Source: Olleya marilimosa CAM030
GTDB taxonomy: Bacteria; Bacteroidota; Bacteroidia; Flavobacteriales; Flavobacteriaceae
Assembly (NCBI RefSeq): GCF_000518485.1
Contig: NZ_JADR01000008.1
Span: 62,001 to 126,000, forward strand
Reading direction: 5' to 3'
Length of the DNA: 64,000 nucleotides
Of the stretch, positions 1-64,000 are shown one piece after another (positions within the stretch are counted from its first letter, which is position 1; each line of letters opens with the position of its first letter). The translations under genes were made by a program, and so were the position numbers. Below the pieces are notes generated by a model, which searched no databases, was not told the origin of the DNA, and saw only the letters and a program-made list of their open reading frames with translations.

Positions 1-432
1 AAGACTAATCCAATTTTTTATGTTAGTCATAGTCCCTGGAACTTATATAGATATTTAGAGTTTTTTCTTAAAAAAAATAATTTTCCAAAAGGACCAATTT
101 TACTTAGAAGTTTCAGAACTATCTTTAAGAAAAAATCATCGACCTGTAAACCTGAAAAACAACTAGAAATAGAAAATATATTAAAAACCTATCCTGCTTT
201 TTCATTTATATTAATTGGTGATAGTGGAGAGCATGATCCAGATATTTATCTAGAAATAGTAAATACATTTCCTAATCGTATTAAAGCAGTTTATTTAAGA
301 AGTGTAAATGATAGTAAAAAAATTAAACGCGTTAAAAGCTTACTTAATGACTATAATACTACACCAGTGTTGTTGGTAAACTCTAGTAAAGATGCTATTT
401 TACACGCAAGAGCAAATGGTCTAATTAAATAG
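1..432 (+). CDS. App1-family phosphatase domain protein, C-terminal part
   Basis: The frame is open from base 1 to a TAG at 430-432, giving the last 143 residues of a protein that begins outside the window. It reads FYVSHSPWNLY near the start, then FPKGPILLR, then FILIGDSGEHDPDIY and a NRIKAVYLRSV stretch. This order matches the C-terminal half of the App1/DUF2183 domain, a HAD-like fold known from the yeast phosphatidate phosphatase App1. IGDSGEHDP would carry a late acidic metal-binding motif. The protein ends directly after the domain, and a hairpin terminator follows 15 bases later. The bacterial substrate is not established, so a lipid phosphate phosphatase role is inference from the family only. 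The N-terminal half, including the nucleophile DxDxT motif, cannot be checked here. Confidence 0.8.
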   Translation, partial: KTNPIFYVSHSPWNLYRYLEFFLKKNNFPKGPILLRSFRTIFKKKSSTCKPEKQLEIENILKTYPAFSFILIGDSGEHDPDIYLEIVNTFPNRIKAVYLRSVNDSKKIKRVKSLLNDYNTTPVLLVNSSKDAILHARANGLIK

Positions 433-447
433 GTTTAAAGCTAAATT

Positions 448-481
448 AAAAAGGTCACATATAAAATATGTGACCTTTTTA
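448..481. terminator. bidirectional hairpin terminator
   Basis: AAAAAGGTCACATAT and ATATGTGACCTTTTT form a long perfect stem with a tiny A-rich loop. It has a T run on the plus side and, because of the A run, on the minus side too. It lies between the convergent App1-like gene and the deoxynucleoside kinase gene and can end both transcripts. Confidence 0.8.
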
Positions 482-529
482 ATAAATATATTTTAATTGT
501 ACAATCTTAAAAAAAAAGCAGAATTAAGT

Positions 530-1144
530 TTAAAATAAACCGTTAATCTCTGCGTCTATTTTATTAATAATTGTACCTAAATCTTCTGGGTTTGCAACAA
601 AATCCATATTGTCAACATCAATAACTAATAAGTTACCTTTATTGTATCCATGGATCCAAGCTTCATAACGTTCGTTAAGTCTGCTTAGGTAATCAATACT
701 AATAGAGTTTTCATAATCACGTCCACGCTTGTGTATTTGAGAGACTAAATTTGGTATAGAGCTGCGTAAGTAAATTAATAAATCTGGACCTTCAACAAAA
801 CCTTCCATTAATTCAAATAAAGATTTATAGTTTTCAAAGTCGCGATTGGTCATTAAGCCCATTGCATGTAAATTGGGTGCAAAGATGTGTGCATCCTCAT
901 ATATGGTTCTGTCTTGAATAATGTCTCTTCCGCTTTCGCGAATTTGTGATACTTGTCTAAAACGACTATTTAAAAAGTAAACCTGTAGGTTAAAACTCCA
1001 GCGTTCCATTTGATTGTAAAAATCGTCAAGATAAGGGTTGTCTACAACGTCTTCTAATTGAGCCTCCCAGTTAAAATGTTTGGCTAATAATTTAGTAAGC
1101 GTCGTTTTTCCTGCGCCTATATTTCCTGCTATGGCAACGTGCAT
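530..1144 (-). CDS. deoxynucleoside kinase
   Basis: This 204-residue protein phosphorylates deoxynucleosides at the 5' position in the nucleotide salvage pathway. The P-loop GNIGAGKTTL sits at about residues 7-16. A DRTIYED segment near residue 80 corresponds to the DRS/ERS motif of the dCK/dGK family. An arginine-rich lid (HKRGRDYE) follows near residue 140. Length and motif order fit the bacterial deoxyadenosine/deoxyguanosine kinase group; exact base preference cannot be read from the sequence. The ATG lies 2 bases after the stop of the upstream secreted-protein gene on the same strand, so the two are probably cotranscribed. The shared terminator at 448-481 lies downstream. No signal peptide; cytoplasmic. 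Confidence 0.9.
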   Translation of the reverse strand: MHVAIAGNIGAGKTTLTKLLAKHFNWEAQLEDVVDNPYLDDFYNQMERWSFNLQVYFLNSRFRQVSQIRESGRDIIQDRTIYEDAHIFAPNLHAMGLMTNRDFENYKSLFELMEGFVEGPDLLIYLRSSIPNLVSQIHKRGRDYENSISIDYLSRLNERYEAWIHGYNKGNLLVIDVDNMDFVANPEDLGTIINKIDAEINGLF

Positions 1145-1146
1145 AG

Positions 1147-1926
1147 TTAGTCTGTTTTAAGTTGGTATTGATAAAGTAATTTGCGAGTGTAAATATAAAG
1201 GATTTGGTTGGTTACAAAAAACTGACTTATTAACATATTTGGTATGTTGATAGCACTTATAGTTTTTGTTTTATTATTGTAAAATAACAAATCATTTGCT
1301 TTTTGAAGTATTAAATTCTCATTGTAGGCCTTAATATTTGTATAACCTTCATTTTTAAACTTATATACTAAGCTTCCAAAATAATTATAACAATACAAAT
1401 TGTTTTCTGTAAGTAACCAGCAATAGTTATAATTGCTTGTTAAGTCTAAAACTTTGGAACTAACAGGAATTGTTTTATAACGTGATGTTTTATTTTGATA
1501 GTCGTATAGCTCTAAGTACTGAAAATCTTGATTAAATAACCAAATGGTATTATCAAAACCAGTGGTTATATGAGAAATGTTTTTATAAGGTTGTTGTTGA
1601 TTAAAATCCAATTTAGATACTTCAGCTAACCTATTATCCAATATAACAACGGTATTAAGGTCGCTATATAGTACATTAATTTTTAGTGGATTAAAAGTAT
1701 GTACAGACGTGATTTTGCCTAATTGGATATTACTATAATTAATAGTTTGCTTATCAGATTTTTTAAAAAGCACATTGTCTTTTATGTAGTACAGGTTTTC
1801 AAAATTATTTTTTGAAATAAATACGTCGACATTTAGACTATCCTTACCTGTAAGATCTACCAAAATTTTGTTTTGTGCAGACAACGATACTGTCGTTAAA
1901 AAAAATAAAATTATTAGTGGTTTCAT
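1147..1926 (-). CDS. secreted protein of unknown function, possible beta-propeller
   Basis: 259 residues beginning with a clear signal peptide (MKPLIILFFLTTVSLSAQ). I do not recognise a named family. The mature part is rich in Tyr, Asn and Leu and consists of repeated short beta-type segments such as NTVVILDNRLAEVSKLD and NTIWLFNQDFQYLELYD. This spacing resembles blades of a beta-propeller, but I cannot count them securely. It stands first in a two-gene unit with the deoxynucleoside kinase (2-base gap). The pairing of a secreted protein with a salvage kinase has no obvious functional logic and may only reflect a conserved flavobacterial gene order. The 156-base gap upstream is shared with the divergent GLPGLI gene. 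Confidence 0.75.
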   Translation of the reverse strand: MKPLIILFFLTTVSLSAQNKILVDLTGKDSLNVDVFISKNNFENLYYIKDNVLFKKSDKQTINYSNIQLGKITSVHTFNPLKINVLYSDLNTVVILDNRLAEVSKLDFNQQQPYKNISHITTGFDNTIWLFNQDFQYLELYDYQNKTSRYKTIPVSSKVLDLTSNYNYCWLLTENNLYCYNYFGSLVYKFKNEGYTNIKAYNENLILQKANDLLFYNNKTKTISAINIPNMLISQFFVTNQILYIYTRKLLYQYQLKTD

Positions 1927-1970
1927 TGGGTAACAATGTACAAAAACTAAACCAAACTTGTAACAAATTG

Positions 1971-1987
1971 TTGGTCTAGTAGACTAA
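1971..1987. promoter_or_regulatory. operator-like palindrome in a divergent promoter region
   Basis: TTGGTCTAGTAGACTAA is a 17-base dyad around a central G with seven of eight pairs matching. It lies between the divergent genes at 1926 (minus) and 2083 (plus). A related sequence, TAGTCTAATTT, recurs at about 2041-2051. The location and symmetry suggest a binding site for a dimeric regulator; this is inference. Confidence 0.3.
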
Positions 1988-2082
1988 TATAAATATTACA
2001 AACTTTTAACAGTTATGGATTAAACCCTAAACAATATTAATAGTCTAATTTAAAAATATTCAAACAACAAAATTTAAATAAA

Positions 2083-2985
2083 ATGAAATTAAAATCAACT
2101 TTTAAAAACTTAGCAACACTGTTAGTTTTGATTATCACGTCAAGTGTTTTTGCACAAGATGGCTTTCAAGGTCAAGCCACATACATGTCTAAAACAACGA
2201 TGGATATGGATAACTTTGGTGGTCGTGAGTTAAGTCCAGAGCGAAAAAAAATGATAATGGAGCGTATGAAAACGATGCTTGAAAAAACATTTATTTTGGA
2301 TTTTAATAAAACAGAATCTACTTACAAAGAAGACGAAGCTTTAGAAGCACCTGGTGGAGGAAGAGGTTTCATGATGGGTGGAATGGCTGCAGGAACGATA
2401 TATAAAAACGTAAAAGAAAACTTGTTGTTGCAAGATCAGGAGTTTTTTGGTAAACAATTTTTAATTAAAGATAGTTTAGTAAAATTAGATTGGAAAATGA
2501 GTGGCGAGTCTAAGCAAATAGGTAAATACACTGCTTTTAAAGCAACTGCTACCAAAAAAGTAGACGCTGCAGATTGGACCAATATGAGAAGAAGAGGTAA
2601 TGATAAGGATAAAAAAGAGGACGACAAAAAAGAAGTTGCTGAAGTAAAAAAGGATAGCACAAAAACTGATGCACCAAAAGATCCTTTTGAAGATATTGAA
2701 ATTCCGGAAGAGATTGAAGTTACTGCTTGGTATACTATGGATATACCTGTAAATAGTGGTCCTGGTGAGTATTGGGGACTTCCTGGTTTAATATTAGAAG
2801 TTAATGCTGGTAGAACAACTATTTTATGTTCTAAAATTGTTATGAATCCTTCTGATAAAAATGAAATAAAAAAACCTTCTAAAGGAAAAGAAGTATCAAT
2901 GGAAGAGTACCAAGATACTGTTAAGAAAAAAATGGAGGAAATGCGTGAGATGTTTAGATCGCGTGGTGGAAGAGGTAGAAATTAA
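2083..2985 (+). CDS. GLPGLI family secreted protein
   Basis: 300 residues with a signal peptide ending near SSVFAQ (residue 25). The motif that names the family is present as YWGLPGLILEV at about residues 227-237. Before it lies a strongly charged, lysine- and aspartate-rich linker (residues ~165-205), and the tail ends in an Arg/Gly-rich segment. The family is Bacteroidota-specific and exported; its biochemical role is not known. The gene lies 32 bases upstream of a large outer-membrane barrel gene, a pairing that recurs in flavobacteria and suggests the two work together at the outer membrane. An ATG preceded by an A-rich leader, as usual in this phylum, sets the start. Confidence 0.88.
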   Translation: MKLKSTFKNLATLLVLIITSSVFAQDGFQGQATYMSKTTMDMDNFGGRELSPERKKMIMERMKTMLEKTFILDFNKTESTYKEDEALEAPGGGRGFMMGGMAAGTIYKNVKENLLLQDQEFFGKQFLIKDSLVKLDWKMSGESKQIGKYTAFKATATKKVDAADWTNMRRRGNDKDKKEDDKKEVAEVKKDSTKTDAPKDPFEDIEIPEEIEVTAWYTMDIPVNSGPGEYWGLPGLILEVNAGRTTILCSKIVMNPSDKNEIKKPSKGKEVSMEEYQDTVKKKMEEMREMFRSRGGRGRN

Positions 2986-3017
2986 TTTTTTTCAATAAAA
3001 ACCAATCAAAAAAACAA

Positions 3018-5741
3018 ATGAAACACATATTTTCAGTACTACTGTTTTTAGTAGTAAGCACAACCTTTGCACAAGTTAAGTTTGAAGGTGTCGTTAAAGA
3101 TAGTACAGGTTACGGACTAGAATTAGCAAATGTTGTTGCAATAAATCAAGCTACAAAAACATTAGAAGCTTATTCAATTACTAACGATAAAGGACGTTAC
3201 AAATTAAATTTAGATGTCAATTCATCATATAGCATACAAGTTAGTTATATTGGAATGAAACAAATTTCTGAAACCATTCAAACCAAAGAAACTGATATTT
3301 CTAAAGATTATGTAATGGCTATGGATAATAGTTTAGATGAAATTGAAATCACCTATGAAATGCCTGTTACCATTAGTGGTGACACAATAACCTATAATGC
3401 AGATTCTTTTAAAAACGGAACAGAACGTAAACTTGGTGATGTGCTAGAGAAGATGCCAGGTGTTGAGGTAAATGATGATGGAGAAGTAGAGATTGAAGGG
3501 AAAAAGGTTGGTAAAGTCATGATTGATGGTAAAGAGTTTTTTGATGGCGACACTAAATTAGCAACAAAAAACATTCCAGCAAATGCTATTGATAAAGTAC
3601 AAGTTTTAAAGAATTATTCTGAAGTTGGACAATTAAGTGGTGTGACTAATAATCAAGATAATATCGCTATTAATATTAAATTAAAAGAAGGTAAGAAAAA
3701 CTTTTGGTTTGGTACAATAACAGCTGGAGCAGGAGACTCTAGTAGTGGAGAGTTGTATTTAGCGCAACCTAAATTATTTTACTACAGTCCTAAAAAAAGT
3801 ATCAACTTTATTGGTGATTTAAACAACATTGGAGAGTTAGCATTGTCTAGACGAGATATATTTAATTTTTCAGGTGGATTCCAACAACCTAGTCAACAAA
3901 GTGGTACCAATATCAGCTTAGGAAGCAATGATTTAGGTTTTAGACAGCTTCAAAATAATCAAGCTAAAAGTTTAAATACCAAATTTGGTGCAGCTAACTT
4001 TAGTTACTCTCCAACAAGTGTTTTGGATGTTAGTGGTTTTGCAATTTTTGCTAGTAGCAGGATTGAATTACAAGAAGATAGTCAAGTGTTATATACAGAC
4101 CAAACTTTAGGTATTCCAGATGAGACAACATCAAGTAATACACAACAAAAAAGTGACCTTGGATTAGTTAAATTTAGTGCAAAGTATAAGCCTAATGCTA
4201 ATAATCAATTAGACTATGATATACTTGGACGTACTTCTAAAGATCAACAATTAAATGGAACTTTTTCTAATGTAGTAGGACCAATTGATCAGTTTGAAGA
4301 AACTAATCCGTATAAAATAAATCAAAACCTGAATTATTATTATACCATGGATGAAGATAATATTTTCGCGTTATCTATTCAGCATTTATTACAAGATGAA
4401 GATCCGTTTTATAACGCATTATTACAAAATGATCCAACAAGTTCTGCAGATCCATTTGATAATACAGCAGTAGGTCTTGGATTAGATGGTACACAGGTTA
4501 CCTATGATGTAAATCAACAAAAACGAGTTAAGACAAACCAATTAGATGCTAAAGTTGACTATTGGAATATTTTAAATAAAAAGAGTGATATAAACTTTAC
4601 TGTTGGGACTATTTATAGTAATCAACAATTTGATTCTAATGTGTTTCAAACTTTGGATGATGGAAGCGAGGTTGATACCAACACGTCAATACCAGGAGTG
4701 TCTGATGTAAATGATATTAAATATACGTTTAGTGATATTTATCTTGGAGCGCATTACCGATTTAAAACTGGTAAATTTACAATTAGTCCAGGTTTATCTG
4801 CACATGCTTATAGTGCAGTTAATGACCAGTTTAATACGACAACAACGGATAACTTTTTTAGAGTACTTCCTGATTTAAATGTACGCGTGCAATTAAAAGG
4901 GACTGAAAATTTAAACCTATCATACAAAATGCAAACGCAGTTTACAGATGTAAACCAATTTGCTCAAGGTTTAGTTTTAAATAATTATAACTCGCAATTT
5001 ATTGGTAATCCAGAATTAGAAAGTGCATTGTCACATAACATTAACTTAAGCTACTTTAGCTTTAATATGTTTAATTACACTAATGTATTTGCCTTTATCA
5101 ATTACTCTAAAAACATTGATAATATTAGAAACGTATCAGAGTTTCAACCTGGATCAGTTATTAGAACAAGTACACCTTATAACTCTGGTTTAGAAGATGA
5201 GAGTTTAAGTGCTAGTGGTCGTTTTCAAAGACGTTTTGGTAAACTACAAGCAAGCGTTAGGGGAACATTTAATTACTCTAAGTTTAATCAATTTATTAAT
5301 ACTCAGGTTTCTGAAAATCAAAACTACAGTCAAAACTATACTACAGAGTTAAGATCAAATTTTAGAGATGCACCTAACTTTGAGTTGCGTTATACTTACG
5401 GAATTAATGATAACGATCAAGGTACAAGAAGAACAAAAATTTATACAAATGCACCAGCTGTTGAGTTTGATGCGTTGATATTTAAAAAGTTTACATTTAA
5501 AACAGATTATACTTATAGTCGTCAAACTATTGATGGTAATAGTAATAGTTTTGGATTATGGAATGCTAATTTAGCCTACCGTAAAACAAGTGATAGTAAA
5601 TGGGAGTATGAGTTAAAGGCTACTAACTTATTGGATACAGATTCTAGAATACAAAATAGTAATGGAGCTTTTTCAGTAAGTACTAGTGAGTACTTTATAC
5701 AACCAAGATTTTTAACTGCTAGATTTATATATAATCTATAA
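3018..5741 (+). CDS. outer-membrane beta-barrel protein with carboxypeptidase-like regulatory domain and TonB-receptor-type plug
   Basis: 907 residues. A signal peptide (ends STTFAQ) leads into a carboxypeptidase-regulatory-like beta-sandwich (~residues 20-110; FEGVVKDSTGYGLELANV). A plug-like region follows (~120-235; GDTITYNADSF, LEKMPGVEV, IPANAIDKVQVL). The remainder is a long barrel rich in alternating aromatic and polar residues that ends in an aromatic-rich strand (RFLTARFIYNL). This is the architecture of outer-membrane-beta-barrel family proteins related to SusC/TonB receptors. No TonB box is obvious. Encoded 32 bases after the GLPGLI gene, presumably as one operon ending at the 5762 terminator. 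The transported or bound ligand is unknown. Confidence 0.88.
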   Translation: MKHIFSVLLFLVVSTTFAQVKFEGVVKDSTGYGLELANVVAINQATKTLEAYSITNDKGRYKLNLDVNSSYSIQVSYIGMKQISETIQTKETDISKDYVMAMDNSLDEIEITYEMPVTISGDTITYNADSFKNGTERKLGDVLEKMPGVEVNDDGEVEIEGKKVGKVMIDGKEFFDGDTKLATKNIPANAIDKVQVLKNYSEVGQLSGVTNNQDNIAINIKLKEGKKNFWFGTITAGAGDSSSGELYLAQPKLFYYSPKKSINFIGDLNNIGELALSRRDIFNFSGGFQQPSQQSGTNISLGSNDLGFRQLQNNQAKSLNTKFGAANFSYSPTSVLDVSGFAIFASSRIELQEDSQVLYTDQTLGIPDETTSSNTQQKSDLGLVKFSAKYKPNANNQLDYDILGRTSKDQQLNGTFSNVVGPIDQFEETNPYKINQNLNYYYTMDEDNIFALSIQHLLQDEDPFYNALLQNDPTSSADPFDNTAVGLGLDGTQVTYDVNQQKRVKTNQLDAKVDYWNILNKKSDINFTVGTIYSNQQFDSNVFQTLDDGSEVDTNTSIPGVSDVNDIKYTFSDIYLGAHYRFKTGKFTISPGLSAHAYSAVNDQFNTTTTDNFFRVLPDLNVRVQLKGTENLNLSYKMQTQFTDVNQFAQGLVLNNYNSQFIGNPELESALSHNINLSYFSFNMFNYTNVFAFINYSKNIDNIRNVSEFQPGSVIRTSTPYNSGLEDESLSASGRFQRRFGKLQASVRGTFNYSKFNQFINTQVSENQNYSQNYTTELRSNFRDAPNFELRYTYGINDNDQGTRRTKIYTNAPAVEFDALIFKKFTFKTDYTYSRQTIDGNSNSFGLWNANLAYRKTSDSKWEYELKATNLLDTDSRIQNSNGAFSVSTSEYFIQPRFLTARFIYNL

Positions 5742-5761
5742 GTCACATAATTAGTCTTAGG

Positions 5762-5799
5762 TAAAAGCCCTTTAAACAATAGTTTAAAGGGCTTTTTTA
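5762..5799 (+). terminator. intrinsic terminator after the GLPGLI/outer-membrane operon
   Basis: AAAAGCCCTTTAAAC pairs with GTTTAAAGGGCTTTT around a short loop and is followed by a T run. It lies 20 bases after the barrel gene stop and between convergent genes (rodA ends at 5873). Confidence 0.85.
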
Positions 5800-5872
5800 T
5801 ATAGAGTAGTCTTAATATTGTTGTATGCTTGGTTGAGTGTTTAAGATTAGGTAAGTGTAACTTTTAATGGTA

Positions 5873-7147
5873 TTACCATTGGTTAATACGGTTAGAGTCT
5901 AGTTTAATAAAAATAAATACAAGAATCGTAAAACCCCAAAGTCCAGAACCACCATAACTAAAAAAGGGTAGAGGTATACCAATAGTAGGTATTAATCCCA
6001 TCACCATGCCAATATTAATTAAAAAGTGTAAAAATAAGATGGCACCTACAGCATAGCCATACATTCTACTAAATTGATTTTTTTGTCTTTCGGCTAAAAC
6101 TAAAATTCTTATTATTAAAAGTAAGAAAACTACAACTGTTAGGAAACTTCCAATAAAACCCCATTCTTCACCAACAGTACTAAAAATATAATCTGTATGC
6201 TGTTCTGGTACAAAATTTCCTGTTGTACGCGTTCCTTCTAAAAATCCTTTTCCTTTAAATCCACCACTACTAATTGCTTTTTCAGACTCGTTAAGGTTAT
6301 AAGCAACGGTCTTTTTCATTCGTTCTAATTTATCTGGATCTTTTTCTAAACTTAGCCAAACAGTAATACGATCCTTTTGATGATCTGGCAATACGTTTTC
6401 ATAAAAAAAGCGAACCGTAAACGCTAGAGAAGTACATAGCAGTATTACAATTAATGGTTGTATTATTGATGGTTTCTTTTTTCTTGTAAAGTAGTAGGTA
6501 AGCACCACAATGGCTGTTATAAGTAACGTGCTAACAACGCCAAATTTTAAAGCAAAAATGGAAAGTAATATTAATAAAATTCCAATTATTAAGTAAATGT
6601 GTGGTAATCCTTCTCTGTATAATACAAAGAAAAATGCACCATATACAATTGCGCTTCCAGCGTCTGGTTGTAATAAAACTAATAAAGCAGGAACAACAAT
6701 TATAGCAAACGTTTTAAGTTGGTCACTAAAACGCCTAATATCTGTATTTAAGTCGCTTACATATTTAGCAACAGCTAATGCTGTAGCAACCTTTGCAAAT
6801 TCTCCTGGTTGAAAGGTGAACGATCCAATTGGATACCAAGAAGTTGCTCCATTTATATTTTTACCAAATACAAAAAGACCAGCTAAGGATATTAATGCAA
6901 TAAAATAAATAATACTTGAAAATCGCTCGTAAAACTTAGACTCGATGGATAAGACCAAAATAATTAAAACAATGGATAATCCAATAAAGACTAATTGCTT
7001 ACTATAAAAATGAGAGAAGTTTGTAAACTCTAATGCTTCTCCTGAGTGTGATGCAGAAATTATATTTACCCAACCAAATATGACTAGAATAAAAAACAGG
7101 AAGATTGTTAGCCAATCAAATTTATAATATCTATCAGTTTGCCTCAT
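5873..7147 (-). CDS. rodA: RodA, SEDS peptidoglycan polymerase of the elongasome
   Basis: 424 residues with about ten hydrophobic membrane segments. It belongs to the FtsW/RodA/SpoVE (SEDS) family of peptidoglycan glycosyltransferases. Visible family signatures are FQPGEFAKVATALAVAKY, LLQPDAGSA (with the conserved aspartate of the active region), FVPEQHTDYIFSTVGEEWGFIG, and the C-terminal PLPFFSYGGSGLW. Last gene of the mreB-mreC-mreD-PBP2-rodA operon, 21 bases after the PBP2 stop. Its partner transpeptidase is the neighbouring PBP2, which supports RodA rather than FtsW. It inserts glycan strands along the lateral wall under MreB control. Confidence 0.95.
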   Translation of the reverse strand: MRQTDRYYKFDWLTIFLFFILVIFGWVNIISASHSGEALEFTNFSHFYSKQLVFIGLSIVLIILVLSIESKFYERFSSIIYFIALISLAGLFVFGKNINGATSWYPIGSFTFQPGEFAKVATALAVAKYVSDLNTDIRRFSDQLKTFAIIVVPALLVLLQPDAGSAIVYGAFFFVLYREGLPHIYLIIGILLILLSIFALKFGVVSTLLITAIVVLTYYFTRKKKPSIIQPLIVILLCTSLAFTVRFFYENVLPDHQKDRITVWLSLEKDPDKLERMKKTVAYNLNESEKAISSGGFKGKGFLEGTRTTGNFVPEQHTDYIFSTVGEEWGFIGSFLTVVVFLLLIIRILVLAERQKNQFSRMYGYAVGAILFLHFLINIGMVMGLIPTIGIPLPFFSYGGSGLWGFTILVFIFIKLDSNRINQW

Positions 7148-7168
7148 GCTTTGCTTTAGCTGTCTTTA

Positions 7169-9082
7169 TTATTGTGTGTCTGTATCTTTTAAAGTTGGCG
7201 CAGGAACAATTTGTAATTGCGTTTCTCTGTTAATTTTAAAAGGTTCTCCAGAGTGTGGTTTGGCATATTCATTTTCTAAACTATGCGTTAAAATCCAGGT
7301 TTCTAGATCTGTACGAGAGATGGTTCCTTTTAAATATTTTTCAATCATTAAGCTTGCCATTTTACCTGCAAATCGGCTTCCCCAATACCCATTTTCAACA
7401 AATACTGCTATAGCTATTTTAGGGTTGTCTTTAGGTGCAAAAGCAACAAAAATGGAGTGGTCAGTAAGCTGTGTTTTTACACCATTAACTTTTGCGTAAT
7501 TTTCTGCAGTTCCTGTTTTACCACAAATTTCAATACCCTCAACTTGCAGGTTTGATGCAGTACCTTTATTATATACATCAAACATCCCTTGTATTACTGG
7601 TTCAAAATGTTTTCTATCAATTGTTGTATATCTTGGAGTGGTATATTTTTCGTCAATAGATTCACCTTCAATTTCTTTAATTATATGAGGTGTAATAAAA
7701 TAACCACGATTAGCTATAGCTGCTACCATATTGGCTAATTGTATTGGTGTTGCTTCAACTTCACCTTGCCCAATCGCGTTGGAGGTCATAAAGGTGGAGC
7801 TCCATCTATTTTTACCATACCACTTATCGTAAAACTTACTATCAGGAATTCGTCCTTTTCTACCAACTACTAAATCGTATCCAAGATAATCACCTAAACC
7901 AAAACTTTTAGCATGATTACTCCAAGCATCCATTCCTGTGGAAGCGTTTGGATATTTTTCAACAATACGTCTGTATACATTTACAAAATAAGCGTTACAA
8001 GATTCGTAAATCCCCAAATTCATATCAACAGGACTTCTATGACTGTGACATCCATGAAGTTTTCTTCCATTATAATAATAACCCATTCTGCAGCTAAATT
8101 GTTCTGTTGGGTTAACAACACCTTCTTGTAGTCCAATAAGAGCGTTAATAACTTTAAAAGGAGAACCTGGTGCGTATTGTGCTTGTAAACTTCTGTCAAA
8201 TGTTGGATTAGCTATGGAGTCGTTATATAGTTTGGTAAAGTTTTTAGAACGATCTCTACCTACCAAAATATTAGGGTCGTAACTGGGTCCAGAAACTAAA
8301 GCTAAGATTTCGCCTGTTTTAGGATCTAAAGCAATAATGCCTCCTCGTTTATTGGTCATTAATAACTCGCCATAGGCTTGTAAAGTAGCATCAATGGTTA
8401 TTTTTATGTCCTTACCTGCTTCTGGTAATGTGTCATGGATACCGTCTTGATAAGGACCTAGGTTTCTGTTAAATCTATCTTTCTGTATAAATTTAATGCC
8501 TTTCTGACCACGTAATGTCGTTTCATAAGACGCTTCAACCCCTTGTTTACCAATTAAGTCTCCGGATTGATAATAGCTGTCGTTTTGTATGTTTCTATTG
8601 TTAACCTCTCCAATATCTCCTAATACATTGGCTCCTATAGCAGTTTCGTATTTTCTTAGGTTACGTTTTTGAATATAAAACCCTTCATATTTACGCATTT
8701 TTTCCTGTAATACTGCATAGTCTTCTTTGGATAAATGCGACACAAATACGTATGGTAGTCTTGGTGAGTACCTGTAGGCTTTATTATATTTTTCAATAAA
8801 AGTTTGTTTGTCTATTTTTAACAGATTGCAAAACTCAATCGTATCCAAAGGTTTAACTTCTCTAGGGATAACCATGACATCGTAAGAGGGTTGGTTGGAT
8901 ACTAGTAGTTTGCCATTTCTGTCATATACAAAACCACGTTTAGGATAATCAAAGACTTTTCTAATAGCATTGTCTTCGTATAGATTTGTTGAGGTTGCAT
9001 TGTATACTTGCAGGTATAGCAATCGTCCAGTAAAAACAATTCCAACAATTATTACCGATAAAAGAAGAAATAATTTTCTCAT
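7169..9082 (-). CDS. mrdA: penicillin-binding protein 2, elongasome transpeptidase
   Basis: 637 residues with one N-terminal membrane anchor (~5-25), a dimerisation/pedestal region (~50-230) and a C-terminal transpeptidase domain. Catalytic motifs are present and in order: SxxK as SPFK (~residue 307), SxN as SCN (~360) and KTG (~521). It cross-links peptidoglycan during cell elongation together with RodA. The start overlaps the mreD stop by 4 bases (9079-9082), typical of translational coupling. The last ~45 residues form a hydrophilic tail ending in TDTQ. All key residues appear intact. Confidence 0.95.
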   Translation of the reverse strand: MRKLFLLLSVIIVGIVFTGRLLYLQVYNATSTNLYEDNAIRKVFDYPKRGFVYDRNGKLLVSNQPSYDVMVIPREVKPLDTIEFCNLLKIDKQTFIEKYNKAYRYSPRLPYVFVSHLSKEDYAVLQEKMRKYEGFYIQKRNLRKYETAIGANVLGDIGEVNNRNIQNDSYYQSGDLIGKQGVEASYETTLRGQKGIKFIQKDRFNRNLGPYQDGIHDTLPEAGKDIKITIDATLQAYGELLMTNKRGGIIALDPKTGEILALVSGPSYDPNILVGRDRSKNFTKLYNDSIANPTFDRSLQAQYAPGSPFKVINALIGLQEGVVNPTEQFSCRMGYYYNGRKLHGCHSHRSPVDMNLGIYESCNAYFVNVYRRIVEKYPNASTGMDAWSNHAKSFGLGDYLGYDLVVGRKGRIPDSKFYDKWYGKNRWSSTFMTSNAIGQGEVEATPIQLANMVAAIANRGYFITPHIIKEIEGESIDEKYTTPRYTTIDRKHFEPVIQGMFDVYNKGTASNLQVEGIEICGKTGTAENYAKVNGVKTQLTDHSIFVAFAPKDNPKIAIAVFVENGYWGSRFAGKMASLMIEKYLKGTISRTDLETWILTHSLENEYAKPHSGEPFKINRETQLQIVPAPTLKDTDTQ

Positions 9083-9585
9083 TTAGATTTTGTGCTAAAT
9101 ATAGATGTTATTAATATACATAGCGTGATGGTGAATATACTAGAGAATAACGTGTTTTGTAATACTAAAATTATTTTTGAAATGTTAAAAATTTCGAATA
9201 GAAAATAAGTAAAGTGATGTATAAATGTTAGTATTGTAATGTACGTTAATCTTTGTCCAAAATCTATATTATTAAACTTTAGTGCTTGATGCTCATAAAC
9301 TGCTCCAAAACTAAATTTTAAAACTGCTGGTCTAATAAAAGCGACCACTAAAGCAGCAGTTGCATTAATACCACCAGAGTCCATAAAAATATCAATGATT
9401 AGTCCCATTAAAAAACTAATAAATAAAAACAAAATACGATTGTTTTTAACAGGATATAAGATTATAAAAAGGATATAGATATAAGGGTTTATATAGCCTA
9501 AAAAATTTATGTTGCTAAATAAAAGCACTTGCAGTAATATAAGAACAACAAATCTTACAGTATGTATAGATAGTAGGTTATTCAT
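9079..9585 (-). CDS. mreD: rod shape-determining protein MreD
   Basis: 168 residues, nearly all hydrophobic, with about five membrane segments. Sequence conservation in this family is low, so the call rests on size, hydrophobic profile, the IIDIFMDSGGINA stretch (MreD family has a conserved D-x-x-x...G motif here) and its position between mreC and PBP2. It overlaps mreC by 8 bases and PBP2 by 4. It is thought to link MreC and the wall synthases in the inner membrane. Confidence 0.88.
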   Translation of the reverse strand: MNNLLSIHTVRFVVLILLQVLLFSNINFLGYINPYIYILFIILYPVKNNRILFLFISFLMGLIIDIFMDSGGINATAALVVAFIRPAVLKFSFGAVYEHQALKFNNIDFGQRLTYITILTFIHHFTYFLFEIFNISKIILVLQNTLFSSIFTITLCILITSIFSTKSK

Positions 9586-10393
9586 TAGATTGAAGCAAAT
9601 TATTAATTAGTGTTTTATCCTTATTTTCTATAATACTTACATGCTCAAGATTAGTCATATCATTAAACAAAAGGACTTCCACTTCATAATAGTTTTTTGT
9701 AGCGTCCAATTTAAAACCTTCTACTTGACCAACTAAAATACCTTTAGGAAAAATAGAAGAACGTCCAGAAGTTATTATAGTATCTCCTTTGGTTAGTTTT
9801 GCATTTTTTTGAATGTCTGATAATTGAATGTATCTTGGTGATTTACCATTCCAACTTAGTGTACCAAACTGGTTTGTTTTTTTTAACTGACCACTAATTT
9901 TATTTGTCGTGTTTAATATTGAAACTACTGTTGCGTATTTACTATTAGTATTTCCAATAATACCAATAATTCCCTTAGATGAAATAACACCTAAATCCTG
10001 CTTTATACTATCTCTGCTACCTTTATTAATTGTAAGATAATTGTTTTGAAGCGAATAACTGTTTTTTATAATCTTAGCAGTAGTAAACTTATACTTAGTG
10101 GTATAGGAAGTCGAGTCTATAAAGGTCTCAGACTTTTCCATTTGATTATTTAATATGGATCGTAAACGCGTGTTTTCCTCATGCAGCTTGTCATTTTCTT
10201 CTTTTAAATGAAAATAACTACTAACCGAGTTTCCTAAATTATAAACACCACCAGTAACATTATTAGCCGAGTTTATAAACTTGCTTTTATGATAAGAATG
10301 CGATTGTATTGTCAGTCCTACTGAAACGCAAAGCAACAACAAGAAAAACAAAAACGATTTGTTTCTAAGTATAAAATTTACAATTTGTTGCAT
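9578..10393 (-). CDS. mreC: rod shape-determining protein MreC
   Basis: 271 residues with an N-terminal membrane anchor (~13-30), a coiled-coil segment (~65-90; LKEENDKLHEENTRLRSIL) and a beta-rich periplasmic domain containing GVISSKGIIGIIGNTNSKYATV, a recognisable MreC signature. MreC forms a periplasmic scaffold that activates PBP2. The gene starts 13 bases after mreB and overlaps the following mreD by 8 bases. Confidence 0.93.
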   Translation of the reverse strand: MQQIVNFILRNKSFLFFLLLLCVSVGLTIQSHSYHKSKFINSANNVTGGVYNLGNSVSSYFHLKEENDKLHEENTRLRSILNNQMEKSETFIDSTSYTTKYKFTTAKIIKNSYSLQNNYLTINKGSRDSIKQDLGVISSKGIIGIIGNTNSKYATVVSILNTTNKISGQLKKTNQFGTLSWNGKSPRYIQLSDIQKNAKLTKGDTIITSGRSSIFPKGILVGQVEGFKLDATKNYYEVEVLLFNDMTNLEHVSIIENKDKTLINNLLQSNE

Positions 10394-10406
10394 TTGGTTT
10401 TTGTTA

Positions 10407-11435
10407 CTACTTTATCAATACACTTTTGTATTTCGGAATATTTTTAAGTGTGATTCCTGTACCTCTAACAACAGCTCGTAATGGGTCTTCAGCAATATAA
10501 ACAGGTAAATCTGTTTTTTGAGACAGACGCTTATCTAAACCACGTAACATAGATCCTCCACCAGCAAGATAAATACCAGTATTGTAAATATCAGCAGCTA
10601 ACTCTGGAGGTGTTTGAGATAAAGTTTCCATAACAGCATCCTCAATACGTAATATAGATTTGTCTAAAGCTTTAGCAATCTCTCTATAGCTAATTTGTAC
10701 TTGCTTAGGTTTTCCAGTTAATAAATCACGTCCTTGTACGCTCATATCTTCTGGCGGAAGATCTAAATCCTCAGTAGCAGCACCAATTTGTATTTTAATT
10801 TTTTCAGCAGTACGTTCTCCAACATATAAATTATGTTGTGTGCGCATGTAATAAATAATATCGTTAGTAAACACATCACCTGCAATTTTTACAGACTTAT
10901 CGCATACAATTCCACCTAAAGCAATAACAGCAATCTCTGTAGTACCACCACCTATATCCACAATCATGTTTCCTTTAGGTTGCATAATATCTACACCAAT
11001 ACCAATCGCAGCAGCCATAGGCTCATGTATTAAGTATACTTCTTTACCATTTACACGTTCTGCACTTTCCTTTACAGCACGCATTTCTACCTCAGTAATT
11101 CCAGACGGAATACAAATAACCATACGTAAAGCAGGCGTAAATAATTTCTTTTTTAACGCAGGAATATTTTTAATAAACAGACTTATCATTTGCTCAGACG
11201 CATCAAAATCTGCAATTACACCATCTTTTAAAGGCCTAATAGTTTTAATGTTTTCATGCGTTTTACCTTGCATCATGTTGGCTTCTTGTCCAACAGCAAT
11301 GATTTTTCCGCTAATACGGTCACGTGCTACTATGGAAGGAGCATCGACAACGACTTTGTCGTTATGAATAATTAAAGTGTTGGCAGTACCTAAATCTATA
11401 GCGATTTCTTCTGTCAGGAAATCAAAAAATCCCAT
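10407..11435 (-). CDS. mreB: rod shape-determining protein MreB, actin homologue
   Basis: 342 residues, usual MreB length. The actin-fold nucleotide-binding motifs are all visible: phosphate-1 IDLGTANTLI (~13-22), phosphate-2 VDIGGGTTEIAVIALGG (~158-174) and the adenosine motif AGGGSMLRGLD. It polymerises under the membrane and positions the elongasome encoded by the four downstream genes. First gene of the operon; the promoter should lie in the 245-base gap 11436-11681, where I cannot assign a confident -33/-7 pair. Confidence 0.97.
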   Translation of the reverse strand: MGFFDFLTEEIAIDLGTANTLIIHNDKVVVDAPSIVARDRISGKIIAVGQEANMMQGKTHENIKTIRPLKDGVIADFDASEQMISLFIKNIPALKKKLFTPALRMVICIPSGITEVEMRAVKESAERVNGKEVYLIHEPMAAAIGIGVDIMQPKGNMIVDIGGGTTEIAVIALGGIVCDKSVKIAGDVFTNDIIYYMRTQHNLYVGERTAEKIKIQIGAATEDLDLPPEDMSVQGRDLLTGKPKQVQISYREIAKALDKSILRIEDAVMETLSQTPPELAADIYNTGIYLAGGGSMLRGLDKRLSQKTDLPVYIAEDPLRAVVRGTGITLKNIPKYKSVLIK

Positions 11436-11610
11436 GTGTTATATGTAATTATAAGGCGTTATTAAAAAGATGCAGTAAAAGTAATAAAAGTATGGTAATA
11501 TAAGGATTTAATACCTTACAAATTTTATTAATCGTCACACAATTAGAAGATACGTTTAAAAACAAGTTTTGGACGTTTTACGCTTTCGCGGAAATTTAGC
11601 CAAATGGTAT

Positions 11611-11646
11611 AAAAAAAAGCTTCAGTCTTTAAACTGAAGCTTTTAG
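11611..11646 (-). terminator. intrinsic terminator of purH
   Basis: AAGCTTCAG and CTGAAGCTT form a stem around TCTTTAAA. On the minus strand the stem is followed by a run of eight T (A run at 11611-11618), fitting termination of the purH transcript that ends at 11682. The rest of the gap 11436-11681 holds the start region of mreB and a GC-rich 10-mer CGCTTTCGCG at 11581 and nothing else I can support. Confidence 0.8.
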
Positions 11647-11681
11647 TTATTTAAAATTCTTTCGTTTAAAAATAAAACTGA

Positions 11682-13211
11682 TTAGTGTTTAAAATGACGC
11701 GTACCAGTCATAACCATTGCAATATTATTATCGTTACAATAATCAATACTTAATTGATCCTTAATGGATCCTCCAGGTTGGATTACACTAGTGATTCCTG
11801 CGTTACCAGCTATTTCAACACAGTCAGGAAACGGAAAAAACGCATCACTAGCCATCACGCTATCTTTTAAATCAAAGTTAAAAGACACAGCCTTATGTAT
11901 GGCTTGATTTAAAGCATCAACACGACTAGTTTGACCAGTTCCGCTTGCACATAATTGTCTGTTTTTTACTAAAACAATAGTATTTGATTTAGTGTGCTTA
12001 CATATTTTTGAGGCAAAAATTAAATCAGCAATAGCATCGTTAGATGGTTTACTATTTGTTACATAAGTTAAATCTTCAATTTGGTCTGTTTTATTATTTT
12101 TATCTTGTACTAAAACTCCGTTTAAACAAGTTCTAACCGTTGTTGGAGCAAAATCAGTGTCTTTTAAAACTAGTAAGATTCTGTTTTTCTTTCCTTTTAG
12201 GATTGCTTCAGCTTCAGTTGTAAAACCTGGTGCTATAACGACTTCACAAAATAATTTATGAATTTCTGTAGCACACGCTTCATCAATTTGGGTATTACTA
12301 ATTAAAACACCTCCAAAAGCAGAGACAGGATCACCAGCTAAGGCATCTACATAAGCTTGTAATACAGTATCACGTTGCGCAAATCCGCAAGCATTGTTGT
12401 GTTTTAAAACAGCAAAAGTTGGTTTTTCACCTTTAAATTCTTGAATTAAATTTACTGCAGCATCAACATCTAAAAGGTTATTGTAACTTAGTTCTTTACC
12501 ATGTAGTTGTGTAAAAAGTGCATCAAAGTCTCCGTAGAAAAAACCTTTTTGGTGTGGGTTTTCTCCGTAACGTAATACTTTACCATTAGTCTCGCTAATT
12601 TTTAAAGCAGGAATAGTTTGGTCTGCATTAAAGTAGTTAAAGATAGCAGAGTCGTAATGCGATGACACATTAAAAGCTTTTGCAGCAAATGCTTTTCTGT
12701 CAGTTTCAGATAAATTTCCTTTTTTATCAGTAATTAATTCTAAAAATTCAGCATAATCATCAACAGAAGACACGCAAATGACGTCTGCATAGTTTTTTGC
12801 AGCAGCACGAATTAAAGAAATTCCTCCAATATCAATTTTTTCGATAATGTCTTGGTTAGAAGCTCTAGAAGCTACTGTTTTTTCAAAAGGATATAAATCT
12901 ACAATTACGACATCTATTTGTGGTATGTCAAAGTCTTTCATTTCTTTAACATCACCATCGTGGTTTTGTCTATTTAAAATTCCTCCAAATACTTTTGGGT
13001 GTAACGTTTTTACACGACCACCTAAAATAGAAGGGTAAGAGGTCACATCCTCTACAGGAACGACATCAATACCAAGATTTTTAATAAAAGTTTCGGTTCC
13101 ACCAGTAGAGTAAATGGTTACACCTTGTTTATTTAGCTCTTTTACGATAGGTTCTAGTCCATCTTTGCTAAATACTGAGATTAATGCAGATTTAATTGTT
13201 TTGTTGCTCAT
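11682..13211 (-). CDS. purH: bifunctional AICAR formyltransferase / IMP cyclohydrolase PurH
   Basis: 509 residues from the ATG at 13211. An upstream in-frame start at 13232 would add MLINTTI, but MSNKTIKSALISVFSKDG matches the usual PurH N-terminus. The IMP cyclohydrolase domain occupies roughly residues 1-140 (YSTGGT, GRVKTLHPKVFGGIL). The AICAR transformylase domain fills the rest (LRYGENPHQ, LKHNNACGFA, FPFPDCVEIAGNAG, and GGSIKD near the end). It catalyses the last two steps of de novo IMP synthesis. All core motifs look intact. A perfect 18-bp inverted repeat lies 43-85 bases upstream of the start and might influence expression. Confidence 0.97.
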   Translation of the reverse strand: MSNKTIKSALISVFSKDGLEPIVKELNKQGVTIYSTGGTETFIKNLGIDVVPVEDVTSYPSILGGRVKTLHPKVFGGILNRQNHDGDVKEMKDFDIPQIDVVIVDLYPFEKTVASRASNQDIIEKIDIGGISLIRAAAKNYADVICVSSVDDYAEFLELITDKKGNLSETDRKAFAAKAFNVSSHYDSAIFNYFNADQTIPALKISETNGKVLRYGENPHQKGFFYGDFDALFTQLHGKELSYNNLLDVDAAVNLIQEFKGEKPTFAVLKHNNACGFAQRDTVLQAYVDALAGDPVSAFGGVLISNTQIDEACATEIHKLFCEVVIAPGFTTEAEAILKGKKNRILLVLKDTDFAPTTVRTCLNGVLVQDKNNKTDQIEDLTYVTNSKPSNDAIADLIFASKICKHTKSNTIVLVKNRQLCASGTGQTSRVDALNQAIHKAVSFNFDLKDSVMASDAFFPFPDCVEIAGNAGITSVIQPGGSIKDQLSIDYCNDNNIAMVMTGTRHFKH

Positions 13212-13253
13212 TATAGTTGTGTTAATAAGCAAGCAAATTTAAGCAAAAGGAAA

Positions 13254-13296
13254 TTGTTTTAGTTGAAAAACTTTAGTGGTTTTTCAACTAAAACAA
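13254..13296. repeat. perfect 18-bp inverted repeat between purH and the GAF gene
   Basis: TTGTTTTAGTTGAAAAAC at 13254-13271 is perfectly repeated in reverse complement at 13279-13296 around the 7-base loop TTTAGTG. It lies after the minus-strand GAF gene (stop at 13311) and before purH. It most likely acts as a terminator for the GAF transcript, with a T-rich minus-strand flank, but it could equally sit in the purH leader. Confidence 0.6.
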
Positions 13297-13310
13297 GTAG
13301 TTATTAACAT

Positions 13311-13766
13311 CTAAAGTATTTCTGAAACTTTACTACAAACAAACTCTAAAAAGCGCTCATCAGCTTCTGTAAAGGGATCAGGAGTGTTAGAGTCGATGTC
13401 TATCTGTCCTATGTTTTCTCCATTTACAAAAATAGGAATGACAATTTCAGCCTTAACAGTTATGCTACATGCAATATAATTATCTTGTGCAGCAACATCA
13501 GGGACTACAAAATTTTGATTGCTTACTGCTACCTGACCACAAATCCCTTTTCCAAAAGGGATAATGGTATGATCCGTTGGAGCCCCAACGTATGGTCCAA
13601 GTTTAAGTTCGTTTTTATCTCCATTTTTAAAGTAAAAACCAACCCAATTATAATAGGATATGTTATCATCTAGTAGCTGACAAATTTGTAATAATTTTTC
13701 GTCTCTAGTAGATGTTGTATTAGAAACGATAGTTTCAATTTGAGGTTTTAAAGTTTCGAAAGCCAT
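13311..13766 (-). CDS. GAF-domain protein, free methionine-(R)-sulfoxide reductase-like
   Basis: 151 residues that form a single GAF domain. YYNWVGFYF (~38-46), IPFGKGICG (~69-77), VVPDVAAQDNYIAC (~87-100) and AEIVIPI line up with fRMsr, which reduces free L-methionine-(R)-sulfoxide in the cytoplasm. Two cysteines, C76 in GICG and C100 in IAC, keep the 24-residue spacing of the E. coli resolving/catalytic pair (C94 and C118). The third family cysteine, ten residues before C76, is replaced (H66). Enzyme activity is therefore plausible but not certain. It is monocistronic, divergent from xrtF, with the 18-bp inverted repeat downstream. Confidence 0.82.
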   Translation of the reverse strand: MAFETLKPQIETIVSNTTSTRDEKLLQICQLLDDNISYYNWVGFYFKNGDKNELKLGPYVGAPTDHTIIPFGKGICGQVAVSNQNFVVPDVAAQDNYIACSITVKAEIVIPIFVNGENIGQIDIDSNTPDPFTEADERFLEFVCSKVSEIL

Positions 13767-13845
13767 TTGTTTGAAAATTTTGGTAAAAGTATTTAAAAAG
13801 ACGTAATTTTAACCATTATAAAAACTTAAAATTTATTCTTTTTTA

Positions 13846-14388
13846 TTGAAAGATTTATTTATAAAATATAGACTAGTAATTAAATTTATACTTACATTTT
13901 TGTTAGTATACGGGTTTTTATCATTTGCTTATAACTATTATTTAGACGCTTCTAAGGGTGGTTATTATTATCCAGATTACATTACTAATTTGGTCGCTAA
14001 TCAATCCAAAAACTTACTGGAAAATATTGGATATGCTACACAAGTCATTCCGCATCCTGATGAGCCTTCTATGAAATTAATATTAGAAGGAAAGTATTTG
14101 GCTAGAGTTATAGAGGGTTGTAATGGAATGAGTGTTATTGTATTATTTGTTTCGTTTATAATAGCCTTTTCGGGAAAACTTAAAACAACAATACTATATC
14201 TTTTGTCAGGTAGTGTCTTATTATATGTTGTAAATCTACTACGAATCGTTATTTTATCTGTTGGCTTGTATCATTATCCTTGGCGTAAAGAAGAGTTGCA
14301 TACAGTGATTTTTCCGGCTATAATTTACGGAATGGTATTTTTGCTTTGGATGTTTTGGGTTAATCGATTTTCCAATATTAATAAGTAG
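13846..14388 (+). CDS. xrtF: exosortase family protein XrtF
   Basis: 180 residues, integral membrane, with several hydrophobic helices. The three residues expected in an exosortase transpeptidase-like active site are visible: Cys in EGCNGMSV, Arg in VNLLRIVI and His in ELHTVIFP, in that order. XrtF is the flavobacterial branch of this family. Translation must start at TTG 13846 (or the poorer ATT 13831) because a stop at 13819 closes the frame and no ATG or GTG fits. The next gene begins with the base after its stop codon, so the two are translationally coupled. XrtF is thought to process C-terminal sorting tails, but its substrates are not established, and no PEP-CTERM-like protein is visible in this window. 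Confidence 0.9.
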   Translation: MKDLFIKYRLVIKFILTFLLVYGFLSFAYNYYLDASKGGYYYPDYITNLVANQSKNLLENIGYATQVIPHPDEPSMKLILEGKYLARVIEGCNGMSVIVLFVSFIIAFSGKLKTTILYLLSGSVLLYVVNLLRIVILSVGLYHYPWRKEELHTVIFPAIIYGMVFLLWMFWVNRFSNINK

Positions 14389-14817
14389 ATGACAAAATTT
14401 TATAAATATCTTTTAGTTGCTTTTTTGTTTATACTATTAGCTCTAATCAGGTGGTTTGAAAACGAGTTGTTTTATGATCCCTATTTATTGTTTTTTCATA
14501 ACGATTATTTATATATGGATTCGCCACGACAAGAAGTTTTTAAGTTGGTGATCAATACATCTTTTAGATACTTATTAAATACAATACTATCGTTAGTAAT
14601 TTTATATGTCTTTTTTAAAGAAAAAAGTTTAATTAAATTTTCTAGTGTTATTTATTTGGTTTCTTATATTTTGTTGATTGTGTGTTATTTATATTTTGTT
14701 TTAGATCCAAAACAAGAAAACTATTATATCTTTTTTAACCTTCGTCGTTTTTTAATTCAGCCTATCATTCTGCTACTGCTATTTCCTGCATTTTATTATA
14801 ATAAACTACGTCAATAA
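14389..14817 (+). CDS. exosortase F system-associated membrane protein
   Basis: 142 residues, mostly hydrophobic, with about four membrane segments. The composition (LIRWFENELFYDPYLLFFHNDY near the N-terminus and NLRRFLIQPIILLLLFPAFYY at the end) fits the small partner protein regularly encoded next to XrtF in flavobacteria. The ATG follows the xrtF stop codon without any gap. Its role is unknown; a chaperone or subunit of the exosortase in the inner membrane is the simplest inference. No terminator is visible directly downstream. Confidence 0.85.
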   Translation: MTKFYKYLLVAFLFILLALIRWFENELFYDPYLLFFHNDYLYMDSPRQEVFKLVINTSFRYLLNTILSLVILYVFFKEKSLIKFSSVIYLVSYILLIVCYLYFVLDPKQENYYIFFNLRRFLIQPIILLLLFPAFYYNKLRQ

Positions 14818-14946
14818 TTTAATGCTGTAACATTCTAATGTGTTTAAAGTCAAAGCTTTTTGTCGTTAAAATAATCATTTTCTTACACTTAGTCGGTTAT
14901 AGTTGTTTTTTAGCGATTAAATGATTTCAGTCTATTGTTGTAAACC

Positions 14947-14954
14947 TACTTTTG
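14947..14954 (+). promoter_or_regulatory. -7-like element before the large T9SS protein gene
   Basis: TACTTTTG matches the Bacteroidota -7 consensus TAnnTTTG and lies 61 bases before the ATG at 15016. No convincing -33 TTG is found at the expected spacing, so the call is weak. The rest of the gap 14818-15015 holds nothing else I can support. Confidence 0.3.
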
Positions 14955-15015
14955 CTTTAGTATCATTTACTTTGCCCGAGTGATGATATATCCCTCAAAT
15001 TAAAAATCTTAACCT

Positions 15016-18000
15016 ATGAAGAAAACTACTTTGTTTTTCAGTGCGCTTATTTGCGTGATGTTATTTTTCTCTTTTACAGCTCAAGCTCAAGAATCAGATT
15101 TTGATAGTGATGGTATTGTTGATCGATTAGATGTCGATGACGATAACGATGGGATTAGAGATACTGTAGAGTGTCCTACTATTCCTGGAGCTGCTAATGC
15201 AAAAGGAGATAAAATTTCTTGGGAATTAAACCAATTTAAAGTGTTTACAATTGGAGCTAACACAAATGGTTTAGGTTACCAAGAGTCTGGTTTTCAAAAA
15301 GAAGTATATGATAGAGGTCAACCTCTAACAGTTTTAAATGGAGCTTCGGATTATTCTTTTACGCAAACTACTCCAGGTACAGCTACAACTACATTAGGGA
15401 CATTTGCTAATGGTACGTTAGATTTTGAACATAATTATATTTATAGAGCTGTACCAATACATCAATTTAGAACAACTACTGCTGGTGGTTTTACTTCAGG
15501 TAGTGGGCCTTCTAATGGTTTATATGTCTATCCAGAGGTAGGTTCTCAAACAGGTGATTATTATACAGTAAACATTAATTTCACAGAGCCTGTAGCATCT
15601 TTTAGTTTTGATTTTGTAGATGCCTATGATACCAATGCTAATACTGAGATTATGAACTATGAAGTATATGCAGACGGAAACTTAATCGCATATTTTAGTA
15701 ATGCTTATATTGGAAATGATGTTACGGGAAATATTAGTTTATATGATGCTAATGGTACTTTTAGAGGATCTGTCTTAGCTGGACAAAATATTGAAAACAC
15801 TATAGGTTTTGTTACTAGTGATCCTGTTAGTCATGTTGCTATTAGACACATTGTGGTTTCTGGTGGATTAGGAGCGAGCACACATGATCCTCATGGATTA
15901 GATAGTTTAGCTTACAGTTTTTTATGTCAGCCTCAATTTGATATTGATGTTGATAATGATGGTATTCCTGACAATGTTGAAGCACAGACAACAGCTGGAT
16001 ATATTGCTCCAAGTGGAGTTGTAAATACAAGTGGAGCAAATAGTGGTATGTATAATAATTACGGTTCTGGATTTACACCTGTAAATACAGATGGGACAGA
16101 TCTACCAGATTATTTAGATACAGATACGGATAATGATGGTATATTGGATATTGATGAAAATGGTCAAGCTAGCACAGTATCAAATTTAGACACAGATAAA
16201 GATGGTTTAGATAATAATTTTGATTTTGTAACTGTAGGATATGACTCTAATGACGAAGTGACTACAGGAGATATTACAAACCTAGTGTCTTCTTTTGGTG
16301 ATTTTGATAATGATGCTGCAACGGGAGGTGATTTGGATTATAGAGATAATAATACAGCTATTATAGGATCTAATACCATAGATTTTGATGGTGTTGACGA
16401 TTATTTAGATGCGCCAAATTTTATTAGCAATTGGACGGAAGCTACAATGATGGCTTGGGTTAAAATAGAAGGTAATAATACTACATTGCCTAATCTATTT
16501 AGCATCGCAGGACAAGAAAATATGCGTTTATACATTAGTACTGGTAGAGTGCCAGGATTTCTTGTCTATACTCAAGATCAAGTTACTTTAACAGATAATT
16601 ATCCTAATACAAGTTTTACAGCATTACCAGATCCTTCACTTAATTTAAAAATTGAAAGTGATTTATGGTACCATATTGCGGGTGTTTTTGATGCATCAAC
16701 AAATTCTATTAAACTATATGTAAATGGAGAATTAGTAGGTACAGAAACAGATCCATTATTAAATTCAGAATTACTAACTAAAAATTTTAATGGAACGTCT
16801 CATATTTATTCAAGTAGACCTTTTACTGTTGGAAGATACCCAACCAATACTAGTCCAGCAGGTTTTGGACATTTAGATGGTAATATAGATGAGGTTAGAG
16901 TCTTTAAAAAAGCGTTAACTGAAGATCAATTACAGAGTATGGTTTATCAAGAAATTGAAAATAATTCTGGAACAATACAAGGTGCTACAATTGAAAAAAA
17001 TATTATTGATTTTACAACGTCAGCACCAATACAATGGTCTACATTAGAAGCATACTATCCAATGACAAGTATTGTTAATGGTTTGGCTTATGACGAATCT
17101 AATGCATCGCGTCATTTAAAATTAAATAATATTACAACAGTACAAGAACAAACTGCGCCTATGCCTTATCAAACGACTAGTAATGGAGCTTGGACAGATG
17201 AAAGCACTTGGTTACATGGTGATGTTTGGGATATCGAAAATTTGCCAAACAAAGATTGGTCAATAGTACATATTAAAAACCGAGTGACTACAAATGCGTC
17301 ACACACACAATTAGGTTTGATTATAGACAATAATAAAAGGCTTGTCGTTAATGGAAATAATGAGATTAAAAATACTTGGTATTTAGAGTTAAATGGAACT
17401 TTAGATTTAAAAAATGAGTCTCAGTTAGTACAAACTAGATTAAGTGAATTAAAAGTGACAAGCTCTGGTAAAATTTTAAGACGTCAACAAGGGACTAATA
17501 ATGTTTACAGATATAACTATTGGAGTTCTCCTGTAGGTGCACAAAGCACAGTGGCTAATAATACAGACTTCTCTTTAAATATGTTAAGTGATGCTAATGG
17601 AGCAATACAGTTTACAACAGGCTATACACCTCCAGTTACTACTCCAGCAACATTAAGTACGTATTGGTTATATACTTATAAAAATGGATTTAACTACTAT
17701 CAATGGTCTCCATTGGATGAAAATTCTGCTATAGAACCAGGAGTTGGTTATTCGCAAAAAGGAACAGGAGTTGGTACTACTGATTTTGAATATACTTTTG
17801 AAGGAAAACCAAATAATGGCGACATTTTTATTAGTGTAAATGATGCTGGCGGACCAGGATCTGTTGGAGGAACTTCTAAAACACAGTATTTATTAGGTAA
17901 TCCTTATCCATCTGCTATTGATGTTAATGCTTTTATAGCTGATAATGCAGGTTTAATAAATGGCGCAGTATACCTTTGGGAACAATGGGCTGGTAATAGT

Positions 18001-18969
18001 CATATTTTAAATCAGTATGAAGGTGGTTATGCGACTTTAAATTTTGTAGGAGGAACCAAAGCGTATCAGTTTGTAGGTTTAAATGGTGATAATACTGGTG
18101 TGCAAGGTGGAACTAAAACACCAAAACGTTACATTCCAGTTGCTCAAGGTTTCATGACTGAAATTGTAGGAAGTGGAAATGTAGAGTTTAATAACGATCA
18201 ACGTGTATTTAAAACAGAGGTTTCAGGTGATTCTCAGTTTTTAAGATCAACTGCAGCAACAACTCCAGATGCTAATGATTCAGAATTGCAAGTTATGAGA
18301 TTAGAATTTGAAACTTCTAGTCATTTAACAAGAGAGTTATTATTAGCTTTTGGTAATAATACAGGAGATGATGTTTTTGATTACGGTTATGATGCTAAAG
18401 CGAATGAGTTTTTTGCAAACGATTTATTATCAACATTAAATAATGAGAAATATACTATTCAGGCCTATTCTACAATTCAATCTGATAAAGAAGTTGCATT
18501 AGTTTTAAACAGTGATGCAACAGTAACTTATACTATTAGAATGACTGAAATAGAAAACATTGATGATGCTCAAGAAATCTATTTATATGATAGTTTGGAA
18601 GGTGTTTATCACGATTTAAGAACAGGAGATTATAACTTTAGTGCGACAGCTGGAGAAGATGCTACACGTTTTAAAATAGTATTTAATTCAGGAGAATCTT
18701 TATCAAACGAAGAATTTGAGGCAGCTAACGATATTTCTATTTTTGTTAATAATAATTTAAGCCAGTTACATATTAAAGGTTTGAGTCAAGATATTAAAGG
18801 TTTAAACTTAATTAATATGTTAGGTCAAAATGTATTGAGAATGACTAACGTTAGTGCAAATCAAGTAAGTTCAGGAGTTAAGCTTAATAATTTAAGTACT
18901 GGAGTTTATATAGTAGATGTTACTTTAAAAGATGGAAGAACATTATCTAAAAAAGTTACGATTAACTAA
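15016..18969 (+). CDS. very large secreted T9SS cargo protein with calcium-repeat and LamG-like domains
   Basis: 1317 residues. A signal peptide (ends TAQAQ, ~24) is followed by thrombospondin-type-3-like calcium repeats: DSDGIVDRLDVDDDNDGI (~30-47), DVDNDGIPDNVE (~313), DTDTDNDGILDIDENG and DTDKDGLDNNFD (~370-400). A LamG/concanavalin-like domain begins near residue 455 (IDFDGVDDYLDAPNF ... ATMMAWVKIEG ... NGELVGTE ... GNIDEVRVFKKAL). The final ~75 residues form a type A T9SS C-terminal sorting domain (NMLGQNVLRM, STGVYIVDV, KKVTIN). The protein should cross the outer membrane by the T9SS whose GldK-N parts are encoded further right, and be surface-bound or released. A surface adhesin role is inference. 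Single gene with its own terminator. Confidence 0.88.
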   Translation: MKKTTLFFSALICVMLFFSFTAQAQESDFDSDGIVDRLDVDDDNDGIRDTVECPTIPGAANAKGDKISWELNQFKVFTIGANTNGLGYQESGFQKEVYDRGQPLTVLNGASDYSFTQTTPGTATTTLGTFANGTLDFEHNYIYRAVPIHQFRTTTAGGFTSGSGPSNGLYVYPEVGSQTGDYYTVNINFTEPVASFSFDFVDAYDTNANTEIMNYEVYADGNLIAYFSNAYIGNDVTGNISLYDANGTFRGSVLAGQNIENTIGFVTSDPVSHVAIRHIVVSGGLGASTHDPHGLDSLAYSFLCQPQFDIDVDNDGIPDNVEAQTTAGYIAPSGVVNTSGANSGMYNNYGSGFTPVNTDGTDLPDYLDTDTDNDGILDIDENGQASTVSNLDTDKDGLDNNFDFVTVGYDSNDEVTTGDITNLVSSFGDFDNDAATGGDLDYRDNNTAIIGSNTIDFDGVDDYLDAPNFISNWTEATMMAWVKIEGNNTTLPNLFSIAGQENMRLYISTGRVPGFLVYTQDQVTLTDNYPNTSFTALPDPSLNLKIESDLWYHIAGVFDASTNSIKLYVNGELVGTETDPLLNSELLTKNFNGTSHIYSSRPFTVGRYPTNTSPAGFGHLDGNIDEVRVFKKALTEDQLQSMVYQEIENNSGTIQGATIEKNIIDFTTSAPIQWSTLEAYYPMTSIVNGLAYDESNASRHLKLNNITTVQEQTAPMPYQTTSNGAWTDESTWLHGDVWDIENLPNKDWSIVHIKNRVTTNASHTQLGLIIDNNKRLVVNGNNEIKNTWYLELNGTLDLKNESQLVQTRLSELKVTSSGKILRRQQGTNNVYRYNYWSSPVGAQSTVANNTDFSLNMLSDANGAIQFTTGYTPPVTTPATLSTYWLYTYKNGFNYYQWSPLDENSAIEPGVGYSQKGTGVGTTDFEYTFEGKPNNGDIFISVNDAGGPGSVGGTSKTQYLLGNPYPSAIDVNAFIADNAGLINGAVYLWEQWAGNSHILNQYEGGYATLNFVGGTKAYQFVGLNGDNTGVQGGTKTPKRYIPVAQGFMTEIVGSGNVEFNNDQRVFKTEVSGDSQFLRSTAATTPDANDSELQVMRLEFETSSHLTRELLLAFGNNTGDDVFDYGYDAKANEFFANDLLSTLNNEKYTIQAYSTIQSDKEVALVLNSDATVTYTIRMTEIENIDDAQEIYLYDSLEGVYHDLRTGDYNFSATAGEDATRFKIVFNSGESLSNEEFEAANDISIFVNNNLSQLHIKGLSQDIKGLNLINMLGQNVLRMTNVSANQVSSGVKLNNLSTGVYIVDVTLKDGRTLSKKVTIN

Positions 18970-18986
18970 GTTAGATTTAAGGATAT

Positions 18987-19020
18987 AAAAAAGCCTCAAC
19001 ATTTGTTGAGGCTTTTTTTT
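18987..19020. terminator. strong intrinsic terminator between convergent genes
   Basis: AAAAAAGCCTCAAC pairs with GTTGAGGCTTTTTT around a four-base loop, with eight T after the stem. It lies 18 bases after the T9SS protein gene and 28 bases before the end of the convergent groEL, and can serve both. Confidence 0.88.
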
Positions 19021-19047
19021 GTATAAAAATAATAAGTTTAGAATGTA

Positions 19048-20721
<1,674 letters not shown>

Positions 20722-20771
20722 CTATAAGATTGATTAATTGTAAAAATTTTGTTTTGAAAACTAAAGCTATA

Positions 20772-21050
20772 TTAGATAATAGCCATAATGTCTTCTTCAC
20801 GCATCATTAAATACTCTTTTCCGTCTAATTTAATTTCAGATCCAGAATACTTTCCATAAAGTACTGTGTCTCCAACTTTAACAGTTAAAGGTTCGTCTTT
20901 TTTACCGTTTCCTATAGCAACGATAGTTCCTTTATGTTGTTTTTCTTGAGCTGTGTCTGGTATGTATAAACCAGAAGCTGTTTGTGTTTCGGCAGGAAGT
21001 GCTTCTACTAGCACACGGTCTGCAAGTGGTTTAATGTTTAATTTACTCAT
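20772..21050 (-). CDS. groES: co-chaperonin GroES
   Basis: 92 residues. Typical GroES features are [14 protein letters not shown] at the N-terminus, the mobile loop ([18 protein letters not shown], ~18-35) and the C-terminal [15 protein letters not shown]. It caps the GroEL ring. First gene of the groES-groEL operon. Its leader is about 34 bases if the sigma-54-like site at 21095-21110 is used. Confidence 0.98.
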
Positions 21051-21094
21051 AATATATATGTTTAATTAATTAGAAAATTTGTGATTAACAATAA

Positions 21095-21110
21095 GCTAAA
21101 AATGTGCCAA
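21095..21110 (-). promoter_or_regulatory. candidate sigma-54 (-24/-12) promoter of groES-groEL
   Basis: The minus strand reads TTGGCACATTTTTAGCTT. TGGCAC at 21104-21109 matches the -24 element exactly. A GC lies exactly ten bases after the GG, as required at -12, although TAGC replaces the usual TTGC. The predicted start of transcription is near 21084, 34 bases before groES. A sigma-54 activator is encoded about 2 kb away (23052-24320). This is a pattern match only. Confidence 0.5.
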
Positions 21111-21140
21111 TAGAAGACAACTGACAAACTTGCAGAAACA

Positions 21141-21170
21141 AAAAATGCCAACTGATTAAGTTGGCATTTT
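21141..21170 (-). terminator. intrinsic terminator of the miaB-secG gene run
   Basis: AAAATGCCAACT and AGTTGGCATTTT form a 12-bp stem with a small loop. It is 23 bases after the secG stop on the minus strand and upstream of the groES promoter, so it separates the two transcription units. Confidence 0.72.
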
Positions 21171-21192
21171 AAAGTATGTTTTTAAAACAGGA

Positions 21193-21549
21193 TTATTTTC
21201 CAGCTTCTGGTGTAATTTCTTTTGTAGCTTCATCTGCAGTTGGTGCAGGTGTAGTAGGAGTAGGTAACTCTATATTATCGCTTTCTAAAATTTTAGATTC
21301 TCCAGCAGTTCCATTTCTGTCAATACCTAAGCTAGATGCTAAGATTAATGCTAATAAGATAGTTGCTAATGTCCAAGTACTTTTGTCTAAAAAGTCTGTT
21401 GTTTTTTTGACACCACCTAATTGTTGTGTTCCACCACCTCCAAAAGAAGAAGATAATCCTCCACCTTTAGGATTTTGTACCATTATTACGACTATTAGTA
21501 GAAATGCTACTATCACGATTAGGACTAAAAAGATTGCAAATGTGCTCAT
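21193..21549 (-). CDS. secG: preprotein translocase subunit SecG
   Basis: 118 residues with two membrane helices (~3-22 and ~55-75). VIMVQNPKGGGLSSSFGGGG between the helices is the family signature, followed by a KKTTDFLDKSTW stretch at the second helix. SecG assists SecYE in protein export. The last ~35 residues are a Pro/Thr/Glu-rich cytoplasmic or periplasmic extension ending TPEAGK, longer than E. coli SecG but common in this phylum. Last gene of a minus-strand run; 13 bases separate it from the TPR-like gene. Confidence 0.93.
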   Translation of the reverse strand: MSTFAIFLVLIVIVAFLLIVVIMVQNPKGGGLSSSFGGGGTQQLGGVKKTTDFLDKSTWTLATILLALILASSLGIDRNGTAGESKILESDNIELPTPTTPAPTADEATKEITPEAGK

Positions 21550-21562
21550 TATAATATGTTAT

Positions 21563-22510
21563 TTATTCTTGTAATTTTTCTATTGCTTTAATTTGGTCTG
21601 CAAAGAAACCACTTTTTTCTGGATATTTCAAACTTAAAATTTTATAAGATTGAATCGCTTTTTTATAGTTTTTTTGTTCTACATAGATACGAGCCAAAGT
21701 TTCTGTCATTAAAGACTCTGGTTGAATCATTTGTTCTTTGGCTATATTATGCGTTGTAATGTTTGATTTTTTTGCTTCTAGCTTTGGGTTTTTAGTAATA
21801 AACTTATCAATTAACTCAAATTTTTTAGCGCGTTCTAAGTCATTTATATCATTATTGTTTTCAGGTTCGACAGATTTAGCGTTCTGTTCTGCAATAATAG
21901 TTTCTCTTTTAATAGGCTTGAATTGCGCTAGGTTTAACCACTCGTTAAAACTATGTTTTTCAGATTTTTCAAATTGAAGTGGTGTTCCAATTTTTAAAAT
22001 GTCTTTAGCTTGAGCGGTTTCTGAATCGCTTAATTTTTTATTTATGTCAGAATCTGATGGTGTTATATCAGAATTACCATCTGTTAAATTACCACTTTCA
22101 GTTTTTGGCTGAAACAATTCTGGATTTATGGTGTGCCTTGTGTCTTCTATTTGTTGATCAAGTATCAGATCGTAATTAGTTTTGTTACTTACAGAAATAT
22201 CTTCTGTTACGACTTCTAAACTATTTATATAATCTAAATTATGTTTTATGTATTCTGAAACTTCGTTTTGATTAAAAGACTCAGAGGTAATAAAATCAAA
22301 TAAAATACTTCTGTCAGTCGTGTAGGCTGCTGTGGTTTTTAGTGCTTGATTGTACTTAAAGCTTTCTTTGTTTTTTAATCCTTTTAGGTGAATTGCTCTA
22401 GCCGATTGAAAATAAGGAAACTCTTTAATAATACTATCTAATAAGTCTGTTTGCTCAGCACTTATTAAATGGGGTTGTTGTAATATTTTAGATAATTCGT
22501 GGCTAGTCAT
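21563..22510 (-). CDS. tetratricopeptide-like cytoplasmic protein of unknown function
   Basis: 315 residues from the ATG at 22510 (MTSHELSKIL). An earlier in-frame start at 22528 exists but would overlap lptE by 14 bases. The N-terminal ~90 residues are helical (LLDSIIKEFPYFQSARAIHLKGL). The middle is a polar, poorly conserved linker. The C-terminus (~275-315; ETLARIYVEQKNYKKAIQSYKILSLKYPEKSGFFADQI) is one clear TPR-type repeat. No signal peptide. Its place between lptE and secG suggests a link with envelope biogenesis or export, but no function can be assigned. Confidence 0.8.
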   Translation of the reverse strand: MTSHELSKILQQPHLISAEQTDLLDSIIKEFPYFQSARAIHLKGLKNKESFKYNQALKTTAAYTTDRSILFDFITSESFNQNEVSEYIKHNLDYINSLEVVTEDISVSNKTNYDLILDQQIEDTRHTINPELFQPKTESGNLTDGNSDITPSDSDINKKLSDSETAQAKDILKIGTPLQFEKSEKHSFNEWLNLAQFKPIKRETIIAEQNAKSVEPENNNDINDLERAKKFELIDKFITKNPKLEAKKSNITTHNIAKEQMIQPESLMTETLARIYVEQKNYKKAIQSYKILSLKYPEKSGFFADQIKAIEKLQE

Positions 22511-22514
22511 TTGT

Positions 22515-23021
22515 TTACCAATTTGCAAGTGAGGCGTTAAAAATATCTTGTGTTAGACGTTCAAAAATTTCTTCAAAAGCAGTGGTTTTGATGGCGCCTG
22601 ATAATAACTCGCTACCAGTATAATCATAGTAAAAAGAGAATTTTTTTTCAAAATCATTTTCGTCATCCTTTTTATTATAATATCTAACATTTACACCAAT
22701 AGTTAGTCTGTTTTGTGCAGCAGTACTGTTGGCTGTTGCAGTGGTTGGAGAAATACGGTATTCGGTAATTTCTCCTTCGTACACCAAATCTCCGTTTGAG
22801 TTTACTAGGCTTAAATTGGTTTGGTTTAATATTAAGTCTTGTAAGGCTATGGTAAAATCTCTTTCTAATCCAGGCTCTACTAATGCTGCATTATTTTGAA
22901 AATAATTAACCTGAAAGGTTTTTGCATCTCCTAAATCTTGCACACCAGTAAATGAGTATGCTCCACAACCCAAAAAGGTTGCCATTATGGTTAGTAGTAA
23001 AAAATATTTAAGTGGTTTCAT
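22515..23021 (-). CDS. lptE: LptE-like lipopolysaccharide assembly lipoprotein
   Basis: 168 residues with a lipoprotein signal ending LGCGAYSFTG, so Cys19 would be lipidated. The mature part begins CGAYSFTGVQ, a typical LptE opening, and contains beta-rich stretches (VYEGEITEYRISPTT, LTIGVNVRYYNKKD). LptE plugs the LptD barrel that inserts LPS into the outer membrane. Encoded 30 bases after the sigma-54 activator, with a downstream gene that starts 4 bases after its stop. Confidence 0.85.
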   Translation of the reverse strand: MKPLKYFLLLTIMATFLGCGAYSFTGVQDLGDAKTFQVNYFQNNAALVEPGLERDFTIALQDLILNQTNLSLVNSNGDLVYEGEITEYRISPTTATANSTAAQNRLTIGVNVRYYNKKDDENDFEKKFSFYYDYTGSELLSGAIKTTAFEEIFERLTQDIFNASLANW

Positions 23022-23051
23022 TTTATTAGTGTTTCTCTATAAAACGTTAGA

Positions 23052-24320
23052 TTATAAATCAAATTGTTTGATTTTACGATAAAGTGTACGCTCGCTAATA
23101 CCTAACTCTTCTGCTGCTAGCTTACGTTTTCCGTTATGACGCTCTAAGGATTTTTTTATTAATTCCAATTCTTTGTCATGTAATGACAAGGTTTCTTCTT
23201 CTTCAATTTCTTCGGCAAAATGATACTTGTCTTGTGCGCTATCAATAGGATTAGTGTTTGATAGTCCAGAGTTTTGAGAGATTGATAAAACTTCCATGTC
23301 TTCTACATGTTCATCAAATTCAGCTTCACTTTCATTCTCACCATAAATTTTTTGAATTAGAGTTTCGTTATTTTTTTGAACATCTTTAGCGTTACCAGTT
23401 TTCATTAATTCCATGGTTAGCTTTTTTAAGTCATTTAAATCGGCTTTCATGTCAAATAAAACTTTGTATAAAATTTCGCGTTCACTACTAAAATCACCTT
23501 CGGATTTAGAGGTGTTTATTACTGCAGGAAGGTTGTTTCCGCTTGGTAAATAACTGTGTAAAACTTGAGCGGTTATGGTTCTGTTTTGTTCTAAGACAGA
23601 GACTTGTTCTGCAACATTACGTAGTTGTCTTATGTTTCCGCTCCAGCGATATTTTAACAATAAACTAATGGCGTCGTCCGTTAATTTAATGGTTGGCATT
23701 TTATATTTTAATGCAAAATCACTAGCAAATTTTCGGAACAGTATATGGATGTCTTCTTGTCGTTCTCTTAAAGGAGGAAGATTGATATCTACAGTACTTA
23801 AACGGTAAAAAAGGTCTTCTCTAAATTTTTCTTTTTTAATGGCATCAAACATATTAACGTTTGTAGCAGCAACAATCCTAACATTGGTTTTTTGGACTTT
23901 ACTAGATCCTACTTTTATAAACTCACCATTTTCTAATACTCTTAGTAAACGTACTTGCGTAGTTAATGGTAATTCTCCTACTTCATCTAAAAAGATGGTT
24001 CCACCATCTGCAACTTCAAAATAACCACTTCTAGTAGCTGTTGCTCCTGTAAAGGCTCCTTTTTCATGACCAAAAAGCTCACTGTCTATAGTTCCTTCTG
24101 GAATTGCACCACAGTTAACTGCAATATATTTACCGTGTTTACGATGCGATAATTGATGAATTATTTTTGGAATACTCTCTTTTCCAACACCACTTTCTCC
24201 AGTTACTAAAACAGAAATATCTGTTGGAGCGACTTGAATTGCTTTTTCAATAGCACGATTTAATGTTGGGCTATTTCCAATAATTCCGAAACGTTGTTTT
24301 ATTGATTGTATTGATTCCAT
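23052..24320 (-). CDS. sigma-54-interacting AAA+ transcriptional activator
   Basis: 422 residues. The AAA+ domain begins near residue 14. Walker A is GESGVGKE (~40-47), the sigma-54 contact loop is GAFTGA (~89-94), and Walker B is GTIFLDEVGELP. An R-finger region (FREDLFYRLS) follows. The C-terminal helix-turn-helix is Fis-type (KRKLAAEELGISERTLYRKIKQF, ~398-420). There is no receiver or sensory domain at the N-terminus, so activity must be controlled by level, by a partner, or be constitutive. A ~130-residue acidic linker lies between AAA+ and HTH. Lies between miaB/lipoprotein and lptE. The groES promoter at 21095 is a possible nearby target; that link is inference. Confidence 0.93.
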   Translation of the reverse strand: MESIQSIKQRFGIIGNSPTLNRAIEKAIQVAPTDISVLVTGESGVGKESIPKIIHQLSHRKHGKYIAVNCGAIPEGTIDSELFGHEKGAFTGATATRSGYFEVADGGTIFLDEVGELPLTTQVRLLRVLENGEFIKVGSSKVQKTNVRIVAATNVNMFDAIKKEKFREDLFYRLSTVDINLPPLRERQEDIHILFRKFASDFALKYKMPTIKLTDDAISLLLKYRWSGNIRQLRNVAEQVSVLEQNRTITAQVLHSYLPSGNNLPAVINTSKSEGDFSSEREILYKVLFDMKADLNDLKKLTMELMKTGNAKDVQKNNETLIQKIYGENESEAEFDEHVEDMEVLSISQNSGLSNTNPIDSAQDKYHFAEEIEEEETLSLHDKELELIKKSLERHNGKRKLAAEELGISERTLYRKIKQFDL

Positions 24321-24329
24321 TTAGACTTT

Positions 24330-25256
24330 TTAGTTGGTATAATTAAAAGTTTCTTCTTGTACTAAACTTATGCCATCCAAAGAAAATACTCCATTTCTAC
24401 TTGTAATTCGGTTTGCAGTATTATAAGTCATCATAAAAGTGACTGTGTTTCCGTCTGCAGTAACAGAGTTCCAATTGTTTGTGCTATGAAATTGGACTAT
24501 TGTTGGTCCAGCCTCTTCAGTATAATCATCATCTAAAATAGCTAACCAATATTGGTCACTAAACCCATTTTTTAAAGGGTTGATAAAATTGTCATAACCG
24601 TAAGTTGTACTATTATTATTTTCTCCAGATGATAACACAGAAATACAATTTCCGTTATCATCATAAGTTAAAAATTCTTGTTGAATACTTATACCATCTT
24701 CAAACGATATTTTTTCAATTAACCTTCCTGAGGCATCTGTTTTGTATTGTGTTTCAACAGGATTACCTGCTTGTGTTTTTGTTGTTACATTACCAGATGT
24801 AGTAAAGTTGTAGGTGTAGTCCTCTGTATCGTCTTCAAAGTCATCATATGCAATTTGAGTAACGTTGTTGTCTGATGAATAACTAATGTTTGTTTGGTTA
24901 ATTTGTGTAGAACCTTCAAAGTTTTTTACTGTAATAATGTTTCCAGAAGCGTCTCTGGTTAATGTTCCGTTGGCAACAATAGGAAAGCCAAATGCAACTG
25001 TTTCTACATCTAGGTCAGACACTTTATTATTAGTATTAAATGTAAAGTCTGTATTAATGGTAATTGGACCTAAAAAAGGTACTTCGGTATCAACATCCCA
25101 AGTGTAGTTTGATAATTGTAAATCGTTACTGTCTGATCCATCTGTTGGGTCAGGCTCGCCAGTAATTGTGTCGTCAAAAGTAAATCCTTCTAAAGGCTCA
25201 TTTTGGCAAGAGGTTAAAAAGCTTAATGTTACTAGTAGTATAATTATTTTTTTCAT
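24330..25256 (-). CDS. lipoprotein of unknown function
   Basis: 308 residues with a lipoprotein signal (MKKIIILLVTLSFLTSC, Cys17). A short acidic linker rich in Asp and Pro follows (~28-45). The body reads as repeated beta segments with the pattern YDDNGNCISV, DASGRLIEKISF, DASGNIITVKNF. This resembles the Tyr-Asp/RHS-like hairpin repeats found in many Bacteroidota surface lipoproteins. No catalytic motif is visible. It sits between miaB (27 bases upstream) and the sigma-54 activator (9 bases downstream), all on the minus strand. Confidence 0.78.
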   Translation of the reverse strand: MKKIIILLVTLSFLTSCQNEPLEGFTFDDTITGEPDPTDGSDSNDLQLSNYTWDVDTEVPFLGPITINTDFTFNTNNKVSDLDVETVAFGFPIVANGTLTRDASGNIITVKNFEGSTQINQTNISYSSDNNVTQIAYDDFEDDTEDYTYNFTTSGNVTTKTQAGNPVETQYKTDASGRLIEKISFEDGISIQQEFLTYDDNGNCISVLSSGENNNSTTYGYDNFINPLKNGFSDQYWLAILDDDYTEEAGPTIVQFHSTNNWNSVTADGNTVTFMMTYNTANRITSRNGVFSLDGISLVQEETFNYTN

Positions 25257-25282
25257 AATGGGTAATTATAATGTAAATACGA

Positions 25283-26728
25283 TTAATTGTTTGCGTTACT
25301 AACAGCTTTACCAATAAGTGTTGCTTTTGTACAATCTGTTACAATAACGTTGACAAAATCTCCAATTTTATAGTTTTCTTTTGGAAAAACAACGACTATG
25401 TTTTGTTGTGTACGACCAGACCATTCTTGGTTTGATTTTTTAGATTCTCTTTCAACTAATACTTCTACGGTTGTATTTAAAAACTCTCTGGTTCTAAACT
25501 CACTATGTATTAATTGTAAAGCAATGATTTCTCTTAGACGTCTACTTTTAGTTTCTTCAGGCACATCGTCTTCAAATTTACGTTCGGCTAAAGTCCCAGG
25601 ACGCTCAGAATAGGTAAACATATATCCAAAATTGTATTTGACATATTCCATTAAACTTAAAGTGTCCTGATGGTCTTGTTCTGTTTCTGTTGGGAAACCT
25701 GAAATCATATCTTGACTTATCGAACAATTTGGAATTATTCTTTTAATATTATCTATTAATGTAAAATATTCCTCTCTTGTGTGTAAGCGATTCATTGCTT
25801 TTAAAATACGATTACTTCCGCTTTGGACAGGTAAATGTATATGATTGCATATATTATCATATTTAGCCATAGTCTCAATAACCTCAAGATGCATGTCTTG
25901 TGGATTAGAGGTACTAAATCTAATTCGCATTTTAGGTTGTGCTTTTGCACATAGCTCTAACAACTTAGCAAAATCTGTTGCAGTCGCTTTTTCAATATCA
26001 GAAGCTTTATCAAAATCTTTTTTCATTCCGCCTCCATACCAAAGGTAGCTGTCAACATTTTGACCTAATAAAGTAATTTCTTTGTAACCCTTGTTCCAAA
26101 GGTCATTTACTTCTTCAATAATACTTTGTGGGTCACGACTGCGTTCTCTTCCTCTTGTAAAAGGAACGACACAAAACGTACACATATTATCACATCCTCT
26201 TGTTATAGATACAAATGCAGTAACACCATTACTGTTTAATCTAACAGGACTTATGTCTCCATAAGTTTCTTCTTTAGAAAGGATTACGTTTATAGCGTCA
26301 CGACCTTCATCTACTTCTGCAATTAAGTTTGGTAAATCTTTATAGGCATCTGGTCCTACAACTAGATCAACTATTTTTTCCTCTTCTAAAAATTTACTTT
26401 TTAAACGTTCTGCCATACAACCTAATACACCCACTTTCATTTTTGGGTTTACGTCTCTTTTAATGGCATTATATTTTTGTAAGCGTTTGCGTACTGTTTG
26501 TTCTGCTTTATCACGTATAGAGCAAGTGTTTACTAATACTAAATCTGCTTCCTCTAGATTTTGTGTTGTATTAAACCCTTCTTTATTAAGGATAGAGGCA
26601 ACAATTTCGCTATCACTAAAATTCATAGAACAACCATAACTTTCAATAAAAAGTTTTTTGGTGTTCTCTTTTTTTTGAGGGATAACTAATGTCTCTCCTT
26701 GTTTGTTTTCGTCTATTGTCTTTTCCAT
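25283..26728 (-). CDS. miaB: tRNA-2-methylthio-N6-dimethylallyladenosine synthase MiaB
   Basis: 481 residues from the ATG at 26728. In-frame starts at 26749 (ATG) and 26755 (TTG) would add up to nine residues not typical of the family. The N-terminal methylthiotransferase domain has cysteines in ESYGCSMNFSDSE and later VLVNTCSIRDKAEQTVR and GCMAERLKSK. The radical-SAM cluster motif is GCDNMCTFCVVPFTRGRERS, and a TRAM RNA-binding domain ends the protein (EVLVERESKKS ... VTDCTKATLIGKAV). It methylthiolates position 37 of tRNAs. First gene of the run that ends with secG. Confidence 0.95.
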   Translation of the reverse strand: MEKTIDENKQGETLVIPQKKENTKKLFIESYGCSMNFSDSEIVASILNKEGFNTTQNLEEADLVLVNTCSIRDKAEQTVRKRLQKYNAIKRDVNPKMKVGVLGCMAERLKSKFLEEEKIVDLVVGPDAYKDLPNLIAEVDEGRDAINVILSKEETYGDISPVRLNSNGVTAFVSITRGCDNMCTFCVVPFTRGRERSRDPQSIIEEVNDLWNKGYKEITLLGQNVDSYLWYGGGMKKDFDKASDIEKATATDFAKLLELCAKAQPKMRIRFSTSNPQDMHLEVIETMAKYDNICNHIHLPVQSGSNRILKAMNRLHTREEYFTLIDNIKRIIPNCSISQDMISGFPTETEQDHQDTLSLMEYVKYNFGYMFTYSERPGTLAERKFEDDVPEETKSRRLREIIALQLIHSEFRTREFLNTTVEVLVERESKKSNQEWSGRTQQNIVVVFPKENYKIGDFVNVIVTDCTKATLIGKAVSNANN

Positions 26729-26856
26729 AAATATATTGAAATCACTCATCTCCAATAAGCACGCAAAGATAGGATTATTTTAAAATTATGACAATCTGAC
26801 AGACCTTTAATTTTAGCTAAAAGTTATAAAATTAGGAAGATAAATTTTTTTTGATA

Positions 26857-26864
26857 TACCTTTG
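26857..26864 (+). promoter_or_regulatory. -7 promoter element of topA
   Basis: TACCTTTG matches TAnnTTTG and lies 20 bases before the topA ATG at 26884. A start codon at 26851 would fall upstream of this element, which supports the 26884 start. The -33 box is not clear. Confidence 0.45.
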
Positions 26865-26883
26865 CACTCACAAAAATCGAAGA

Positions 26884-29412
26884 ATGGCGAAGAATTTAGT
26901 AATAGTAGAGTCACCAGCAAAAGCAAAAACAATAGAGAAATTTTTAGGAAAAGACTTTAAAGTCGAATCCAGTTTTGGGCATATTGCTGACTTACCATCT
27001 AAGGAATTGGGAGTAGATGTAGAGGGAGATTTTGATCCAAAATACGAAGTGTCTTCAGATAAAAAAGCATTAGTTAAAAAATTAAAAGATTTAGCTAAAA
27101 AAGCCGAAATGGTTTGGCTAGCAAGTGATGAAGATAGGGAAGGAGAAGCAATTGCTTGGCATTTAGCCGAGTCTTTAAACTTGGATAAAGAAAAAACAAA
27201 ACGAATCGTTTTTCATGAGATTACAAAAACTGCTATTCAAAAAGCAGTTGAAAATCCAAGACAAATAGATTATGATTTAGTAGATGCGCAACAAGCACGT
27301 CGTGTATTAGATAGAATAGTAGGTTACGAGTTGTCTCCAGTTTTATGGCGAAAAGTAAAAGGAGGCTTATCTGCAGGTCGTGTACAATCAGTATCTGTTA
27401 GATTAATTGTAGAGCGTGAACGCGAAATACAAGATTTTAAGCCAGAAGCGTCTTACAGAATTGATGCTGAGTTTTCAAACGAAGCAGGACAATCTTTTAA
27501 AGCTAAGCTTCCTAAAACATTTTCAACAAAAAAAGAAGCTTTTGACTTTTTAGAAAGTAATGCAGCTGCTAATTTTAAAGTCGCTGATTTAACTAAAAAG
27601 CCAGCAAAAAAATCTCCAGCAGCACCATTTACAACATCAACCTTACAACAAGAAGCGTCACGTAAATTATACTTTTCTGTTAGTAAGACTATGACTATGG
27701 CGCAACGTTTGTACGAAGCCGGTTTGATTACCTATATGAGAACAGATAGTGTTAACTTATCTGATGAAGCTAGAAAAGGTGCCGAAAAAGAAATTGTTGC
27801 AGCATATGGTAAAGAATATGCTAAAGAACGTAACTTTAAAGGTAAATCTAAAGGCGCTCAAGAGGCTCACGAAGCGATTAGACCAACAGATTTTAAAACA
27901 CACAGCGTTGATATTGATTATGATCAAGCACGCTTATATGATTTAATTTGGAAACGTGCAATTGCATCTCAAATGAGTGAAGCACAATTAGAACGTACCA
28001 ATGTAAAAATTGAAGCAGATACACATGACCAAACCTTTACAGCTAATGGAGAGGTGATTAAATTTGATGGGTTTTTAAAAGTATATCTTGAAGGTACTGA
28101 TGATGAAGATTTAGAGCAAGAAGGCATGCTTCCAGCAATGAAAACTAACGAGACACTACTTAATAAATACATATCAGCAACTGAGCGTTATAGTCGTGCG
28201 CCATATAGATATACTGAGGCTTCTTTGGTTAAAAAATTAGAAGAGTTAGGTATTGGTCGTCCATCTACTTATGCGCCAACAATTTCTACTATTCAAAATA
28301 GAAATTACGTGGAGAAAGGAACTATTGAAGGTGTAGAGCGTGAGTATACACAATTAATGTTAGAAGAAGGAAATGTAAAAGACAATACGTTAACTGAAAA
28401 AGTAGGTTCAGATAAAGGTAAGCTTGTGCCAACAGATATTGGTATGATAGTTACAGACTTTCTAGTTAATCATTTTCAAAGTATTTTGGACTATAACTTT
28501 ACAGCTAAAGTAGAAAGTCAATTTGATGATATTGCTGAAGGTAAAGAAGACTGGAAAAAAATGATGAAAACTTTCTACAAGAAATTTCATCCAGTAGTAA
28601 TAGATGTACAAGAAAATGCAGATAGAGAATCCGGAGAACGTATTTTAGGTAAAGATCCTAAAACAGGAAAACAAGTTAGTGTACGTTTAGGTAAGTTTGG
28701 ACCAATGGTACAAATGGGAACTGTAGATGACGAAGAAAAACCAACATTTGCAAGTTTAAGTCCAGATCAACAATTAGGAAGTATTACCTATGAAGAAGCA
28801 ATGGATTTATTTAAATTGCCAAGAACTTTAGGTAAATATGAAGACGAAGCTGTAGAAGTCAATAATGGTCGTTTTGGTCCTTATGTAAAATATGGCGATA
28901 AATTTGTATCCTTAGCTCCTGGTCAAGACCCATTAAATATAGAGATTGAAGATGCAATAGAACTTATTAAAGAAAAAGAAATTGCAGACGCTCCTGTGTA
29001 TAATTATAAAGGACACGGAGTCACAAAAGGAAAAGGACGTTTTGGACCTTTCATTAAATGGAATGGTTTATTTATTAATGTCAATAAAAAATACGATTGG
29101 GATAACTTAACCACTGAAGAAATTGAAGAATTAGTTGATGCTAAAATTCAAAAAGAAATTGATAAAGTTGTTCATAATTGGGAAGAAGAAGGCATACGTG
29201 TAGAAAAAGCACGTTGGGGAAGACATAATATCTTAAAGGGTAAAATTAAAATAGAGCTTCCTAAGACTGTAGATGCTGCAGCTTTAACTTTGGACGAGGT
29301 TAAGGATATGATTGAAAAGAAAGCGCCTAAAAAGAAGGTAGCAGCTAAAAAGAAAGCACCTGCAAAGAAAAAAACAACTACTAAGAAAAAAACAACAGCT
29401 AAAAAGAAATAG
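26884..29412 (+). CDS. topA: DNA topoisomerase I
   Basis: 842 residues from the ATG at 26884 (MAKNLVIVESPAKAKTI). The frame extends to 26851, but MAKNLVIVESPAKAKT is the family N-terminus and the promoter element lies inside the extension. The TOPRIM domain carries DEDREGEAIAWHL. The active-site tyrosine lies in LYEAGLITYMRTDS (~residue 290). The C-terminal region has repeated GRFGPYVKYGDKFVSL/GRFGPFIKWNG modules instead of zinc fingers, and the end is a basic tail of KKK-A/T repeats as in other Bacteroidota. It relaxes negative supercoils. The next gene starts 9 bases after the stop. Confidence 0.97.
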   Translation: MAKNLVIVESPAKAKTIEKFLGKDFKVESSFGHIADLPSKELGVDVEGDFDPKYEVSSDKKALVKKLKDLAKKAEMVWLASDEDREGEAIAWHLAESLNLDKEKTKRIVFHEITKTAIQKAVENPRQIDYDLVDAQQARRVLDRIVGYELSPVLWRKVKGGLSAGRVQSVSVRLIVEREREIQDFKPEASYRIDAEFSNEAGQSFKAKLPKTFSTKKEAFDFLESNAAANFKVADLTKKPAKKSPAAPFTTSTLQQEASRKLYFSVSKTMTMAQRLYEAGLITYMRTDSVNLSDEARKGAEKEIVAAYGKEYAKERNFKGKSKGAQEAHEAIRPTDFKTHSVDIDYDQARLYDLIWKRAIASQMSEAQLERTNVKIEADTHDQTFTANGEVIKFDGFLKVYLEGTDDEDLEQEGMLPAMKTNETLLNKYISATERYSRAPYRYTEASLVKKLEELGIGRPSTYAPTISTIQNRNYVEKGTIEGVEREYTQLMLEEGNVKDNTLTEKVGSDKGKLVPTDIGMIVTDFLVNHFQSILDYNFTAKVESQFDDIAEGKEDWKKMMKTFYKKFHPVVIDVQENADRESGERILGKDPKTGKQVSVRLGKFGPMVQMGTVDDEEKPTFASLSPDQQLGSITYEEAMDLFKLPRTLGKYEDEAVEVNNGRFGPYVKYGDKFVSLAPGQDPLNIEIEDAIELIKEKEIADAPVYNYKGHGVTKGKGRFGPFIKWNGLFINVNKKYDWDNLTTEEIEELVDAKIQKEIDKVVHNWEEEGIRVEKARWGRHNILKGKIKIELPKTVDAAALTLDEVKDMIEKKAPKKKVAAKKKAPAKKKTTTKKKTTAKKK

Positions 29413-29421
29413 TATTACATA

Positions 29422-30588
29422 ATGAATTTTAATTTTCTTACTCCAGTCCCAGACACTGTTTTAGCGCATAATCAATTATTATCGCCATTAAGTTTAGGTC
29501 AAAAAATTAAAATTCATTCAGAACAGCATGGACTGCCTGATTTAGATGATGTAAAAATTGTAATCTTAGGAGTGCTAGAAAATCGAAACGATGTTAATTA
29601 CATTGGAGAAGATTTTAATTTAAACGAAATTAGAAAATCATTCTACACTTTATACCCTGGAAGTTGGAGTTCGTCGATTGCAGATATTGGAGATATTCAA
29701 AAAGGAGATACCGTTGAGGACACCTATTTTGCATTAAAAGAAACACTAACTATTTTAATAGAAAATAAGATTATCCCAATAATAATAGGTGGTAGTCAAG
29801 ATTTGTCCTACGTTAACTATCGTGCTTATGATAGTTTAATGCCAATGGTTAACATTGTAAATGTTGATAAATCTTTTGATTTAGGAGATTCTTCTAAACC
29901 AATAAAAAATACTAGCTTCGTCGGAAAAATTATTTTAGACGAACCTTACAATCTTTTTAATTACGCCATAATTGGATATCAAACTTACTTTAATAGTCAA
30001 GAAGAGATTGATCTAATGGAGCGTTTGTATTTTGAACCCTATCGTTTAGGAGAAATATCAAATGACCTTACTCTTGTTGAGCCAGTCATGCGTGATGCTA
30101 ATATAGTTACAGTGGACTTAGGTGTGTTAAAAGCATCAGAGGTAAGTCAAAAACAAAAAGTATCACCTAACGGATTAGATGGTAAAGAGATTTGTACAGT
30201 AGCAAGGTATGCTGGTATTAGTAATAAGGTGTCTTCGTTCGGTATTTACGAGTATAAACCATCTCAAGATGACGACATTACATCCATGCTAATTTCTCAA
30301 ATGATATGGTATTTTATAGAAGGAGTAAATTGCAGAGTTAAAGATGATGATTTTTCTAATGATGATAATCATCAAAAATTCATTACTTTAGCCGAGTCTC
30401 ACGAATTAATTTTTTATAAGAGTACAAAAACAGGACGTTGGTGGATAGAAATACCATTTTTAGCAAATGTTAATAATAAATTAAAAAAACACACGTTATT
30501 ACCATGCACGCATCAAGACTATCTAGATGCTTGTAATGACAAAATACCAGAGCGTTGGTATAAGGCATATCAAAAAAATAGCGTGTAA
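29422..30588 (+). CDS. degenerate arginase/formimidoylglutamase-fold protein
   Basis: 388 residues with the overall arginase (ureohydrolase) fold: VKIVILGVLENR, IIPIIIGGSQDLSY, MVNIVNVDKSFDLG, ANIVTVDLGVLKAS. The manganese ligands of the family are largely lost. GGxHS is GGSQD (123-127), DAHxD is DKSFD (152-156, the His replaced by Lys/Ser) and SxDxDxxDP is TVDLGVLKAS (Asp232 kept, the next Asp lost). It is therefore unlikely to be an active formimidoylglutamase despite the usual automatic name. It lies 9 bases after topA and directly upstream of the gliding operon, an order I believe is common in flavobacteria. A structural or regulatory role is inference. Confidence 0.8.
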   Translation: MNFNFLTPVPDTVLAHNQLLSPLSLGQKIKIHSEQHGLPDLDDVKIVILGVLENRNDVNYIGEDFNLNEIRKSFYTLYPGSWSSSIADIGDIQKGDTVEDTYFALKETLTILIENKIIPIIIGGSQDLSYVNYRAYDSLMPMVNIVNVDKSFDLGDSSKPIKNTSFVGKIILDEPYNLFNYAIIGYQTYFNSQEEIDLMERLYFEPYRLGEISNDLTLVEPVMRDANIVTVDLGVLKASEVSQKQKVSPNGLDGKEICTVARYAGISNKVSSFGIYEYKPSQDDDITSMLISQMIWYFIEGVNCRVKDDDFSNDDNHQKFITLAESHELIFYKSTKTGRWWIEIPFLANVNNKLKKHTLLPCTHQDYLDACNDKIPERWYKAYQKNSV

Positions 30589-30675
30589 TCGATATAGACG
30601 AACAGATAAACGACAATTAATATCGTTTAAATGTTAAATTTTTACGATGAAATGTATTTTTTTTTATCGAAAAAG

Positions 30676-30706
30676 TTGTTTTTTAAAAAATATATAAATA
30701 TGTTTA
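30676..30706 (+). promoter_or_regulatory. candidate promoter of the gldK-gldN operon
   Basis: TTG at 30676-30678 is followed after 20 bases by TATGTTTA at 30699-30706, one base off the -7 consensus TAnnTTTG. Transcription would start near 30712, about 40 bases before the gldK ATG. Confidence 0.45.
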
Positions 30707-30708
30707 CG

Positions 30709-30727
30709 CTCTTAAAAAATTTAAGAG
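30709..30727 (+). repeat. perfect hairpin in the gldK leader
   Basis: CTCTTAAA and TTTAAGAG form an 8-bp stem with an AAA loop. It lies at or just after the predicted transcription start of gldK and ends 24 bases before the ATG. There is no T run, so it is not a terminator. It may be a 5' stabilising structure or a protein-binding dyad. Confidence 0.45.
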
Positions 30728-30751
30728 TATAAAATTAACCTCGAGTTTTCA

Positions 30752-32119
30752 ATGAATATGAAGAAGTTTGTATTATTAACAGCGGTTTTCGCACTATTAG
30801 TAAGTTGTGGATCAAAAGATAAGGGTCAGCTTGTTGGTGCCAAAGGAAAAAAATGGCACCCAGAAAAACCTTATGGTATGACATTAGTTCCTGGTGGAGC
30901 TTTTATTATGGGTAAAGCAGATGATGATTTAGCTGGAATCCAAGATGCACCTGCAAAAACAGTAACTGTTGCATCTTTCTATATGGATGAAACGGAAATC
31001 ACAAATAGTGAGTATCGTCAATTCGTAGAATGGGTAAGAGATTCTACAATCCGTACTAAATTGGCAATTTTAGCTGATGAGGTTGGTATGACTCAAGCTG
31101 ATGGCGGAATTGGAGAATTTGCTTTTAAAGATGCAGATACAACTAACTCTTCGGCATATGAGAAGTACATGCTAGATAACTATAGTGGTCTAGGGGAAAC
31201 AGGATATGAAGGTAGAAAATTAAATCACGATGTAGATTTAATTTTTGATACAGCAGATTATCCAGACGAGTATTACGTAGAGGTTATGGATACCATGTAT
31301 TTACCTTTAGAAGAGTCTTATAATGGACAACGTACTTGGGATGTTACTAAATTTAAGTTCCAATACACTTATATGGATATTGCTAAAGCAGCAAAAAATA
31401 AAAACTTACGTCGTAAAGATGTTATAGTTAGAGAAGAAGTAGAAATCTATCCTGATACTACATCATGGATTAGAGATTTTGCATATTCTTATAATGAGCC
31501 TATGCACAACGATTACTTTTGGCATGATGCATATAGTGACTATCCAGTGGTTGGAGTGTCTTGGCAACAAGCTAAAGCATTTTGTGAGTGGAGAACTAAA
31601 TATCACAACGACTCAAGAAGAAAAAGAAAAATGCATAACGTAGCGCGTTATAGATTACCATCAGAAGCACAGTGGGAATATGCTGCAAGAGGAGGTCTTC
31701 AAGCTGCAACTTTCCCTTGGGGAGGACCTTATGCTAAAAATGATAGAGGATGTTTTATGGCTAACTTTAAACCATTACGTGGTGATTACGCAGCAGACCA
31801 ATCATTATATACAGTAGAAGCTGATGCTTATGAGCCTAACGACTTTAACTTATATAATATGGCTGGAAATGTATCAGAATGGGTTGACTCATCTTACGAT
31901 CCATCTTCATATGAATATGCTTCAACAATTAATCCAAGTGTAAACGATCCAAGTAACAAACGTAAAGTTGTTCGTGGTGGTTCTTGGAAAGATGTTGCAT
32001 ATTACCTACAAGTTAGTTCAAGAGACTACGAATATGCAGATTCAGCAAGAAGCTATATTGGTTTCAGAACTGTGCAAGATTACATGGGAACAGATATAAC
32101 TGCTAACGCAAGACAATAA
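30752..32119 (+). CDS. gldK: gliding motility/T9SS lipoprotein GldK
   Basis: 455 residues. The lipoprotein signal ends LLVSCGSKDK (Cys19, or Cys17 from the second ATG at 30758). The rest is a formylglycine-generating-enzyme-like (sulfatase-modifying) domain: GMTLVPGGAFIMG, SFYMDETEITNSEYRQFVEW, PVVGVSWQQAKAFCEWRT, YRLPSEAQWEYAARGG, NVSEWVDSS and VVRGGSWKD. GldK forms, with GldN, the periplasmic ring under the outer membrane of the type IX secretion/gliding machine. It is first in a gldK-L-M-N operon. The family keeps the fold but is not known as an enzyme. Confidence 0.96.
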   Translation: MNMKKFVLLTAVFALLVSCGSKDKGQLVGAKGKKWHPEKPYGMTLVPGGAFIMGKADDDLAGIQDAPAKTVTVASFYMDETEITNSEYRQFVEWVRDSTIRTKLAILADEVGMTQADGGIGEFAFKDADTTNSSAYEKYMLDNYSGLGETGYEGRKLNHDVDLIFDTADYPDEYYVEVMDTMYLPLEESYNGQRTWDVTKFKFQYTYMDIAKAAKNKNLRRKDVIVREEVEIYPDTTSWIRDFAYSYNEPMHNDYFWHDAYSDYPVVGVSWQQAKAFCEWRTKYHNDSRRKRKMHNVARYRLPSEAQWEYAARGGLQAATFPWGGPYAKNDRGCFMANFKPLRGDYAADQSLYTVEADAYEPNDFNLYNMAGNVSEWVDSSYDPSSYEYASTINPSVNDPSNKRKVVRGGSWKDVAYYLQVSSRDYEYADSARSYIGFRTVQDYMGTDITANARQ

Positions 32120-32138
32120 GATTAAACACACTTAACTA

Positions 32139-32176
32139 AACAACTAAAATTAACAACTAAAACTTAACAACTAAAA
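32139..32176 (+). repeat. three tandem copies of AACAACTAAAA between gldK and gldL
   Basis: AACAACTAAAA occurs at 32139-32149, 32152-32162 and 32166-32176, with a 13-14 base period. It fills most of the 70-base gap and ends 13 bases before the gldL ATG. It could unstructure the mRNA for translation initiation, or be prone to slippage. Confidence 0.75.
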
Positions 32177-32189
32177 AAACTTAGAAATT

Positions 32190-32822
32190 ATGGCACAAAA
32201 GAAATTATCAACAATGAATATGGTTTATGGTATTGGAGCAGCAATTGTAATTATTGGAGCTTTATTTAAAATACAACACTGGCCTTATGGATCTCTAATT
32301 TTAACAATAGGGATGATTGTTGAAGCAATCGTATTTACTTTATCTGCTTTTGAGAAGCAAGGAGGAGAATTAGATTGGTCATTAGTATATCCTGAATTAG
32401 CAGGAGGACAAGCAACTACTAAAAAAGCTGCTAAAGAAGAGCCAAAAGATGCAGAAGGATTATTATCTAAAAAATTAGATAACTTATTAAAAGAAGCTAA
32501 AATTGATGGTGAATTAATGAGTAGTTTAGGACAAAGTATCAAAAACTTTGAAGGTGCTGCAAAAGGAATTTCTCCAACAGTAGATTCTATAGCTGCAACT
32601 AAAAAATATGGTGAAGAAATGTCATTAGCTGCTGCACAAATGGAGTCTTTAAATAGTCTTTATAAAGTACAAATGGAAAGTGCAAGTCGTCAAGCTTCAA
32701 TCAACGAAGAAGCTGTTGAAAATGCAACTAAATTAAAAGAGCAAATGCAATCTTTAGCATCTAACTTATCTTCTTTAAACGGAGTATATGGTGGTATGTT
32801 ATCTGCAATGAACAAAAACTAA
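32190..32822 (+). CDS. gldL: gliding motility/T9SS motor protein GldL
   Basis: 210 residues. Two membrane helices lie at ~12-28 and ~35-52. The second contains the buried glutamate of the family (IGMIVEAIVF, Glu45 here, probably equivalent to Glu49 of F. johnsoniae GldL) thought to carry protons. A lysine-rich linker and a cytoplasmic helical region (~90-210) follow. With GldM it forms the proton-driven rotary motor powering gliding and T9SS export. Encoded between gldK and gldM with an unusual triple repeat before its start. Confidence 0.96.
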   Translation: MAQKKLSTMNMVYGIGAAIVIIGALFKIQHWPYGSLILTIGMIVEAIVFTLSAFEKQGGELDWSLVYPELAGGQATTKKAAKEEPKDAEGLLSKKLDNLLKEAKIDGELMSSLGQSIKNFEGAAKGISPTVDSIAATKKYGEEMSLAAAQMESLNSLYKVQMESASRQASINEEAVENATKLKEQMQSLASNLSSLNGVYGGMLSAMNKN

Positions 32823-32870
32823 TTAGTGATTAATATCAACTAATATTAATAAATAATAAACTAATTAGAA

Positions 32871-34436
32871 ATGGCAGGAGGAAAACAGTCCGCAAGACAA
32901 AAGATGATTAACTTGATGTACTTAGTATTTATTGCAATGATTGCAATGACTATGTCAAAAGAAGTGCTATCTGCATTCGGGTTAATGGATAAGAAATTTG
33001 ATAGAGCTAATGAGTTAGCTATAGCATCAAATAATGGTATTTTAACGCAGTTAAAAACACAAGCTGAAGAAAAGCCTGAAGAATTTGAATCTGCAAACAA
33101 ATTAGCAAACCAAATTAGCGCAATATCTGATGATTTTTATAAGTTTTTAGGAACAGTTAAAGCTAACGATATCGTTAAGAATGGAGGTTACGAGTTAGAA
33201 GAAAATGGAGATTTACCTTACGAAGAAATGGATAAGGGAGATAAACTTGACGAACTTTGGTTTACTGGAGACAGATTAACTAAAAGAGGCCAAGAAGTTT
33301 TAGACAGAATAGAAAAGTATAAAGCTGATATTAAAGCTGTTTTGCCTAAAGAAGGTAAATGGCAACCTGTAGTTCAAAGTTTTGAAGATCGTTTTAGTAC
33401 TGCACCAGTTAAAGATAACGATGGTGTTGAGAAAAAATGGTTAGATTATCACTTCCAAGGATTTCCAGCAATAGCATCTTACACTAAGTTAACAGCTATG
33501 CAAAATGATGTAAAAGCTACAGAAACTAACATCTACAATGGATTTTTAGGTAACCTTGTAAGTAATGCAACATCATTAAAAAACTATACAGCTATAGTAT
33601 TAGCAGATAAGTCTGCGTTTTTTGCAGGAGAGAAATTTCAAGGAAAAGTAGTTTTAGGTAAATATGCTAACGTTGCTCCAACTAAAATGAGTGTAGCAGG
33701 AAAAGAAGTTGATTTATCTAAAGCAATCGATTCAACCGGAGCAGCAACATTAGATTTTAATGTTGGTAATGTAGGAGAGCATGAAATTGATGGTAAATTT
33801 ACTTTCAAAGAAGATGGTAAGGAATTAGAAATTCCTATTATTGGAAACTACGTAGTAGTACCTAGACCAAATTCAGCAACTATTTCAGCTGACAAAATGA
33901 ATGTTGTTTATAGAGGTGTATCTAACCCAATGACAATTTCATTTGCAGGTGTACCTGATAACAAAGTAAATGCTTCAGGTTCAGGATTGTCTAAAGCTAG
34001 TGGTGTTGGAAAATACTCAATGAATCCAGGAACAGGTAAAGAAGTTACTATTAATGTAACAGCTAAGCTTGATGATGGATCAACTGCGACAGATAGAGCT
34101 GTGTTTAGAATAAAAGATATTCCTAAACCAACAGGTACTATAGCAGGTCAATCTGAAGGTGGTTTACCAAGAAATAACATTGAAATTGGTACTATTAAAG
34201 CAGAATTATCTGACTTTGATTTTGATCTACCTTTAACAGTGACATCATTTAAATTTAAAGTACCTGGTCAAGCTACTGTTAACGTAAACGGTAACAAACT
34301 TAATGGAACAGCTAAGGCTGCCTTAAGAAAAGCAAGAAGAGGTGATGCAGTACAAATATTTGATATTAAATCTAAAGCTAATTCAAGCGTTAGAATTAAA
34401 CCAGCAAGTCCAATAGCAATTGAATTAGCTAACTAA
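32871..34436 (+). CDS. gldM: gliding motility/T9SS motor protein GldM
   Basis: 521 residues. The N-terminus (AGGKQSARQKMINLMYLVFIAMIAMTMSKEVL) is one membrane helix with the family motif. The remainder is periplasmic and beta-rich, made of successive domains such as FFAGEKFQGKVVLGKYANVAP, VVPRPNSATISADKMNVVYRGVSNPM and the C-terminal PLTVTSFKFKVPGQATVNVNG. GldM is the periplasmic shaft that turns with GldL and contacts the GldK/GldN ring. Encoded 48 bases after gldL in an AT-rich gap; gldN follows after 43 bases. Confidence 0.96.
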   Translation: MAGGKQSARQKMINLMYLVFIAMIAMTMSKEVLSAFGLMDKKFDRANELAIASNNGILTQLKTQAEEKPEEFESANKLANQISAISDDFYKFLGTVKANDIVKNGGYELEENGDLPYEEMDKGDKLDELWFTGDRLTKRGQEVLDRIEKYKADIKAVLPKEGKWQPVVQSFEDRFSTAPVKDNDGVEKKWLDYHFQGFPAIASYTKLTAMQNDVKATETNIYNGFLGNLVSNATSLKNYTAIVLADKSAFFAGEKFQGKVVLGKYANVAPTKMSVAGKEVDLSKAIDSTGAATLDFNVGNVGEHEIDGKFTFKEDGKELEIPIIGNYVVVPRPNSATISADKMNVVYRGVSNPMTISFAGVPDNKVNASGSGLSKASGVGKYSMNPGTGKEVTINVTAKLDDGSTATDRAVFRIKDIPKPTGTIAGQSEGGLPRNNIEIGTIKAELSDFDFDLPLTVTSFKFKVPGQATVNVNGNKLNGTAKAALRKARRGDAVQIFDIKSKANSSVRIKPASPIAIELAN

Positions 34437-34479
34437 TCAAAATATTTGATTAATTAAAAATTATAAAAACAATTTTCAG

Positions 34480-35379
34480 ATGAATTACAAATCTTTATTA
34501 GCAGTCGTATTTGGTGTAGCATTTACCGCACAAATCAATGCGCAATCTAATATTCTTAATGCTAAATCTCCAAAAGAGATTGGTGTTAGAACAGATGAAC
34601 AAAAAGCGTTAGATAACGATAAGCCTCTAGAATACGGTTATGTTGATGATAGAGATGTTATGTTTGCTAAAATGACCTGGGAGAAAGTTGTATTAGATGA
34701 ACGTGTTAACTTTCCTCTGTACTACCCAGTAGATACAAATAACATTGGAAGCGACAGACGTTCTTTATTTGATGTACTTACTAAAGCAATTGATGAAGGT
34801 GAAATTGAAAACGTTTATAACGATTCTTATTTTACCGGAAAACGTACTAAAAAAGAGTTAGCTCAAATTAGAACAGCTGTAGATACTATGGATATTGGAT
34901 ACGATCAGTTAAATGCTGATGGTTATGTAGATCCAGAATATATTACTACAACTACTATTTCGTCTTACGATGTTTCTGCTTACTTAATTAAAGGTATGTG
35001 GTATTTTGATAAGCGTCAAGGTGAATTAAAATATAGACTATTAGGTATAGCGCCTGCTGCACCAGATGTTAACTATGTTAATTCTAATGACGAGGCAAAT
35101 AAAGAGCCTATTCCTTTATTCTGGATTTTCTATCCAGATGCACGTAACGTTTTACATGAAGCTAAAGCGTTTAATGCAAAAAACAGTGCAATGCCTTTCT
35201 CTTTTGACCATATCTTAAACGCACGTCGTTTTAGTGGTATCATTTTCAAGGAAGAAAATGTATTTGGAGATCGTAAGGTTGAAGAGTATATTGCTGAAAA
35301 TTCATTAATGCAATTATTAGAATCTGAAAGAATAAAAGAAAAAATCAGAAACTTTGAGTTAGACATGTGGTCTTACTAA
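34480..35379 (+). CDS. gldN: gliding motility/T9SS ring protein GldN
   Basis: 299 residues with a signal peptide ending INAQS (~22). The mature protein contains RDVMFAKMTWEKVVLDERVNFPLYYP, YLIKGMWYFDKRQGELKYRLLGIAPA and PLFWIFYPDARNVLHEAKAFN, which mark the GldN/PorN family. It binds GldK to form the periplasmic ring. It is the last gene of the operon and is followed by a strong terminator. sprA, sprE, sprT and gldJ are not in this window. Confidence 0.96.
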   Translation: MNYKSLLAVVFGVAFTAQINAQSNILNAKSPKEIGVRTDEQKALDNDKPLEYGYVDDRDVMFAKMTWEKVVLDERVNFPLYYPVDTNNIGSDRRSLFDVLTKAIDEGEIENVYNDSYFTGKRTKKELAQIRTAVDTMDIGYDQLNADGYVDPEYITTTTISSYDVSAYLIKGMWYFDKRQGELKYRLLGIAPAAPDVNYVNSNDEANKEPIPLFWIFYPDARNVLHEAKAFNAKNSAMPFSFDHILNARRFSGIIFKEENVFGDRKVEEYIAENSLMQLLESERIKEKIRNFELDMWSY

Positions 35380-35402
35380 ATAGTTAGATTTAATCATATT
35401 TA

Positions 35403-35436
35403 AAAAACGTTCACTGAAAAGTGAACGTTTTTTTTG
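35403..35436 (+). terminator. intrinsic terminator of the gld operon
   Basis: AAAACGTTCAC and GTGAACGTTTT form a perfect stem with a TGAAAA loop and an eight-T run. It lies 24 bases after the gldN stop. Confidence 0.9.
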
Positions 35437-35472
35437 TTTTTATATGTTCTTATATTATTCAAATAGATATTC

Positions 35473-35480
35473 TATTTTTG
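35473..35480 (+). promoter_or_regulatory. -7 element of the FAD oxidoreductase gene, predicting a leaderless mRNA
   Basis: TATTTTTG matches TAnnTTTG exactly and lies only 4 bases before the ATG at 35485. With the usual six or so bases from this element to the start point, transcription would begin at or next to the start codon. The -33 box is weak. Confidence 0.4.
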
Positions 35481-35484
35481 TGGT

Positions 35485-36525
35485 ATGAAAGTAGATTATA
35501 TAATTGTAGGTTGTGGCTTAGCTGGTGTTGCGTTTAGTGAAAAGCTTAAAGCAAAAAATAAATCGTTTGTAGTTTTTGAGGATAGTTCACAGCAATCTTC
35601 AATAGTAGCAGGTGGATTATACAATCCCGTAACTTTAAAAAGATTTACTCCTGTATGGAAAAGTGAAGAACAGTTACAAACAGCATTACCTGTTTACAAT
35701 AAACTTGAAAAGGAGTATGATGTCACTTTAGATTATAAAATTCCTGTCAGACGTCGTTTTACTTCTTTAGAAGAGCAAAATAATTGGTTTGAGGCATCTG
35801 ATAAAGTTGGTTTAAAACCTTTTTTAAATACCACGTTAATCGATAATAATAACCCAAAAATTGATGCACAGTTTAAGTTGGGTGAAGTATTAAGTACGGG
35901 ACGTTTAGATACTAAATTATTGGTTGAAAAATATCGTGCTGATTTAAAAACTAAAAATTGTTTAATAGAAGAATCTTTTGATTATGATGCATTATCAATA
36001 GGTCATGATTGTGTCATTTATAAAAATATAAATGCTAAACATATTGTTTTTGCTGAAGGTTTCGGTTTAAAACAAAACCCTTATTTCAATAATCTTCCAT
36101 TAGGTGGCACAAAGGGTCAATTATTAACCATCCAAGCACCAGATTTAAAATTAGATTATGTACTTAAATCAAGTGTATTTGTTATTCCTTTAGGTAATCA
36201 CAACTATCGTGTTGGTTCAACGTACGAACAAAAAGATAAAACCAACACTATTACATCTGAAGCTAGAGATATGCTTTTAGATAAGCTTAAAACCTTTATC
36301 AAATGTGATTTTGAGGTATTAACACAAGTCGCAGGTGTCAGACCTACAGTTAAGGACAGAAAACCATTAGTTGGTAGACATCAAACGTTTAAAAACATGT
36401 ATATTTTTAATGGCTTAGGGTCTCGAGGCGTTATGATTGCACCATACGTTGCTAATCAATTATATGATTTTATTGAAAACAATGTAGCAATTGATGCAGA
36501 GATTGATTGCAGTAGGTTTTACTAA
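35485..36525 (+). CDS. FAD-dependent oxidoreductase of the DAO family
   Basis: 346 residues. The Rossmann FAD motif VDYIIVGCGLAGVAFSEKL (~3-21) opens the protein. SIVAGGLYNPVTLKRFTP, LPLGGTKGQLLTI, and the C-terminal NGLGSRGVMIAPYVANQL are typical of glycine/D-amino-acid-oxidase-like enzymes, including the oxidase domain of MnmC. The GxGxxG variant is GCGLAG. The substrate cannot be named; an amine oxidation is likely. Cytoplasmic. Its last 4 bases overlap the convergent DUF983 gene, and no terminator separates them. Confidence 0.82.
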   Translation: MKVDYIIVGCGLAGVAFSEKLKAKNKSFVVFEDSSQQSSIVAGGLYNPVTLKRFTPVWKSEEQLQTALPVYNKLEKEYDVTLDYKIPVRRRFTSLEEQNNWFEASDKVGLKPFLNTTLIDNNNPKIDAQFKLGEVLSTGRLDTKLLVEKYRADLKTKNCLIEESFDYDALSIGHDCVIYKNINAKHIVFAEGFGLKQNPYFNNLPLGGTKGQLLTIQAPDLKLDYVLKSSVFVIPLGNHNYRVGSTYEQKDKTNTITSEARDMLLDKLKTFIKCDFEVLTQVAGVRPTVKDRKPLVGRHQTFKNMYIFNGLGSRGVMIAPYVANQLYDFIENNVAIDAEIDCSRFY

Positions 36526-36929
36526 ATAGCGTTATTTTTGGTAGCTGATTTTTCAGCTAAACTTTTGTCATAACTCATAAAAATATTAATCCAAATATTT
36601 CTTGATAACCTAACTATAACAGGGTAAAAGACAATTAGCGCTACAATAATTGCAATAAAAGCAGTGTTAAGTGTGCTGCCTAAAAATAAGTAACTTATTA
36701 CAAAAGCAGCAACAGCAAAAGCTATCCCAACACCATAACTTACATACATAGATCCATAAAAAAACGATGGTTCTATTTGATATTTTGTATTACAATGTTT
36801 ACAACGTTCATGCATACTAAATAGTTTATTTAGCACATATGGGTTTGGATTAGTATACATAGATTCTTGATGACACTTTGGACAAGAGCCAGTAAAAATA
36901 GAGTATAATTTAGAGCCTTTTTTAAACAT
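36522..36929 (-). CDS. DUF983 membrane protein with zinc-ribbon-like cysteines
   Basis: 135 residues from the ATG at 36929 (MFKKGSKLYSIFTGSCPKC). An upstream in-frame start at 36950 would add seven residues unlike the family and reach into the promoter of the next gene. Two CxxC pairs, CPKCHQES and CKHCNTK (~15-45), suggest a small zinc site. FFYGSMYVSYGVGIAFAVAAFVI and a further hydrophobic block form two or three membrane helices. The family is of unknown function. It overlaps the preceding convergent gene by 4 bases and is divergent from the ABC-F gene. Confidence 0.85.
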   Translation of the reverse strand: MFKKGSKLYSIFTGSCPKCHQESMYTNPNPYVLNKLFSMHERCKHCNTKYQIEPSFFYGSMYVSYGVGIAFAVAAFVISYLFLGSTLNTAFIAIIVALIVFYPVIVRLSRNIWINIFMSYDKSLAEKSATKNNAI

Positions 36930-36939
36930 AATAATTGTG

Positions 36940-36947
36940 TACTTTTG
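36940..36947 (+). promoter_or_regulatory. -7-like element of the ABC-F gene
   Basis: TACTTTTG fits TAnnTTTG; a -33 TTG at the right distance is not evident. It would give an 85-base leader containing the hairpin at 36968-36984. Confidence 0.35.
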
Positions 36948-36967
36948 CAATTCAAAAAATGTGTGTT

Positions 36968-36984
36968 GAAGTTTTTAAAACTTC
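36968..36984 (+). repeat. perfect hairpin in the ABC-F leader
   Basis: GAAGTTTT and AAAACTTC flank a single T, with a partly pairing outer stem (GTG and CAC). There is no T run after it. It may be a protein-binding dyad or a leader structure of the downstream ABC-F gene. Confidence 0.35.
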
Positions 36985-37038
36985 CATCACAAAATTAAGT
37001 TTTATTCTTTCAACATTAAGTAACATAAGTCACAATTC

Positions 37039-38943
37039 ATGCTAAATATTCATAATTTATCCATTTCATTTCAAGGAGAATACCTTTTTGAAGATATCAC
37101 ATTTAAATTAGGAAATGGAGATAGAGTAGGACTTATAGGTAAAAATGGAGCTGGTAAGTCTACCATGCTTAAGATTTTGTCAAAGGAATTAGAACCAGAT
37201 TCTGGTCAAATTGCAGCAGATAAAACCCTTAAAATTGGATTTTTAAAACAAGATATAGATTTTGTTTTAGGAAGAACTGTTTTAGAGGAATCTTACCAAG
37301 CTTTCACAGAAATTAAAGAGATTGAAGCCAAAATAGAACATATTAACACACAATTAGCCGAACGTACTGATTACGAAAGTGATGCTTACCATGATTTTAT
37401 GGTTGAATTAAGTGACATACAACATCAATATGAAATTTTAGGAGGTTATAACTATCAAGGTGAAACTGAAAAAATATTACAAGGATTAGGGTTTAAACGT
37501 GAAGACTTTAATAAATTAACAGATACCTTTTCTGGTGGATGGCGTATGCGTATTGAGCTAGCTAAATTATTATTGCAAAATAATGATGTGCTACTTTTGG
37601 ATGAGCCTACCAACCACTTGGATATTGAGTCTATTATTTGGTTAGAAGGATTTTTAAAAAATTATCCAGGAGCTGTCGCAATTGTATCGCATGATAAAAT
37701 GTTTTTAGATAATGTTACTAATCGTACTATCGAGATTTCTTTAGGGCGTATCTATGATTATCCAAAACCTTATACTCAATATTTAGTACTACGAGAAGAA
37801 ATTAGAACACAGCAGTTAGCGTCTCAAAAAAATCAACAAAAACAAATAGAACAAACTGAAAAGTTAATTGAAAAGTTTAGAGCCAAAGCTAGCAAAGCAA
37901 CTATGGCTCAATCTTTAATGAAAAAGCTAGATAAAATTGATCGTATAGAGGTAGATGAAGATGACAATAGTGTAATGACTTTAAATTTTCCGGTATCAAT
38001 AACACCAGGTAAAGTTGTGGTCGAAGCTAATAATGTTTCAAAAAGTTATGGTGATAATCAAGTATTAACAGGTGTTGATTTGTTAATAGAACGTGATGTT
38101 AAAACTGCTTTTGTTGGGCAAAATGGCCAAGGAAAATCTACTTTAGCTAAGATTTTGGTTGGAGATTTAAAGCATGAAGGCCATCTTAAATTAGGTCACA
38201 ATGTACAAATAGGATACTTTGCGCAAAACCAAGCCGAATATTTAGATGGTAGTAAAACCGTTTTAGATACTATGATTGATGCTGCAAACGAAACTAATAG
38301 AAGTAAAGTTCGTGATATTTTAGGATCATTTTTATTTAGAGGTGAAGAAGCAGAAAAATATGTTAGAGTATTATCTGGAGGAGAGCGTAATAGATTAGCT
38401 TTAGCTAAATTAATGTTGCAGCCATTTAATGTGCTAATAATGGATGAGCCTACTAACCACTTGGACATTAAATCTAAAAACGTTTTAAAAGATGCCTTAC
38501 AACGTTTTGAAGGTACTTTAATACTAGTGTCTCACGATAGGGACTTTTTAAAAGGATTAACTAATACTGTTTTTGAATTTAAAGATGGAAACATTAAAAA
38601 GTATTTAGGTGATGTCGACTACTATCTAGAACAACGTAATGTTGAAAATTTACGTGAAGTAGAAAAAAGAACCGTTGTTAAAAGTCAACCTAAAGAAACA
38701 CCAAAACAAACCTACGAAGACCAGAAAAAAATCAAGTCTTTAAATAATAAGTTAAGTAATTGCGAGTCTAAAATTAGTCAGTTAGAAAAGGATATTAAAG
38801 CTATAGATACAGAATTAGCTAATAATTATGATGAAACCGTTGCAAAACCTAACTTTTTCGAAAATTATCAGGCTAAAAAAGACCAATTAGCAAAACTTAT
38901 GCAAGATTGGGAGGATATAACATTGCAATTAGAGGCTTTTTAA
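37039..38943 (+). CDS. ABC-F family ATPase, Uup-like
   Basis: 634 residues with two ABC domains and no membrane helices. First domain: Walker A GKNGAGKST (~34-42), signature FSGGWRMRIELAKLL, Walker B VLLLDEPTNHLD. Second domain: Walker A GQNGQGKST, signature LSGGERNRLALAKL, Walker B VLIMDEPTNHLD. The linker between them is charged and helical (KNQQKQIEQTEKLIEKFRAK), as in the P-site tRNA interaction motif. A C-terminal coiled coil (~555-634) resembles Uup/YfmR. ABC-F proteins act on the ribosome, relieving stalls. No resistance function is indicated. Monocistronic. Confidence 0.92.
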   Translation: MLNIHNLSISFQGEYLFEDITFKLGNGDRVGLIGKNGAGKSTMLKILSKELEPDSGQIAADKTLKIGFLKQDIDFVLGRTVLEESYQAFTEIKEIEAKIEHINTQLAERTDYESDAYHDFMVELSDIQHQYEILGGYNYQGETEKILQGLGFKREDFNKLTDTFSGGWRMRIELAKLLLQNNDVLLLDEPTNHLDIESIIWLEGFLKNYPGAVAIVSHDKMFLDNVTNRTIEISLGRIYDYPKPYTQYLVLREEIRTQQLASQKNQQKQIEQTEKLIEKFRAKASKATMAQSLMKKLDKIDRIEVDEDDNSVMTLNFPVSITPGKVVVEANNVSKSYGDNQVLTGVDLLIERDVKTAFVGQNGQGKSTLAKILVGDLKHEGHLKLGHNVQIGYFAQNQAEYLDGSKTVLDTMIDAANETNRSKVRDILGSFLFRGEEAEKYVRVLSGGERNRLALAKLMLQPFNVLIMDEPTNHLDIKSKNVLKDALQRFEGTLILVSHDRDFLKGLTNTVFEFKDGNIKKYLGDVDYYLEQRNVENLREVEKRTVVKSQPKETPKQTYEDQKKIKSLNNKLSNCESKISQLEKDIKAIDTELANNYDETVAKPNFFENYQAKKDQLAKLMQDWEDITLQLEAF

Positions 38944-38970
38944 TAATTTCTTTTAGGTTTTTTTTAACGT

Positions 38971-38998
38971 TTTGCGTTTAAACTAAAGGCTAATTTTG
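38971..38998 (+). promoter_or_regulatory. promoter of the first RND efflux operon
   Basis: TAATTTTG (38991-38998) fits the -7 consensus and TTTG (38971-38974) could be the -33 box, but the 16-base spacing is short. The ATG of the adaptor gene is 25 bases downstream. Confidence 0.42.
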
Positions 38999-39023
38999 CG
39001 GTCATATCATCAAAACCAACCGC

Positions 39024-40160
39024 ATGCGCAACATTATATTATCCATTTTAGGTGTTTTATTTATTATTGCTACAGTATTTATTTCTAAATCATTAATAGA
39101 TAATAAAAACAAACCAAAGCCTATAGCAGCAAAAGTTATCAAAACCGTATTTACCGATACGGTAAATAATACAACCATACCTATTGTTATACCAGCAAAT
39201 GGTAACTTAACAGCAAAGCAACGTGTAGAGCTTTACTCGGAAGTACAAGGTATATTTCGTAATGGTAGTTACTTGTTTAAACCAGGTCAAAACTATCGTA
39301 AGGGACAAACGTTAATTCGTGTTGATGCTGCAGAGTATTATGCTAGTGTTCAATCTTCAAAAAGTAATTTGTACAATTCGATTGCTGCAATAATGCCAGA
39401 TTTACGTCTAGATTTTCCGGATGTGTTTCAAAAATGGCAAACTTACTTAAGCAGTTTTGACTTAAATAAAACCACACCAAAATTACCAGAAATAACGTCA
39501 GATAAAGAAAACTACTTTATTACTGGACGTGGTATAATTACAAATTATTACAATGTAAAAAACTTAGAACAACGCTTATCTAAGTACACAATATCTGCAC
39601 CTTTTAATGGGATTTTGACTGAGGCTTTAGTTACTGAGGGATCTTTAATTAGAAACGGTCAAAAATTAGGAGAGTTTATTAATCCTTCAGTTTATGAGAT
39701 GCAAGTCGCTATTAGCAAGAGCTTTGCAAATATCTTAAAAGTTGGCGAAACTGTTAGTTTAACTAATTTAGATAAAACAGAATCTTATACAGGTAAAGTA
39801 TCTCGTGTTAATGGTAGTATCGATGCTAACACTCAAACAGTAACTGCTTTTATTGAAGTTGAAAATAGTAACCTTAAAGAAGGTATGTATTTAGAAGCAA
39901 ATTTAAATGCTAAAAGTATAGAAAATGCTATCGAAATTGATAGAAACCTGCTGACGGATAATCAAGAAATCTTTGTAATAAAAGACAGCTTGTTAGACGT
40001 TATGCCAGCTAAGCCAATACATTTTTCTGACACTAAAGTGGTTTTAAAAGACGTACCTAACGGAACCGTTATATTAAAACGACCTGTTCCTGGTGCTTAT
40101 GCAGGAATGTTAGTCCAGCCATTTGTTGAAAACAATACCAATAACAATAGCGCTGAATAA
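39024..40160 (+). CDS. RND efflux periplasmic adaptor (membrane fusion protein)
   Basis: 378 residues with one N-terminal membrane segment (~5-24; IILSILGVLFIIATVFIS). The barrel-sandwich/lipoyl halves are visible as IPANGNLTAKQRVELYSEVQGI and KYTISAPFNGILTEALVTEGSLIRNGQKLGEF. A beta-barrel domain follows (VYEMQVAISKSFANILKVGE). It links the inner-membrane RND pump to TolC. The stop codon shares a base with the start of the permease gene (40160), so the three genes of this operon are tightly coupled. Confidence 0.92.
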   Translation: MRNIILSILGVLFIIATVFISKSLIDNKNKPKPIAAKVIKTVFTDTVNNTTIPIVIPANGNLTAKQRVELYSEVQGIFRNGSYLFKPGQNYRKGQTLIRVDAAEYYASVQSSKSNLYNSIAAIMPDLRLDFPDVFQKWQTYLSSFDLNKTTPKLPEITSDKENYFITGRGIITNYYNVKNLEQRLSKYTISAPFNGILTEALVTEGSLIRNGQKLGEFINPSVYEMQVAISKSFANILKVGETVSLTNLDKTESYTGKVSRVNGSIDANTQTVTAFIEVENSNLKEGMYLEANLNAKSIENAIEIDRNLLTDNQEIFVIKDSLLDVMPAKPIHFSDTKVVLKDVPNGTVILKRPVPGAYAGMLVQPFVENNTNNNSAE

Positions 40161-43100
40161 TGAGAAAAATAATAACTTATTTTATAAAATATCACGTAGC
40201 AGTTAATGTCTTTATTTTAGCATTTGTTGTTTTTGGTATTCTAGGATATTCGTCTTTAAAGTCTTCGTTTTTTCCTTTAGTGGAGTCAAAAATTATCAAC
40301 GTTAGTATAGCGTATCCTGGAGCATCTCCTCAAGAAATTGAAGAAGGTATTGTGCTTCAAATCGAAGAAAATTTAAAAGGACTAAAAGGGGTTGATCGTG
40401 TCACCTCTGTGTCTAGAGAAAATAGCGGAACCATTACTGTCGAGATTGAAAAAGGTGAAAACCTTGACTTTATGCTGCTTGAGGTTAAAAATGCAGTGGA
40501 CAGAGTGCCAACTTTTCCAACAGGTATGGAGCCTTTAGTGGTATCTAAACAGGAAGAAGTCCGTCAAACTATTTCTTTCGCTTTAAGCGGAAAAGACATT
40601 CCGTTAGCCACATTAAAACAATTAGGTCGTCAAGTAGAAAATGATTTACGTGCTATTGATGGTATTTCGCAAATTGAAGTGTCTGGTTATCCAGAAGAAG
40701 AAATTGAAATAGCAGTAAATGAAGGTAGTTTATTGGCGTATAATATAACATTTAGTGATGTTGCCAATGCAGTATCAACATCTAATATATTAGTAACAGG
40801 TGGTAATATAAAAACTGATGCAGAGGAGTATCTGATTAGAGCTAACAATAAACAATATTATGGAGACGAGATGTCTAACATTATTGTAAAAGCTTCAGCA
40901 GATGGTAAAGTAGTACGTTTAAAGGATGTTGCTGTTATCAGAGATCGTTTTTCTGAAACACCAAATGCAACCTACTTTAATCAACAATTAGCAGTTAATA
41001 TTACTGTAACAAGTACAAATAACGAAGACTTAATAAGCTCTGCAGATAAGGTAAAAGATTATATCCAGGCTTACAACCAAAAACATAATAATGCACAATT
41101 AAATATTGTAAGAGATTTATCTATTACATTAAATCAGCGTACAGAGTTGCTTACAGAAAATGCTATTGTCGGAATGATTTTGGTATTAGTATTTCTATCG
41201 CTATTTTTAAATACAAGACTAGCTTTTTGGGTAGCCTTTGGGTTACCAATTTCATTTTTAGGAATGTTTATTTTTGCAGGACAATTTGATGTTACCATTA
41301 ATGTTTTGTCATTATTTGGGATGATTATTGTTATTGGTATTTTAGTAGATGATGGTATTGTTATTGCAGAAAATATTTATCAACATTACGAAAAAGGTAA
41401 GACGCCAATCCAAGCAGCTATTGATGGGACAATGGAAGTAATTCCTCCTGTGGTTTCAGCAATTATAACAACACTATTAGCCTTCTCGTTATTCTTATTT
41501 TTAGATAGTAGGATTGGAGAGTTTTTTGGTGAAGTTTCCGTCATAGTTATATTAACCTTAGTAGTATCATTGGTAGAAGCACTAATAATACTACCAGCTC
41601 ACTTAGCACATTCAAAAGCTTTAAGACCACATATTGAAGAAGAAAACCCATCAAGAATCAAACAATTTTTTGGTAAAATGAGGTTTATTAACAAAGCAGG
41701 AGATAAATTGATGTCTTTTTTAAGAGATAAAATATATGCACCAACTTTAGACTTTGTACTTCAATTTAAAATATTGTCACTAGGGATTTTTGTAGGTCTC
41801 TTAATTTTAACTTTTGGATCCATTGGAGGAGGTATTATAGGTGTAACTCTGTTTCCAAGCATTGCTAGTGATACAGTTACGATTCAGCTAGAAATGCCTA
41901 ACGGAACAAATGTTAAGGTGACAGATTCTATTATGTCTATGATAGAAGAAAAATCATTTATAGTTAATCAAGAGCTATCAGAAAAGTATTTAAAAGGTAC
42001 AGATAAACAATTATTTGAAAACACAATATTGACTTTAAATAGCAGTTCTAGTGCATCTTTAAAATTAAATATGCTTCCAGGAGAAGAACGTCCAGACGCC
42101 ATTAAAGCGTCAATGGTAGCTAATAGATTAAGAGAATTAGTTGGACCTGTTGTTGGTACAGAACGTTTAATATTTGGATCAGGAGGAAACTTTGGTGGTA
42201 GTCCAGTATCTGTATCATTGCTAGGTAATAATATTGAAGAGCTTAAAGCGTCTAAAATAGAAATGAAAAACTATTTAGAAACCAATCCGCTACTTAAGGA
42301 TATCGAGGATAATGATCCAGCTGGTATTAAAGAAATAAGATTGCAACTTAAAGAAAGTGCTTATCTTTTAGGGTTAGATTTACGTACAGTCATGACTCAG
42401 GTACGTTCTGGATTTTTTGGTGTGCAAGCACAACGTTTTCAGCGTGGACAAGATGAGATTAGAGTTTGGGTTAGGTATGATAGACCAAACAGAAATTCGA
42501 TTAACGATTTAGATGATATGCGTATTTTAACACCATCAGGTGAGCGTGTTAATTTAAAAGATATTGCTAGTTATACAATTGAAAGAGGAGATGTCGCAAT
42601 TAATCACTTAGAAGGTTTAAGAGAAATTAGAGTATCTGCAGATTTAAAAGATCCTAGTACAAGTAATACAGATATTTTAGATGATATTAAAAATAATTTT
42701 ATTCCGCAATTGCAATCTAAATATCCAACAATTACAGCTTCATTTGAAGGACAAAAGAGGGAAGCAACTAAGTTAAAAAGTTCTTTATGGCAAGCAGGAA
42801 TACCAATTTTACTGCTAATCTATATTACTATCGCTTTTACTTTTAGAAGCTACAGTCAACCTATATTATTAATATTATTAATTCCATTTAGTTTAACAGC
42901 AGTAGCTTGGGGACACTGGATATTAGGGTTTCCAGTAAATATATTATCACTACTAGGTATTATTGCATTAATTGGTATTATGGTAAATGATGGATTGGTA
43001 TTAATAGGTAAATTTAATAGTAATTTAAAGGAAGGTATGTCTTTTGATTTAGCAATTTCTGAAGCTGGAAAATCACGTTTTAGAGCCATTTTTCTAACCT

Positions 43101-43357
43101 CCTTGACAACGATTGCTGGTCTTGCTCCATTATTATTAGAAAAAAGTAGACAAGCACAATTCTTAAAACCAATGGCAATCTCTATATCTTTTGGTATTGC
43201 CTATGCAACAATTTTAACCTTACTAGTGTTGCCTTTATTTTTATCTTTTAGTAATACTTTTAAACAAAAAGCAAAATGGTTGTTTACAGGTAATGAGGTG
43301 ACTAAAGAAGAAGTTGAACGTGCTATTAAAGAACAAAATGAAGAAAATGAGTATTAA
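40160..43357 (+). CDS. RND efflux inner-membrane permease
   Basis: 1065 residues with twelve predicted membrane helices and two large periplasmic loops, the AcrB/MexB layout. Early signatures are SSFFPLVESKIINVSIAYPGASPQEIE and GIVLQIEENLKGLKGV. Membrane-domain motifs are GILVDDGIVIAENIYQHYEKG (helix 4 with the acidic proton-relay pair) and GIMVNDGLVLIGKFNSN. Length and loops indicate the HAE1-like multidrug type rather than heavy-metal (CzcA) type; substrate unknown. It is proton driven. The TolC gene overlaps its 3' end by 20 bases. Confidence 0.92.
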   Translation: MRKIITYFIKYHVAVNVFILAFVVFGILGYSSLKSSFFPLVESKIINVSIAYPGASPQEIEEGIVLQIEENLKGLKGVDRVTSVSRENSGTITVEIEKGENLDFMLLEVKNAVDRVPTFPTGMEPLVVSKQEEVRQTISFALSGKDIPLATLKQLGRQVENDLRAIDGISQIEVSGYPEEEIEIAVNEGSLLAYNITFSDVANAVSTSNILVTGGNIKTDAEEYLIRANNKQYYGDEMSNIIVKASADGKVVRLKDVAVIRDRFSETPNATYFNQQLAVNITVTSTNNEDLISSADKVKDYIQAYNQKHNNAQLNIVRDLSITLNQRTELLTENAIVGMILVLVFLSLFLNTRLAFWVAFGLPISFLGMFIFAGQFDVTINVLSLFGMIIVIGILVDDGIVIAENIYQHYEKGKTPIQAAIDGTMEVIPPVVSAIITTLLAFSLFLFLDSRIGEFFGEVSVIVILTLVVSLVEALIILPAHLAHSKALRPHIEEENPSRIKQFFGKMRFINKAGDKLMSFLRDKIYAPTLDFVLQFKILSLGIFVGLLILTFGSIGGGIIGVTLFPSIASDTVTIQLEMPNGTNVKVTDSIMSMIEEKSFIVNQELSEKYLKGTDKQLFENTILTLNSSSSASLKLNMLPGEERPDAIKASMVANRLRELVGPVVGTERLIFGSGGNFGGSPVSVSLLGNNIEELKASKIEMKNYLETNPLLKDIEDNDPAGIKEIRLQLKESAYLLGLDLRTVMTQVRSGFFGVQAQRFQRGQDEIRVWVRYDRPNRNSINDLDDMRILTPSGERVNLKDIASYTIERGDVAINHLEGLREIRVSADLKDPSTSNTDILDDIKNNFIPQLQSKYPTITASFEGQKREATKLKSSLWQAGIPILLLIYITIAFTFRSYSQPILLILLIPFSLTAVAWGHWILGFPVNILSLLGIIALIGIMVNDGLVLIGKFNSNLKEGMSFDLAISEAGKSRFRAIFLTSLTTIAGLAPLLLEKSRQAQFLKPMAISISFGIAYATILTLLVLPLFLSFSNTFKQKAKWLFTGNEVTKEEVERAIKEQNEENEY

Positions 43358-44663
43358 TTACAATCTAATTATAGCAATATTTTGTTGTGTTACCATTGGT
43401 AAAGCGCAGGATATTTTAACACAAGAACAAGCTGTAAAATTAGCTTTAGAAAATAACTACGGAATTAAAATAGCGAATAACGCTGTAAGAGTTGCCGAAA
43501 ATAATACAAGTATTTTAAATTCAGGTTTCTTGCCTACGCTTACAGGTAATGCAGGAGCAACTTATAATTTAGATAACACTGAAGCTGAATTTTCAAACGG
43601 TACATCAACAGTTTTAAATGGAGCAGAGAGTGACAGGTATAATGCTTCAGTAAGTTTAAACTATACATTATTTGATGGATTGGGTAGACGTTACAATTAT
43701 AAAAGTTTAAAAGAGCAGTACCAATTATCAGATTTGCAAGCTAGAGAAACGATAGAGAATACGATTACTCAGTTATTTTCTATTTATTATAATGTAGCAC
43801 AACTAACAGAAAATCTAGATGCTTTGTCAGAAACCTTAAATGTGTCTAAGGATAGATTGGTACGTGCGCAATACCAATTTGATTATGGTCAAAATACTAA
43901 ACTTGGTGTTTTAAATGCCGAAGTAGATATAAATAATGATAGTATTAATATTATATCTGCAGCACAACAATTAAAAAATGCCAAACGTGATTTAAATGTA
44001 GTACTGGGTAATACCTTAGGGACTGATTTTTCCGTTAGTACAGAGGTTGACTTTACTTTAAAGTTTCAAAAAGACAGTTTATTTAATAAAGCTAAAACTA
44101 GAAACGTAGCCCTGCTTCAAACAGAAAAAAATATTGCAATAAGCCAATTAGATATTAAATCAAGTAAATCAGGTTACCTTCCAACAGTTGGATTAAATGG
44201 TACTTATGGATGGAATAAAAACAATAATAATGCAGCGTCTTTTGTTGCAGTTAGTACTAATACAGGTTTATCAGGTGGTTTAAATTTAACTTGGAATTTG
44301 TTTGATGGAGGCGGAACAATTACTAGAGTAAAAAACGCAAAAGTTAATTTAGAATCACAACAATTAGAAAAAGAAAATATATTAATTGGTATTGAGCGTG
44401 ATTTTGAAAATGCTTGGGAGAATTTTTACAATAAATTAAATATTTATAACATCCAGCAACAAAATATTATGACCTCAGAAAATAATTTTGAGCGAACAAA
44501 AGAACAATTTAAAATTGGTCAAGTAAATTCAATTGAATTTAGACAAGCACAACTTAATCTGTTAAATGCAGAATTAAGCAGAAATCAAGCAAAATACGAT
44601 GCAAAATTAGCAGAGTTGCAATTGCTTCAATTAAGTGGAGAGCTGTTAAATGTTCAGTTTTAA
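43338..44663 (+). CDS. TolC-family outer-membrane efflux protein (first RND operon)
   Basis: 441 residues from the ATG at 43338. The frame opens at a TTG at 43314, but MKKMSINYNLIIAIFCCVTIGKAQD gives a normal signal peptide. The start overlaps the permease by 20 bases, which implies coupling. Two related halves contain long coiled-coil helices (LKLALENNYGIKIANNAV region; ERTKEQFKIGQVNSIEFRQAQLNLLNAELSRNQAKYD near the end), the TolC/OEP pattern. It forms the outer-membrane exit duct of the pump. No hairpin terminator is seen directly after it. Confidence 0.9.
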   Translation: MKKMSINYNLIIAIFCCVTIGKAQDILTQEQAVKLALENNYGIKIANNAVRVAENNTSILNSGFLPTLTGNAGATYNLDNTEAEFSNGTSTVLNGAESDRYNASVSLNYTLFDGLGRRYNYKSLKEQYQLSDLQARETIENTITQLFSIYYNVAQLTENLDALSETLNVSKDRLVRAQYQFDYGQNTKLGVLNAEVDINNDSINIISAAQQLKNAKRDLNVVLGNTLGTDFSVSTEVDFTLKFQKDSLFNKAKTRNVALLQTEKNIAISQLDIKSSKSGYLPTVGLNGTYGWNKNNNNAASFVAVSTNTGLSGGLNLTWNLFDGGGTITRVKNAKVNLESQQLEKENILIGIERDFENAWENFYNKLNIYNIQQQNIMTSENNFERTKEQFKIGQVNSIEFRQAQLNLLNAELSRNQAKYDAKLAELQLLQLSGELLNVQF

Positions 44664-44749
44664 GTTTTTTATTTTCAGTGGTTTATAAATTATTTAATAC
44701 TCTGTTTCTATAATTAAAAGAGCAGTAATTGGGTAAAACAGTGCTAAAA

Positions 44750-44797
44750 GACAAATTAAATGTTAATGTTTGTTGCATTTAATCGAAATAATTTGTC
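44750..44797. repeat. nested inverted repeats over the -33 region of the LRR gene
   Basis: GACAAATTA (44750-44758) and TAATTTGTC (44789-44797) are perfect inverse copies. Inside them TTAAATG and CATTTAA form a second pair around a 13-base loop. The right arm includes the TTTG of the -33 box (44792-44795), so a bound regulator would compete with polymerase. This is inference from position. Confidence 0.45.
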
Positions 44798-44823
44798 ATT
44801 TAACCTCTTTTGTGTTAAGTTTG
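44792..44823 (+). promoter_or_regulatory. consensus Bacteroidota promoter of the LRR gene
   Basis: TTTG (44792-44795), a 20-base spacer and TAAGTTTG (44816-44823) match the -33/-7 consensus TTTG-N19/20-TAnnTTTG. Transcription would start near 44829, 20 bases before the ATG. Confidence 0.68.
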
Positions 44824-44848
44824 ATGTAGTTAATCCTAAATCATTAAC

Positions 44849-45664
44849 ATGAAAACGATAAAATTAACTTTACTGATGTTTCTTTTTGCTTGTGTAGCAT
44901 TCGCAAGTGTATCAAATTCTGAAAAAGAAGCTTTAATTGCACTTTACAATAACACAAATGGACCAGAGTGGAATAACACTTGGGATCTTGAAGCTTCTAT
45001 TGATACTTGGCATGGTGTAACTATAATTGATTCTAAAGTTGTTAGTTTAAATTTATCTTTCAATAATCTTAAAGGATCTATACCATCAGAGATTGCACAA
45101 TTAAGCAACTTACAAGTATTAAATTTAAGTTTTAATAAATTAACTGGAGATTTGCCAGAAACAATGTCTAGCATGCAAAACTTGTACTCTTTACAATTGT
45201 TTTTAAATCAATTTGATGGCCAAATTCCTAATTGGATTGGTAACCTTTCAAATTTAGAATCTTTAGCACTATATAGTAATCAATTTACCGGAGAAATTCC
45301 ACAGTCAATTACAAGTCTAACTAAATTACGCAACTTAGAGTTAGGAAGTAACTTTTTAAGTGGAACAATACCTTTTGATATTAGTAACTTAAAATCTTTA
45401 AAAAAATTAAGCTTATTAGATAATCAATTAGAAGGTCAAATTCCTGAAAGTATTGTAGAATTATCTAATCTAGAAGAATTAGTATTATCAAGTAATAAAT
45501 TATCAGGTACTTTACCATTTGAGTTATCACAATTATCAAACTTAAAATTAGTTATGGTAAGTGATAATTTATTAAACAACGATTATTTAACAGTAGTAGA
45601 TGACTCACCAAATAAAATGTCATTATTTTTAGAAGACTCGGAAGTTGTTTTAAATCAAGAGTAA
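44849..45664 (+). CDS. secreted leucine-rich-repeat protein
   Basis: 271 residues. A signal peptide ends near AFASVS (~21). An N-terminal cap (KEALIALYNNTNGPEWNNTW) is typical of plant-type bacterial LRR proteins. About seven 24-residue repeats then follow the pattern LSNLQVLNLSFNKLTGDLPETM. There is no T9SS sorting domain at the C-terminus, so after export by Sec it would stay in the periplasm or be released otherwise. LRR domains bind proteins; the partner is unknown. The gene has a strong consensus promoter with an operator-like dyad upstream and a terminator downstream, so it is its own regulated unit. Confidence 0.88.
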   Translation: MKTIKLTLLMFLFACVAFASVSNSEKEALIALYNNTNGPEWNNTWDLEASIDTWHGVTIIDSKVVSLNLSFNNLKGSIPSEIAQLSNLQVLNLSFNKLTGDLPETMSSMQNLYSLQLFLNQFDGQIPNWIGNLSNLESLALYSNQFTGEIPQSITSLTKLRNLELGSNFLSGTIPFDISNLKSLKKLSLLDNQLEGQIPESIVELSNLEELVLSSNKLSGTLPFELSQLSNLKLVMVSDNLLNNDYLTVVDDSPNKMSLFLEDSEVVLNQE

Positions 45665-45690
45665 GAGTAAATAGCTGTTAAAATATATTT

Positions 45691-45720
45691 AAAATAGTCA
45701 ACCTTTGGTTGGCTATTTTT
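45691..45720 (+). terminator. intrinsic terminator after the LRR gene
   Basis: AAATAGTCAACC pairs with GGTTGGCTATTT (one T-G wobble) around TTT, followed by T residues. It lies 27 bases after the LRR gene stop. Confidence 0.78.
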
Positions 45721-45741
45721 ATTTTTGATAAAAAGTAAGTT

Positions 45742-45924
45742 ATGTTTGAGCACTATTTTCAATGTCCATACTGTTGGGAAACCATATCCATGTTATTAGA
45801 TCCAAGTGTAACTAAGCAAACTTATGTAGAGGATTGTGAGGTGTGTTGTAACCCGATTCAAGTATCTCCTCAATTTGAGGAAGCTGAACTTGTTGGTTTT
45901 GAAGCGCTTAATATAGAGCAATAA
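45742..45924 (+). CDS. CPXCG-motif cysteine-rich mini-protein
   Basis: 60 residues. CPYCWETI near the N-terminus and CEVCCNPIQV (~33-42) form the two cysteine pairs of this small family, which is probably a zinc ribbon. FEHYFQCPYC, the acidic DCEVC context and the short acidic C-terminus match the family. The function is unknown. It has no signal peptide. Encoded between the LRR terminator and the tRNA-fMet promoter. Confidence 0.85.
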   Translation: MFEHYFQCPYCWETISMLLDPSVTKQTYVEDCEVCCNPIQVSPQFEEAELVGFEALNIEQ

Positions 45925-45942
45925 AAAAAGTTTAAATAATGC

Positions 45943-45972
45943 TTGTAATATGCAAAAAGGGTTGTATATTTG
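45943..45972 (+). promoter_or_regulatory. consensus promoter of tRNA-fMet
   Basis: TTG (45943-45945), exactly 19 bases, then TATATTTG (45965-45972) match the Bacteroidota consensus. Transcription would start near 45978, about 67 bases before the mature tRNA. Confidence 0.72.
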
Positions 45973-46044
45973 CAGTCCGAAACGATTACGTCGACATTAT
46001 GAATCGAAAGTTAAAAGCTAAGGTAATCATTTAGGAATATAAAT

Positions 46045-46117
<73 letters not shown>

Positions 46118-46128
46118 CTAGTAAAACC

Positions 46129-46158
46129 AAGCCTTTCAAGAAATTGAAAGGCTTTTTT
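46129..46158 (+). terminator. intrinsic terminator after tRNA-fMet
   Basis: AAGCCTTTCAA and TTGAAAGGCTT form a perfect 11-bp stem with a GAAA loop and a T run. It starts 12 bases after the tRNA. Confidence 0.85.
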
Positions 46159-46168
46159 ATTTCACACA

Positions 46169-46188
46169 GTACAGAATAAGTACAGAAT
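46169..46188. repeat. direct repeat GTACAGAAT x2 beside the tRNA
   Basis: GTACAGAAT occurs at 46169-46177 and 46180-46188, an 11-base period, about 50 bases after the tRNA. Short direct repeats next to a tRNA end resemble the arm-type sites of tyrosine recombinases. No recombinase gene is visible here. Confidence 0.4.
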
Positions 46189-46275
46189 TTGGCTGTTTAT
46201 CTTAGACCTTATAGTATTTGATTTAGATTGATTTCATTTAGTATGTGAAATCAAATTTGAACTACATTTTTCTGC

Positions 46276-46346
46276 AAGAATTGAAGATTATGGAGTCGTT
46301 ATTCAAAATTTCTGTCAGTTTTTCATAATGGCTTCAATTCTTTTTT
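46276..46346. repeat. large imperfect inverted repeat before the unknown two-gene unit
   Basis: AAGAATTGAAG plus ATTATG (46276-46292) pairs with CATAAT plus CTTCAATTCTT (46324-46342) across a 31-base loop, with only a GG bulge. A run of six T follows the right arm (46341-46346). It could be a terminator-like attenuator or the boundary of a cassette. A smaller dyad, GATTTCA and TGAAATC, lies at 46230-46252. The remaining gap 46118-46376 holds the tRNA terminator and the direct repeats. Confidence 0.5.
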
Positions 46347-46376
46347 AACTTTAGAAAAATTATAATTCTTTTTCAT

Positions 46377-47957
46377 TTGCAATTCCTTCAAGACTTATTG
46401 AATAATAAAGCACCTATTAATCGCTGGCAAGATTATAGAACCTTTTGTGACGATATTAAAAATGTTGATATAAACCTTTACATAAAGGCATTACCTGAAC
46501 TACTGAAAAATTTAAAAAATAACTATCCAACTAGAAACCTTTTGGTCGCATTAGAACGAGAAGCAAAAGAGGATGCTTCTTTTGGTAAAGAAATTTATTT
46601 AAAAACACTTGAAACGAAAAATCCTGATTCGTATTTTACATTAATGGATATTCTATCCGGATTATATCATTCAGACCAAAAGTTTTCAATAGATGAAATT
46701 AAACGCCTAATCGAAGATGATAACATAAGCTTAAATGAAATAGGAATAAAATCTATCGTCAAAATTGATTTGATAGCGAAAACAGCACCAAAAACATTTG
46801 TGAGCTGGATTGAGAAACAATTCAATAGTATTATTAATAATAAGACTCTTGAGGAGTTATGGCCATCAGTTTTCTTTACCATTAGAATTAAAAGAAATGA
46901 ATTAAAAAATGCAGATAAAATTATAGATAAGCTATCAAGTATTAAGACTATTGAAATTCAATTAGAGCTCATATACTTCTTGGATTACAATATAGATTTA
47001 GAAAACGAAATACACCTCTTCAAAAAATATCTTCCATTGTTGCTTCACATTGATTTAGAACATGCTGGTGCATATAGTCAATTGGCATATCGATTAGAAA
47101 ATGTAGCCAAAACCAATTTAAGTTTGGTGGTTAGTTTTATAACAGATTGGGTTGATATGAGTCCTGAAAATGCTAGAAAAATAAAATATTTCAGCCATTT
47201 GCTAAACACACTTTGCGATGATTTTTATTCTGAATTTCAAAAGCTGTACACAAATTGGTTAAATAAAGACAATCCTAATTTTCATATTGCCATTTTTGAA
47301 ATGAATAGTGCCAGATATATGAGAGATTTATCAGGATTGACGGTTTCAGAAGTTCTAATAAAAGACTTTTCAGATTACGATATTGAATATATCACCTACA
47401 AAATACTTGCCTATGTTTATGATAAAGACACCTCTTTGTCCTTGGTATATTCTATACTTGAACAAAAAGTAGATAATAAAGAGGTTGTGGTTTTTTTAGC
47501 TGATTTGTTTATTAACCATTTAATATTCAATTACTATTCAACTATTGAATTTTTAAATTTAAAAAAGAAGGCTGCTAATAGAAAACTTAAGAAAATAATA
47601 AAAGATATTGTTGAAGAAGGAGAAGATAAATATAAGGCTTATTCAGATTTAGAAAACCTAAAAGAGTTTGCGCCTTCAGAGCGAAGATTGATATATTATA
47701 ATAAAATTCAGAATAGAAAATTTAATAAATCCTATAAAGAGAGTGAAGCAGAAAGCTCATCATTCTTAAGTATGGTTAAAAATATCAATTACAGAACTGG
47801 CAAATCTACATTTTCAAAGTACCAAGGCGAATATACCGAAATGATGACACCAGGCCTTATATCTCATTCTGGCGAAATGCCAAGAGGCGAATTTATTGAC
47901 CCCATTGGTCAAGCCACAGAACGGTTACTATGGCAAAATTTTAAAAGAAGACAATGA
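46377..47957 (+). CDS. unknown helical protein, first gene of a two-gene accessory unit
   Basis: 526 residues with no family I recognise. No signal peptide or membrane helix. The sequence is strongly alpha-helical with repeated Leu/Ile-rich helices (for example KALPELLKNLKNNYP, EIQLELIYFLDYNIDLE), which suggests HEAT/TPR-like stacking. A basic coil (LKKKAANRKLKKIIKDIVEE, ~400-420) precedes a conserved-looking, glycine-containing tail (MMTPGLISHSGEMPRGEF). Translation must begin at TTG 46377, since a stop at 46326 closes the frame and no in-frame ATG precedes conserved sequence. Its stop overlaps the next gene by 4 bases, so both proteins are probably made together in fixed ratio. Confidence 0.75.
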   Translation: MQFLQDLLNNKAPINRWQDYRTFCDDIKNVDINLYIKALPELLKNLKNNYPTRNLLVALEREAKEDASFGKEIYLKTLETKNPDSYFTLMDILSGLYHSDQKFSIDEIKRLIEDDNISLNEIGIKSIVKIDLIAKTAPKTFVSWIEKQFNSIINNKTLEELWPSVFFTIRIKRNELKNADKIIDKLSSIKTIEIQLELIYFLDYNIDLENEIHLFKKYLPLLLHIDLEHAGAYSQLAYRLENVAKTNLSLVVSFITDWVDMSPENARKIKYFSHLLNTLCDDFYSEFQKLYTNWLNKDNPNFHIAIFEMNSARYMRDLSGLTVSEVLIKDFSDYDIEYITYKILAYVYDKDTSLSLVYSILEQKVDNKEVVVFLADLFINHLIFNYYSTIEFLNLKKKAANRKLKKIIKDIVEEGEDKYKAYSDLENLKEFAPSERRLIYYNKIQNRKFNKSYKESEAESSSFLSMVKNINYRTGKSTFSKYQGEYTEMMTPGLISHSGEMPRGEFIDPIGQATERLLWQNFKRRQ

Positions 47958-49618
47958 GATTTTTACTGAGTGAATATATTAATCTTTTAAAAGAGGATAA
48001 AGAACTTGATGCATTGCTGACTGACTTGTTAGTTGGAATGAAATTTACAACCATCTCAAAGCCAATGAAAGGTCGTCAGTTTGGCGTAGATATTTCAGCT
48101 GTAGGTATTGATCCAGAAGATGGTATTAAAAAGGTGTTTTTATTTGCTGTAAAACAAGGCAATCTAACAAGAACCACTTGGGATGGAGATGTAAACGCTA
48201 TACGTTCAACTCTTAATCAAATTAAAGACACTTTCATTCCAACTTCACTTACTAATCGTTTAAAAAAGCTTCCTAAAAAAATAATAGTTTGCACTAATGG
48301 TGTTATAAATCAAAATGTTTTAGTGGATTGGACACAGTATATCGACCAGAATACTACAGATGCTGTTGAATATGATTTTTGGGGAACAGGAGAAATAACT
48401 GCAATGCTTGACGACTATCTTGTTAGCGAAAAACTATTTCCACAGGAATATCAATCATTATTAAGAAAGTCTTTGGCGTTTTTAGATTTACCAGACTATG
48501 ATTTATCACATTTCTATACGCTAATTCAAAAAATTTTAGACAAGCAACCCAAACAAAAAAGACAAATCTTAAAAAAGTTAAGACTGGTGCGATTATGCCT
48601 GAACATTATATACAAATGGTCCCAGGACAATAATAATTTAAAACCTTCAATTTATGCAAGTGAAAGATGCTTGTTACTCGTCTGGCACTTTATGCAAGAA
48701 GGCAATCATTTAGAGAAAAACTATGTAAGGCAAGAGTTTTACAAAATTCATCTTTTAAAAAGAGCAATTGGTGTAAACTATTTTAATAAAGTGGTTGAAC
48801 ACTATAAGGTTGAACACAGCATCTACAAATACAGCAGAAATAGCTTAGAATATAGCCTAAATGTATGGGAAGAAATAGGAATTATAGCAACCATAGGGTT
48901 AACCGAAATTCAAGAATTTAGAATCTATTATAATGAAGGACAAAAAAAACAAGCCGACGTTTATTATAAAAGCGCTGTATCGATAAGTAATGCATTAGGT
49001 TTGTTTATTCAAAACAATCCACCTTTAAAATATCCAGAATACGATGTACATAGCGTTGAGATTGCATTAGCACTCAACTTACTAAATTTTACAAGAAACT
49101 TCAATCCAGCAAAAAAATGGATTTCTGAAATGACTTTGGGTTTTAACAATAGGTATAAAATAAATAAGTTGTTTCCGTTATTTAGAAAAAACTACGATAA
49201 GCTAGTTGATATTCATAATGGCGATGAAGATTGTGAAATTCAATCTTCAATGATTGTTCCTATTTTGGCTGAATATGCCTTGATTTTTGATGAAGAAGAA
49301 CTCTATCAATTTGTTCGAAAGATTACAACTGAACTATTTACAGAATTGAATTTACAAATCTGGTTTCCACTTGAAGAAATGGAAGACAAAATTTGTATTC
49401 AAGATTATAGTCATGGCGAAGGAACATCAAAGCATTCTCTTATACTTTATGAAGATGCTGAAGAATACAAAAAAGAAGTGTTGGCTGAAATTGACCTTTT
49501 CGGACCAGAAAAGAACTTTAAAATTTTCGCCCACGGTTTCGATATTATAGCTCATGTAGCAAGTAGGCATTATAAAAGTCAGCCTTTCCCTTTAACTTGG
49601 CGAGTGATGCTTAAATAA
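47954..49618 (+). CDS. unknown protein with possible nuclease-like N-terminal domain
   Basis: 554 residues, cytoplasmic, start overlapping the previous gene by 4 bases (ATGA). The N-terminal ~130 residues read GRQFGVDISAVGID (Asp46), a beta strand VFLFAVKQGNLTR (Lys67, Gln68), then LPKKIIVCTNGVINQ and YDFWGTGEITAMLDDYL. This strand order with D...xK resembles the PD-(D/E)xK/Mrr-like restriction endonuclease fold, although the usual E/Q two residues before Lys is Ala65. The other ~420 residues are helical, rich in Tyr and Leu, with no known domain. I do not recognise the family. The unit, placed directly after a tRNA, looks like a defence cassette; this is inference. Confidence 0.75.
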   Translation: MRFLLSEYINLLKEDKELDALLTDLLVGMKFTTISKPMKGRQFGVDISAVGIDPEDGIKKVFLFAVKQGNLTRTTWDGDVNAIRSTLNQIKDTFIPTSLTNRLKKLPKKIIVCTNGVINQNVLVDWTQYIDQNTTDAVEYDFWGTGEITAMLDDYLVSEKLFPQEYQSLLRKSLAFLDLPDYDLSHFYTLIQKILDKQPKQKRQILKKLRLVRLCLNIIYKWSQDNNNLKPSIYASERCLLLVWHFMQEGNHLEKNYVRQEFYKIHLLKRAIGVNYFNKVVEHYKVEHSIYKYSRNSLEYSLNVWEEIGIIATIGLTEIQEFRIYYNEGQKKQADVYYKSAVSISNALGLFIQNNPPLKYPEYDVHSVEIALALNLLNFTRNFNPAKKWISEMTLGFNNRYKINKLFPLFRKNYDKLVDIHNGDEDCEIQSSMIVPILAEYALIFDEEELYQFVRKITTELFTELNLQIWFPLEEMEDKICIQDYSHGEGTSKHSLILYEDAEEYKKEVLAEIDLFGPEKNFKIFAHGFDIIAHVASRHYKSQPFPLTWRVMLK

Positions 49619-49839
49619 CAATTCAGTCTCTAGTTTAGATAAAAACAATTTACTTATCCAAAGCTTCTTTAAAAAATCTTTAGAATCTTTATCTACATTT
49701 ATACCAAATAAAGACCTGTAAGGGAAGTGTTATTATTTTGATTGGATATGAATACCACTTCTCTTGTCAGGCACAACTATTTGAAAATTATACCATTAAC
49801 AAGAGATATTAGTTGTCTTGTATAAAATTATAAAAGCTT

Positions 49840-51114
49840 GTGAGACTAACTATACTTTTCTTTTTTCTTTTAACCTGCTTTGTCAATGCGCAAGAGGTCA
49901 AAAATCTTGATTTTTTTAAAGAGGAAGCTATTCAAAATACGCCAGTTTTAAAGGATAACGGAAACCTTCAAAAAATAAATGAAATTCAAAATAGTATCAT
50001 TCTTGCCCAAAACAAGGCTTTTCAAATCAATGCCACTTCAGATATTTTAGTAGCACCATACTTTAATAATAATGGTAAAATTGTAGATGTCACCACTACA
50101 CCTTCAGCAAACGCTTTTGGGTATGATATAGGTATTACAAATGGTGGTTTATATTCTGCTCAAATCAATGTTACCAAAAACCTATTTAATCAGGCAATTA
50201 CAGATAATTTACTATTTCAAAATAAAATAGCCAACAATACAATTACGCTATCTTCAGAAGAAATCAATCATAACATTATTAAGAATATTACAGACGCTTA
50301 TATACTTACTTATCAATTACAATTACAGGAAGAATTTACAAAAGAAATTCTAAAAGACCTCGAAAAGCGATTACAAGTTGTAGAATTATTAGTAAAGCGA
50401 GCTGTTTTAATGGAAAGTGATTATTTACTGTTACAACTGGATATTGAAGGCAAAAAATTAGAACTTCAGCAAATACAAAACAACCTTAAAACCTCAATTA
50501 ACCAATTGTACAGTTTAAGCGGAACACCAATTGGATCTATTGAAAAATTGGAAGCACCAAATTTTAATACCACTTCTAAACCTTCACGGTTTTTTTATCA
50601 GAAAAAATTTGAGAATGATAGTCTGCAAGTAGTTGCCAATCAAAAGGTTTTTGAGAATCAATACAAACCGCAGGTTACTGCTTATGCTAATACAGGTTTA
50701 AATGCTGTTGAAATTCCTAATATCTACAGAAGGTTTGGTGCAAGTGCTGGACTGCGGTTAACGATTCCTATTTATGATGGAAAGCAACGCAAGTACAATG
50801 CACAGCAAAGTCTTTTAAAAGAGGAAAGTTTAGCGTTTTACAGGGATAATTCAAAAATACAAGTTAACAACAATATTAAAAATATTGAACAACAAATCCA
50901 GGCCTTGAATGACAATATGGTGCTACTTAACAAACAACTTGAGAAGCAACAAAACATATTAGAAATCTATAAAGGGAAATTGGTTCAGGGACAAATTTCT
51001 ATTGTAGATTATCTAAATGTTATTCAGAATTATAAGCTTAATAGCTACACTAAATTACAAATGCAAACCAACTACTGGTTATTACAAAGCCAGTATAACT
51101 TTATAAACTGGTAA
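49840..51114 (+). CDS. TolC-family outer-membrane efflux protein (second RND operon)
   Basis: 424 residues starting at GTG 49840 (an in-frame stop at 49831 excludes an earlier start). A signal peptide ends CFVNAQ. Two helical halves with long coiled-coil helices (LKDLEKRLQVVELLVKRAVLMESDYLLLQL and LEKQQNILEIYKGKLVQGQISIVDYLNVIQNY) match the OEP/TolC family. First gene of a TolC-adaptor-permease operon. This order differs from the operon at 39024, where TolC comes last, so the two are not recent duplicates. The adaptor ATG follows 6 bases after its stop. The 220-base gap upstream has no promoter I can support. Confidence 0.88.
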   Translation: MRLTILFFFLLTCFVNAQEVKNLDFFKEEAIQNTPVLKDNGNLQKINEIQNSIILAQNKAFQINATSDILVAPYFNNNGKIVDVTTTPSANAFGYDIGITNGGLYSAQINVTKNLFNQAITDNLLFQNKIANNTITLSSEEINHNIIKNITDAYILTYQLQLQEEFTKEILKDLEKRLQVVELLVKRAVLMESDYLLLQLDIEGKKLELQQIQNNLKTSINQLYSLSGTPIGSIEKLEAPNFNTTSKPSRFFYQKKFENDSLQVVANQKVFENQYKPQVTAYANTGLNAVEIPNIYRRFGASAGLRLTIPIYDGKQRKYNAQQSLLKEESLAFYRDNSKIQVNNNIKNIEQQIQALNDNMVLLNKQLEKQQNILEIYKGKLVQGQISIVDYLNVIQNYKLNSYTKLQMQTNYWLLQSQYNFINW

Positions 51115-51120
51115 TTGATT

Positions 51121-52041
51121 ATGAACAAACACTACTTTAAACATATAGCCATTTTATTATTAGTTATTAATTTTTCCGCTTGTAAGAAGAAGGTTGATAC
51201 AGTTTCAGAAAAAAAAGCACCAATAAAAGTAAGCGTTGTTGCTGTTCAACATAATGATATTAAAGAATACCTAACGTTTAATGGTGTTACGCAATACCAA
51301 AGAAAAGAAAATATACGCTCAAATGTAACTGGCTATATTTCTTGGATGAAATATAAAATTGGCGACAATATTCGTAACGGACAAACATTTGCTTCGGTTA
51401 GAACTAAAGAGCAAGATGCGCTTAAAGAAGCTGTTAAAATAGACAGTTCATTATCAAAATTTGTGAGTCCTATAACCATTAGAAGCAATGCTACTGGCGT
51501 TTTTACTGTGCTCAATATAACTGCAAATGATTATGTTGCTGAAGGCGATGTTTTAGCTACAGTAGTGCAACCAAAATCGTTGGTAATACAAGTAAACGTG
51601 CCTTACGAGTATGAAGATGCCGTTAAAATAGGTTCGTCCTGCGAAATTATGTTGCAAAATGGCGAAGTGTTGACTGCGAAGGTAACAGGAACCCTACCTA
51701 CAATAGATTCAGTAGCGCAATCACAAGTATTTTTAATTGCTTTGCCAGATGCAAATCTTCCAGAAAATTTAAATGTTCAGGTAAGGACGATTTACAAAGA
51801 AGATGTAACTGCAATGACCATTCCCAAAACTGCTTTGCAGACCAACGAATTATTATCAGATTTTTGGGTACTGAAAATAGTAAATGACTCAATGGCATTA
51901 AAACAAAAAGTGAAGCCTTTACTTCGGAATGATTCTTTGGTTCAAGTAAAATCAGAACGTCTTAAAGTAAATGATTTAGTGATTACCGAAGGTGGTTACC
52001 AAATGCAGGATTCAACAATTGTAAGCTTCAAAAAACAATGA
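51121..52041 (+). CDS. RND efflux adaptor lipoprotein (second operon)
   Basis: 306 residues from the ATG at 51121; a TTG at 51115 is in frame but less likely. The lipoprotein signal ends INFSACKKK (Cys21), so the protein is anchored in a membrane by lipid. Adaptor features are EYLTFNGVTQYQRKENIRSNVTGYISWMKYKIGDNIRNGQ and ITIRSNATGVFTVLNITANDYVAEGDVL (lipoyl-like halves), then a beta-barrel part. It is shorter than typical adaptors and lacks the long coiled-coil hairpin. It overlaps the permease gene by 4 bases. Confidence 0.88.
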   Translation: MNKHYFKHIAILLLVINFSACKKKVDTVSEKKAPIKVSVVAVQHNDIKEYLTFNGVTQYQRKENIRSNVTGYISWMKYKIGDNIRNGQTFASVRTKEQDALKEAVKIDSSLSKFVSPITIRSNATGVFTVLNITANDYVAEGDVLATVVQPKSLVIQVNVPYEYEDAVKIGSSCEIMLQNGEVLTAKVTGTLPTIDSVAQSQVFLIALPDANLPENLNVQVRTIYKEDVTAMTIPKTALQTNELLSDFWVLKIVNDSMALKQKVKPLLRNDSLVQVKSERLKVNDLVITEGGYQMQDSTIVSFKKQ

Positions 52042-55037
52042 AAAAACTGCATTCCAATTATAAATTCCCGTTACTCGCTATAGGTATTCTAATACTTATT
52101 GGAGGGTTTTTTACATACCAGAATTTAAAGACAGGTTTATTTCCAGATATTACGTTTCCGAAGATTAAGGTTATTGCAGATGCAGGACAACAACCTGTGG
52201 ACAAAATGATGACTACCGTAACCATTCCTTTAGAAAACATCATCCGTCGTACAGAAGGTTTACAATATATACGCAGTACAACCTCTCGTGGGAGTTGTGA
52301 GATTTCAGTCTTTTTAGATTGGAATATGGATATCAATACTGCCAAAGCACAAATAGAGTCCTTTATCAATCAGTCACAAGGAAGTATTCTACCAAACACC
52401 AAGTTTTCCGTAGAAAAAATGAACCCATCTATTTTGCCGGTTATGGGCTATTCCTTAGAGGGAGAAGGCTTATCGCAAGTAGATTTAAAGAAGATTGCAA
52501 AGTATCAGGTAAAACCATTTTTAGCAGCTACACCAGGCGTTTCAGACATTGCCGTAATTGGCGGTAAAGACAAAGAGTTTCAGGTTATTTTAAAACCAGA
52601 TGTTATCAAATCTTTGGGGATTTCTATTGCAACTATTCAAAATGCTGTAGTCAATTCTAACCTACTACAATCCAATGGCTACATCACAGATTTTAATAGA
52701 ATGTACCTTACGCTTACCGATAATGCAGTAGATGATATTGACGATTTACAAAACCTCGTTATCATCAATAGTCCTAATCGATTAATACGGTTGAAAGACG
52801 TTGCTAATATTGAAGTTAACGAAGTCAAGGAGTATGTGAAAATCCTTGCCAATGGTAAAAATGTGCCTATCATCGCAGTAGTAAAACAACCGAATGCAAA
52901 CCTTATTGAAGTCAATAATACCATTGAACAAAAAGTTGCAGAACTCTCAAAAACACTACCTAAAGGCGTTGTGATAAAGCCCTATTACAAACAAGCAGAT
53001 TTTGTAAACACCAGTATTGCGAGTATCAAAGATGTGTTGTGGATTGGTTTGGTTTTGGCACTTTTGGTTGTGATTCTATTCTTGCGTTCGTTTTCCGCAA
53101 GTATGGTAGTGCTGTTTACCATTCCTGTGTCCTTGTCTTTAACGCTCATTGTTCTTGATGCCATAGGTTACACTTTTAATATTATGACTTTGGGAGCAGT
53201 TGCAGCTGCCATTGGCTTAATGATAGATGATGTTGTAATTATTATTGAACAAATACATAAAATTAGAGAAGAGCATCCAGAACAACCAATGAGTTGGGTA
53301 GCACACGAGGCTATTACGCATCTGTTTCCTGCAATGATTGGCTCATCTTTAAGTACGCTGGTTATTTTTATCCCTTTTGTTTTAATGACAGGAGTAGCAG
53401 GCGCGTATTTTCAGGTAATGGCATTTAGTATGATTATTGCTTTATCTGCGTCCTTTTTAGTCACTTGGTTAGTTGTGCCTGTATTATCTATTTTGTTTAC
53501 GAAGAACAAATCGGTAGAGCGCAAACACGAGCCAAAAACAAAGTGGATTCATAGCGTATTAAGCAAACCAATTATTGGAATTTTCTTTTTATTGGTTTGC
53601 GTCGTTATTCTTGTAGTCATCCCTTCTAAATTGCCATCTGGATTTTTGCCAGAAATGGATGAAGGTAGTATTGTTTTAGATTATAATAGTCCGTCAGGAA
53701 CTACTCTGGAAGAAACCGATAGAATGTTACAAATTGTAAATGGAGTTTTGGACACACAGCCTGAAGTCGAAGCGTATTCGGCAAGATTAGGAACACAAAT
53801 GGGTTTCTTTATTACTGAACCTAATCGTGGCGATTATTTGATTAAGTTGAAAGATAAGCGTAATAAAACCACAACTGAAGTTTCAGATGAGATTAGAAAG
53901 CGTGTTGAAGAAAAAATTCCACAATTAACCATTGATTTTGGTCAGGTCATTGGCGATATGTTAGGGGATTTAATGAGTTCTGTTCAGCCCATAGAGATTA
54001 AGGTTTTTGGAACTAATATAAATACCTTGGAAAGCTTGTCACAGGAAATAGCTAAAGAAGTTGAAACTGTTCAAGGTACAGCAGATGTAAATGATGGTAT
54101 TATTGTCGCAGGACCAAGTTTGTCCATAGTCCCAAACGTTCCCAAACTTTCACAATTAGGAATGACAGTTGCTGATTTTCAATTACAGTTACAAACCCAA
54201 GTTGAAGGAACAGTTGTAAGCTCGATGATAGATAAAGAACAAATGGTAGATATTCGTCTTATTTATCCAAATGCACAACAAACTTCAGTATCTGATATAA
54301 AAAATACAGCCATCTTATTGCCAAATGGTTCTAGCGTACCTATCAATCAAGTGGCATCTATTGAAATGGGAAAAGGTGTAGCAGAAATCAATCGTGAAAA
54401 TCAAAAATCGATGGGTGTAATTACCGCAAGATTAAACAATCGTGATTTAGGATCTACACTCAAAGACATCCAAAGTCATTTAAATAATAATGTATCACTT
54501 CCTGCTGGGTATTCGATCGAATATGGAGGCGCTTACAAAGAACAACAAAAGGCATTTAAAGAGTTGATGATGATATTAATATCTGCCATATTACTGGTGT
54601 TTATTGTGATATTATTTCTATTCAGAAAAGTTAAGATTGCATTGGCAATTATTGTAATTGCGATATTAGGAGTTGCTGGAAGTTTATTGAGTTTATACTT
54701 GACAGGAACACCTTTAAATGTTGGTAGTTATACTGGAATTATTATGATAGTTGGGATTATTGGTGAGAACTCAATTTTCACTTACAGGCAGTATCAAGAA
54801 AGCGATAATTCCTTATCACATATAGAAAAAATTGAATACTCAATTGCAGCACGATTACGACCTAAATTAATGACTGCTTTTGCAGCAATAATGGCATTAA
54901 CACCTTTAGCATTAGGTATTGGTGCAGGTGCGCAATTACATCAACCATTAGCCATTGCTGTAATTGGAGGATTGTTATTTGCATTACCGTTGTTGCTAAT
55001 CGTATTACCTACAATTTTGAAAGTCATAAAGGAATAA
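52038..55037 (+). CDS. RND efflux permease (second operon)
   Basis: 999 residues with the twelve-helix RND layout. TGLFPDITFPKIKVIADAGQQPVDKMMTTVTIPLE near the N-terminus, GLMIDDVVIIIEQIHKIREEHPE in helix 4 (acidic proton-relay pair) and GMVVGIIGENSIFTYRQY-like sequence near the end (IMIVGIIGENSIFTYRQY) identify the family. It is shorter than the first permease and closer in style to the Bacteroidota pumps between HAE1 and HME types. Substrate unknown. The next gene, a VIT transporter, starts 13 bases after the stop and may be in the same transcript. Confidence 0.9.
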   Translation: MKKLHSNYKFPLLAIGILILIGGFFTYQNLKTGLFPDITFPKIKVIADAGQQPVDKMMTTVTIPLENIIRRTEGLQYIRSTTSRGSCEISVFLDWNMDINTAKAQIESFINQSQGSILPNTKFSVEKMNPSILPVMGYSLEGEGLSQVDLKKIAKYQVKPFLAATPGVSDIAVIGGKDKEFQVILKPDVIKSLGISIATIQNAVVNSNLLQSNGYITDFNRMYLTLTDNAVDDIDDLQNLVIINSPNRLIRLKDVANIEVNEVKEYVKILANGKNVPIIAVVKQPNANLIEVNNTIEQKVAELSKTLPKGVVIKPYYKQADFVNTSIASIKDVLWIGLVLALLVVILFLRSFSASMVVLFTIPVSLSLTLIVLDAIGYTFNIMTLGAVAAAIGLMIDDVVIIIEQIHKIREEHPEQPMSWVAHEAITHLFPAMIGSSLSTLVIFIPFVLMTGVAGAYFQVMAFSMIIALSASFLVTWLVVPVLSILFTKNKSVERKHEPKTKWIHSVLSKPIIGIFFLLVCVVILVVIPSKLPSGFLPEMDEGSIVLDYNSPSGTTLEETDRMLQIVNGVLDTQPEVEAYSARLGTQMGFFITEPNRGDYLIKLKDKRNKTTTEVSDEIRKRVEEKIPQLTIDFGQVIGDMLGDLMSSVQPIEIKVFGTNINTLESLSQEIAKEVETVQGTADVNDGIIVAGPSLSIVPNVPKLSQLGMTVADFQLQLQTQVEGTVVSSMIDKEQMVDIRLIYPNAQQTSVSDIKNTAILLPNGSSVPINQVASIEMGKGVAEINRENQKSMGVITARLNNRDLGSTLKDIQSHLNNNVSLPAGYSIEYGGAYKEQQKAFKELMMILISAILLVFIVILFLFRKVKIALAIIVIAILGVAGSLLSLYLTGTPLNVGSYTGIIMIVGIIGENSIFTYRQYQESDNSLSHIEKIEYSIAARLRPKLMTAFAAIMALTPLALGIGAGAQLHQPLAIAVIGGLLFALPLLLIVLPTILKVIKE

Positions 55038-55050
55038 TTTATATTAAAAA

Positions 55051-55740
55051 ATGAAAATAGAACAACATTACGGACACAGGGGGAACTGGTTAAGAGCAGC
55101 AGTTCTTGGCGCAAATGATGGTATTCTATCTACAGCAAGTATTATTATTGGTGTTGCAGCAGCAAGCACCACAAGGGAACCTGTTATTTTAGCTGGTGTT
55201 GCAGGTTTAGTAGCTGGAGCATTATCTATGGCAGCAGGTGAATATGTTTCGGTGAGTTCTCAAACTGATATTGAAAAAGCAGATTTGGCAAGAGAACATA
55301 AAGAACTCGAAGAAATGCCAGAACAAGAATTAGAGGAACTTACTAAAATTTATGAAAAACGAGGGCTTTCCAAAAACTTGGCTTATCAAGTTGCAAAAGA
55401 ACTAACTGCACATAATGCTCTTGAAGCTCACGCTCGTGATGAATTAGGAATTAATGAAATTACGCAAGCTCATCCATTGCAGGCGGCTTTATCATCTGGT
55501 GCAGCGTTTACCTTTGGTGGTATATTGCCTGTTTTGGTCGCTATGTTCGGTTCAATAACTAAAATGGAATATTTACAATATGGTTTTGCCATTCTATTTT
55601 TAACCGTACTAGGAGCTATAGCTGCTAAAGTTGGTGGAAGTAGCATAAAAAAAGCTATTATCCGAATAACATTTTGGGGAACTGTAGCAATGGTGTTAAC
55701 CGCAGCTGTTGGGTATTTGTTTGGGACAAGTATTAGATAA
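55051..55740 (+). CDS. VIT1/CCC1-family Fe/Mn transporter
   Basis: 229 residues. The sequence HRGNWLRAAVLGANDGILSTASIIIGVAAA (~9-38) and GALSMAAGEYVSVSSQTDIEKADL (~56-79) are the first two helices of this family with their conserved Gly, Asp and Glu residues. An acidic helical cytoplasmic domain (~80-135; EHKELEEMPEQELEELTKIYEKRG) holds the metal-binding glutamates. Three further helices follow. The family moves Fe2+ or Mn2+ out of the cytoplasm. Encoded 13 bases after the RND permease and 53 bases before a DUF1003 gene on the same strand. Confidence 0.9.
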   Translation: MKIEQHYGHRGNWLRAAVLGANDGILSTASIIIGVAAASTTREPVILAGVAGLVAGALSMAAGEYVSVSSQTDIEKADLAREHKELEEMPEQELEELTKIYEKRGLSKNLAYQVAKELTAHNALEAHARDELGINEITQAHPLQAALSSGAAFTFGGILPVLVAMFGSITKMEYLQYGFAILFLTVLGAIAAKVGGSSIKKAIIRITFWGTVAMVLTAAVGYLFGTSIR

Positions 55741-55793
55741 TTTCAGATTAGGGTTACATTTTTAATATAAACTAATTTTTAAAAAGTAAACAA

Positions 55794-56495
55794 ATGGAAA
55801 CATTTAAAAGCAACATATCAAACAATGAGTTTCCTAAATCTGAAGTGGTTCTGGCTGTAAACATTCGAGCTTCTATTTTTGAATTTATTAAGACTGAAAA
55901 CCCCAATTTTAATAAACATAGTAAACTTGCTATTTCTGAGTTAAACCGTTTTAGACAGAAATACTTAGAAAGCTATCTTTTAAAAGAAGCTGGAGATTTA
56001 TCACAATTAGAATTGGATGTTTTAAAAAGTATTGAAAAACAAGAATTAATTTCAGCTAATATCATTTCCGAAGAGAAAGAAACATCGAGTAATTATGGTC
56101 AACGATTAGCAGATAAAGTGGCTTCTTTTGGAGGTAGCTGGAAATTTATCATTCTTTTTTCTGTCATTATTTTTATTTGGATTACAGCAAATATTGTATT
56201 TCTTGCTAATAAAGGGTTTGATCCCTATCCATTCATATTACTTAATCTAATTTTATCATGTTTGGCAGCTTTGCAAGCACCAGTAATTATGATGAGCCAA
56301 AATAGGCAGGAAGAAAAAGACAGAGATCGAGCCAAACAAGATTACATGATAAACTTAAAGGCAGAATTAGAAATAAGAACTTTGCACGAAAAACTAGATC
56401 ACCTCATTATACATCAACAACAAGAGTTATTAAATATTCAGCAAGTACAAGTAGAAATGATGGAAGATATTATGAGGAAAATAAACACAAAATAG
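55794..56495 (+). CDS. DUF1003 membrane protein with N-terminal extension
   Basis: 233 residues. The DUF1003 core (~100-210) has two membrane helices (WKFIILFSVIIFIWITANIVFL and FILLNLILSCLAALQAPVIMM), the motif GFDPYPFILLN between them, then SQNRQEEKDRDRAKQDYMINLKAELEI and a helical C-terminus. The extra ~95 residues at the N-terminus (SELNRFRQKYLESYL, LELDVLKSIEKQELIS) are helical and absent from the second DUF1003 protein at 57855. The family's function is unknown. In an apparent plus-strand operon with VIT, patatin and the DUF6134-like gene. Confidence 0.88.
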   Translation: METFKSNISNNEFPKSEVVLAVNIRASIFEFIKTENPNFNKHSKLAISELNRFRQKYLESYLLKEAGDLSQLELDVLKSIEKQELISANIISEEKETSSNYGQRLADKVASFGGSWKFIILFSVIIFIWITANIVFLANKGFDPYPFILLNLILSCLAALQAPVIMMSQNRQEEKDRDRAKQDYMINLKAELEIRTLHEKLDHLIIHQQQELLNIQQVQVEMMEDIMRKINTK

Positions 56496-56502
56496 TTAAA
56501 AA

Positions 56503-57267
56503 GTGGATAGAATAGGAGTAGCACTATCTGGAGGTGGAGCGCGAGGTGCAGCACATATTGGTGTACTTCAAGCGTTAAATGACAATAGTATATTTCCAGA
56601 TCGAATTTCGGGTACAAGTGCCGGAAGTATAATTGGAGCATTGTATTGCTATGGCTATACACCAAATGAGATTTTAATGCTTTCTCACGAAAAAGCATTT
56701 CTAAAAATTTTTAAAATCGGTTTTTTGAATAAAGGGTTAACAGAACTTACATACTTAAAAGATTTTCTGAAAAGTCATATAGCAACTAACAAGTTCGAAG
56801 ACTTAAAATTACCTTTACATATATGTATTTCTAATATTAACTCAGGAAAATTTGAGATTATTTCTCAAGGAGATTTGTTTGAGGTTTTAGCAGCATCTTG
56901 TGCTTTACCGCTTTTGTTTAAATCTGTCAAAATTAATGGAAACACATATTTAGATGGAGGTTTGCTAAATAACCTTCCCGTAGAACCATTATTAAAACAA
57001 TGCGAAAAAGTAATAGGTGTTAGTGTTTGTCCTCATGAAATCAGAAATGACATTAAAGGAATCAGAAATATTGCAGAACGTTGTCTTCAGCTCGCCATTT
57101 GGGGAACAATGCAACATCGTTTAAATCAATGTAATATAGCGTTAGAAATCGAAAAATCTTTTAAATATGGAATGTTTGACGTTAAAAAGTCGCAAGAACT
57201 TTTCGATATTGGTTATGAATCGACTATTGAAAGGATGGAGGACATAAAACAAAAACTTAAGAATTAA
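56503..57267 (+). CDS. patatin-like phospholipase
   Basis: 254 residues starting at GTG 56503, 7 bases after the DUF1003 stop. The glycine-rich oxyanion motif SGGGARGAAHIGVL (~9-22) is followed by the nucleophile elbow GTSAG (Ser39) and the catalytic Asp in LDGGLLNN (~150). All residues of the Ser-Asp dyad are present. No signal peptide, so it acts on cytoplasmic-face lipids. Related families include RssA-type esterases. Its neighbours are membrane and ion-stress proteins, which suggests membrane remodelling; this is inference. Confidence 0.92.
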   Translation: MDRIGVALSGGGARGAAHIGVLQALNDNSIFPDRISGTSAGSIIGALYCYGYTPNEILMLSHEKAFLKIFKIGFLNKGLTELTYLKDFLKSHIATNKFEDLKLPLHICISNINSGKFEIISQGDLFEVLAASCALPLLFKSVKINGNTYLDGGLLNNLPVEPLLKQCEKVIGVSVCPHEIRNDIKGIRNIAERCLQLAIWGTMQHRLNQCNIALEIEKSFKYGMFDVKKSQELFDIGYESTIERMEDIKQKLKN

Positions 57268-57278
57268 AATTTATAAAT

Positions 57279-57866
57279 ATGAAATATGAGCTTATAGCCT
57301 TATTGATTTTAACAAGTAGCTTCGTAATCGCACAAAGTGAAACACTTAACTATGATTTAAGTGTGGAAGGAAGTTCTATAGGTACTTTAACAGCTGTTAA
57401 AACTGTAGAAGGAAATAATACTACCTACGCAGCAAATAGTATAGCAACCGTACATTTATTTGGCGAAACACAAATAACAACGTACTTAATTGTAAAATTC
57501 ACAAATGGGATATTGCAGTCTAGTCATTACAGGATTGAAAAGAATGGAACACTCAATGATGAATCGACTATTATTCTTAAAAATGGTGTTTATAACATAA
57601 ATCATAATGGTAAAACCACACAAATAAATTCGCCAATAACGTATACCACAACAATGTTATATTTTGAAGAACCGAAAAAAGTTGATACTGTTTTTGCTGA
57701 GCTTGAGGGAATAAATAAAAATATTGTCAATAGTGGTGTATCTACATATCAATTAACAGATCCTGGTAACCATCATACAAATAATTATACCTACGAAAAT
57801 GGAGTGCCAAAAGAAGCTTTAATATCGCATACATTATTCAATTTTAAGCTGTCCCTAAAGAAGTAG
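57279..57866 (+). CDS. secreted DUF6134-like protein
   Basis: 195 residues with a signal peptide ending SFVIAQ (~19). The rest is beta-rich (SETLNYDLSVEGSSIGTLTAVKTVEGN, YAANSIATVHLFGETQITTYLIVKF), a lipocalin-like or beta-clam pattern seen in DUF6134 proteins. The assignment is by overall look. It is the last gene of the plus-strand operon VIT-DUF1003-patatin-DUF6134, and its 3' end overlaps the convergent DUF1003 gene by 12 bases. No terminator separates the two operons, so antisense overlap of the transcripts is likely. Confidence 0.72.
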   Translation: MKYELIALLILTSSFVIAQSETLNYDLSVEGSSIGTLTAVKTVEGNNTTYAANSIATVHLFGETQITTYLIVKFTNGILQSSHYRIEKNGTLNDESTIILKNGVYNINHNGKTTQINSPITYTTTMLYFEEPKKVDTVFAELEGINKNIVNSGVSTYQLTDPGNHHTNNYTYENGVPKEALISHTLFNFKLSLKK

Positions 57867-58265
57867 TCTTTTATCGTTCTGAGATAGTTTAGCGACCATA
57901 TCTTTTAATTCTTTAACCTCTTTTAAAAGGGTTGTAATTTCTTTTTCAGCTTTGATATTTACATTAAAATCATTTTCAGCACGAATTTCGGCACGTTTTG
58001 CCTGAAGATTTTGACCAACCATTAATAATGGCATCAAAAAAATTTGTATCATATTTGATATAAAGAGCCATAAAACAGAAGCCGGATAAGGATCAAAGCG
58101 TAAATGTTTAGGTGTAAACATATTCCAACTCAACCATAACACAGTCCAAAAAAATATAACCAGAAAAAAACCAATTGTGCCAATTTTATCTGTTATCCAA
58201 ATGGCAAATCTTTCTGAAGCTTTAAGTTCATTTTTATAAATATGATTGGTGTTTTTAATTTCCAT
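57855..58265 (-). CDS. DUF1003 membrane protein, short form
   Basis: 136 residues. The DUF1003 core alone: two membrane helices, the FDPYPASVLWLF motif (shared FDPYP with the plus-strand paralogue), VGQNLQAKRAEIRAENDFNVNIKAEKEI and a helical C-terminus. It lacks the N-terminal extension of the copy at 55794. It is the last gene of the minus-strand unit APC permease-MscS-DUF1003, 11 bases after MscS, and meets the plus-strand operon tail to tail. Confidence 0.88.
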   Translation of the reverse strand: MEIKNTNHIYKNELKASERFAIWITDKIGTIGFFLVIFFWTVLWLSWNMFTPKHLRFDPYPASVLWLFISNMIQIFLMPLLMVGQNLQAKRAEIRAENDFNVNIKAEKEITTLLKEVKELKDMVAKLSQNDKRLLL

Positions 58266-58276
58266 TATCTTAGCTA

Positions 58277-59134
58277 TTAATTATTTTCATTATTCTTAGA
58301 GTACGTTATGGTTCGTTGAGGAAAAGGAATTTCAATACCCTCATTATCAAAACGGTTTTTTATGCTTTGTAGCAAATCACAATATAATACATACCCATCA
58401 CTAGAATCTTTAGCCCAAGCCCAAACTCTTAAATTTACATCTGAATCGCCTAAAGCAGTTACCCTTGCAATTACCAAAGGAACATTGTTTTCGATATCTT
58501 CAGTGGTGCGATTATCTATATGTAAAGGATGATTACCAACTTCCTCTTTCATAATGTCTAGCGCACGTTCTATATTTGATGAATAACCAATACCAATGTC
58601 AATCAGTTTGCAACACTTTTCTTCACCAATATGAGCGTTTACAATTAGGTCGCTACTAATAACTGAGTTTGGTATAATTATCCTATTGTTTTCAAAATCT
58701 CTAATCACGACTTGTCTTAGATTAATGTCTTCTACAGTTCCAGTAAAAGAGCCTCTTAAAGTAATTTTATCATTTATTCTGAAAGGTTTAAATACAACAA
58801 TTAAAATACCACTCATAATATTACTTAATGCTTGTTGTGATGCTAAACCTGCTATTAGTGAAATCACACCAGCACCAGCCAGTAATGAGTGTCCTACAAT
58901 TTTAAATTCAGGTATTTGTACTAAAGCAAAAGCAAACCCTATAGCGTATACCAATGCTGTTAGAATATGTTTTAAAAATAAATAACCAGTAAGATCTCTA
59001 TGATGATTAATAAGCGATTTTTTTATAAATCGTTTTAGAAACCAATTTAAGAGTATGGAAAAAAAAATAGTACCAACAATTATTATAGCAATAGTAGTTT
59101 CTATTTTAAATTCTGAAAAATATTTTTGCATCAT
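58277..59134 (-). CDS. MscS-type mechanosensitive channel
   Basis: 285 residues. Three membrane helices occupy the first ~95 residues. The pore-lining helix reads HSLLAGAGVISLIAGLASQQALSNIMSGI, the Gly/Ala-rich TM3 of MscS. FRINDKITLRGSFTGTVEDINLRQVVIRDFENNRIIIPNSVI is the beta domain, followed by the alpha/beta vestibule. The channel releases solutes under hypo-osmotic stress. Encoded 4 bases after the APC permease and 11 before DUF1003 on the same strand, one operon. Confidence 0.93.
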   Translation of the reverse strand: MMQKYFSEFKIETTIAIIIVGTIFFSILLNWFLKRFIKKSLINHHRDLTGYLFLKHILTALVYAIGFAFALVQIPEFKIVGHSLLAGAGVISLIAGLASQQALSNIMSGILIVVFKPFRINDKITLRGSFTGTVEDINLRQVVIRDFENNRIIIPNSVISSDLIVNAHIGEEKCCKLIDIGIGYSSNIERALDIMKEEVGNHPLHIDNRTTEDIENNVPLVIARVTALGDSDVNLRVWAWAKDSSDGYVLYCDLLQSIKNRFDNEGIEIPFPQRTITYSKNNENN

Positions 59135-59138
59135 TTGA

Positions 59139-60869
59139 TTAGATTATTAAACGAACTTCGCCCAATTCTTGAATTTTATATGGAAACTTATGTCCAGGGG
59201 AAGCAATAAACATAAAGTTTATTGGAATATGCCAACGTTTGGATAGTTCTTTAATTTTTTCAGGACCAAAAACACCCGGCTCTATAATAAACTCGACATT
59301 AATTAAGGGATAAGCTCTATCTAAAGTTTCAATATCTTTTGTAAGATTTGTAGCAATAGTTTCGCCTTCATCTAAAACGGTTACAATTTTTACGCTTCGC
59401 GTAGATTCATTATTAGAAATATATGATAGCACCTTATTTAAAATAGATACATCATCATGATTGGTAAAATAGACAAATTGCTGTTTGTTAATAGAATTGA
59501 GTGCTTTTTTTATTGGTTTTTTTAGCTTAATAAAAAGTGAATTTTTTTCTGGAAAAGCATAGTCAAGAATTTTTAGAAAAACTTTAAAGATAGAAGTACG
59601 ATATAACATAAAGAACACAACAGCTAACGTTGGTATGAGATATTCCATAAAAATGGCTAAATATTGTGGGTTTAAAATCACATTACCAACAATCGCAGCT
59701 GCAACTGCTATGACACCTATAAATAATCCTAACCAACTTGATCTTTCGGGTCTGGGTAATCGAGAACGATTTACTTTTAGCAACAAGTTTCCGATACCAA
59801 ATAAAATCATAACAGACAAAAAAGCAATGGTATAAACACCAGCTAATTTTGCTAAGTCACCTTGAGTAATCAACAAAATGGAAACACAGAGTCCAAAAAA
59901 CAACACGAAGATTAAATAATTACTTCCTTTTTTCGTTTTCTTCAAGAGTACTTTTGGCAGTATTCTATCTAAAGCCATGCGTTTCATCAAGCCACCGACA
60001 CCAACAAATGAGGTAAGTACTGCGCCACTTAATACTAATGCTGCATCTATCCCAATTAGTAATGATAACCAATTTCCACTAGCGGTTTTTCCCATTATGG
60101 ATAATAATGCATCTTGATTATCTACAACAGTAGAAATAGGTATGATGCACAAAGCCAAAAAAGCAATTAGTGGATTAAAAACTGTAACTACTACCCACAT
60201 ATTACGTAAGGTTTTTGGGAAAACACCTTTTTCCTGTTCTTCAACATAATTAGCAGAACTTTCAAAGCCACTAATACCCAACATAGCAGCAGAAAAACCT
60301 AAAAATAAAGCAGTAATTATACCACCTTTTACTGGTGTGTTAAAATTAGAAAAGAGTATTTCCGTTCCATTTTCAAATAAGAAAACTAAACTGAATCCGC
60401 AGAGTATAATGAGTGATAATAAGTGAAATAGAAATATAGCAATCGCTACTTTAGACGATTCGCCAATACCTAAAATTACCAATCCCATAAATAACAAAAG
60501 CAAACCAATGGTAACAGGAATTACAGGAATAACAATCCAAATACTATGCGCATATTTCACAGCTTCACTTGTAGAAATGACTGCTGTTGCCATATAAGAT
60601 AGTACGGTTAAGGCAGCTGCTAATGAAGCAGTAGATTTTTTAGTAGTGTTTAGTAAAGCATTGTAAGCACCACCATTTAAAGGTAAAGCACCTACAACTT
60701 CGCCATATATTTTTCTAAAAAAGAAAAGTACAACAGCAACCATTAAAAGTGAAATCCAAGCATATTGCCCTGCATATACAATAGCCAGTGCAGAGACATA
60801 TAAACAAGAAGAACTTATATCATTACCGCAAATGGCTGTGGCTTCTAATTGATTGAGTTTTTTTGCCAT
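59139..60869 (-). CDS. APC-superfamily permease with soluble C-terminal domain
   Basis: 576 residues. The first ~430 form about twelve membrane helices with NDISSSCLYVSALAIVYAGQYAWISLLM at the first two, GGAYNALLNTTKKSTASLAAAL, and ISGFESSANYVEEQEKGVFPKTLRN, all typical of amino acid-polyamine-organocation permeases. The last ~130 residues (FVYFTNHDDVSILNKVLSYISNN ... VEFIIEPGVFGPEKIKELSKRW) form a soluble alpha/beta domain resembling a universal-stress-protein fold. The substrate is unknown. First gene of the APC-MscS-DUF1003 operon and divergent from the channel-like gene at 60927. Confidence 0.88.
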   Translation of the reverse strand: MAKKLNQLEATAICGNDISSSCLYVSALAIVYAGQYAWISLLMVAVVLFFFRKIYGEVVGALPLNGGAYNALLNTTKKSTASLAAALTVLSYMATAVISTSEAVKYAHSIWIVIPVIPVTIGLLLLFMGLVILGIGESSKVAIAIFLFHLLSLIILCGFSLVFLFENGTEILFSNFNTPVKGGIITALFLGFSAAMLGISGFESSANYVEEQEKGVFPKTLRNMWVVVTVFNPLIAFLALCIIPISTVVDNQDALLSIMGKTASGNWLSLLIGIDAALVLSGAVLTSFVGVGGLMKRMALDRILPKVLLKKTKKGSNYLIFVLFFGLCVSILLITQGDLAKLAGVYTIAFLSVMILFGIGNLLLKVNRSRLPRPERSSWLGLFIGVIAVAAAIVGNVILNPQYLAIFMEYLIPTLAVVFFMLYRTSIFKVFLKILDYAFPEKNSLFIKLKKPIKKALNSINKQQFVYFTNHDDVSILNKVLSYISNNESTRSVKIVTVLDEGETIATNLTKDIETLDRAYPLINVEFIIEPGVFGPEKIKELSKRWHIPINFMFIASPGHKFPYKIQELGEVRLII

Positions 60870-60926
60870 ACGGTAAATTTACTAAAGAAATCTTAAGTAA
60901 ATTTGAAGTTTATAATTGTAATTATC

Positions 60927-61283
60927 ATGTCATTTTTAAGATTTGAACAAAAGAAAAGTCCTGTTATTCAAAGGAAAAGATTTTTTATTAGAGCATTACG
61001 CTACGTAATGTATGCAATAATTATGGTGGCTATCTCTGTTTCTATTGGCACTTTAGGTTATCATTATTTTGGATTTTTATCTTGGATAGACGCTTTCTAT
61101 AATGCCTGTATGATACTTGCTGGCGTCGGGCCAATAGCAGAAATGCCAAATGACACCGCTAAATTATTTGCATCTTTTTATGCCCTTTTTAGTGGTACTG
61201 CTTTTTTTAGTGTTATTGCGGTAGTAATGGCACCAATCGTTCATAGGTTTTTACATATTATAAATTCTGATAATACCGAATAA
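60927..61283 (+). CDS. two-TM ion-channel-like protein with altered selectivity filter
   Basis: 118 residues from the ATG at 60927 (a TTG at 60903 would add eight hydrophobic residues). Layout: a basic N-terminus, helix 1 (~26-48), a pore loop and helix 2 (~78-100). WIDAFYNACMILAGVGPIAEMP followed by AKLFASFYALFSGTAFFSVIAVV has the exact spacing of the pore loop and second helix of two-TM potassium channels, where the filter reads TTVGYGD. Here the filter position reads AGVGP (65-69), so potassium selectivity is doubtful. No soluble sensor domain. Divergent from the APC-MscS-DUF1003 operon and upstream of a two-component system. Confidence 0.75.
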   Translation: MSFLRFEQKKSPVIQRKRFFIRALRYVMYAIIMVAISVSIGTLGYHYFGFLSWIDAFYNACMILAGVGPIAEMPNDTAKLFASFYALFSGTAFFSVIAVVMAPIVHRFLHIINSDNTE

Positions 61284-61350
61284 TCATAGATTTCGTCTTT
61301 AGAATATATTTAGAATCAAATACTAATTTTATTGTTTTAAATTTATAGAA

Positions 61351-62025
61351 ATGAAATATTTAATAGCTGAAGACGAACTCGATTTACAACAATCTATTGT
61401 TACGTATTTACAACGTGATGGCAATATCTGTGAAGTAGCTTCAGATTTTGGGGAAGCTTCAGAAAAAGCCGCTATATACGATTACGATGTTATTATTTTG
61501 GATATTAATTTAGTCACAGGTAGTGGATTAGACGTACTTAAAACGTTGAAGAAAGAAAAGAAAAGAGCTGGTGTGATAATTATTTCTGCAAACAATTCAT
61601 TGACAGATAAACTGGAAGGCCTCGATCTAGGTGCGGATGATTACATTACTAAACCTTTTCATTTAGCAGAATTAAATTCTCGCATTAATGCTGTACTTCG
61701 ACGTGGCAAATATGGTGGCGATGAAATTATGGAGTTCAACGAAATAAAAATTGATACCAAATCCAGAACCGCTTACATTGATGGTAAAGCAATGGCTTTA
61801 ACACGCAAGGAATACGATTTATTGGTATTCTTTATATCTAACAAAGGACGTGTCCTTTCTAAAGAAATCATTGCAGAACATCTTTGGGGAGATGATAGCG
61901 ATTTACTCGATAATTTTGATTTTATTTACGTACACATCAACAACTTGCGTAAAAAGTTAACTGCGGAAGGTGCAAAGTATATCAAAACAGCCTATGGAAG
62001 TGGGTATAAATTTATAGAAGATTAA
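61351..62025 (+). CDS. OmpR/PhoB-family response regulator
   Basis: 224 residues. Receiver domain ~1-120 with the acidic pocket E7-D8, phospho-acceptor Asp51 (VIILDIN), and Lys in ITKPF. A winged-helix DNA-binding domain follows (~130-224; LTRKEYDLLVFFISNKGRVLSKEIIAEHLWGDD ... VHINNLRKKL ... IKTAYGSGYKF). The histidine kinase gene starts 3 bases after its stop. The pair stands just before the metal-pump cluster and after the channel-like gene, so either could be the target. Confidence 0.95.
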   Translation: MKYLIAEDELDLQQSIVTYLQRDGNICEVASDFGEASEKAAIYDYDVIILDINLVTGSGLDVLKTLKKEKKRAGVIIISANNSLTDKLEGLDLGADDYITKPFHLAELNSRINAVLRRGKYGGDEIMEFNEIKIDTKSRTAYIDGKAMALTRKEYDLLVFFISNKGRVLSKEIIAEHLWGDDSDLLDNFDFIYVHINNLRKKLTAEGAKYIKTAYGSGYKFIED

Positions 62026-62028
62026 TCC

Positions 62029-63291
62029 GTGTCTAAAAAAATAAAACTTATAAAAAAAACATCCAAAACCTTCTTAATTACTGGGTTGTTTTTAGCATTG
62101 CTGAGTTCCATAGCTTTGTTCTTTTATACCAGCCATCTTTTAAAAAGTGAAGTTGAAGAGGTTTTGTATTCCACAGAAGCAAGAGTTGAAGCTGCCTTAA
62201 AAAATAATCGAAAAATATACTCATTACCACCAGTTACAGAGGTTCGGGAGGTTGAAATTTTAGGAAAAGAAATATTAAAGGACACCATCATTTATGATCC
62301 TTCAGAAGATGAAATGGAATTGTTTCGAGAACTATCCACCTACAAAGCAATCAATGGGAAAAACTATCAGATAACCATTAGAAATATGGTCGTCGAATCT
62401 GAAGATTTTGCTTTAGCCATTGTTATCTCAAATATAGCCATATTCGTTTTAGCTTTCATATTTTTATTTTATTTCAATACCACAAGAAATCTTCAGTTAT
62501 GGAGTCCTTTTTTCAAGAATTTAGAGCAGATGAAACGATTCTCGCTCACATCAAAAGAGCCATTGCGTTTAGTTGATAGCGATGTTTTAGAGTTTTCAGA
62601 ATTAAAAACCGAAATTGAGACATTAACAGATAAAGTAAGGTCAGATTATGAGAGTTTAAAGCAGTTTACGGAAGATGTCTCGCACGAAATGCAAACGCCT
62701 TTAGCAATCATTCAGGCAAAAATTGATAACCTTATTAATGAGCAGGAGATAAGTGATAAACAGTTTGAGCAAGTTACCTCTATTCAAAAAGATATTCAAC
62801 GCTTAAAACAACTTAATAAGAGAATAACGACCTTAACTAAAATTGACAATAATCAATTTATAAATATTGAAAATATCAACCTATCAGATTTAATAAAGGA
62901 AAAGATTGAAAGCTTTAAAGAGCTTCAATTTGCAAATCTCGTTTACACTTTAAAAAACGAATTATTTGTTTCTATGGATGCCTACTTAGCAGATATTTTC
63001 ATTAATAACTTGGTTTCAAATGCCATAAAACACAGTAAAAAAAATGAAGAGATTGCTGTCGTCACAAAAGATAACTTACTCATTATTTCAAATTTTGGAG
63101 AAAAGGCCTTGGCACATCCCGAAAATTTGTTTTTACGTTTTTATCGAGAATCTAACGCCAATCAATCCACAGGTTTAGGATTGGCAATCGTTAAGAAAAT
63201 ATGTGATTTATATGGGTTTAAAATCTCATATCAATTTGAGGTTGACCACCATGTATTTTCAATAGATTTTTCAGTTGTAAATAAAAGTTAA
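62029..63291 (+). CDS. sensor histidine kinase
   Basis: 420 residues starting at GTG 62029. Two membrane helices (~13-34 and ~128-148) flank a periplasmic sensor of ~90 residues with no known fold. The phospho-acceptor His219 lies in DVSHEMQTPLAII. N-box LADIFINNLVSNAIKHS, a weak G1 region, and G2 STGLGLAIVKKICDLYG mark the ATPase domain. HAMP is short or absent. It pairs with the response regulator 3 bases upstream. Kinases of this shape next to RND metal pumps often sense metals, but the sensor here shows no obvious metal-binding cluster. Confidence 0.93.
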   Translation: MSKKIKLIKKTSKTFLITGLFLALLSSIALFFYTSHLLKSEVEEVLYSTEARVEAALKNNRKIYSLPPVTEVREVEILGKEILKDTIIYDPSEDEMELFRELSTYKAINGKNYQITIRNMVVESEDFALAIVISNIAIFVLAFIFLFYFNTTRNLQLWSPFFKNLEQMKRFSLTSKEPLRLVDSDVLEFSELKTEIETLTDKVRSDYESLKQFTEDVSHEMQTPLAIIQAKIDNLINEQEISDKQFEQVTSIQKDIQRLKQLNKRITTLTKIDNNQFINIENINLSDLIKEKIESFKELQFANLVYTLKNELFVSMDAYLADIFINNLVSNAIKHSKKNEEIAVVTKDNLLIISNFGEKALAHPENLFLRFYRESNANQSTGLGLAIVKKICDLYGFKISYQFEVDHHVFSIDFSVVNKS

Positions 63292-63308
63292 GAGAAAGCA
63301 TAACGTTA

Positions 63309-63345
63309 TTTGCAATACCATTGCATTAAATAATTTATATCTTTG
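63309..63345 (+). promoter_or_regulatory. promoter with palindromic operator before the metal-pump genes
   Basis: TATCTTTG (63338-63345) fits the -7 consensus and lies 5 bases before the ATG at 63351, predicting an almost leaderless mRNA. Possible -33 boxes are TTTG (63309-63312, 25-base spacing) and TTG (63321-63323, 14-base spacing). The perfect 6-3-6 palindrome TGCAAT-ACC-ATTGCA at 63311-63325 lies over this region and looks like an operator. Confidence 0.45.
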
Positions 63346-63350
63346 CTACG

Positions 63351-63662
63351 ATGAAATTTTTAGCTTTTATATTATCAATTTATATTTTCGCGCTTAATTT
63401 AGCACCTTGCGAAGATTATACTACGCTTGATAATGAGGTGCAAACTGAGATTTCACAAGGTATGGACAATGACCATCAACATCAAGATTCTGGTTTATGT
63501 TCGCCTTTTTGCATTTGTCAATGCTGCCATGTAAGTGCTGTGAATTTTGATATTCCAGATTTAAAATTAGACATATCTTTTATTTCCACAAAAGATGTTT
63601 TATACCTAAGCGGTTCAGAAAAAGACTTCACAAATTCCGTTTTACAACCACCACAAGTGTAA
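63351..63662 (+). CDS. secreted Cys/His-rich protein, DUF6660-like
   Basis: 103 residues. The N-terminus is a signal-like helix (MKFLAFILSIYIFALNLAPC). The middle carries DNDHQHQDSGLCSPFCICQCCH (~43-64): four His and five Cys in a short stretch, a probable metal-binding site. A hydrophobic tail follows. Small proteins of this kind precede RND heavy-metal pump genes in flavobacteria. It may be a periplasmic metal chaperone or buffer (inference). The pump gene starts about 100 bases downstream. Confidence 0.75.
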   Translation: MKFLAFILSIYIFALNLAPCEDYTTLDNEVQTEISQGMDNDHQHQDSGLCSPFCICQCCHVSAVNFDIPDLKLDISFISTKDVLYLSGSEKDFTNSVLQPPQV

Positions 63663-63759
63663 TGAATACCTGCTACGCAGGTGTATTATAAATCTATGCT
63701 ACCATCGATACTCTTTGGTAACTATTCTTTATTTATAAATTCATTATAACTATAATTCT

Positions 63760-64000
63760 ATGATTAATAAAATCATTGATTTTTCAATCAATAACAAATT
63801 CATTATTGGTTTGCTAACGCTTACCATTGTTGGAGCTGGTATTTGGAGTATGACTCAAGTACCTATCGATGCGGTACCAGATATTACCAACAACCAAGTA
63901 CAAGTCATTACGCAAGCACCAAATTTAGGAACAGAGGATATTGAGCAAATCATAACCTATCCAGTAGAGGTAGCAATGAGCAATCTACCTAATGTCCAAG
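63760..64000 (+). CDS. CusA/CzcA heavy-metal RND efflux permease, N-terminal part
   Basis: Eighty residues from the ATG at 63760, cut by the window end. MINKIIDFSINNKFIIGLLTL is the first membrane helix. VPIDAVPDITNNQVQVITQAPNLGTEDIEQIITYPVE is diagnostic for the heavy-metal (HME) branch of RND pumps, which export Cu+/Ag+ or Zn2+/Co2+/Cd2+ from the periplasm. The metal cannot be told from this part. The upstream Cys/His-rich protein and palindromic operator support a metal-controlled operon. Confidence 0.93.
   Translation, partial: MINKIIDFSINNKFIIGLLTLTIVGAGIWSMTQVPIDAVPDITNNQVQVITQAPNLGTEDIEQIITYPVEVAMSNLPNVQ

Follow-up and report, generated by a model that had tools for sequence, protein, structure and literature searches.

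Genes of the convergent locus

We analysed a window of 64,000 nucleotides from Olleya marilimosa CAM030. The genes of interest and the predicted response-regulator sites are listed below by coordinates in the window and strand.

49667..49684, plus: predicted response-regulator site ahead of the RND operon, CTTTAAA-AAAT-CTTTAGA (rank 3 of 127,966; conserved in L245)
49840..51114, plus: outer-membrane efflux protein, OEP2 (PF02321)
51115..52041, plus: membrane-fusion protein, MFP2 (PF13437/PF16576)
52038..55037, plus: RND efflux permease, CusA/CzcA-like (TIGR00914 486.8 bits, below the NCBIfam cut-off of 701)
55051..55740, plus: VIT1-family Fe/Mn transporter (PF01988 230 bits; VIT1 6iu3, E 1e-16)
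55794..56495, plus: DUF1003-A (PF06210 144.1 bits)
56503..57267, plus: patatin-like phospholipase (PF01734 129 bits; PlpD 5fqu, E 3.6e-27)
57279..57866, plus: DUF6134 protein (PF19630 67 bits)
57855..58265, minus: DUF1003-B, short form (PF06210 86.7 bits)
58277..59134, minus: MscS-type mechanosensitive channel (PF00924, PF21082)
59139..60869, minus: APC-superfamily permease, AA_permease_2 (PF13520 176 bits, residues 5-401 of 576)
60881..60908, minus: predicted response-regulator site in two registers that overlap (60881-60898 and 60891-60908), between the APC and channel-like genes (rank 2 of 127,966)
60903..61283, plus: two-TM pore-loop, K-channel-like protein (weak: Ion_trans_2 E 0.039, below cut-off; NaK/MthK E 0.16-0.7)
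61297..61314, plus: predicted response-regulator site, 36 bp upstream of the regulator start (rank 1 of 127,966)
61351..62025, plus: OmpR-family response regulator, RR (PF00072+PF00486; 8jo2/4s04, E 4e-37)
62029..63291, plus: sensor histidine kinase, HK, PorY family (NF052314 407 bits, cut-off 350)

A sequence-only reading of this DNA had described two convergent operons of seven genes. All seven were recovered at the same coordinates with scores above the Pfam cut-offs: VIT1, DUF1003-A, patatin and DUF6134 on the plus strand run against APC, MscS and DUF1003-B on the minus strand. The 12-base 3' overlap lies at 57855-57866 and, as had been stated, a terminator-like site is absent at the convergence (six in 48500-64000, none there, 7.2 expected from shuffles). 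Counts from the sigma-70 and terminator scans were not above those of shuffles, and the scan for Bacteroidota TTTG/TANNTTTG promoters gave no usable result. The genes had been drawn correctly but not the extent of the unit, as the RND operon, the channel-like gene and the RR/HK pair were missed. The start of the plus-strand unit is most likely at 49840, with OEP-MFP-RND upstream of VIT. The RND gene ends 13 bases upstream of VIT, and 53 bases separate VIT from DUF1003-A; judging from the intergenic gaps, the plus transcript would be continuous from RND to DUF6134.

VIT1 matches PF01988 over nearly its full length (profile positions 1-213 of 214), and a transport role is predicted. Patatin-like phospholipases are marked by a glycine-rich oxyanion loop, GxSxG and DG[AG]; SGGGARG (GGGxRG), GTSAG and DGG are visible in the translation here. 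Past its permease match, the APC protein continues for some 150 residues or more at the C-terminus; neither its single sequence nor a 14-sequence profile gave a permease match or a solved relative in the PDB, the K+ importer KimA included. The channel-like protein has GVGP as its filter-like stretch, and its gene likely starts at the ATG at 60927.

The two-component system and its predicted site

The nearest solved relative of the RR is BasR/PmrA, and this regulator was found in 13 of the 149 sampled genomes, that of O. marilimosa included. It scored 156.9 bits against the PmrA equivalog NF007928, below the cut-off of 330, and the HK scored 66.5 bits against the PmrB model NF008025, below 314. 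Both proteins fall below the cut-offs of the heavy-metal models, and the HK passes that of the PorY model.

The predicted RR site is an 18-bp direct repeat, CTTTARA-N4-CTTTAGA, which is PmrA-box-like and has an 11-bp period. The motif was first spotted by eye with the window promoters in view; the site at 61297 and the orthologue-position, PSSM, shuffle and APC tests came later. The PSSM was built from nine RR and four sulfatase promoters of other genomes; it took in no promoter of the window and no OEP2 or APC/channel promoter. Left out were the RR loci L359 and L363 (weak site or none), L361 (site on the other strand) and L364 (from the genome of L360), together with the RR of O. marilimosa and its sulfatase (L346). 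With this PSSM, the top three of the 127,966 window positions were the RR, APC/channel and OEP2 promoters. The APC/channel site had ranked third in an earlier scan, and the RR site came first in both. None of 60 column-shuffled PSSMs placed either test region in the top three. In Arenibacter (L144), the APC, RR and OEP2 promoters ranked 1, 3 and 4 of 40,740, rank 2 falling inside a called ORF, while the OEP2 promoter ranked first in L245 and the channel-gene promoter third in L224.

In 11 of 13 orthologue loci, the site lies 34-39 bp upstream of the RR start. At the RR loci, no site was found in L363, a weak one at 21 bp in L359 and one on the other strand in L361. It was also present 39-49 bp upstream of all five close sulfatase orthologues, the O. 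marilimosa copy (C7:155903) included, and absent upstream of two more distant homologues. Outside the window, start codons and distances are approximate because ORFs were called there by a simple longest-ORF script. Autoregulation of the RR is predicted from the site at 61297..61314. Among 24 other APC loci scanned (from 149 genomes, a partial APC match in G080 included), the promoter site was found once, in L144. In Bizionia (L159), Maribacter (L042) and two further genera (G133 L048, G131 L047), DUF1003 stands beside patatin, MscS or APC, and no site was found at the promoters tested (DUF1003-A, DUF1003-B, MscS and the APC/A gap); DUF1003-A is not under the site in these loci. Nor does Flagellimonas L145 have a site directly upstream of OEP2 or MscS. 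Genome-wide, matches to the IUPAC pattern were not enriched over the reversed-pattern control (18 vs 14 in O. marilimosa, 15 vs 12 in Arenibacter, 25 vs 29 in G125, 18 vs 24 in G013). Activation at APC is uncertain because the site is merely 11-21 bp from the APC start.

The sulfatase, a predicted target elsewhere in the genome, is LtaS/OpgB-like: its best PDB matches are VP1736 (3lxq) and LtaS (2w8d), and none of its 14 PDB matches is named EptA or MCR. Relatives have genes for a YegS lipid kinase and for PAP2 phosphatases after it. The order OEP-MFP-RND-...-patatin facing DUF1003-B-MscS recurs in Arenibacter, two Flagellimonas and two Allomuricauda. The Arenibacter block also contains APC and RR-HK, and in the Flagellimonas and Allomuricauda (4/4) the RND-patatin row is preceded by sulfatase-YegS-PAP2-HD-PAP2. 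Because of the promoter-site ranks and this recurrent synteny, shared regulation is supported in this lineage, to which it seems to be specific given the APC loci and genera that lack the site. We consider it moderately probable, on sequence grounds, that both convergent operons are arms of one envelope-stress regulon under the adjacent PorY-family kinase and BasR/PmrA-like RR; the scan of other APC loci makes this slightly less probable. A single envelope or osmotic stress response had been proposed before; a shared site is indeed predicted at the promoters of both arms and the other predicted targets are lipid enzymes, which agrees with the envelope part of the proposal. An osmotic or metal signal is conjectural. 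The analysis thus supports a putative Pmr-like envelope-lipid/efflux regulon rather than a demonstrated osmotic one.

The DUF1003 proteins and their neighbourhoods

DUF1003 (COG4420, PF06210) is a common family on which hardly anything has been published. Both proteins score above the PF06210 gathering cut-off of 27.4. The FDPYP, QN and N-x-KAE-x-EI motifs are present in both, and the N-terminal extension that was said to distinguish them was confirmed, the domain covering residues 113-212 in A (233 residues long) and 29-127 in B (136 residues long). As A and B share 29% identity, they appear to be two distinct subfamilies and not a recent duplication. The model of A (pLDDT 72, pTM 0.35) has a helical N-terminal extension, two TM helices and a long C-terminal helix, and gave no Foldseek match in the PDB at E <= 0.001; that of B reached a pLDDT of 75.5. 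Collinear hhalign scores against PF04120 (low-affinity iron permease), whose alignment is shallow with 10 sequences, were 30.0 (probability 28%) for A and 26.8 (probability 20%) for B; the column-shuffled control for A had a maximum of 21.5 in 30. Proteobacterial DUF1003 members carry a zinc ribbon in the N-terminal extension. Such a ribbon was considered here and dropped, as Cys at column 6 occurs in only 18 of 81 DUF1003 sequences and the only other Cys column above 15% falls in the membrane part. DUF1003-A, used as a single sequence in a scan of viruses, gave no relative. In group B Streptococcus, the gene of the DUF1003 protein SAN_2180 is the most CiaR-dependent, and an L. lactis homologue is tied to acid and multistress tolerance (PMC4839699, in excerpt). 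SAN_2180 and SMU_1307c of S. mutans share the domain with A and B and have a phenotype, but belong to another phylum, and the excerpted sources describe no RND, patatin or MscS linkage of the streptococcal genes.

A and B are the only two DUF1003 genes in the genome. The family occurs in 10 of the 149 sampled family genomes and in one of 10 genus genomes. A survey for conserved co-location had been proposed; several genera of Flavobacteriaceae have the parts together again, so within this family they are not independently scattered. VIT and DUF1003-A directly after the RND operon were seen only in O. marilimosa among the genomes examined. The idea that both DUF1003 proteins belong to one machine was not supported, since the linkage of DUF1003-A varies between genera and APC promoters bear the site at just one of the 24 other loci. 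A literature search found no paper that joins four of five elements of the flavobacterial combination.

Neighbours of DUF1003 elsewhere include, among the best 25 of 73 families, the Kup K+ transporter, bestrophin, Na/H exchanger, ClC, TMEM175 and MscS. The channel-like gene directly follows DUF1003-A in four class loci (L059, L070, L084, L094), and in Bizionia DUF1003-B is linked with ClC and HdeD, and DUF1003-A with Mqo and a Na/H exchanger. Such neighbours would suit an osmotic or ionic stress island, in which MscS, APC, VIT, the channel-like protein and DUF1003 together serve ion homeostasis, next to lipid and efflux genes that are there by chance. However, the site is also found before the lipid enzymes and the RND operon, and the lipid enzymes and RND-patatin form one row facing DUF1003-B-MscS in the two Flagellimonas and two Allomuricauda, so that we regard this explanation as rather unlikely.

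The patchy occurrence of DUF1003 could also point to unrelated accessory genes gathered by horizontal transfer, with an accidental convergence. Within about 10 kb of DUF1003 in 98 class loci (covering 99 of the 125 DUF1003 places listed outside O. marilimosa), VIT was found in 5, the channel-like gene in 4, APC in 3, patatin and MscS in 2 each and DUF6134 in 0; the linkage is not universal, no partner being close to DUF1003 in more than 5 of the 98. Yet the matches to VIT, patatin, MscS, APC or the channel adjoin DUF1003 in 13 of 17 cases against 2.4 expected (95 of the 98 class loci) and in 9 of 17 against 2.2 expected (64 of the 80 B loci), kinship being ignored in both counts. These numbers leave out B loci with a shared contig or near-identical order (L149, L146, L148, L158, L156, L183, L184, L153, L217), the fragmented L116 and loci where the ORF caller found no DUF1003. 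With adjacency well above expectation, the block recurring across several genera and a common site on both arms, an accidental gathering seems improbable. A plasmid origin was considered and rejected: in a distant DNA comparison with plasmids, no match covered more than 6% of the query, and the matches of the best 20 of 116 records all lay in the VIT gene. Homologues of DUF1003-A are present in the plasmid collection (tblastn).

Also improbable is a metal-resistance island in which RND, VIT and a heavy-metal-type two-component system answer Fe, Mn, Cu or Zn while the rest hitch-hikes: the best score of the RND is to the CusA/CzcA model, VIT1 belongs to a metal transporter family, VIT adjoins DUF1003 in three of the 95 class loci and one of the 64 B loci, and in L109 (another family) an RND-like gene precedes VIT-DUF1003-A, which RR-HK follows, but the RND, RR and HK all miss the corresponding metal cut-offs, the HK is of the PorY type, the predicted co-targets are lipid enzymes and VIT has no match in the loci of Arenibacter and Flagellimonas, each some 20 kb long.

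A candidate Pmr-like regulon and known systems

The DNA itself shows which genes are present, that their linkage recurs and that the site is conserved; from this we infer binding of the RR, its signal, the sign of regulation, the long transcript and the activity of every protein of the envelope-stress regulon. The RR would bind the direct repeat of 11-bp period at three places: ahead of its own gene; ahead of the RND operon, whose transcript would continue into VIT, DUF1003-A, patatin and DUF6134; and within the APC/channel divergon, where it would control APC, MscS and DUF1003-B. Elsewhere in the genome, it would control the LtaS/OpgB-like lipid-headgroup transferase. The RND may then export a membrane-damaging agent, the lipid enzymes may rebuild envelope lipids while patatin clears damaged ones, and VIT, MscS, APC and the channel-like protein may handle the resulting ion leak, with DUF1003-A and -B as putative small two-TM membrane components of this ion arm. 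More tentatively, and with considerable doubt, a Flavobacteriaceae Pmr-like regulon (PorY-family kinase, BasR-like RR) may join lipid-headgroup, lipid-kinase and PAP2 enzymes, an RND and a membrane-repair/ion arm (patatin, MscS, APC, VIT), in which DUF1003 proteins would conduct ions or partner a channel as small two-TM subunits and may be distantly related to low-affinity iron permeases. If true, this would be the first mechanistic role for DUF1003. For two DUF1003 proteins there is now a candidate regulator, with co-targets and a DNA site that can be read, which makes their function testable, and the site lets a Pmr-like envelope regulon be read in Flavobacteriaceae that have this RR.

Like PmrAB/BasSR of enterobacteria and Acinetobacter, the system has an OmpR-family RR, with BasR as nearest solved relative, and TTAA-type head-to-tail half-sites 11 bp apart before targets and RR, binding being predicted. 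Pmr targets include lipid-headgroup and related envelope enzymes, and the predicted targets here are similar (a lipid-headgroup transferase-like enzyme, a lipid kinase, PAP2 phosphatases). The half-sites are mostly YTTAGA/YTTAAA here, in contrast to YTTAAK in the PmrA box; an excerpt of PMC3973317 gives head-to-tail CTTAAG/XTTAAT half-sites 5 bp apart. Unlike in PmrAB, the kinase is of the PorY family and not PmrB, the RR is below the PmrA equivalog cut-off and the transferase found is LtaS/OpgB-like and not EptA/PmrC; the locus adds RND, patatin, MscS, APC, VIT and DUF1003 to the Pmr scheme. With PorXY, the system shares a kinase passing the PorY family cut-off (NF052314), but its partner RR, which adjoins the kinase, is Response_reg plus Trans_reg_C and not PorX, a CheY-like protein with a PglZ-type domain. 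The tLST/LHR islands, which contain sHSP20, ClpK, FtsH and hdeD- and exchanger-type genes, were considered and set aside, as only hdeD- and exchanger-like genes were noticed in Bizionia L159; this relative of the cluster has HdeD (DUF308) and a Na/H exchanger.

Gene content and extent of the cluster

Gene calls and Pfam bore out the seven genes of the sequence-only reading (VIT, DUF1003-A, patatin and DUF6134, facing APC, MscS and DUF1003-B). That reading had taken them as two convergent operons, suggestive of one envelope or osmotic stress response; the genes stood but their extent did not, as an RND operon upstream and channel-like, regulator and kinase genes beyond APC had been missed. The features of the window are as follows.

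49840-55037, +: OEP (outer-membrane efflux), MFP (membrane-fusion) and CusA/CzcA-like RND permease genes, upstream of VIT
55794-56495, +: DUF1003-A, long form
57855-58265, -: DUF1003-B, short form
60903-61283 (likely ATG 60927), +: two-TM pore-loop protein with weak channel-family matches; 57 bases separate its likely ATG from the divergent APC gene
49667-49684, 60881-60908 and 61297-61314: predicted sites at the OEP2 promoter, in the APC/channel gap and at the response regulator promoter

The RND operon and VIT are separated by 13 bases. The pore-loop protein, whose channel-family matches are weak, has GVGP as its filter-like stretch instead of the canonical K+ filter, and downstream of its gene lie those of a response regulator (RR) of the OmpR family and a histidine kinase (HK). 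In four other loci of the class (L059, L070, L084 and L094), a gene for a small two-TM pore-loop protein with a non-canonical filter was found immediately 3' of DUF1003-A; here it lies in the divergon. The kinase (62029-63291) scored over the PorY-family cut-off, yet its partner RR is OmpR-type, not PorX. Beyond the kinase lie the gene of a DUF6660 protein and another RND gene, which is very long (1444 aa; window 63351-63999, L041:5761-10095). An additional RND operon is present at 39024-44663. The stretch between the two RND operons (44849-49618) contains the gene of an LRR protein along with two large ORFs, of 526 and 554 aa, for which a Pfam scan gave no match.

The predicted regulator site

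The top solved match of the RR was BasR/PmrA (8jo2, 4s04; E 4e-37). Side-by-side comparison of promoters suggested a direct repeat, CTTTARA-N4-CTTTAGA, with an 11-bp period. When a PSSM was built from the sites of five relatives, the top three of the 127,966 window positions were the RR, OEP2 and APC/channel-gap promoters, and it was this PSSM that surfaced the previously unexamined RR-promoter site, 36 bp upstream of the RR start. The three window sites were in turn made into a PSSM, which ranked the APC, RR and OEP2 promoters of Arenibacter 1st, 3rd and 4th. The site-to-start distances were 11-21 bp for APC, 36 bp for RR and about 155 bp for OEP2 with the start adopted here. Outside the window, a simple ORF caller supplied the start codons.

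The best match in the 300 bp upstream of RR was then taken at 13 orthologue loci from 12 other genomes. In 11 of them, one with the match on the other strand, it was 34-39 bp upstream of the start, and 10/13 best matches exceeded the 95% null score; L363 had none and L359 a weak one at 21 bp. A further PSSM was made from nine RR and four sulfatase sites, all taken from other genomes; sites of the window and those of OEP2 or APC/channel promoters were kept out of it. Once more, the window's top three were the RR, APC/channel and OEP2 promoters, and none of 60 column-shuffled controls placed either test region in the top three. Genome-wide, the IUPAC pattern showed no overall enrichment against its reversed control (own genome 18/14, Arenibacter 15/12, G125 25/29, G013 18/24). 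Three of the 18 matches in the own genome are the three promoters of the locus, and 7/15 in Arenibacter fall within 37 kb around its locus. The motif signal resides in clustering, not in the overall genome-wide number.

Counting against shared control, no site was found in the tested DUF1003, MscS and APC promoters of four loci (L159, L042, L048 and L047), and only one of 24 other APC loci, that of Arenibacter, has it at the APC gene, although in genome G125 it persists in the APC/channel gap, on the side of the channel gene. A strong site also lies within the 5' end of a called beta-lactamase-like ORF of Arenibacter (L144:4862-4879), whose true start may be further downstream.

Lipid-enzyme genes and comparison with PmrAB

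The site was also detected 46 bp upstream of a 658-residue gene in two loci (L224 and L225) and upstream of PAP2 genes in L225 and L342. The 658-residue product is an LtaS/OpgB-like phosphoglycerol-transferase-type "sulfatase" (best PDB match 3lxq, with LtaS-type chains), under every cut-off against NCBIfam. In L225 it is followed by a YegS-type lipid kinase, then by a PAP2 phosphatase resembling LpxE (below cut-off). All five close orthologues, including that of the own genome outside the window (C7:155903), carry the site 39-49 bp upstream, and the upstream scan of two remoter homologues gave none. In two Flagellimonas and two Allomuricauda, the row reads sulfatase-YegS-PAP2-HD-PAP2-OEP-MFP-RND-patatin, with RND-patatin as its tail; in each of these loci, the best site is found where the first PAP2 gene starts. 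Gene linkage in one lineage and a common site in another thus indicate the same functional set. In Arenibacter (L342:1176-7893), more site copies lie beside a PAP2 gene, a 155-aa gene and a two-domain glycosyltransferase, possibly further regulon members.

On this sequence evidence, the best reading is that the cluster would be part of a Pmr-like envelope regulon. In PmrA systems, the box comprises two half-sites in head-to-tail order (PMC3973317, PMC10927774), which in Salmonella are CTTAAG and XTTAAT with a spacing of five bases (PMC3973317). The likeness would lie in an RR nearest BasR/PmrA and a predicted direct-repeat site of 11-bp period. PmrAB itself was ruled out, as RR and HK score under the PmrA/PmrB equivalog cut-offs and the kinase is of the PorY family; moreover, the lipid transferase differs in showing no EptA likeness in the PDB and NCBIfam searches made.

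DUF1003 proteins and their neighbourhoods

DUF1003 was found in 10/149 sampled genomes of the family, 1/10 of the genus and 108/395 of the class. The neighbourhood survey covered 98 places in the class together with 80 loci of DUF1003-B from named genomes.

Arenibacter (L144): OEP-MFP-RND-NDH2-small ORF-patatin facing APC-small ORF-APC2-MscS-DUF1003-B; RR-HK past APC
Flagellimonas (L145, L158) and Allomuricauda (L146, L148): OEP-MFP-RND-patatin facing MscS-DUF1003-B, gene ends 3 bases apart
Bizionia (L159): DUF1003-B-ClC-HdeD, DUF6134, then Mqo-Na/H exchanger-VTT-DUF1003-A-patatin facing MscS
Genome G131: DUF1003-A-patatin, MscS in the vicinity
Maribacter (L042, taken as the same contig as L149) and genome G133: DUF1003-A divergent from APC
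Another family (L109:1887-13617): RND-like gene (27%), VIT-DUF1003-A, then RR (50%)-HK

The last is a looser version of the cluster and possibly an independent one. In Flagellimonas amoyensis (L158:10397-11167), the patatin gene is split into two ORFs with its neighbours intact.

Matches to VIT, patatin, MscS, APC and channel-like families adjoined DUF1003 in 13/17 cases against 2.4 expected (95 class loci) and in 9/17 against 2.2 (64 DUF1003-B loci), kinship being ignored in both. Likewise ignoring kinship, the APC orthologue is present in 8/10 DUF1003-bearing genomes versus 16/139 others (Fisher p 5e-6). Against the sequence-only reading, each partner lay within about 10 kb of DUF1003 in only 0-5 of 98 class loci. 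Among directly adjacent same-strand genes (52 for DUF1003-A, 55 for DUF1003-B), and within the best 25 of 73 families, the top count was at most 3 for DUF1003-A and 6 (MscS) for DUF1003-B, with ion channels and transporters (Kup, bestrophin, Na/H exchanger, VIT, ClC and TMEM175) scattered as raw occurrences.

Among the genomes examined, VIT and DUF1003-A directly follow this RND operon only in the own genome, and their membership in the RND unit is proposed because of a putative long transcript. No DUF1003 was found in G125, a related single-contig genome with OEP-MFP-RND and the 5' part of patatin at 2.31 Mb and HK-RR-channel-APC and the 3' part of patatin at 1.05 Mb. The break falls inside the patatin orthologue, whose halves (L224:16570-17100 and L245:9633-9857) are 1.27 Mb apart; their orientation fits one large inversion, and an assembly artefact could also explain the split.

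DUF1003-A and DUF1003-B share 29% identity across their common part (profile-profile E 6e-25), belong to separate subfamilies, and were the only DUF1003 genes found when the own genome was searched. The N-terminal difference noticed from sequence alone was confirmed, DUF1003-A being extended by about 110 residues, modelled helical. In both structure models, two hydrophobic helices are predicted, the second running on into a very long C-terminal helix; mean pLDDT was 72 for DUF1003-A and 75.5 for DUF1003-B, and the models are therefore trusted for topology alone.

Our search for DUF1003, COG4420 or PF06210 found no literature beyond reports on two streptococcal genes, and the accessible parts of these (PMC4839699, PMC9163064) do not mention the present neighbourhood. 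According to the former, SAN_2180 of group B Streptococcus is the gene most down-regulated without CiaR, and its L. lactis homologue is linked to acid and multistress tolerance (PMC4839699); within the literature found, SAN_2180/CiaR is the sole precedent for a DUF1003 stress protein under a two-component regulator. The latter reports recurrent mutations, some nonsense, in S. mutans SMU_1307c during laboratory evolution (PMC9163064).

DUF1003 (window 56130-56429 and 57885-58181) was collinear with the low-affinity iron permease PF04120 (hhalign 30.0, shuffled maximum 21.5, probability 28%), a possible remote kinship to be taken as a lead only. Finally, the DUF1003-A alignment found relatives encoded on 76 viral-collection contigs (L266-L341); these may be cargo of prophages, or else bacterial sequence wrongly filed as viral.
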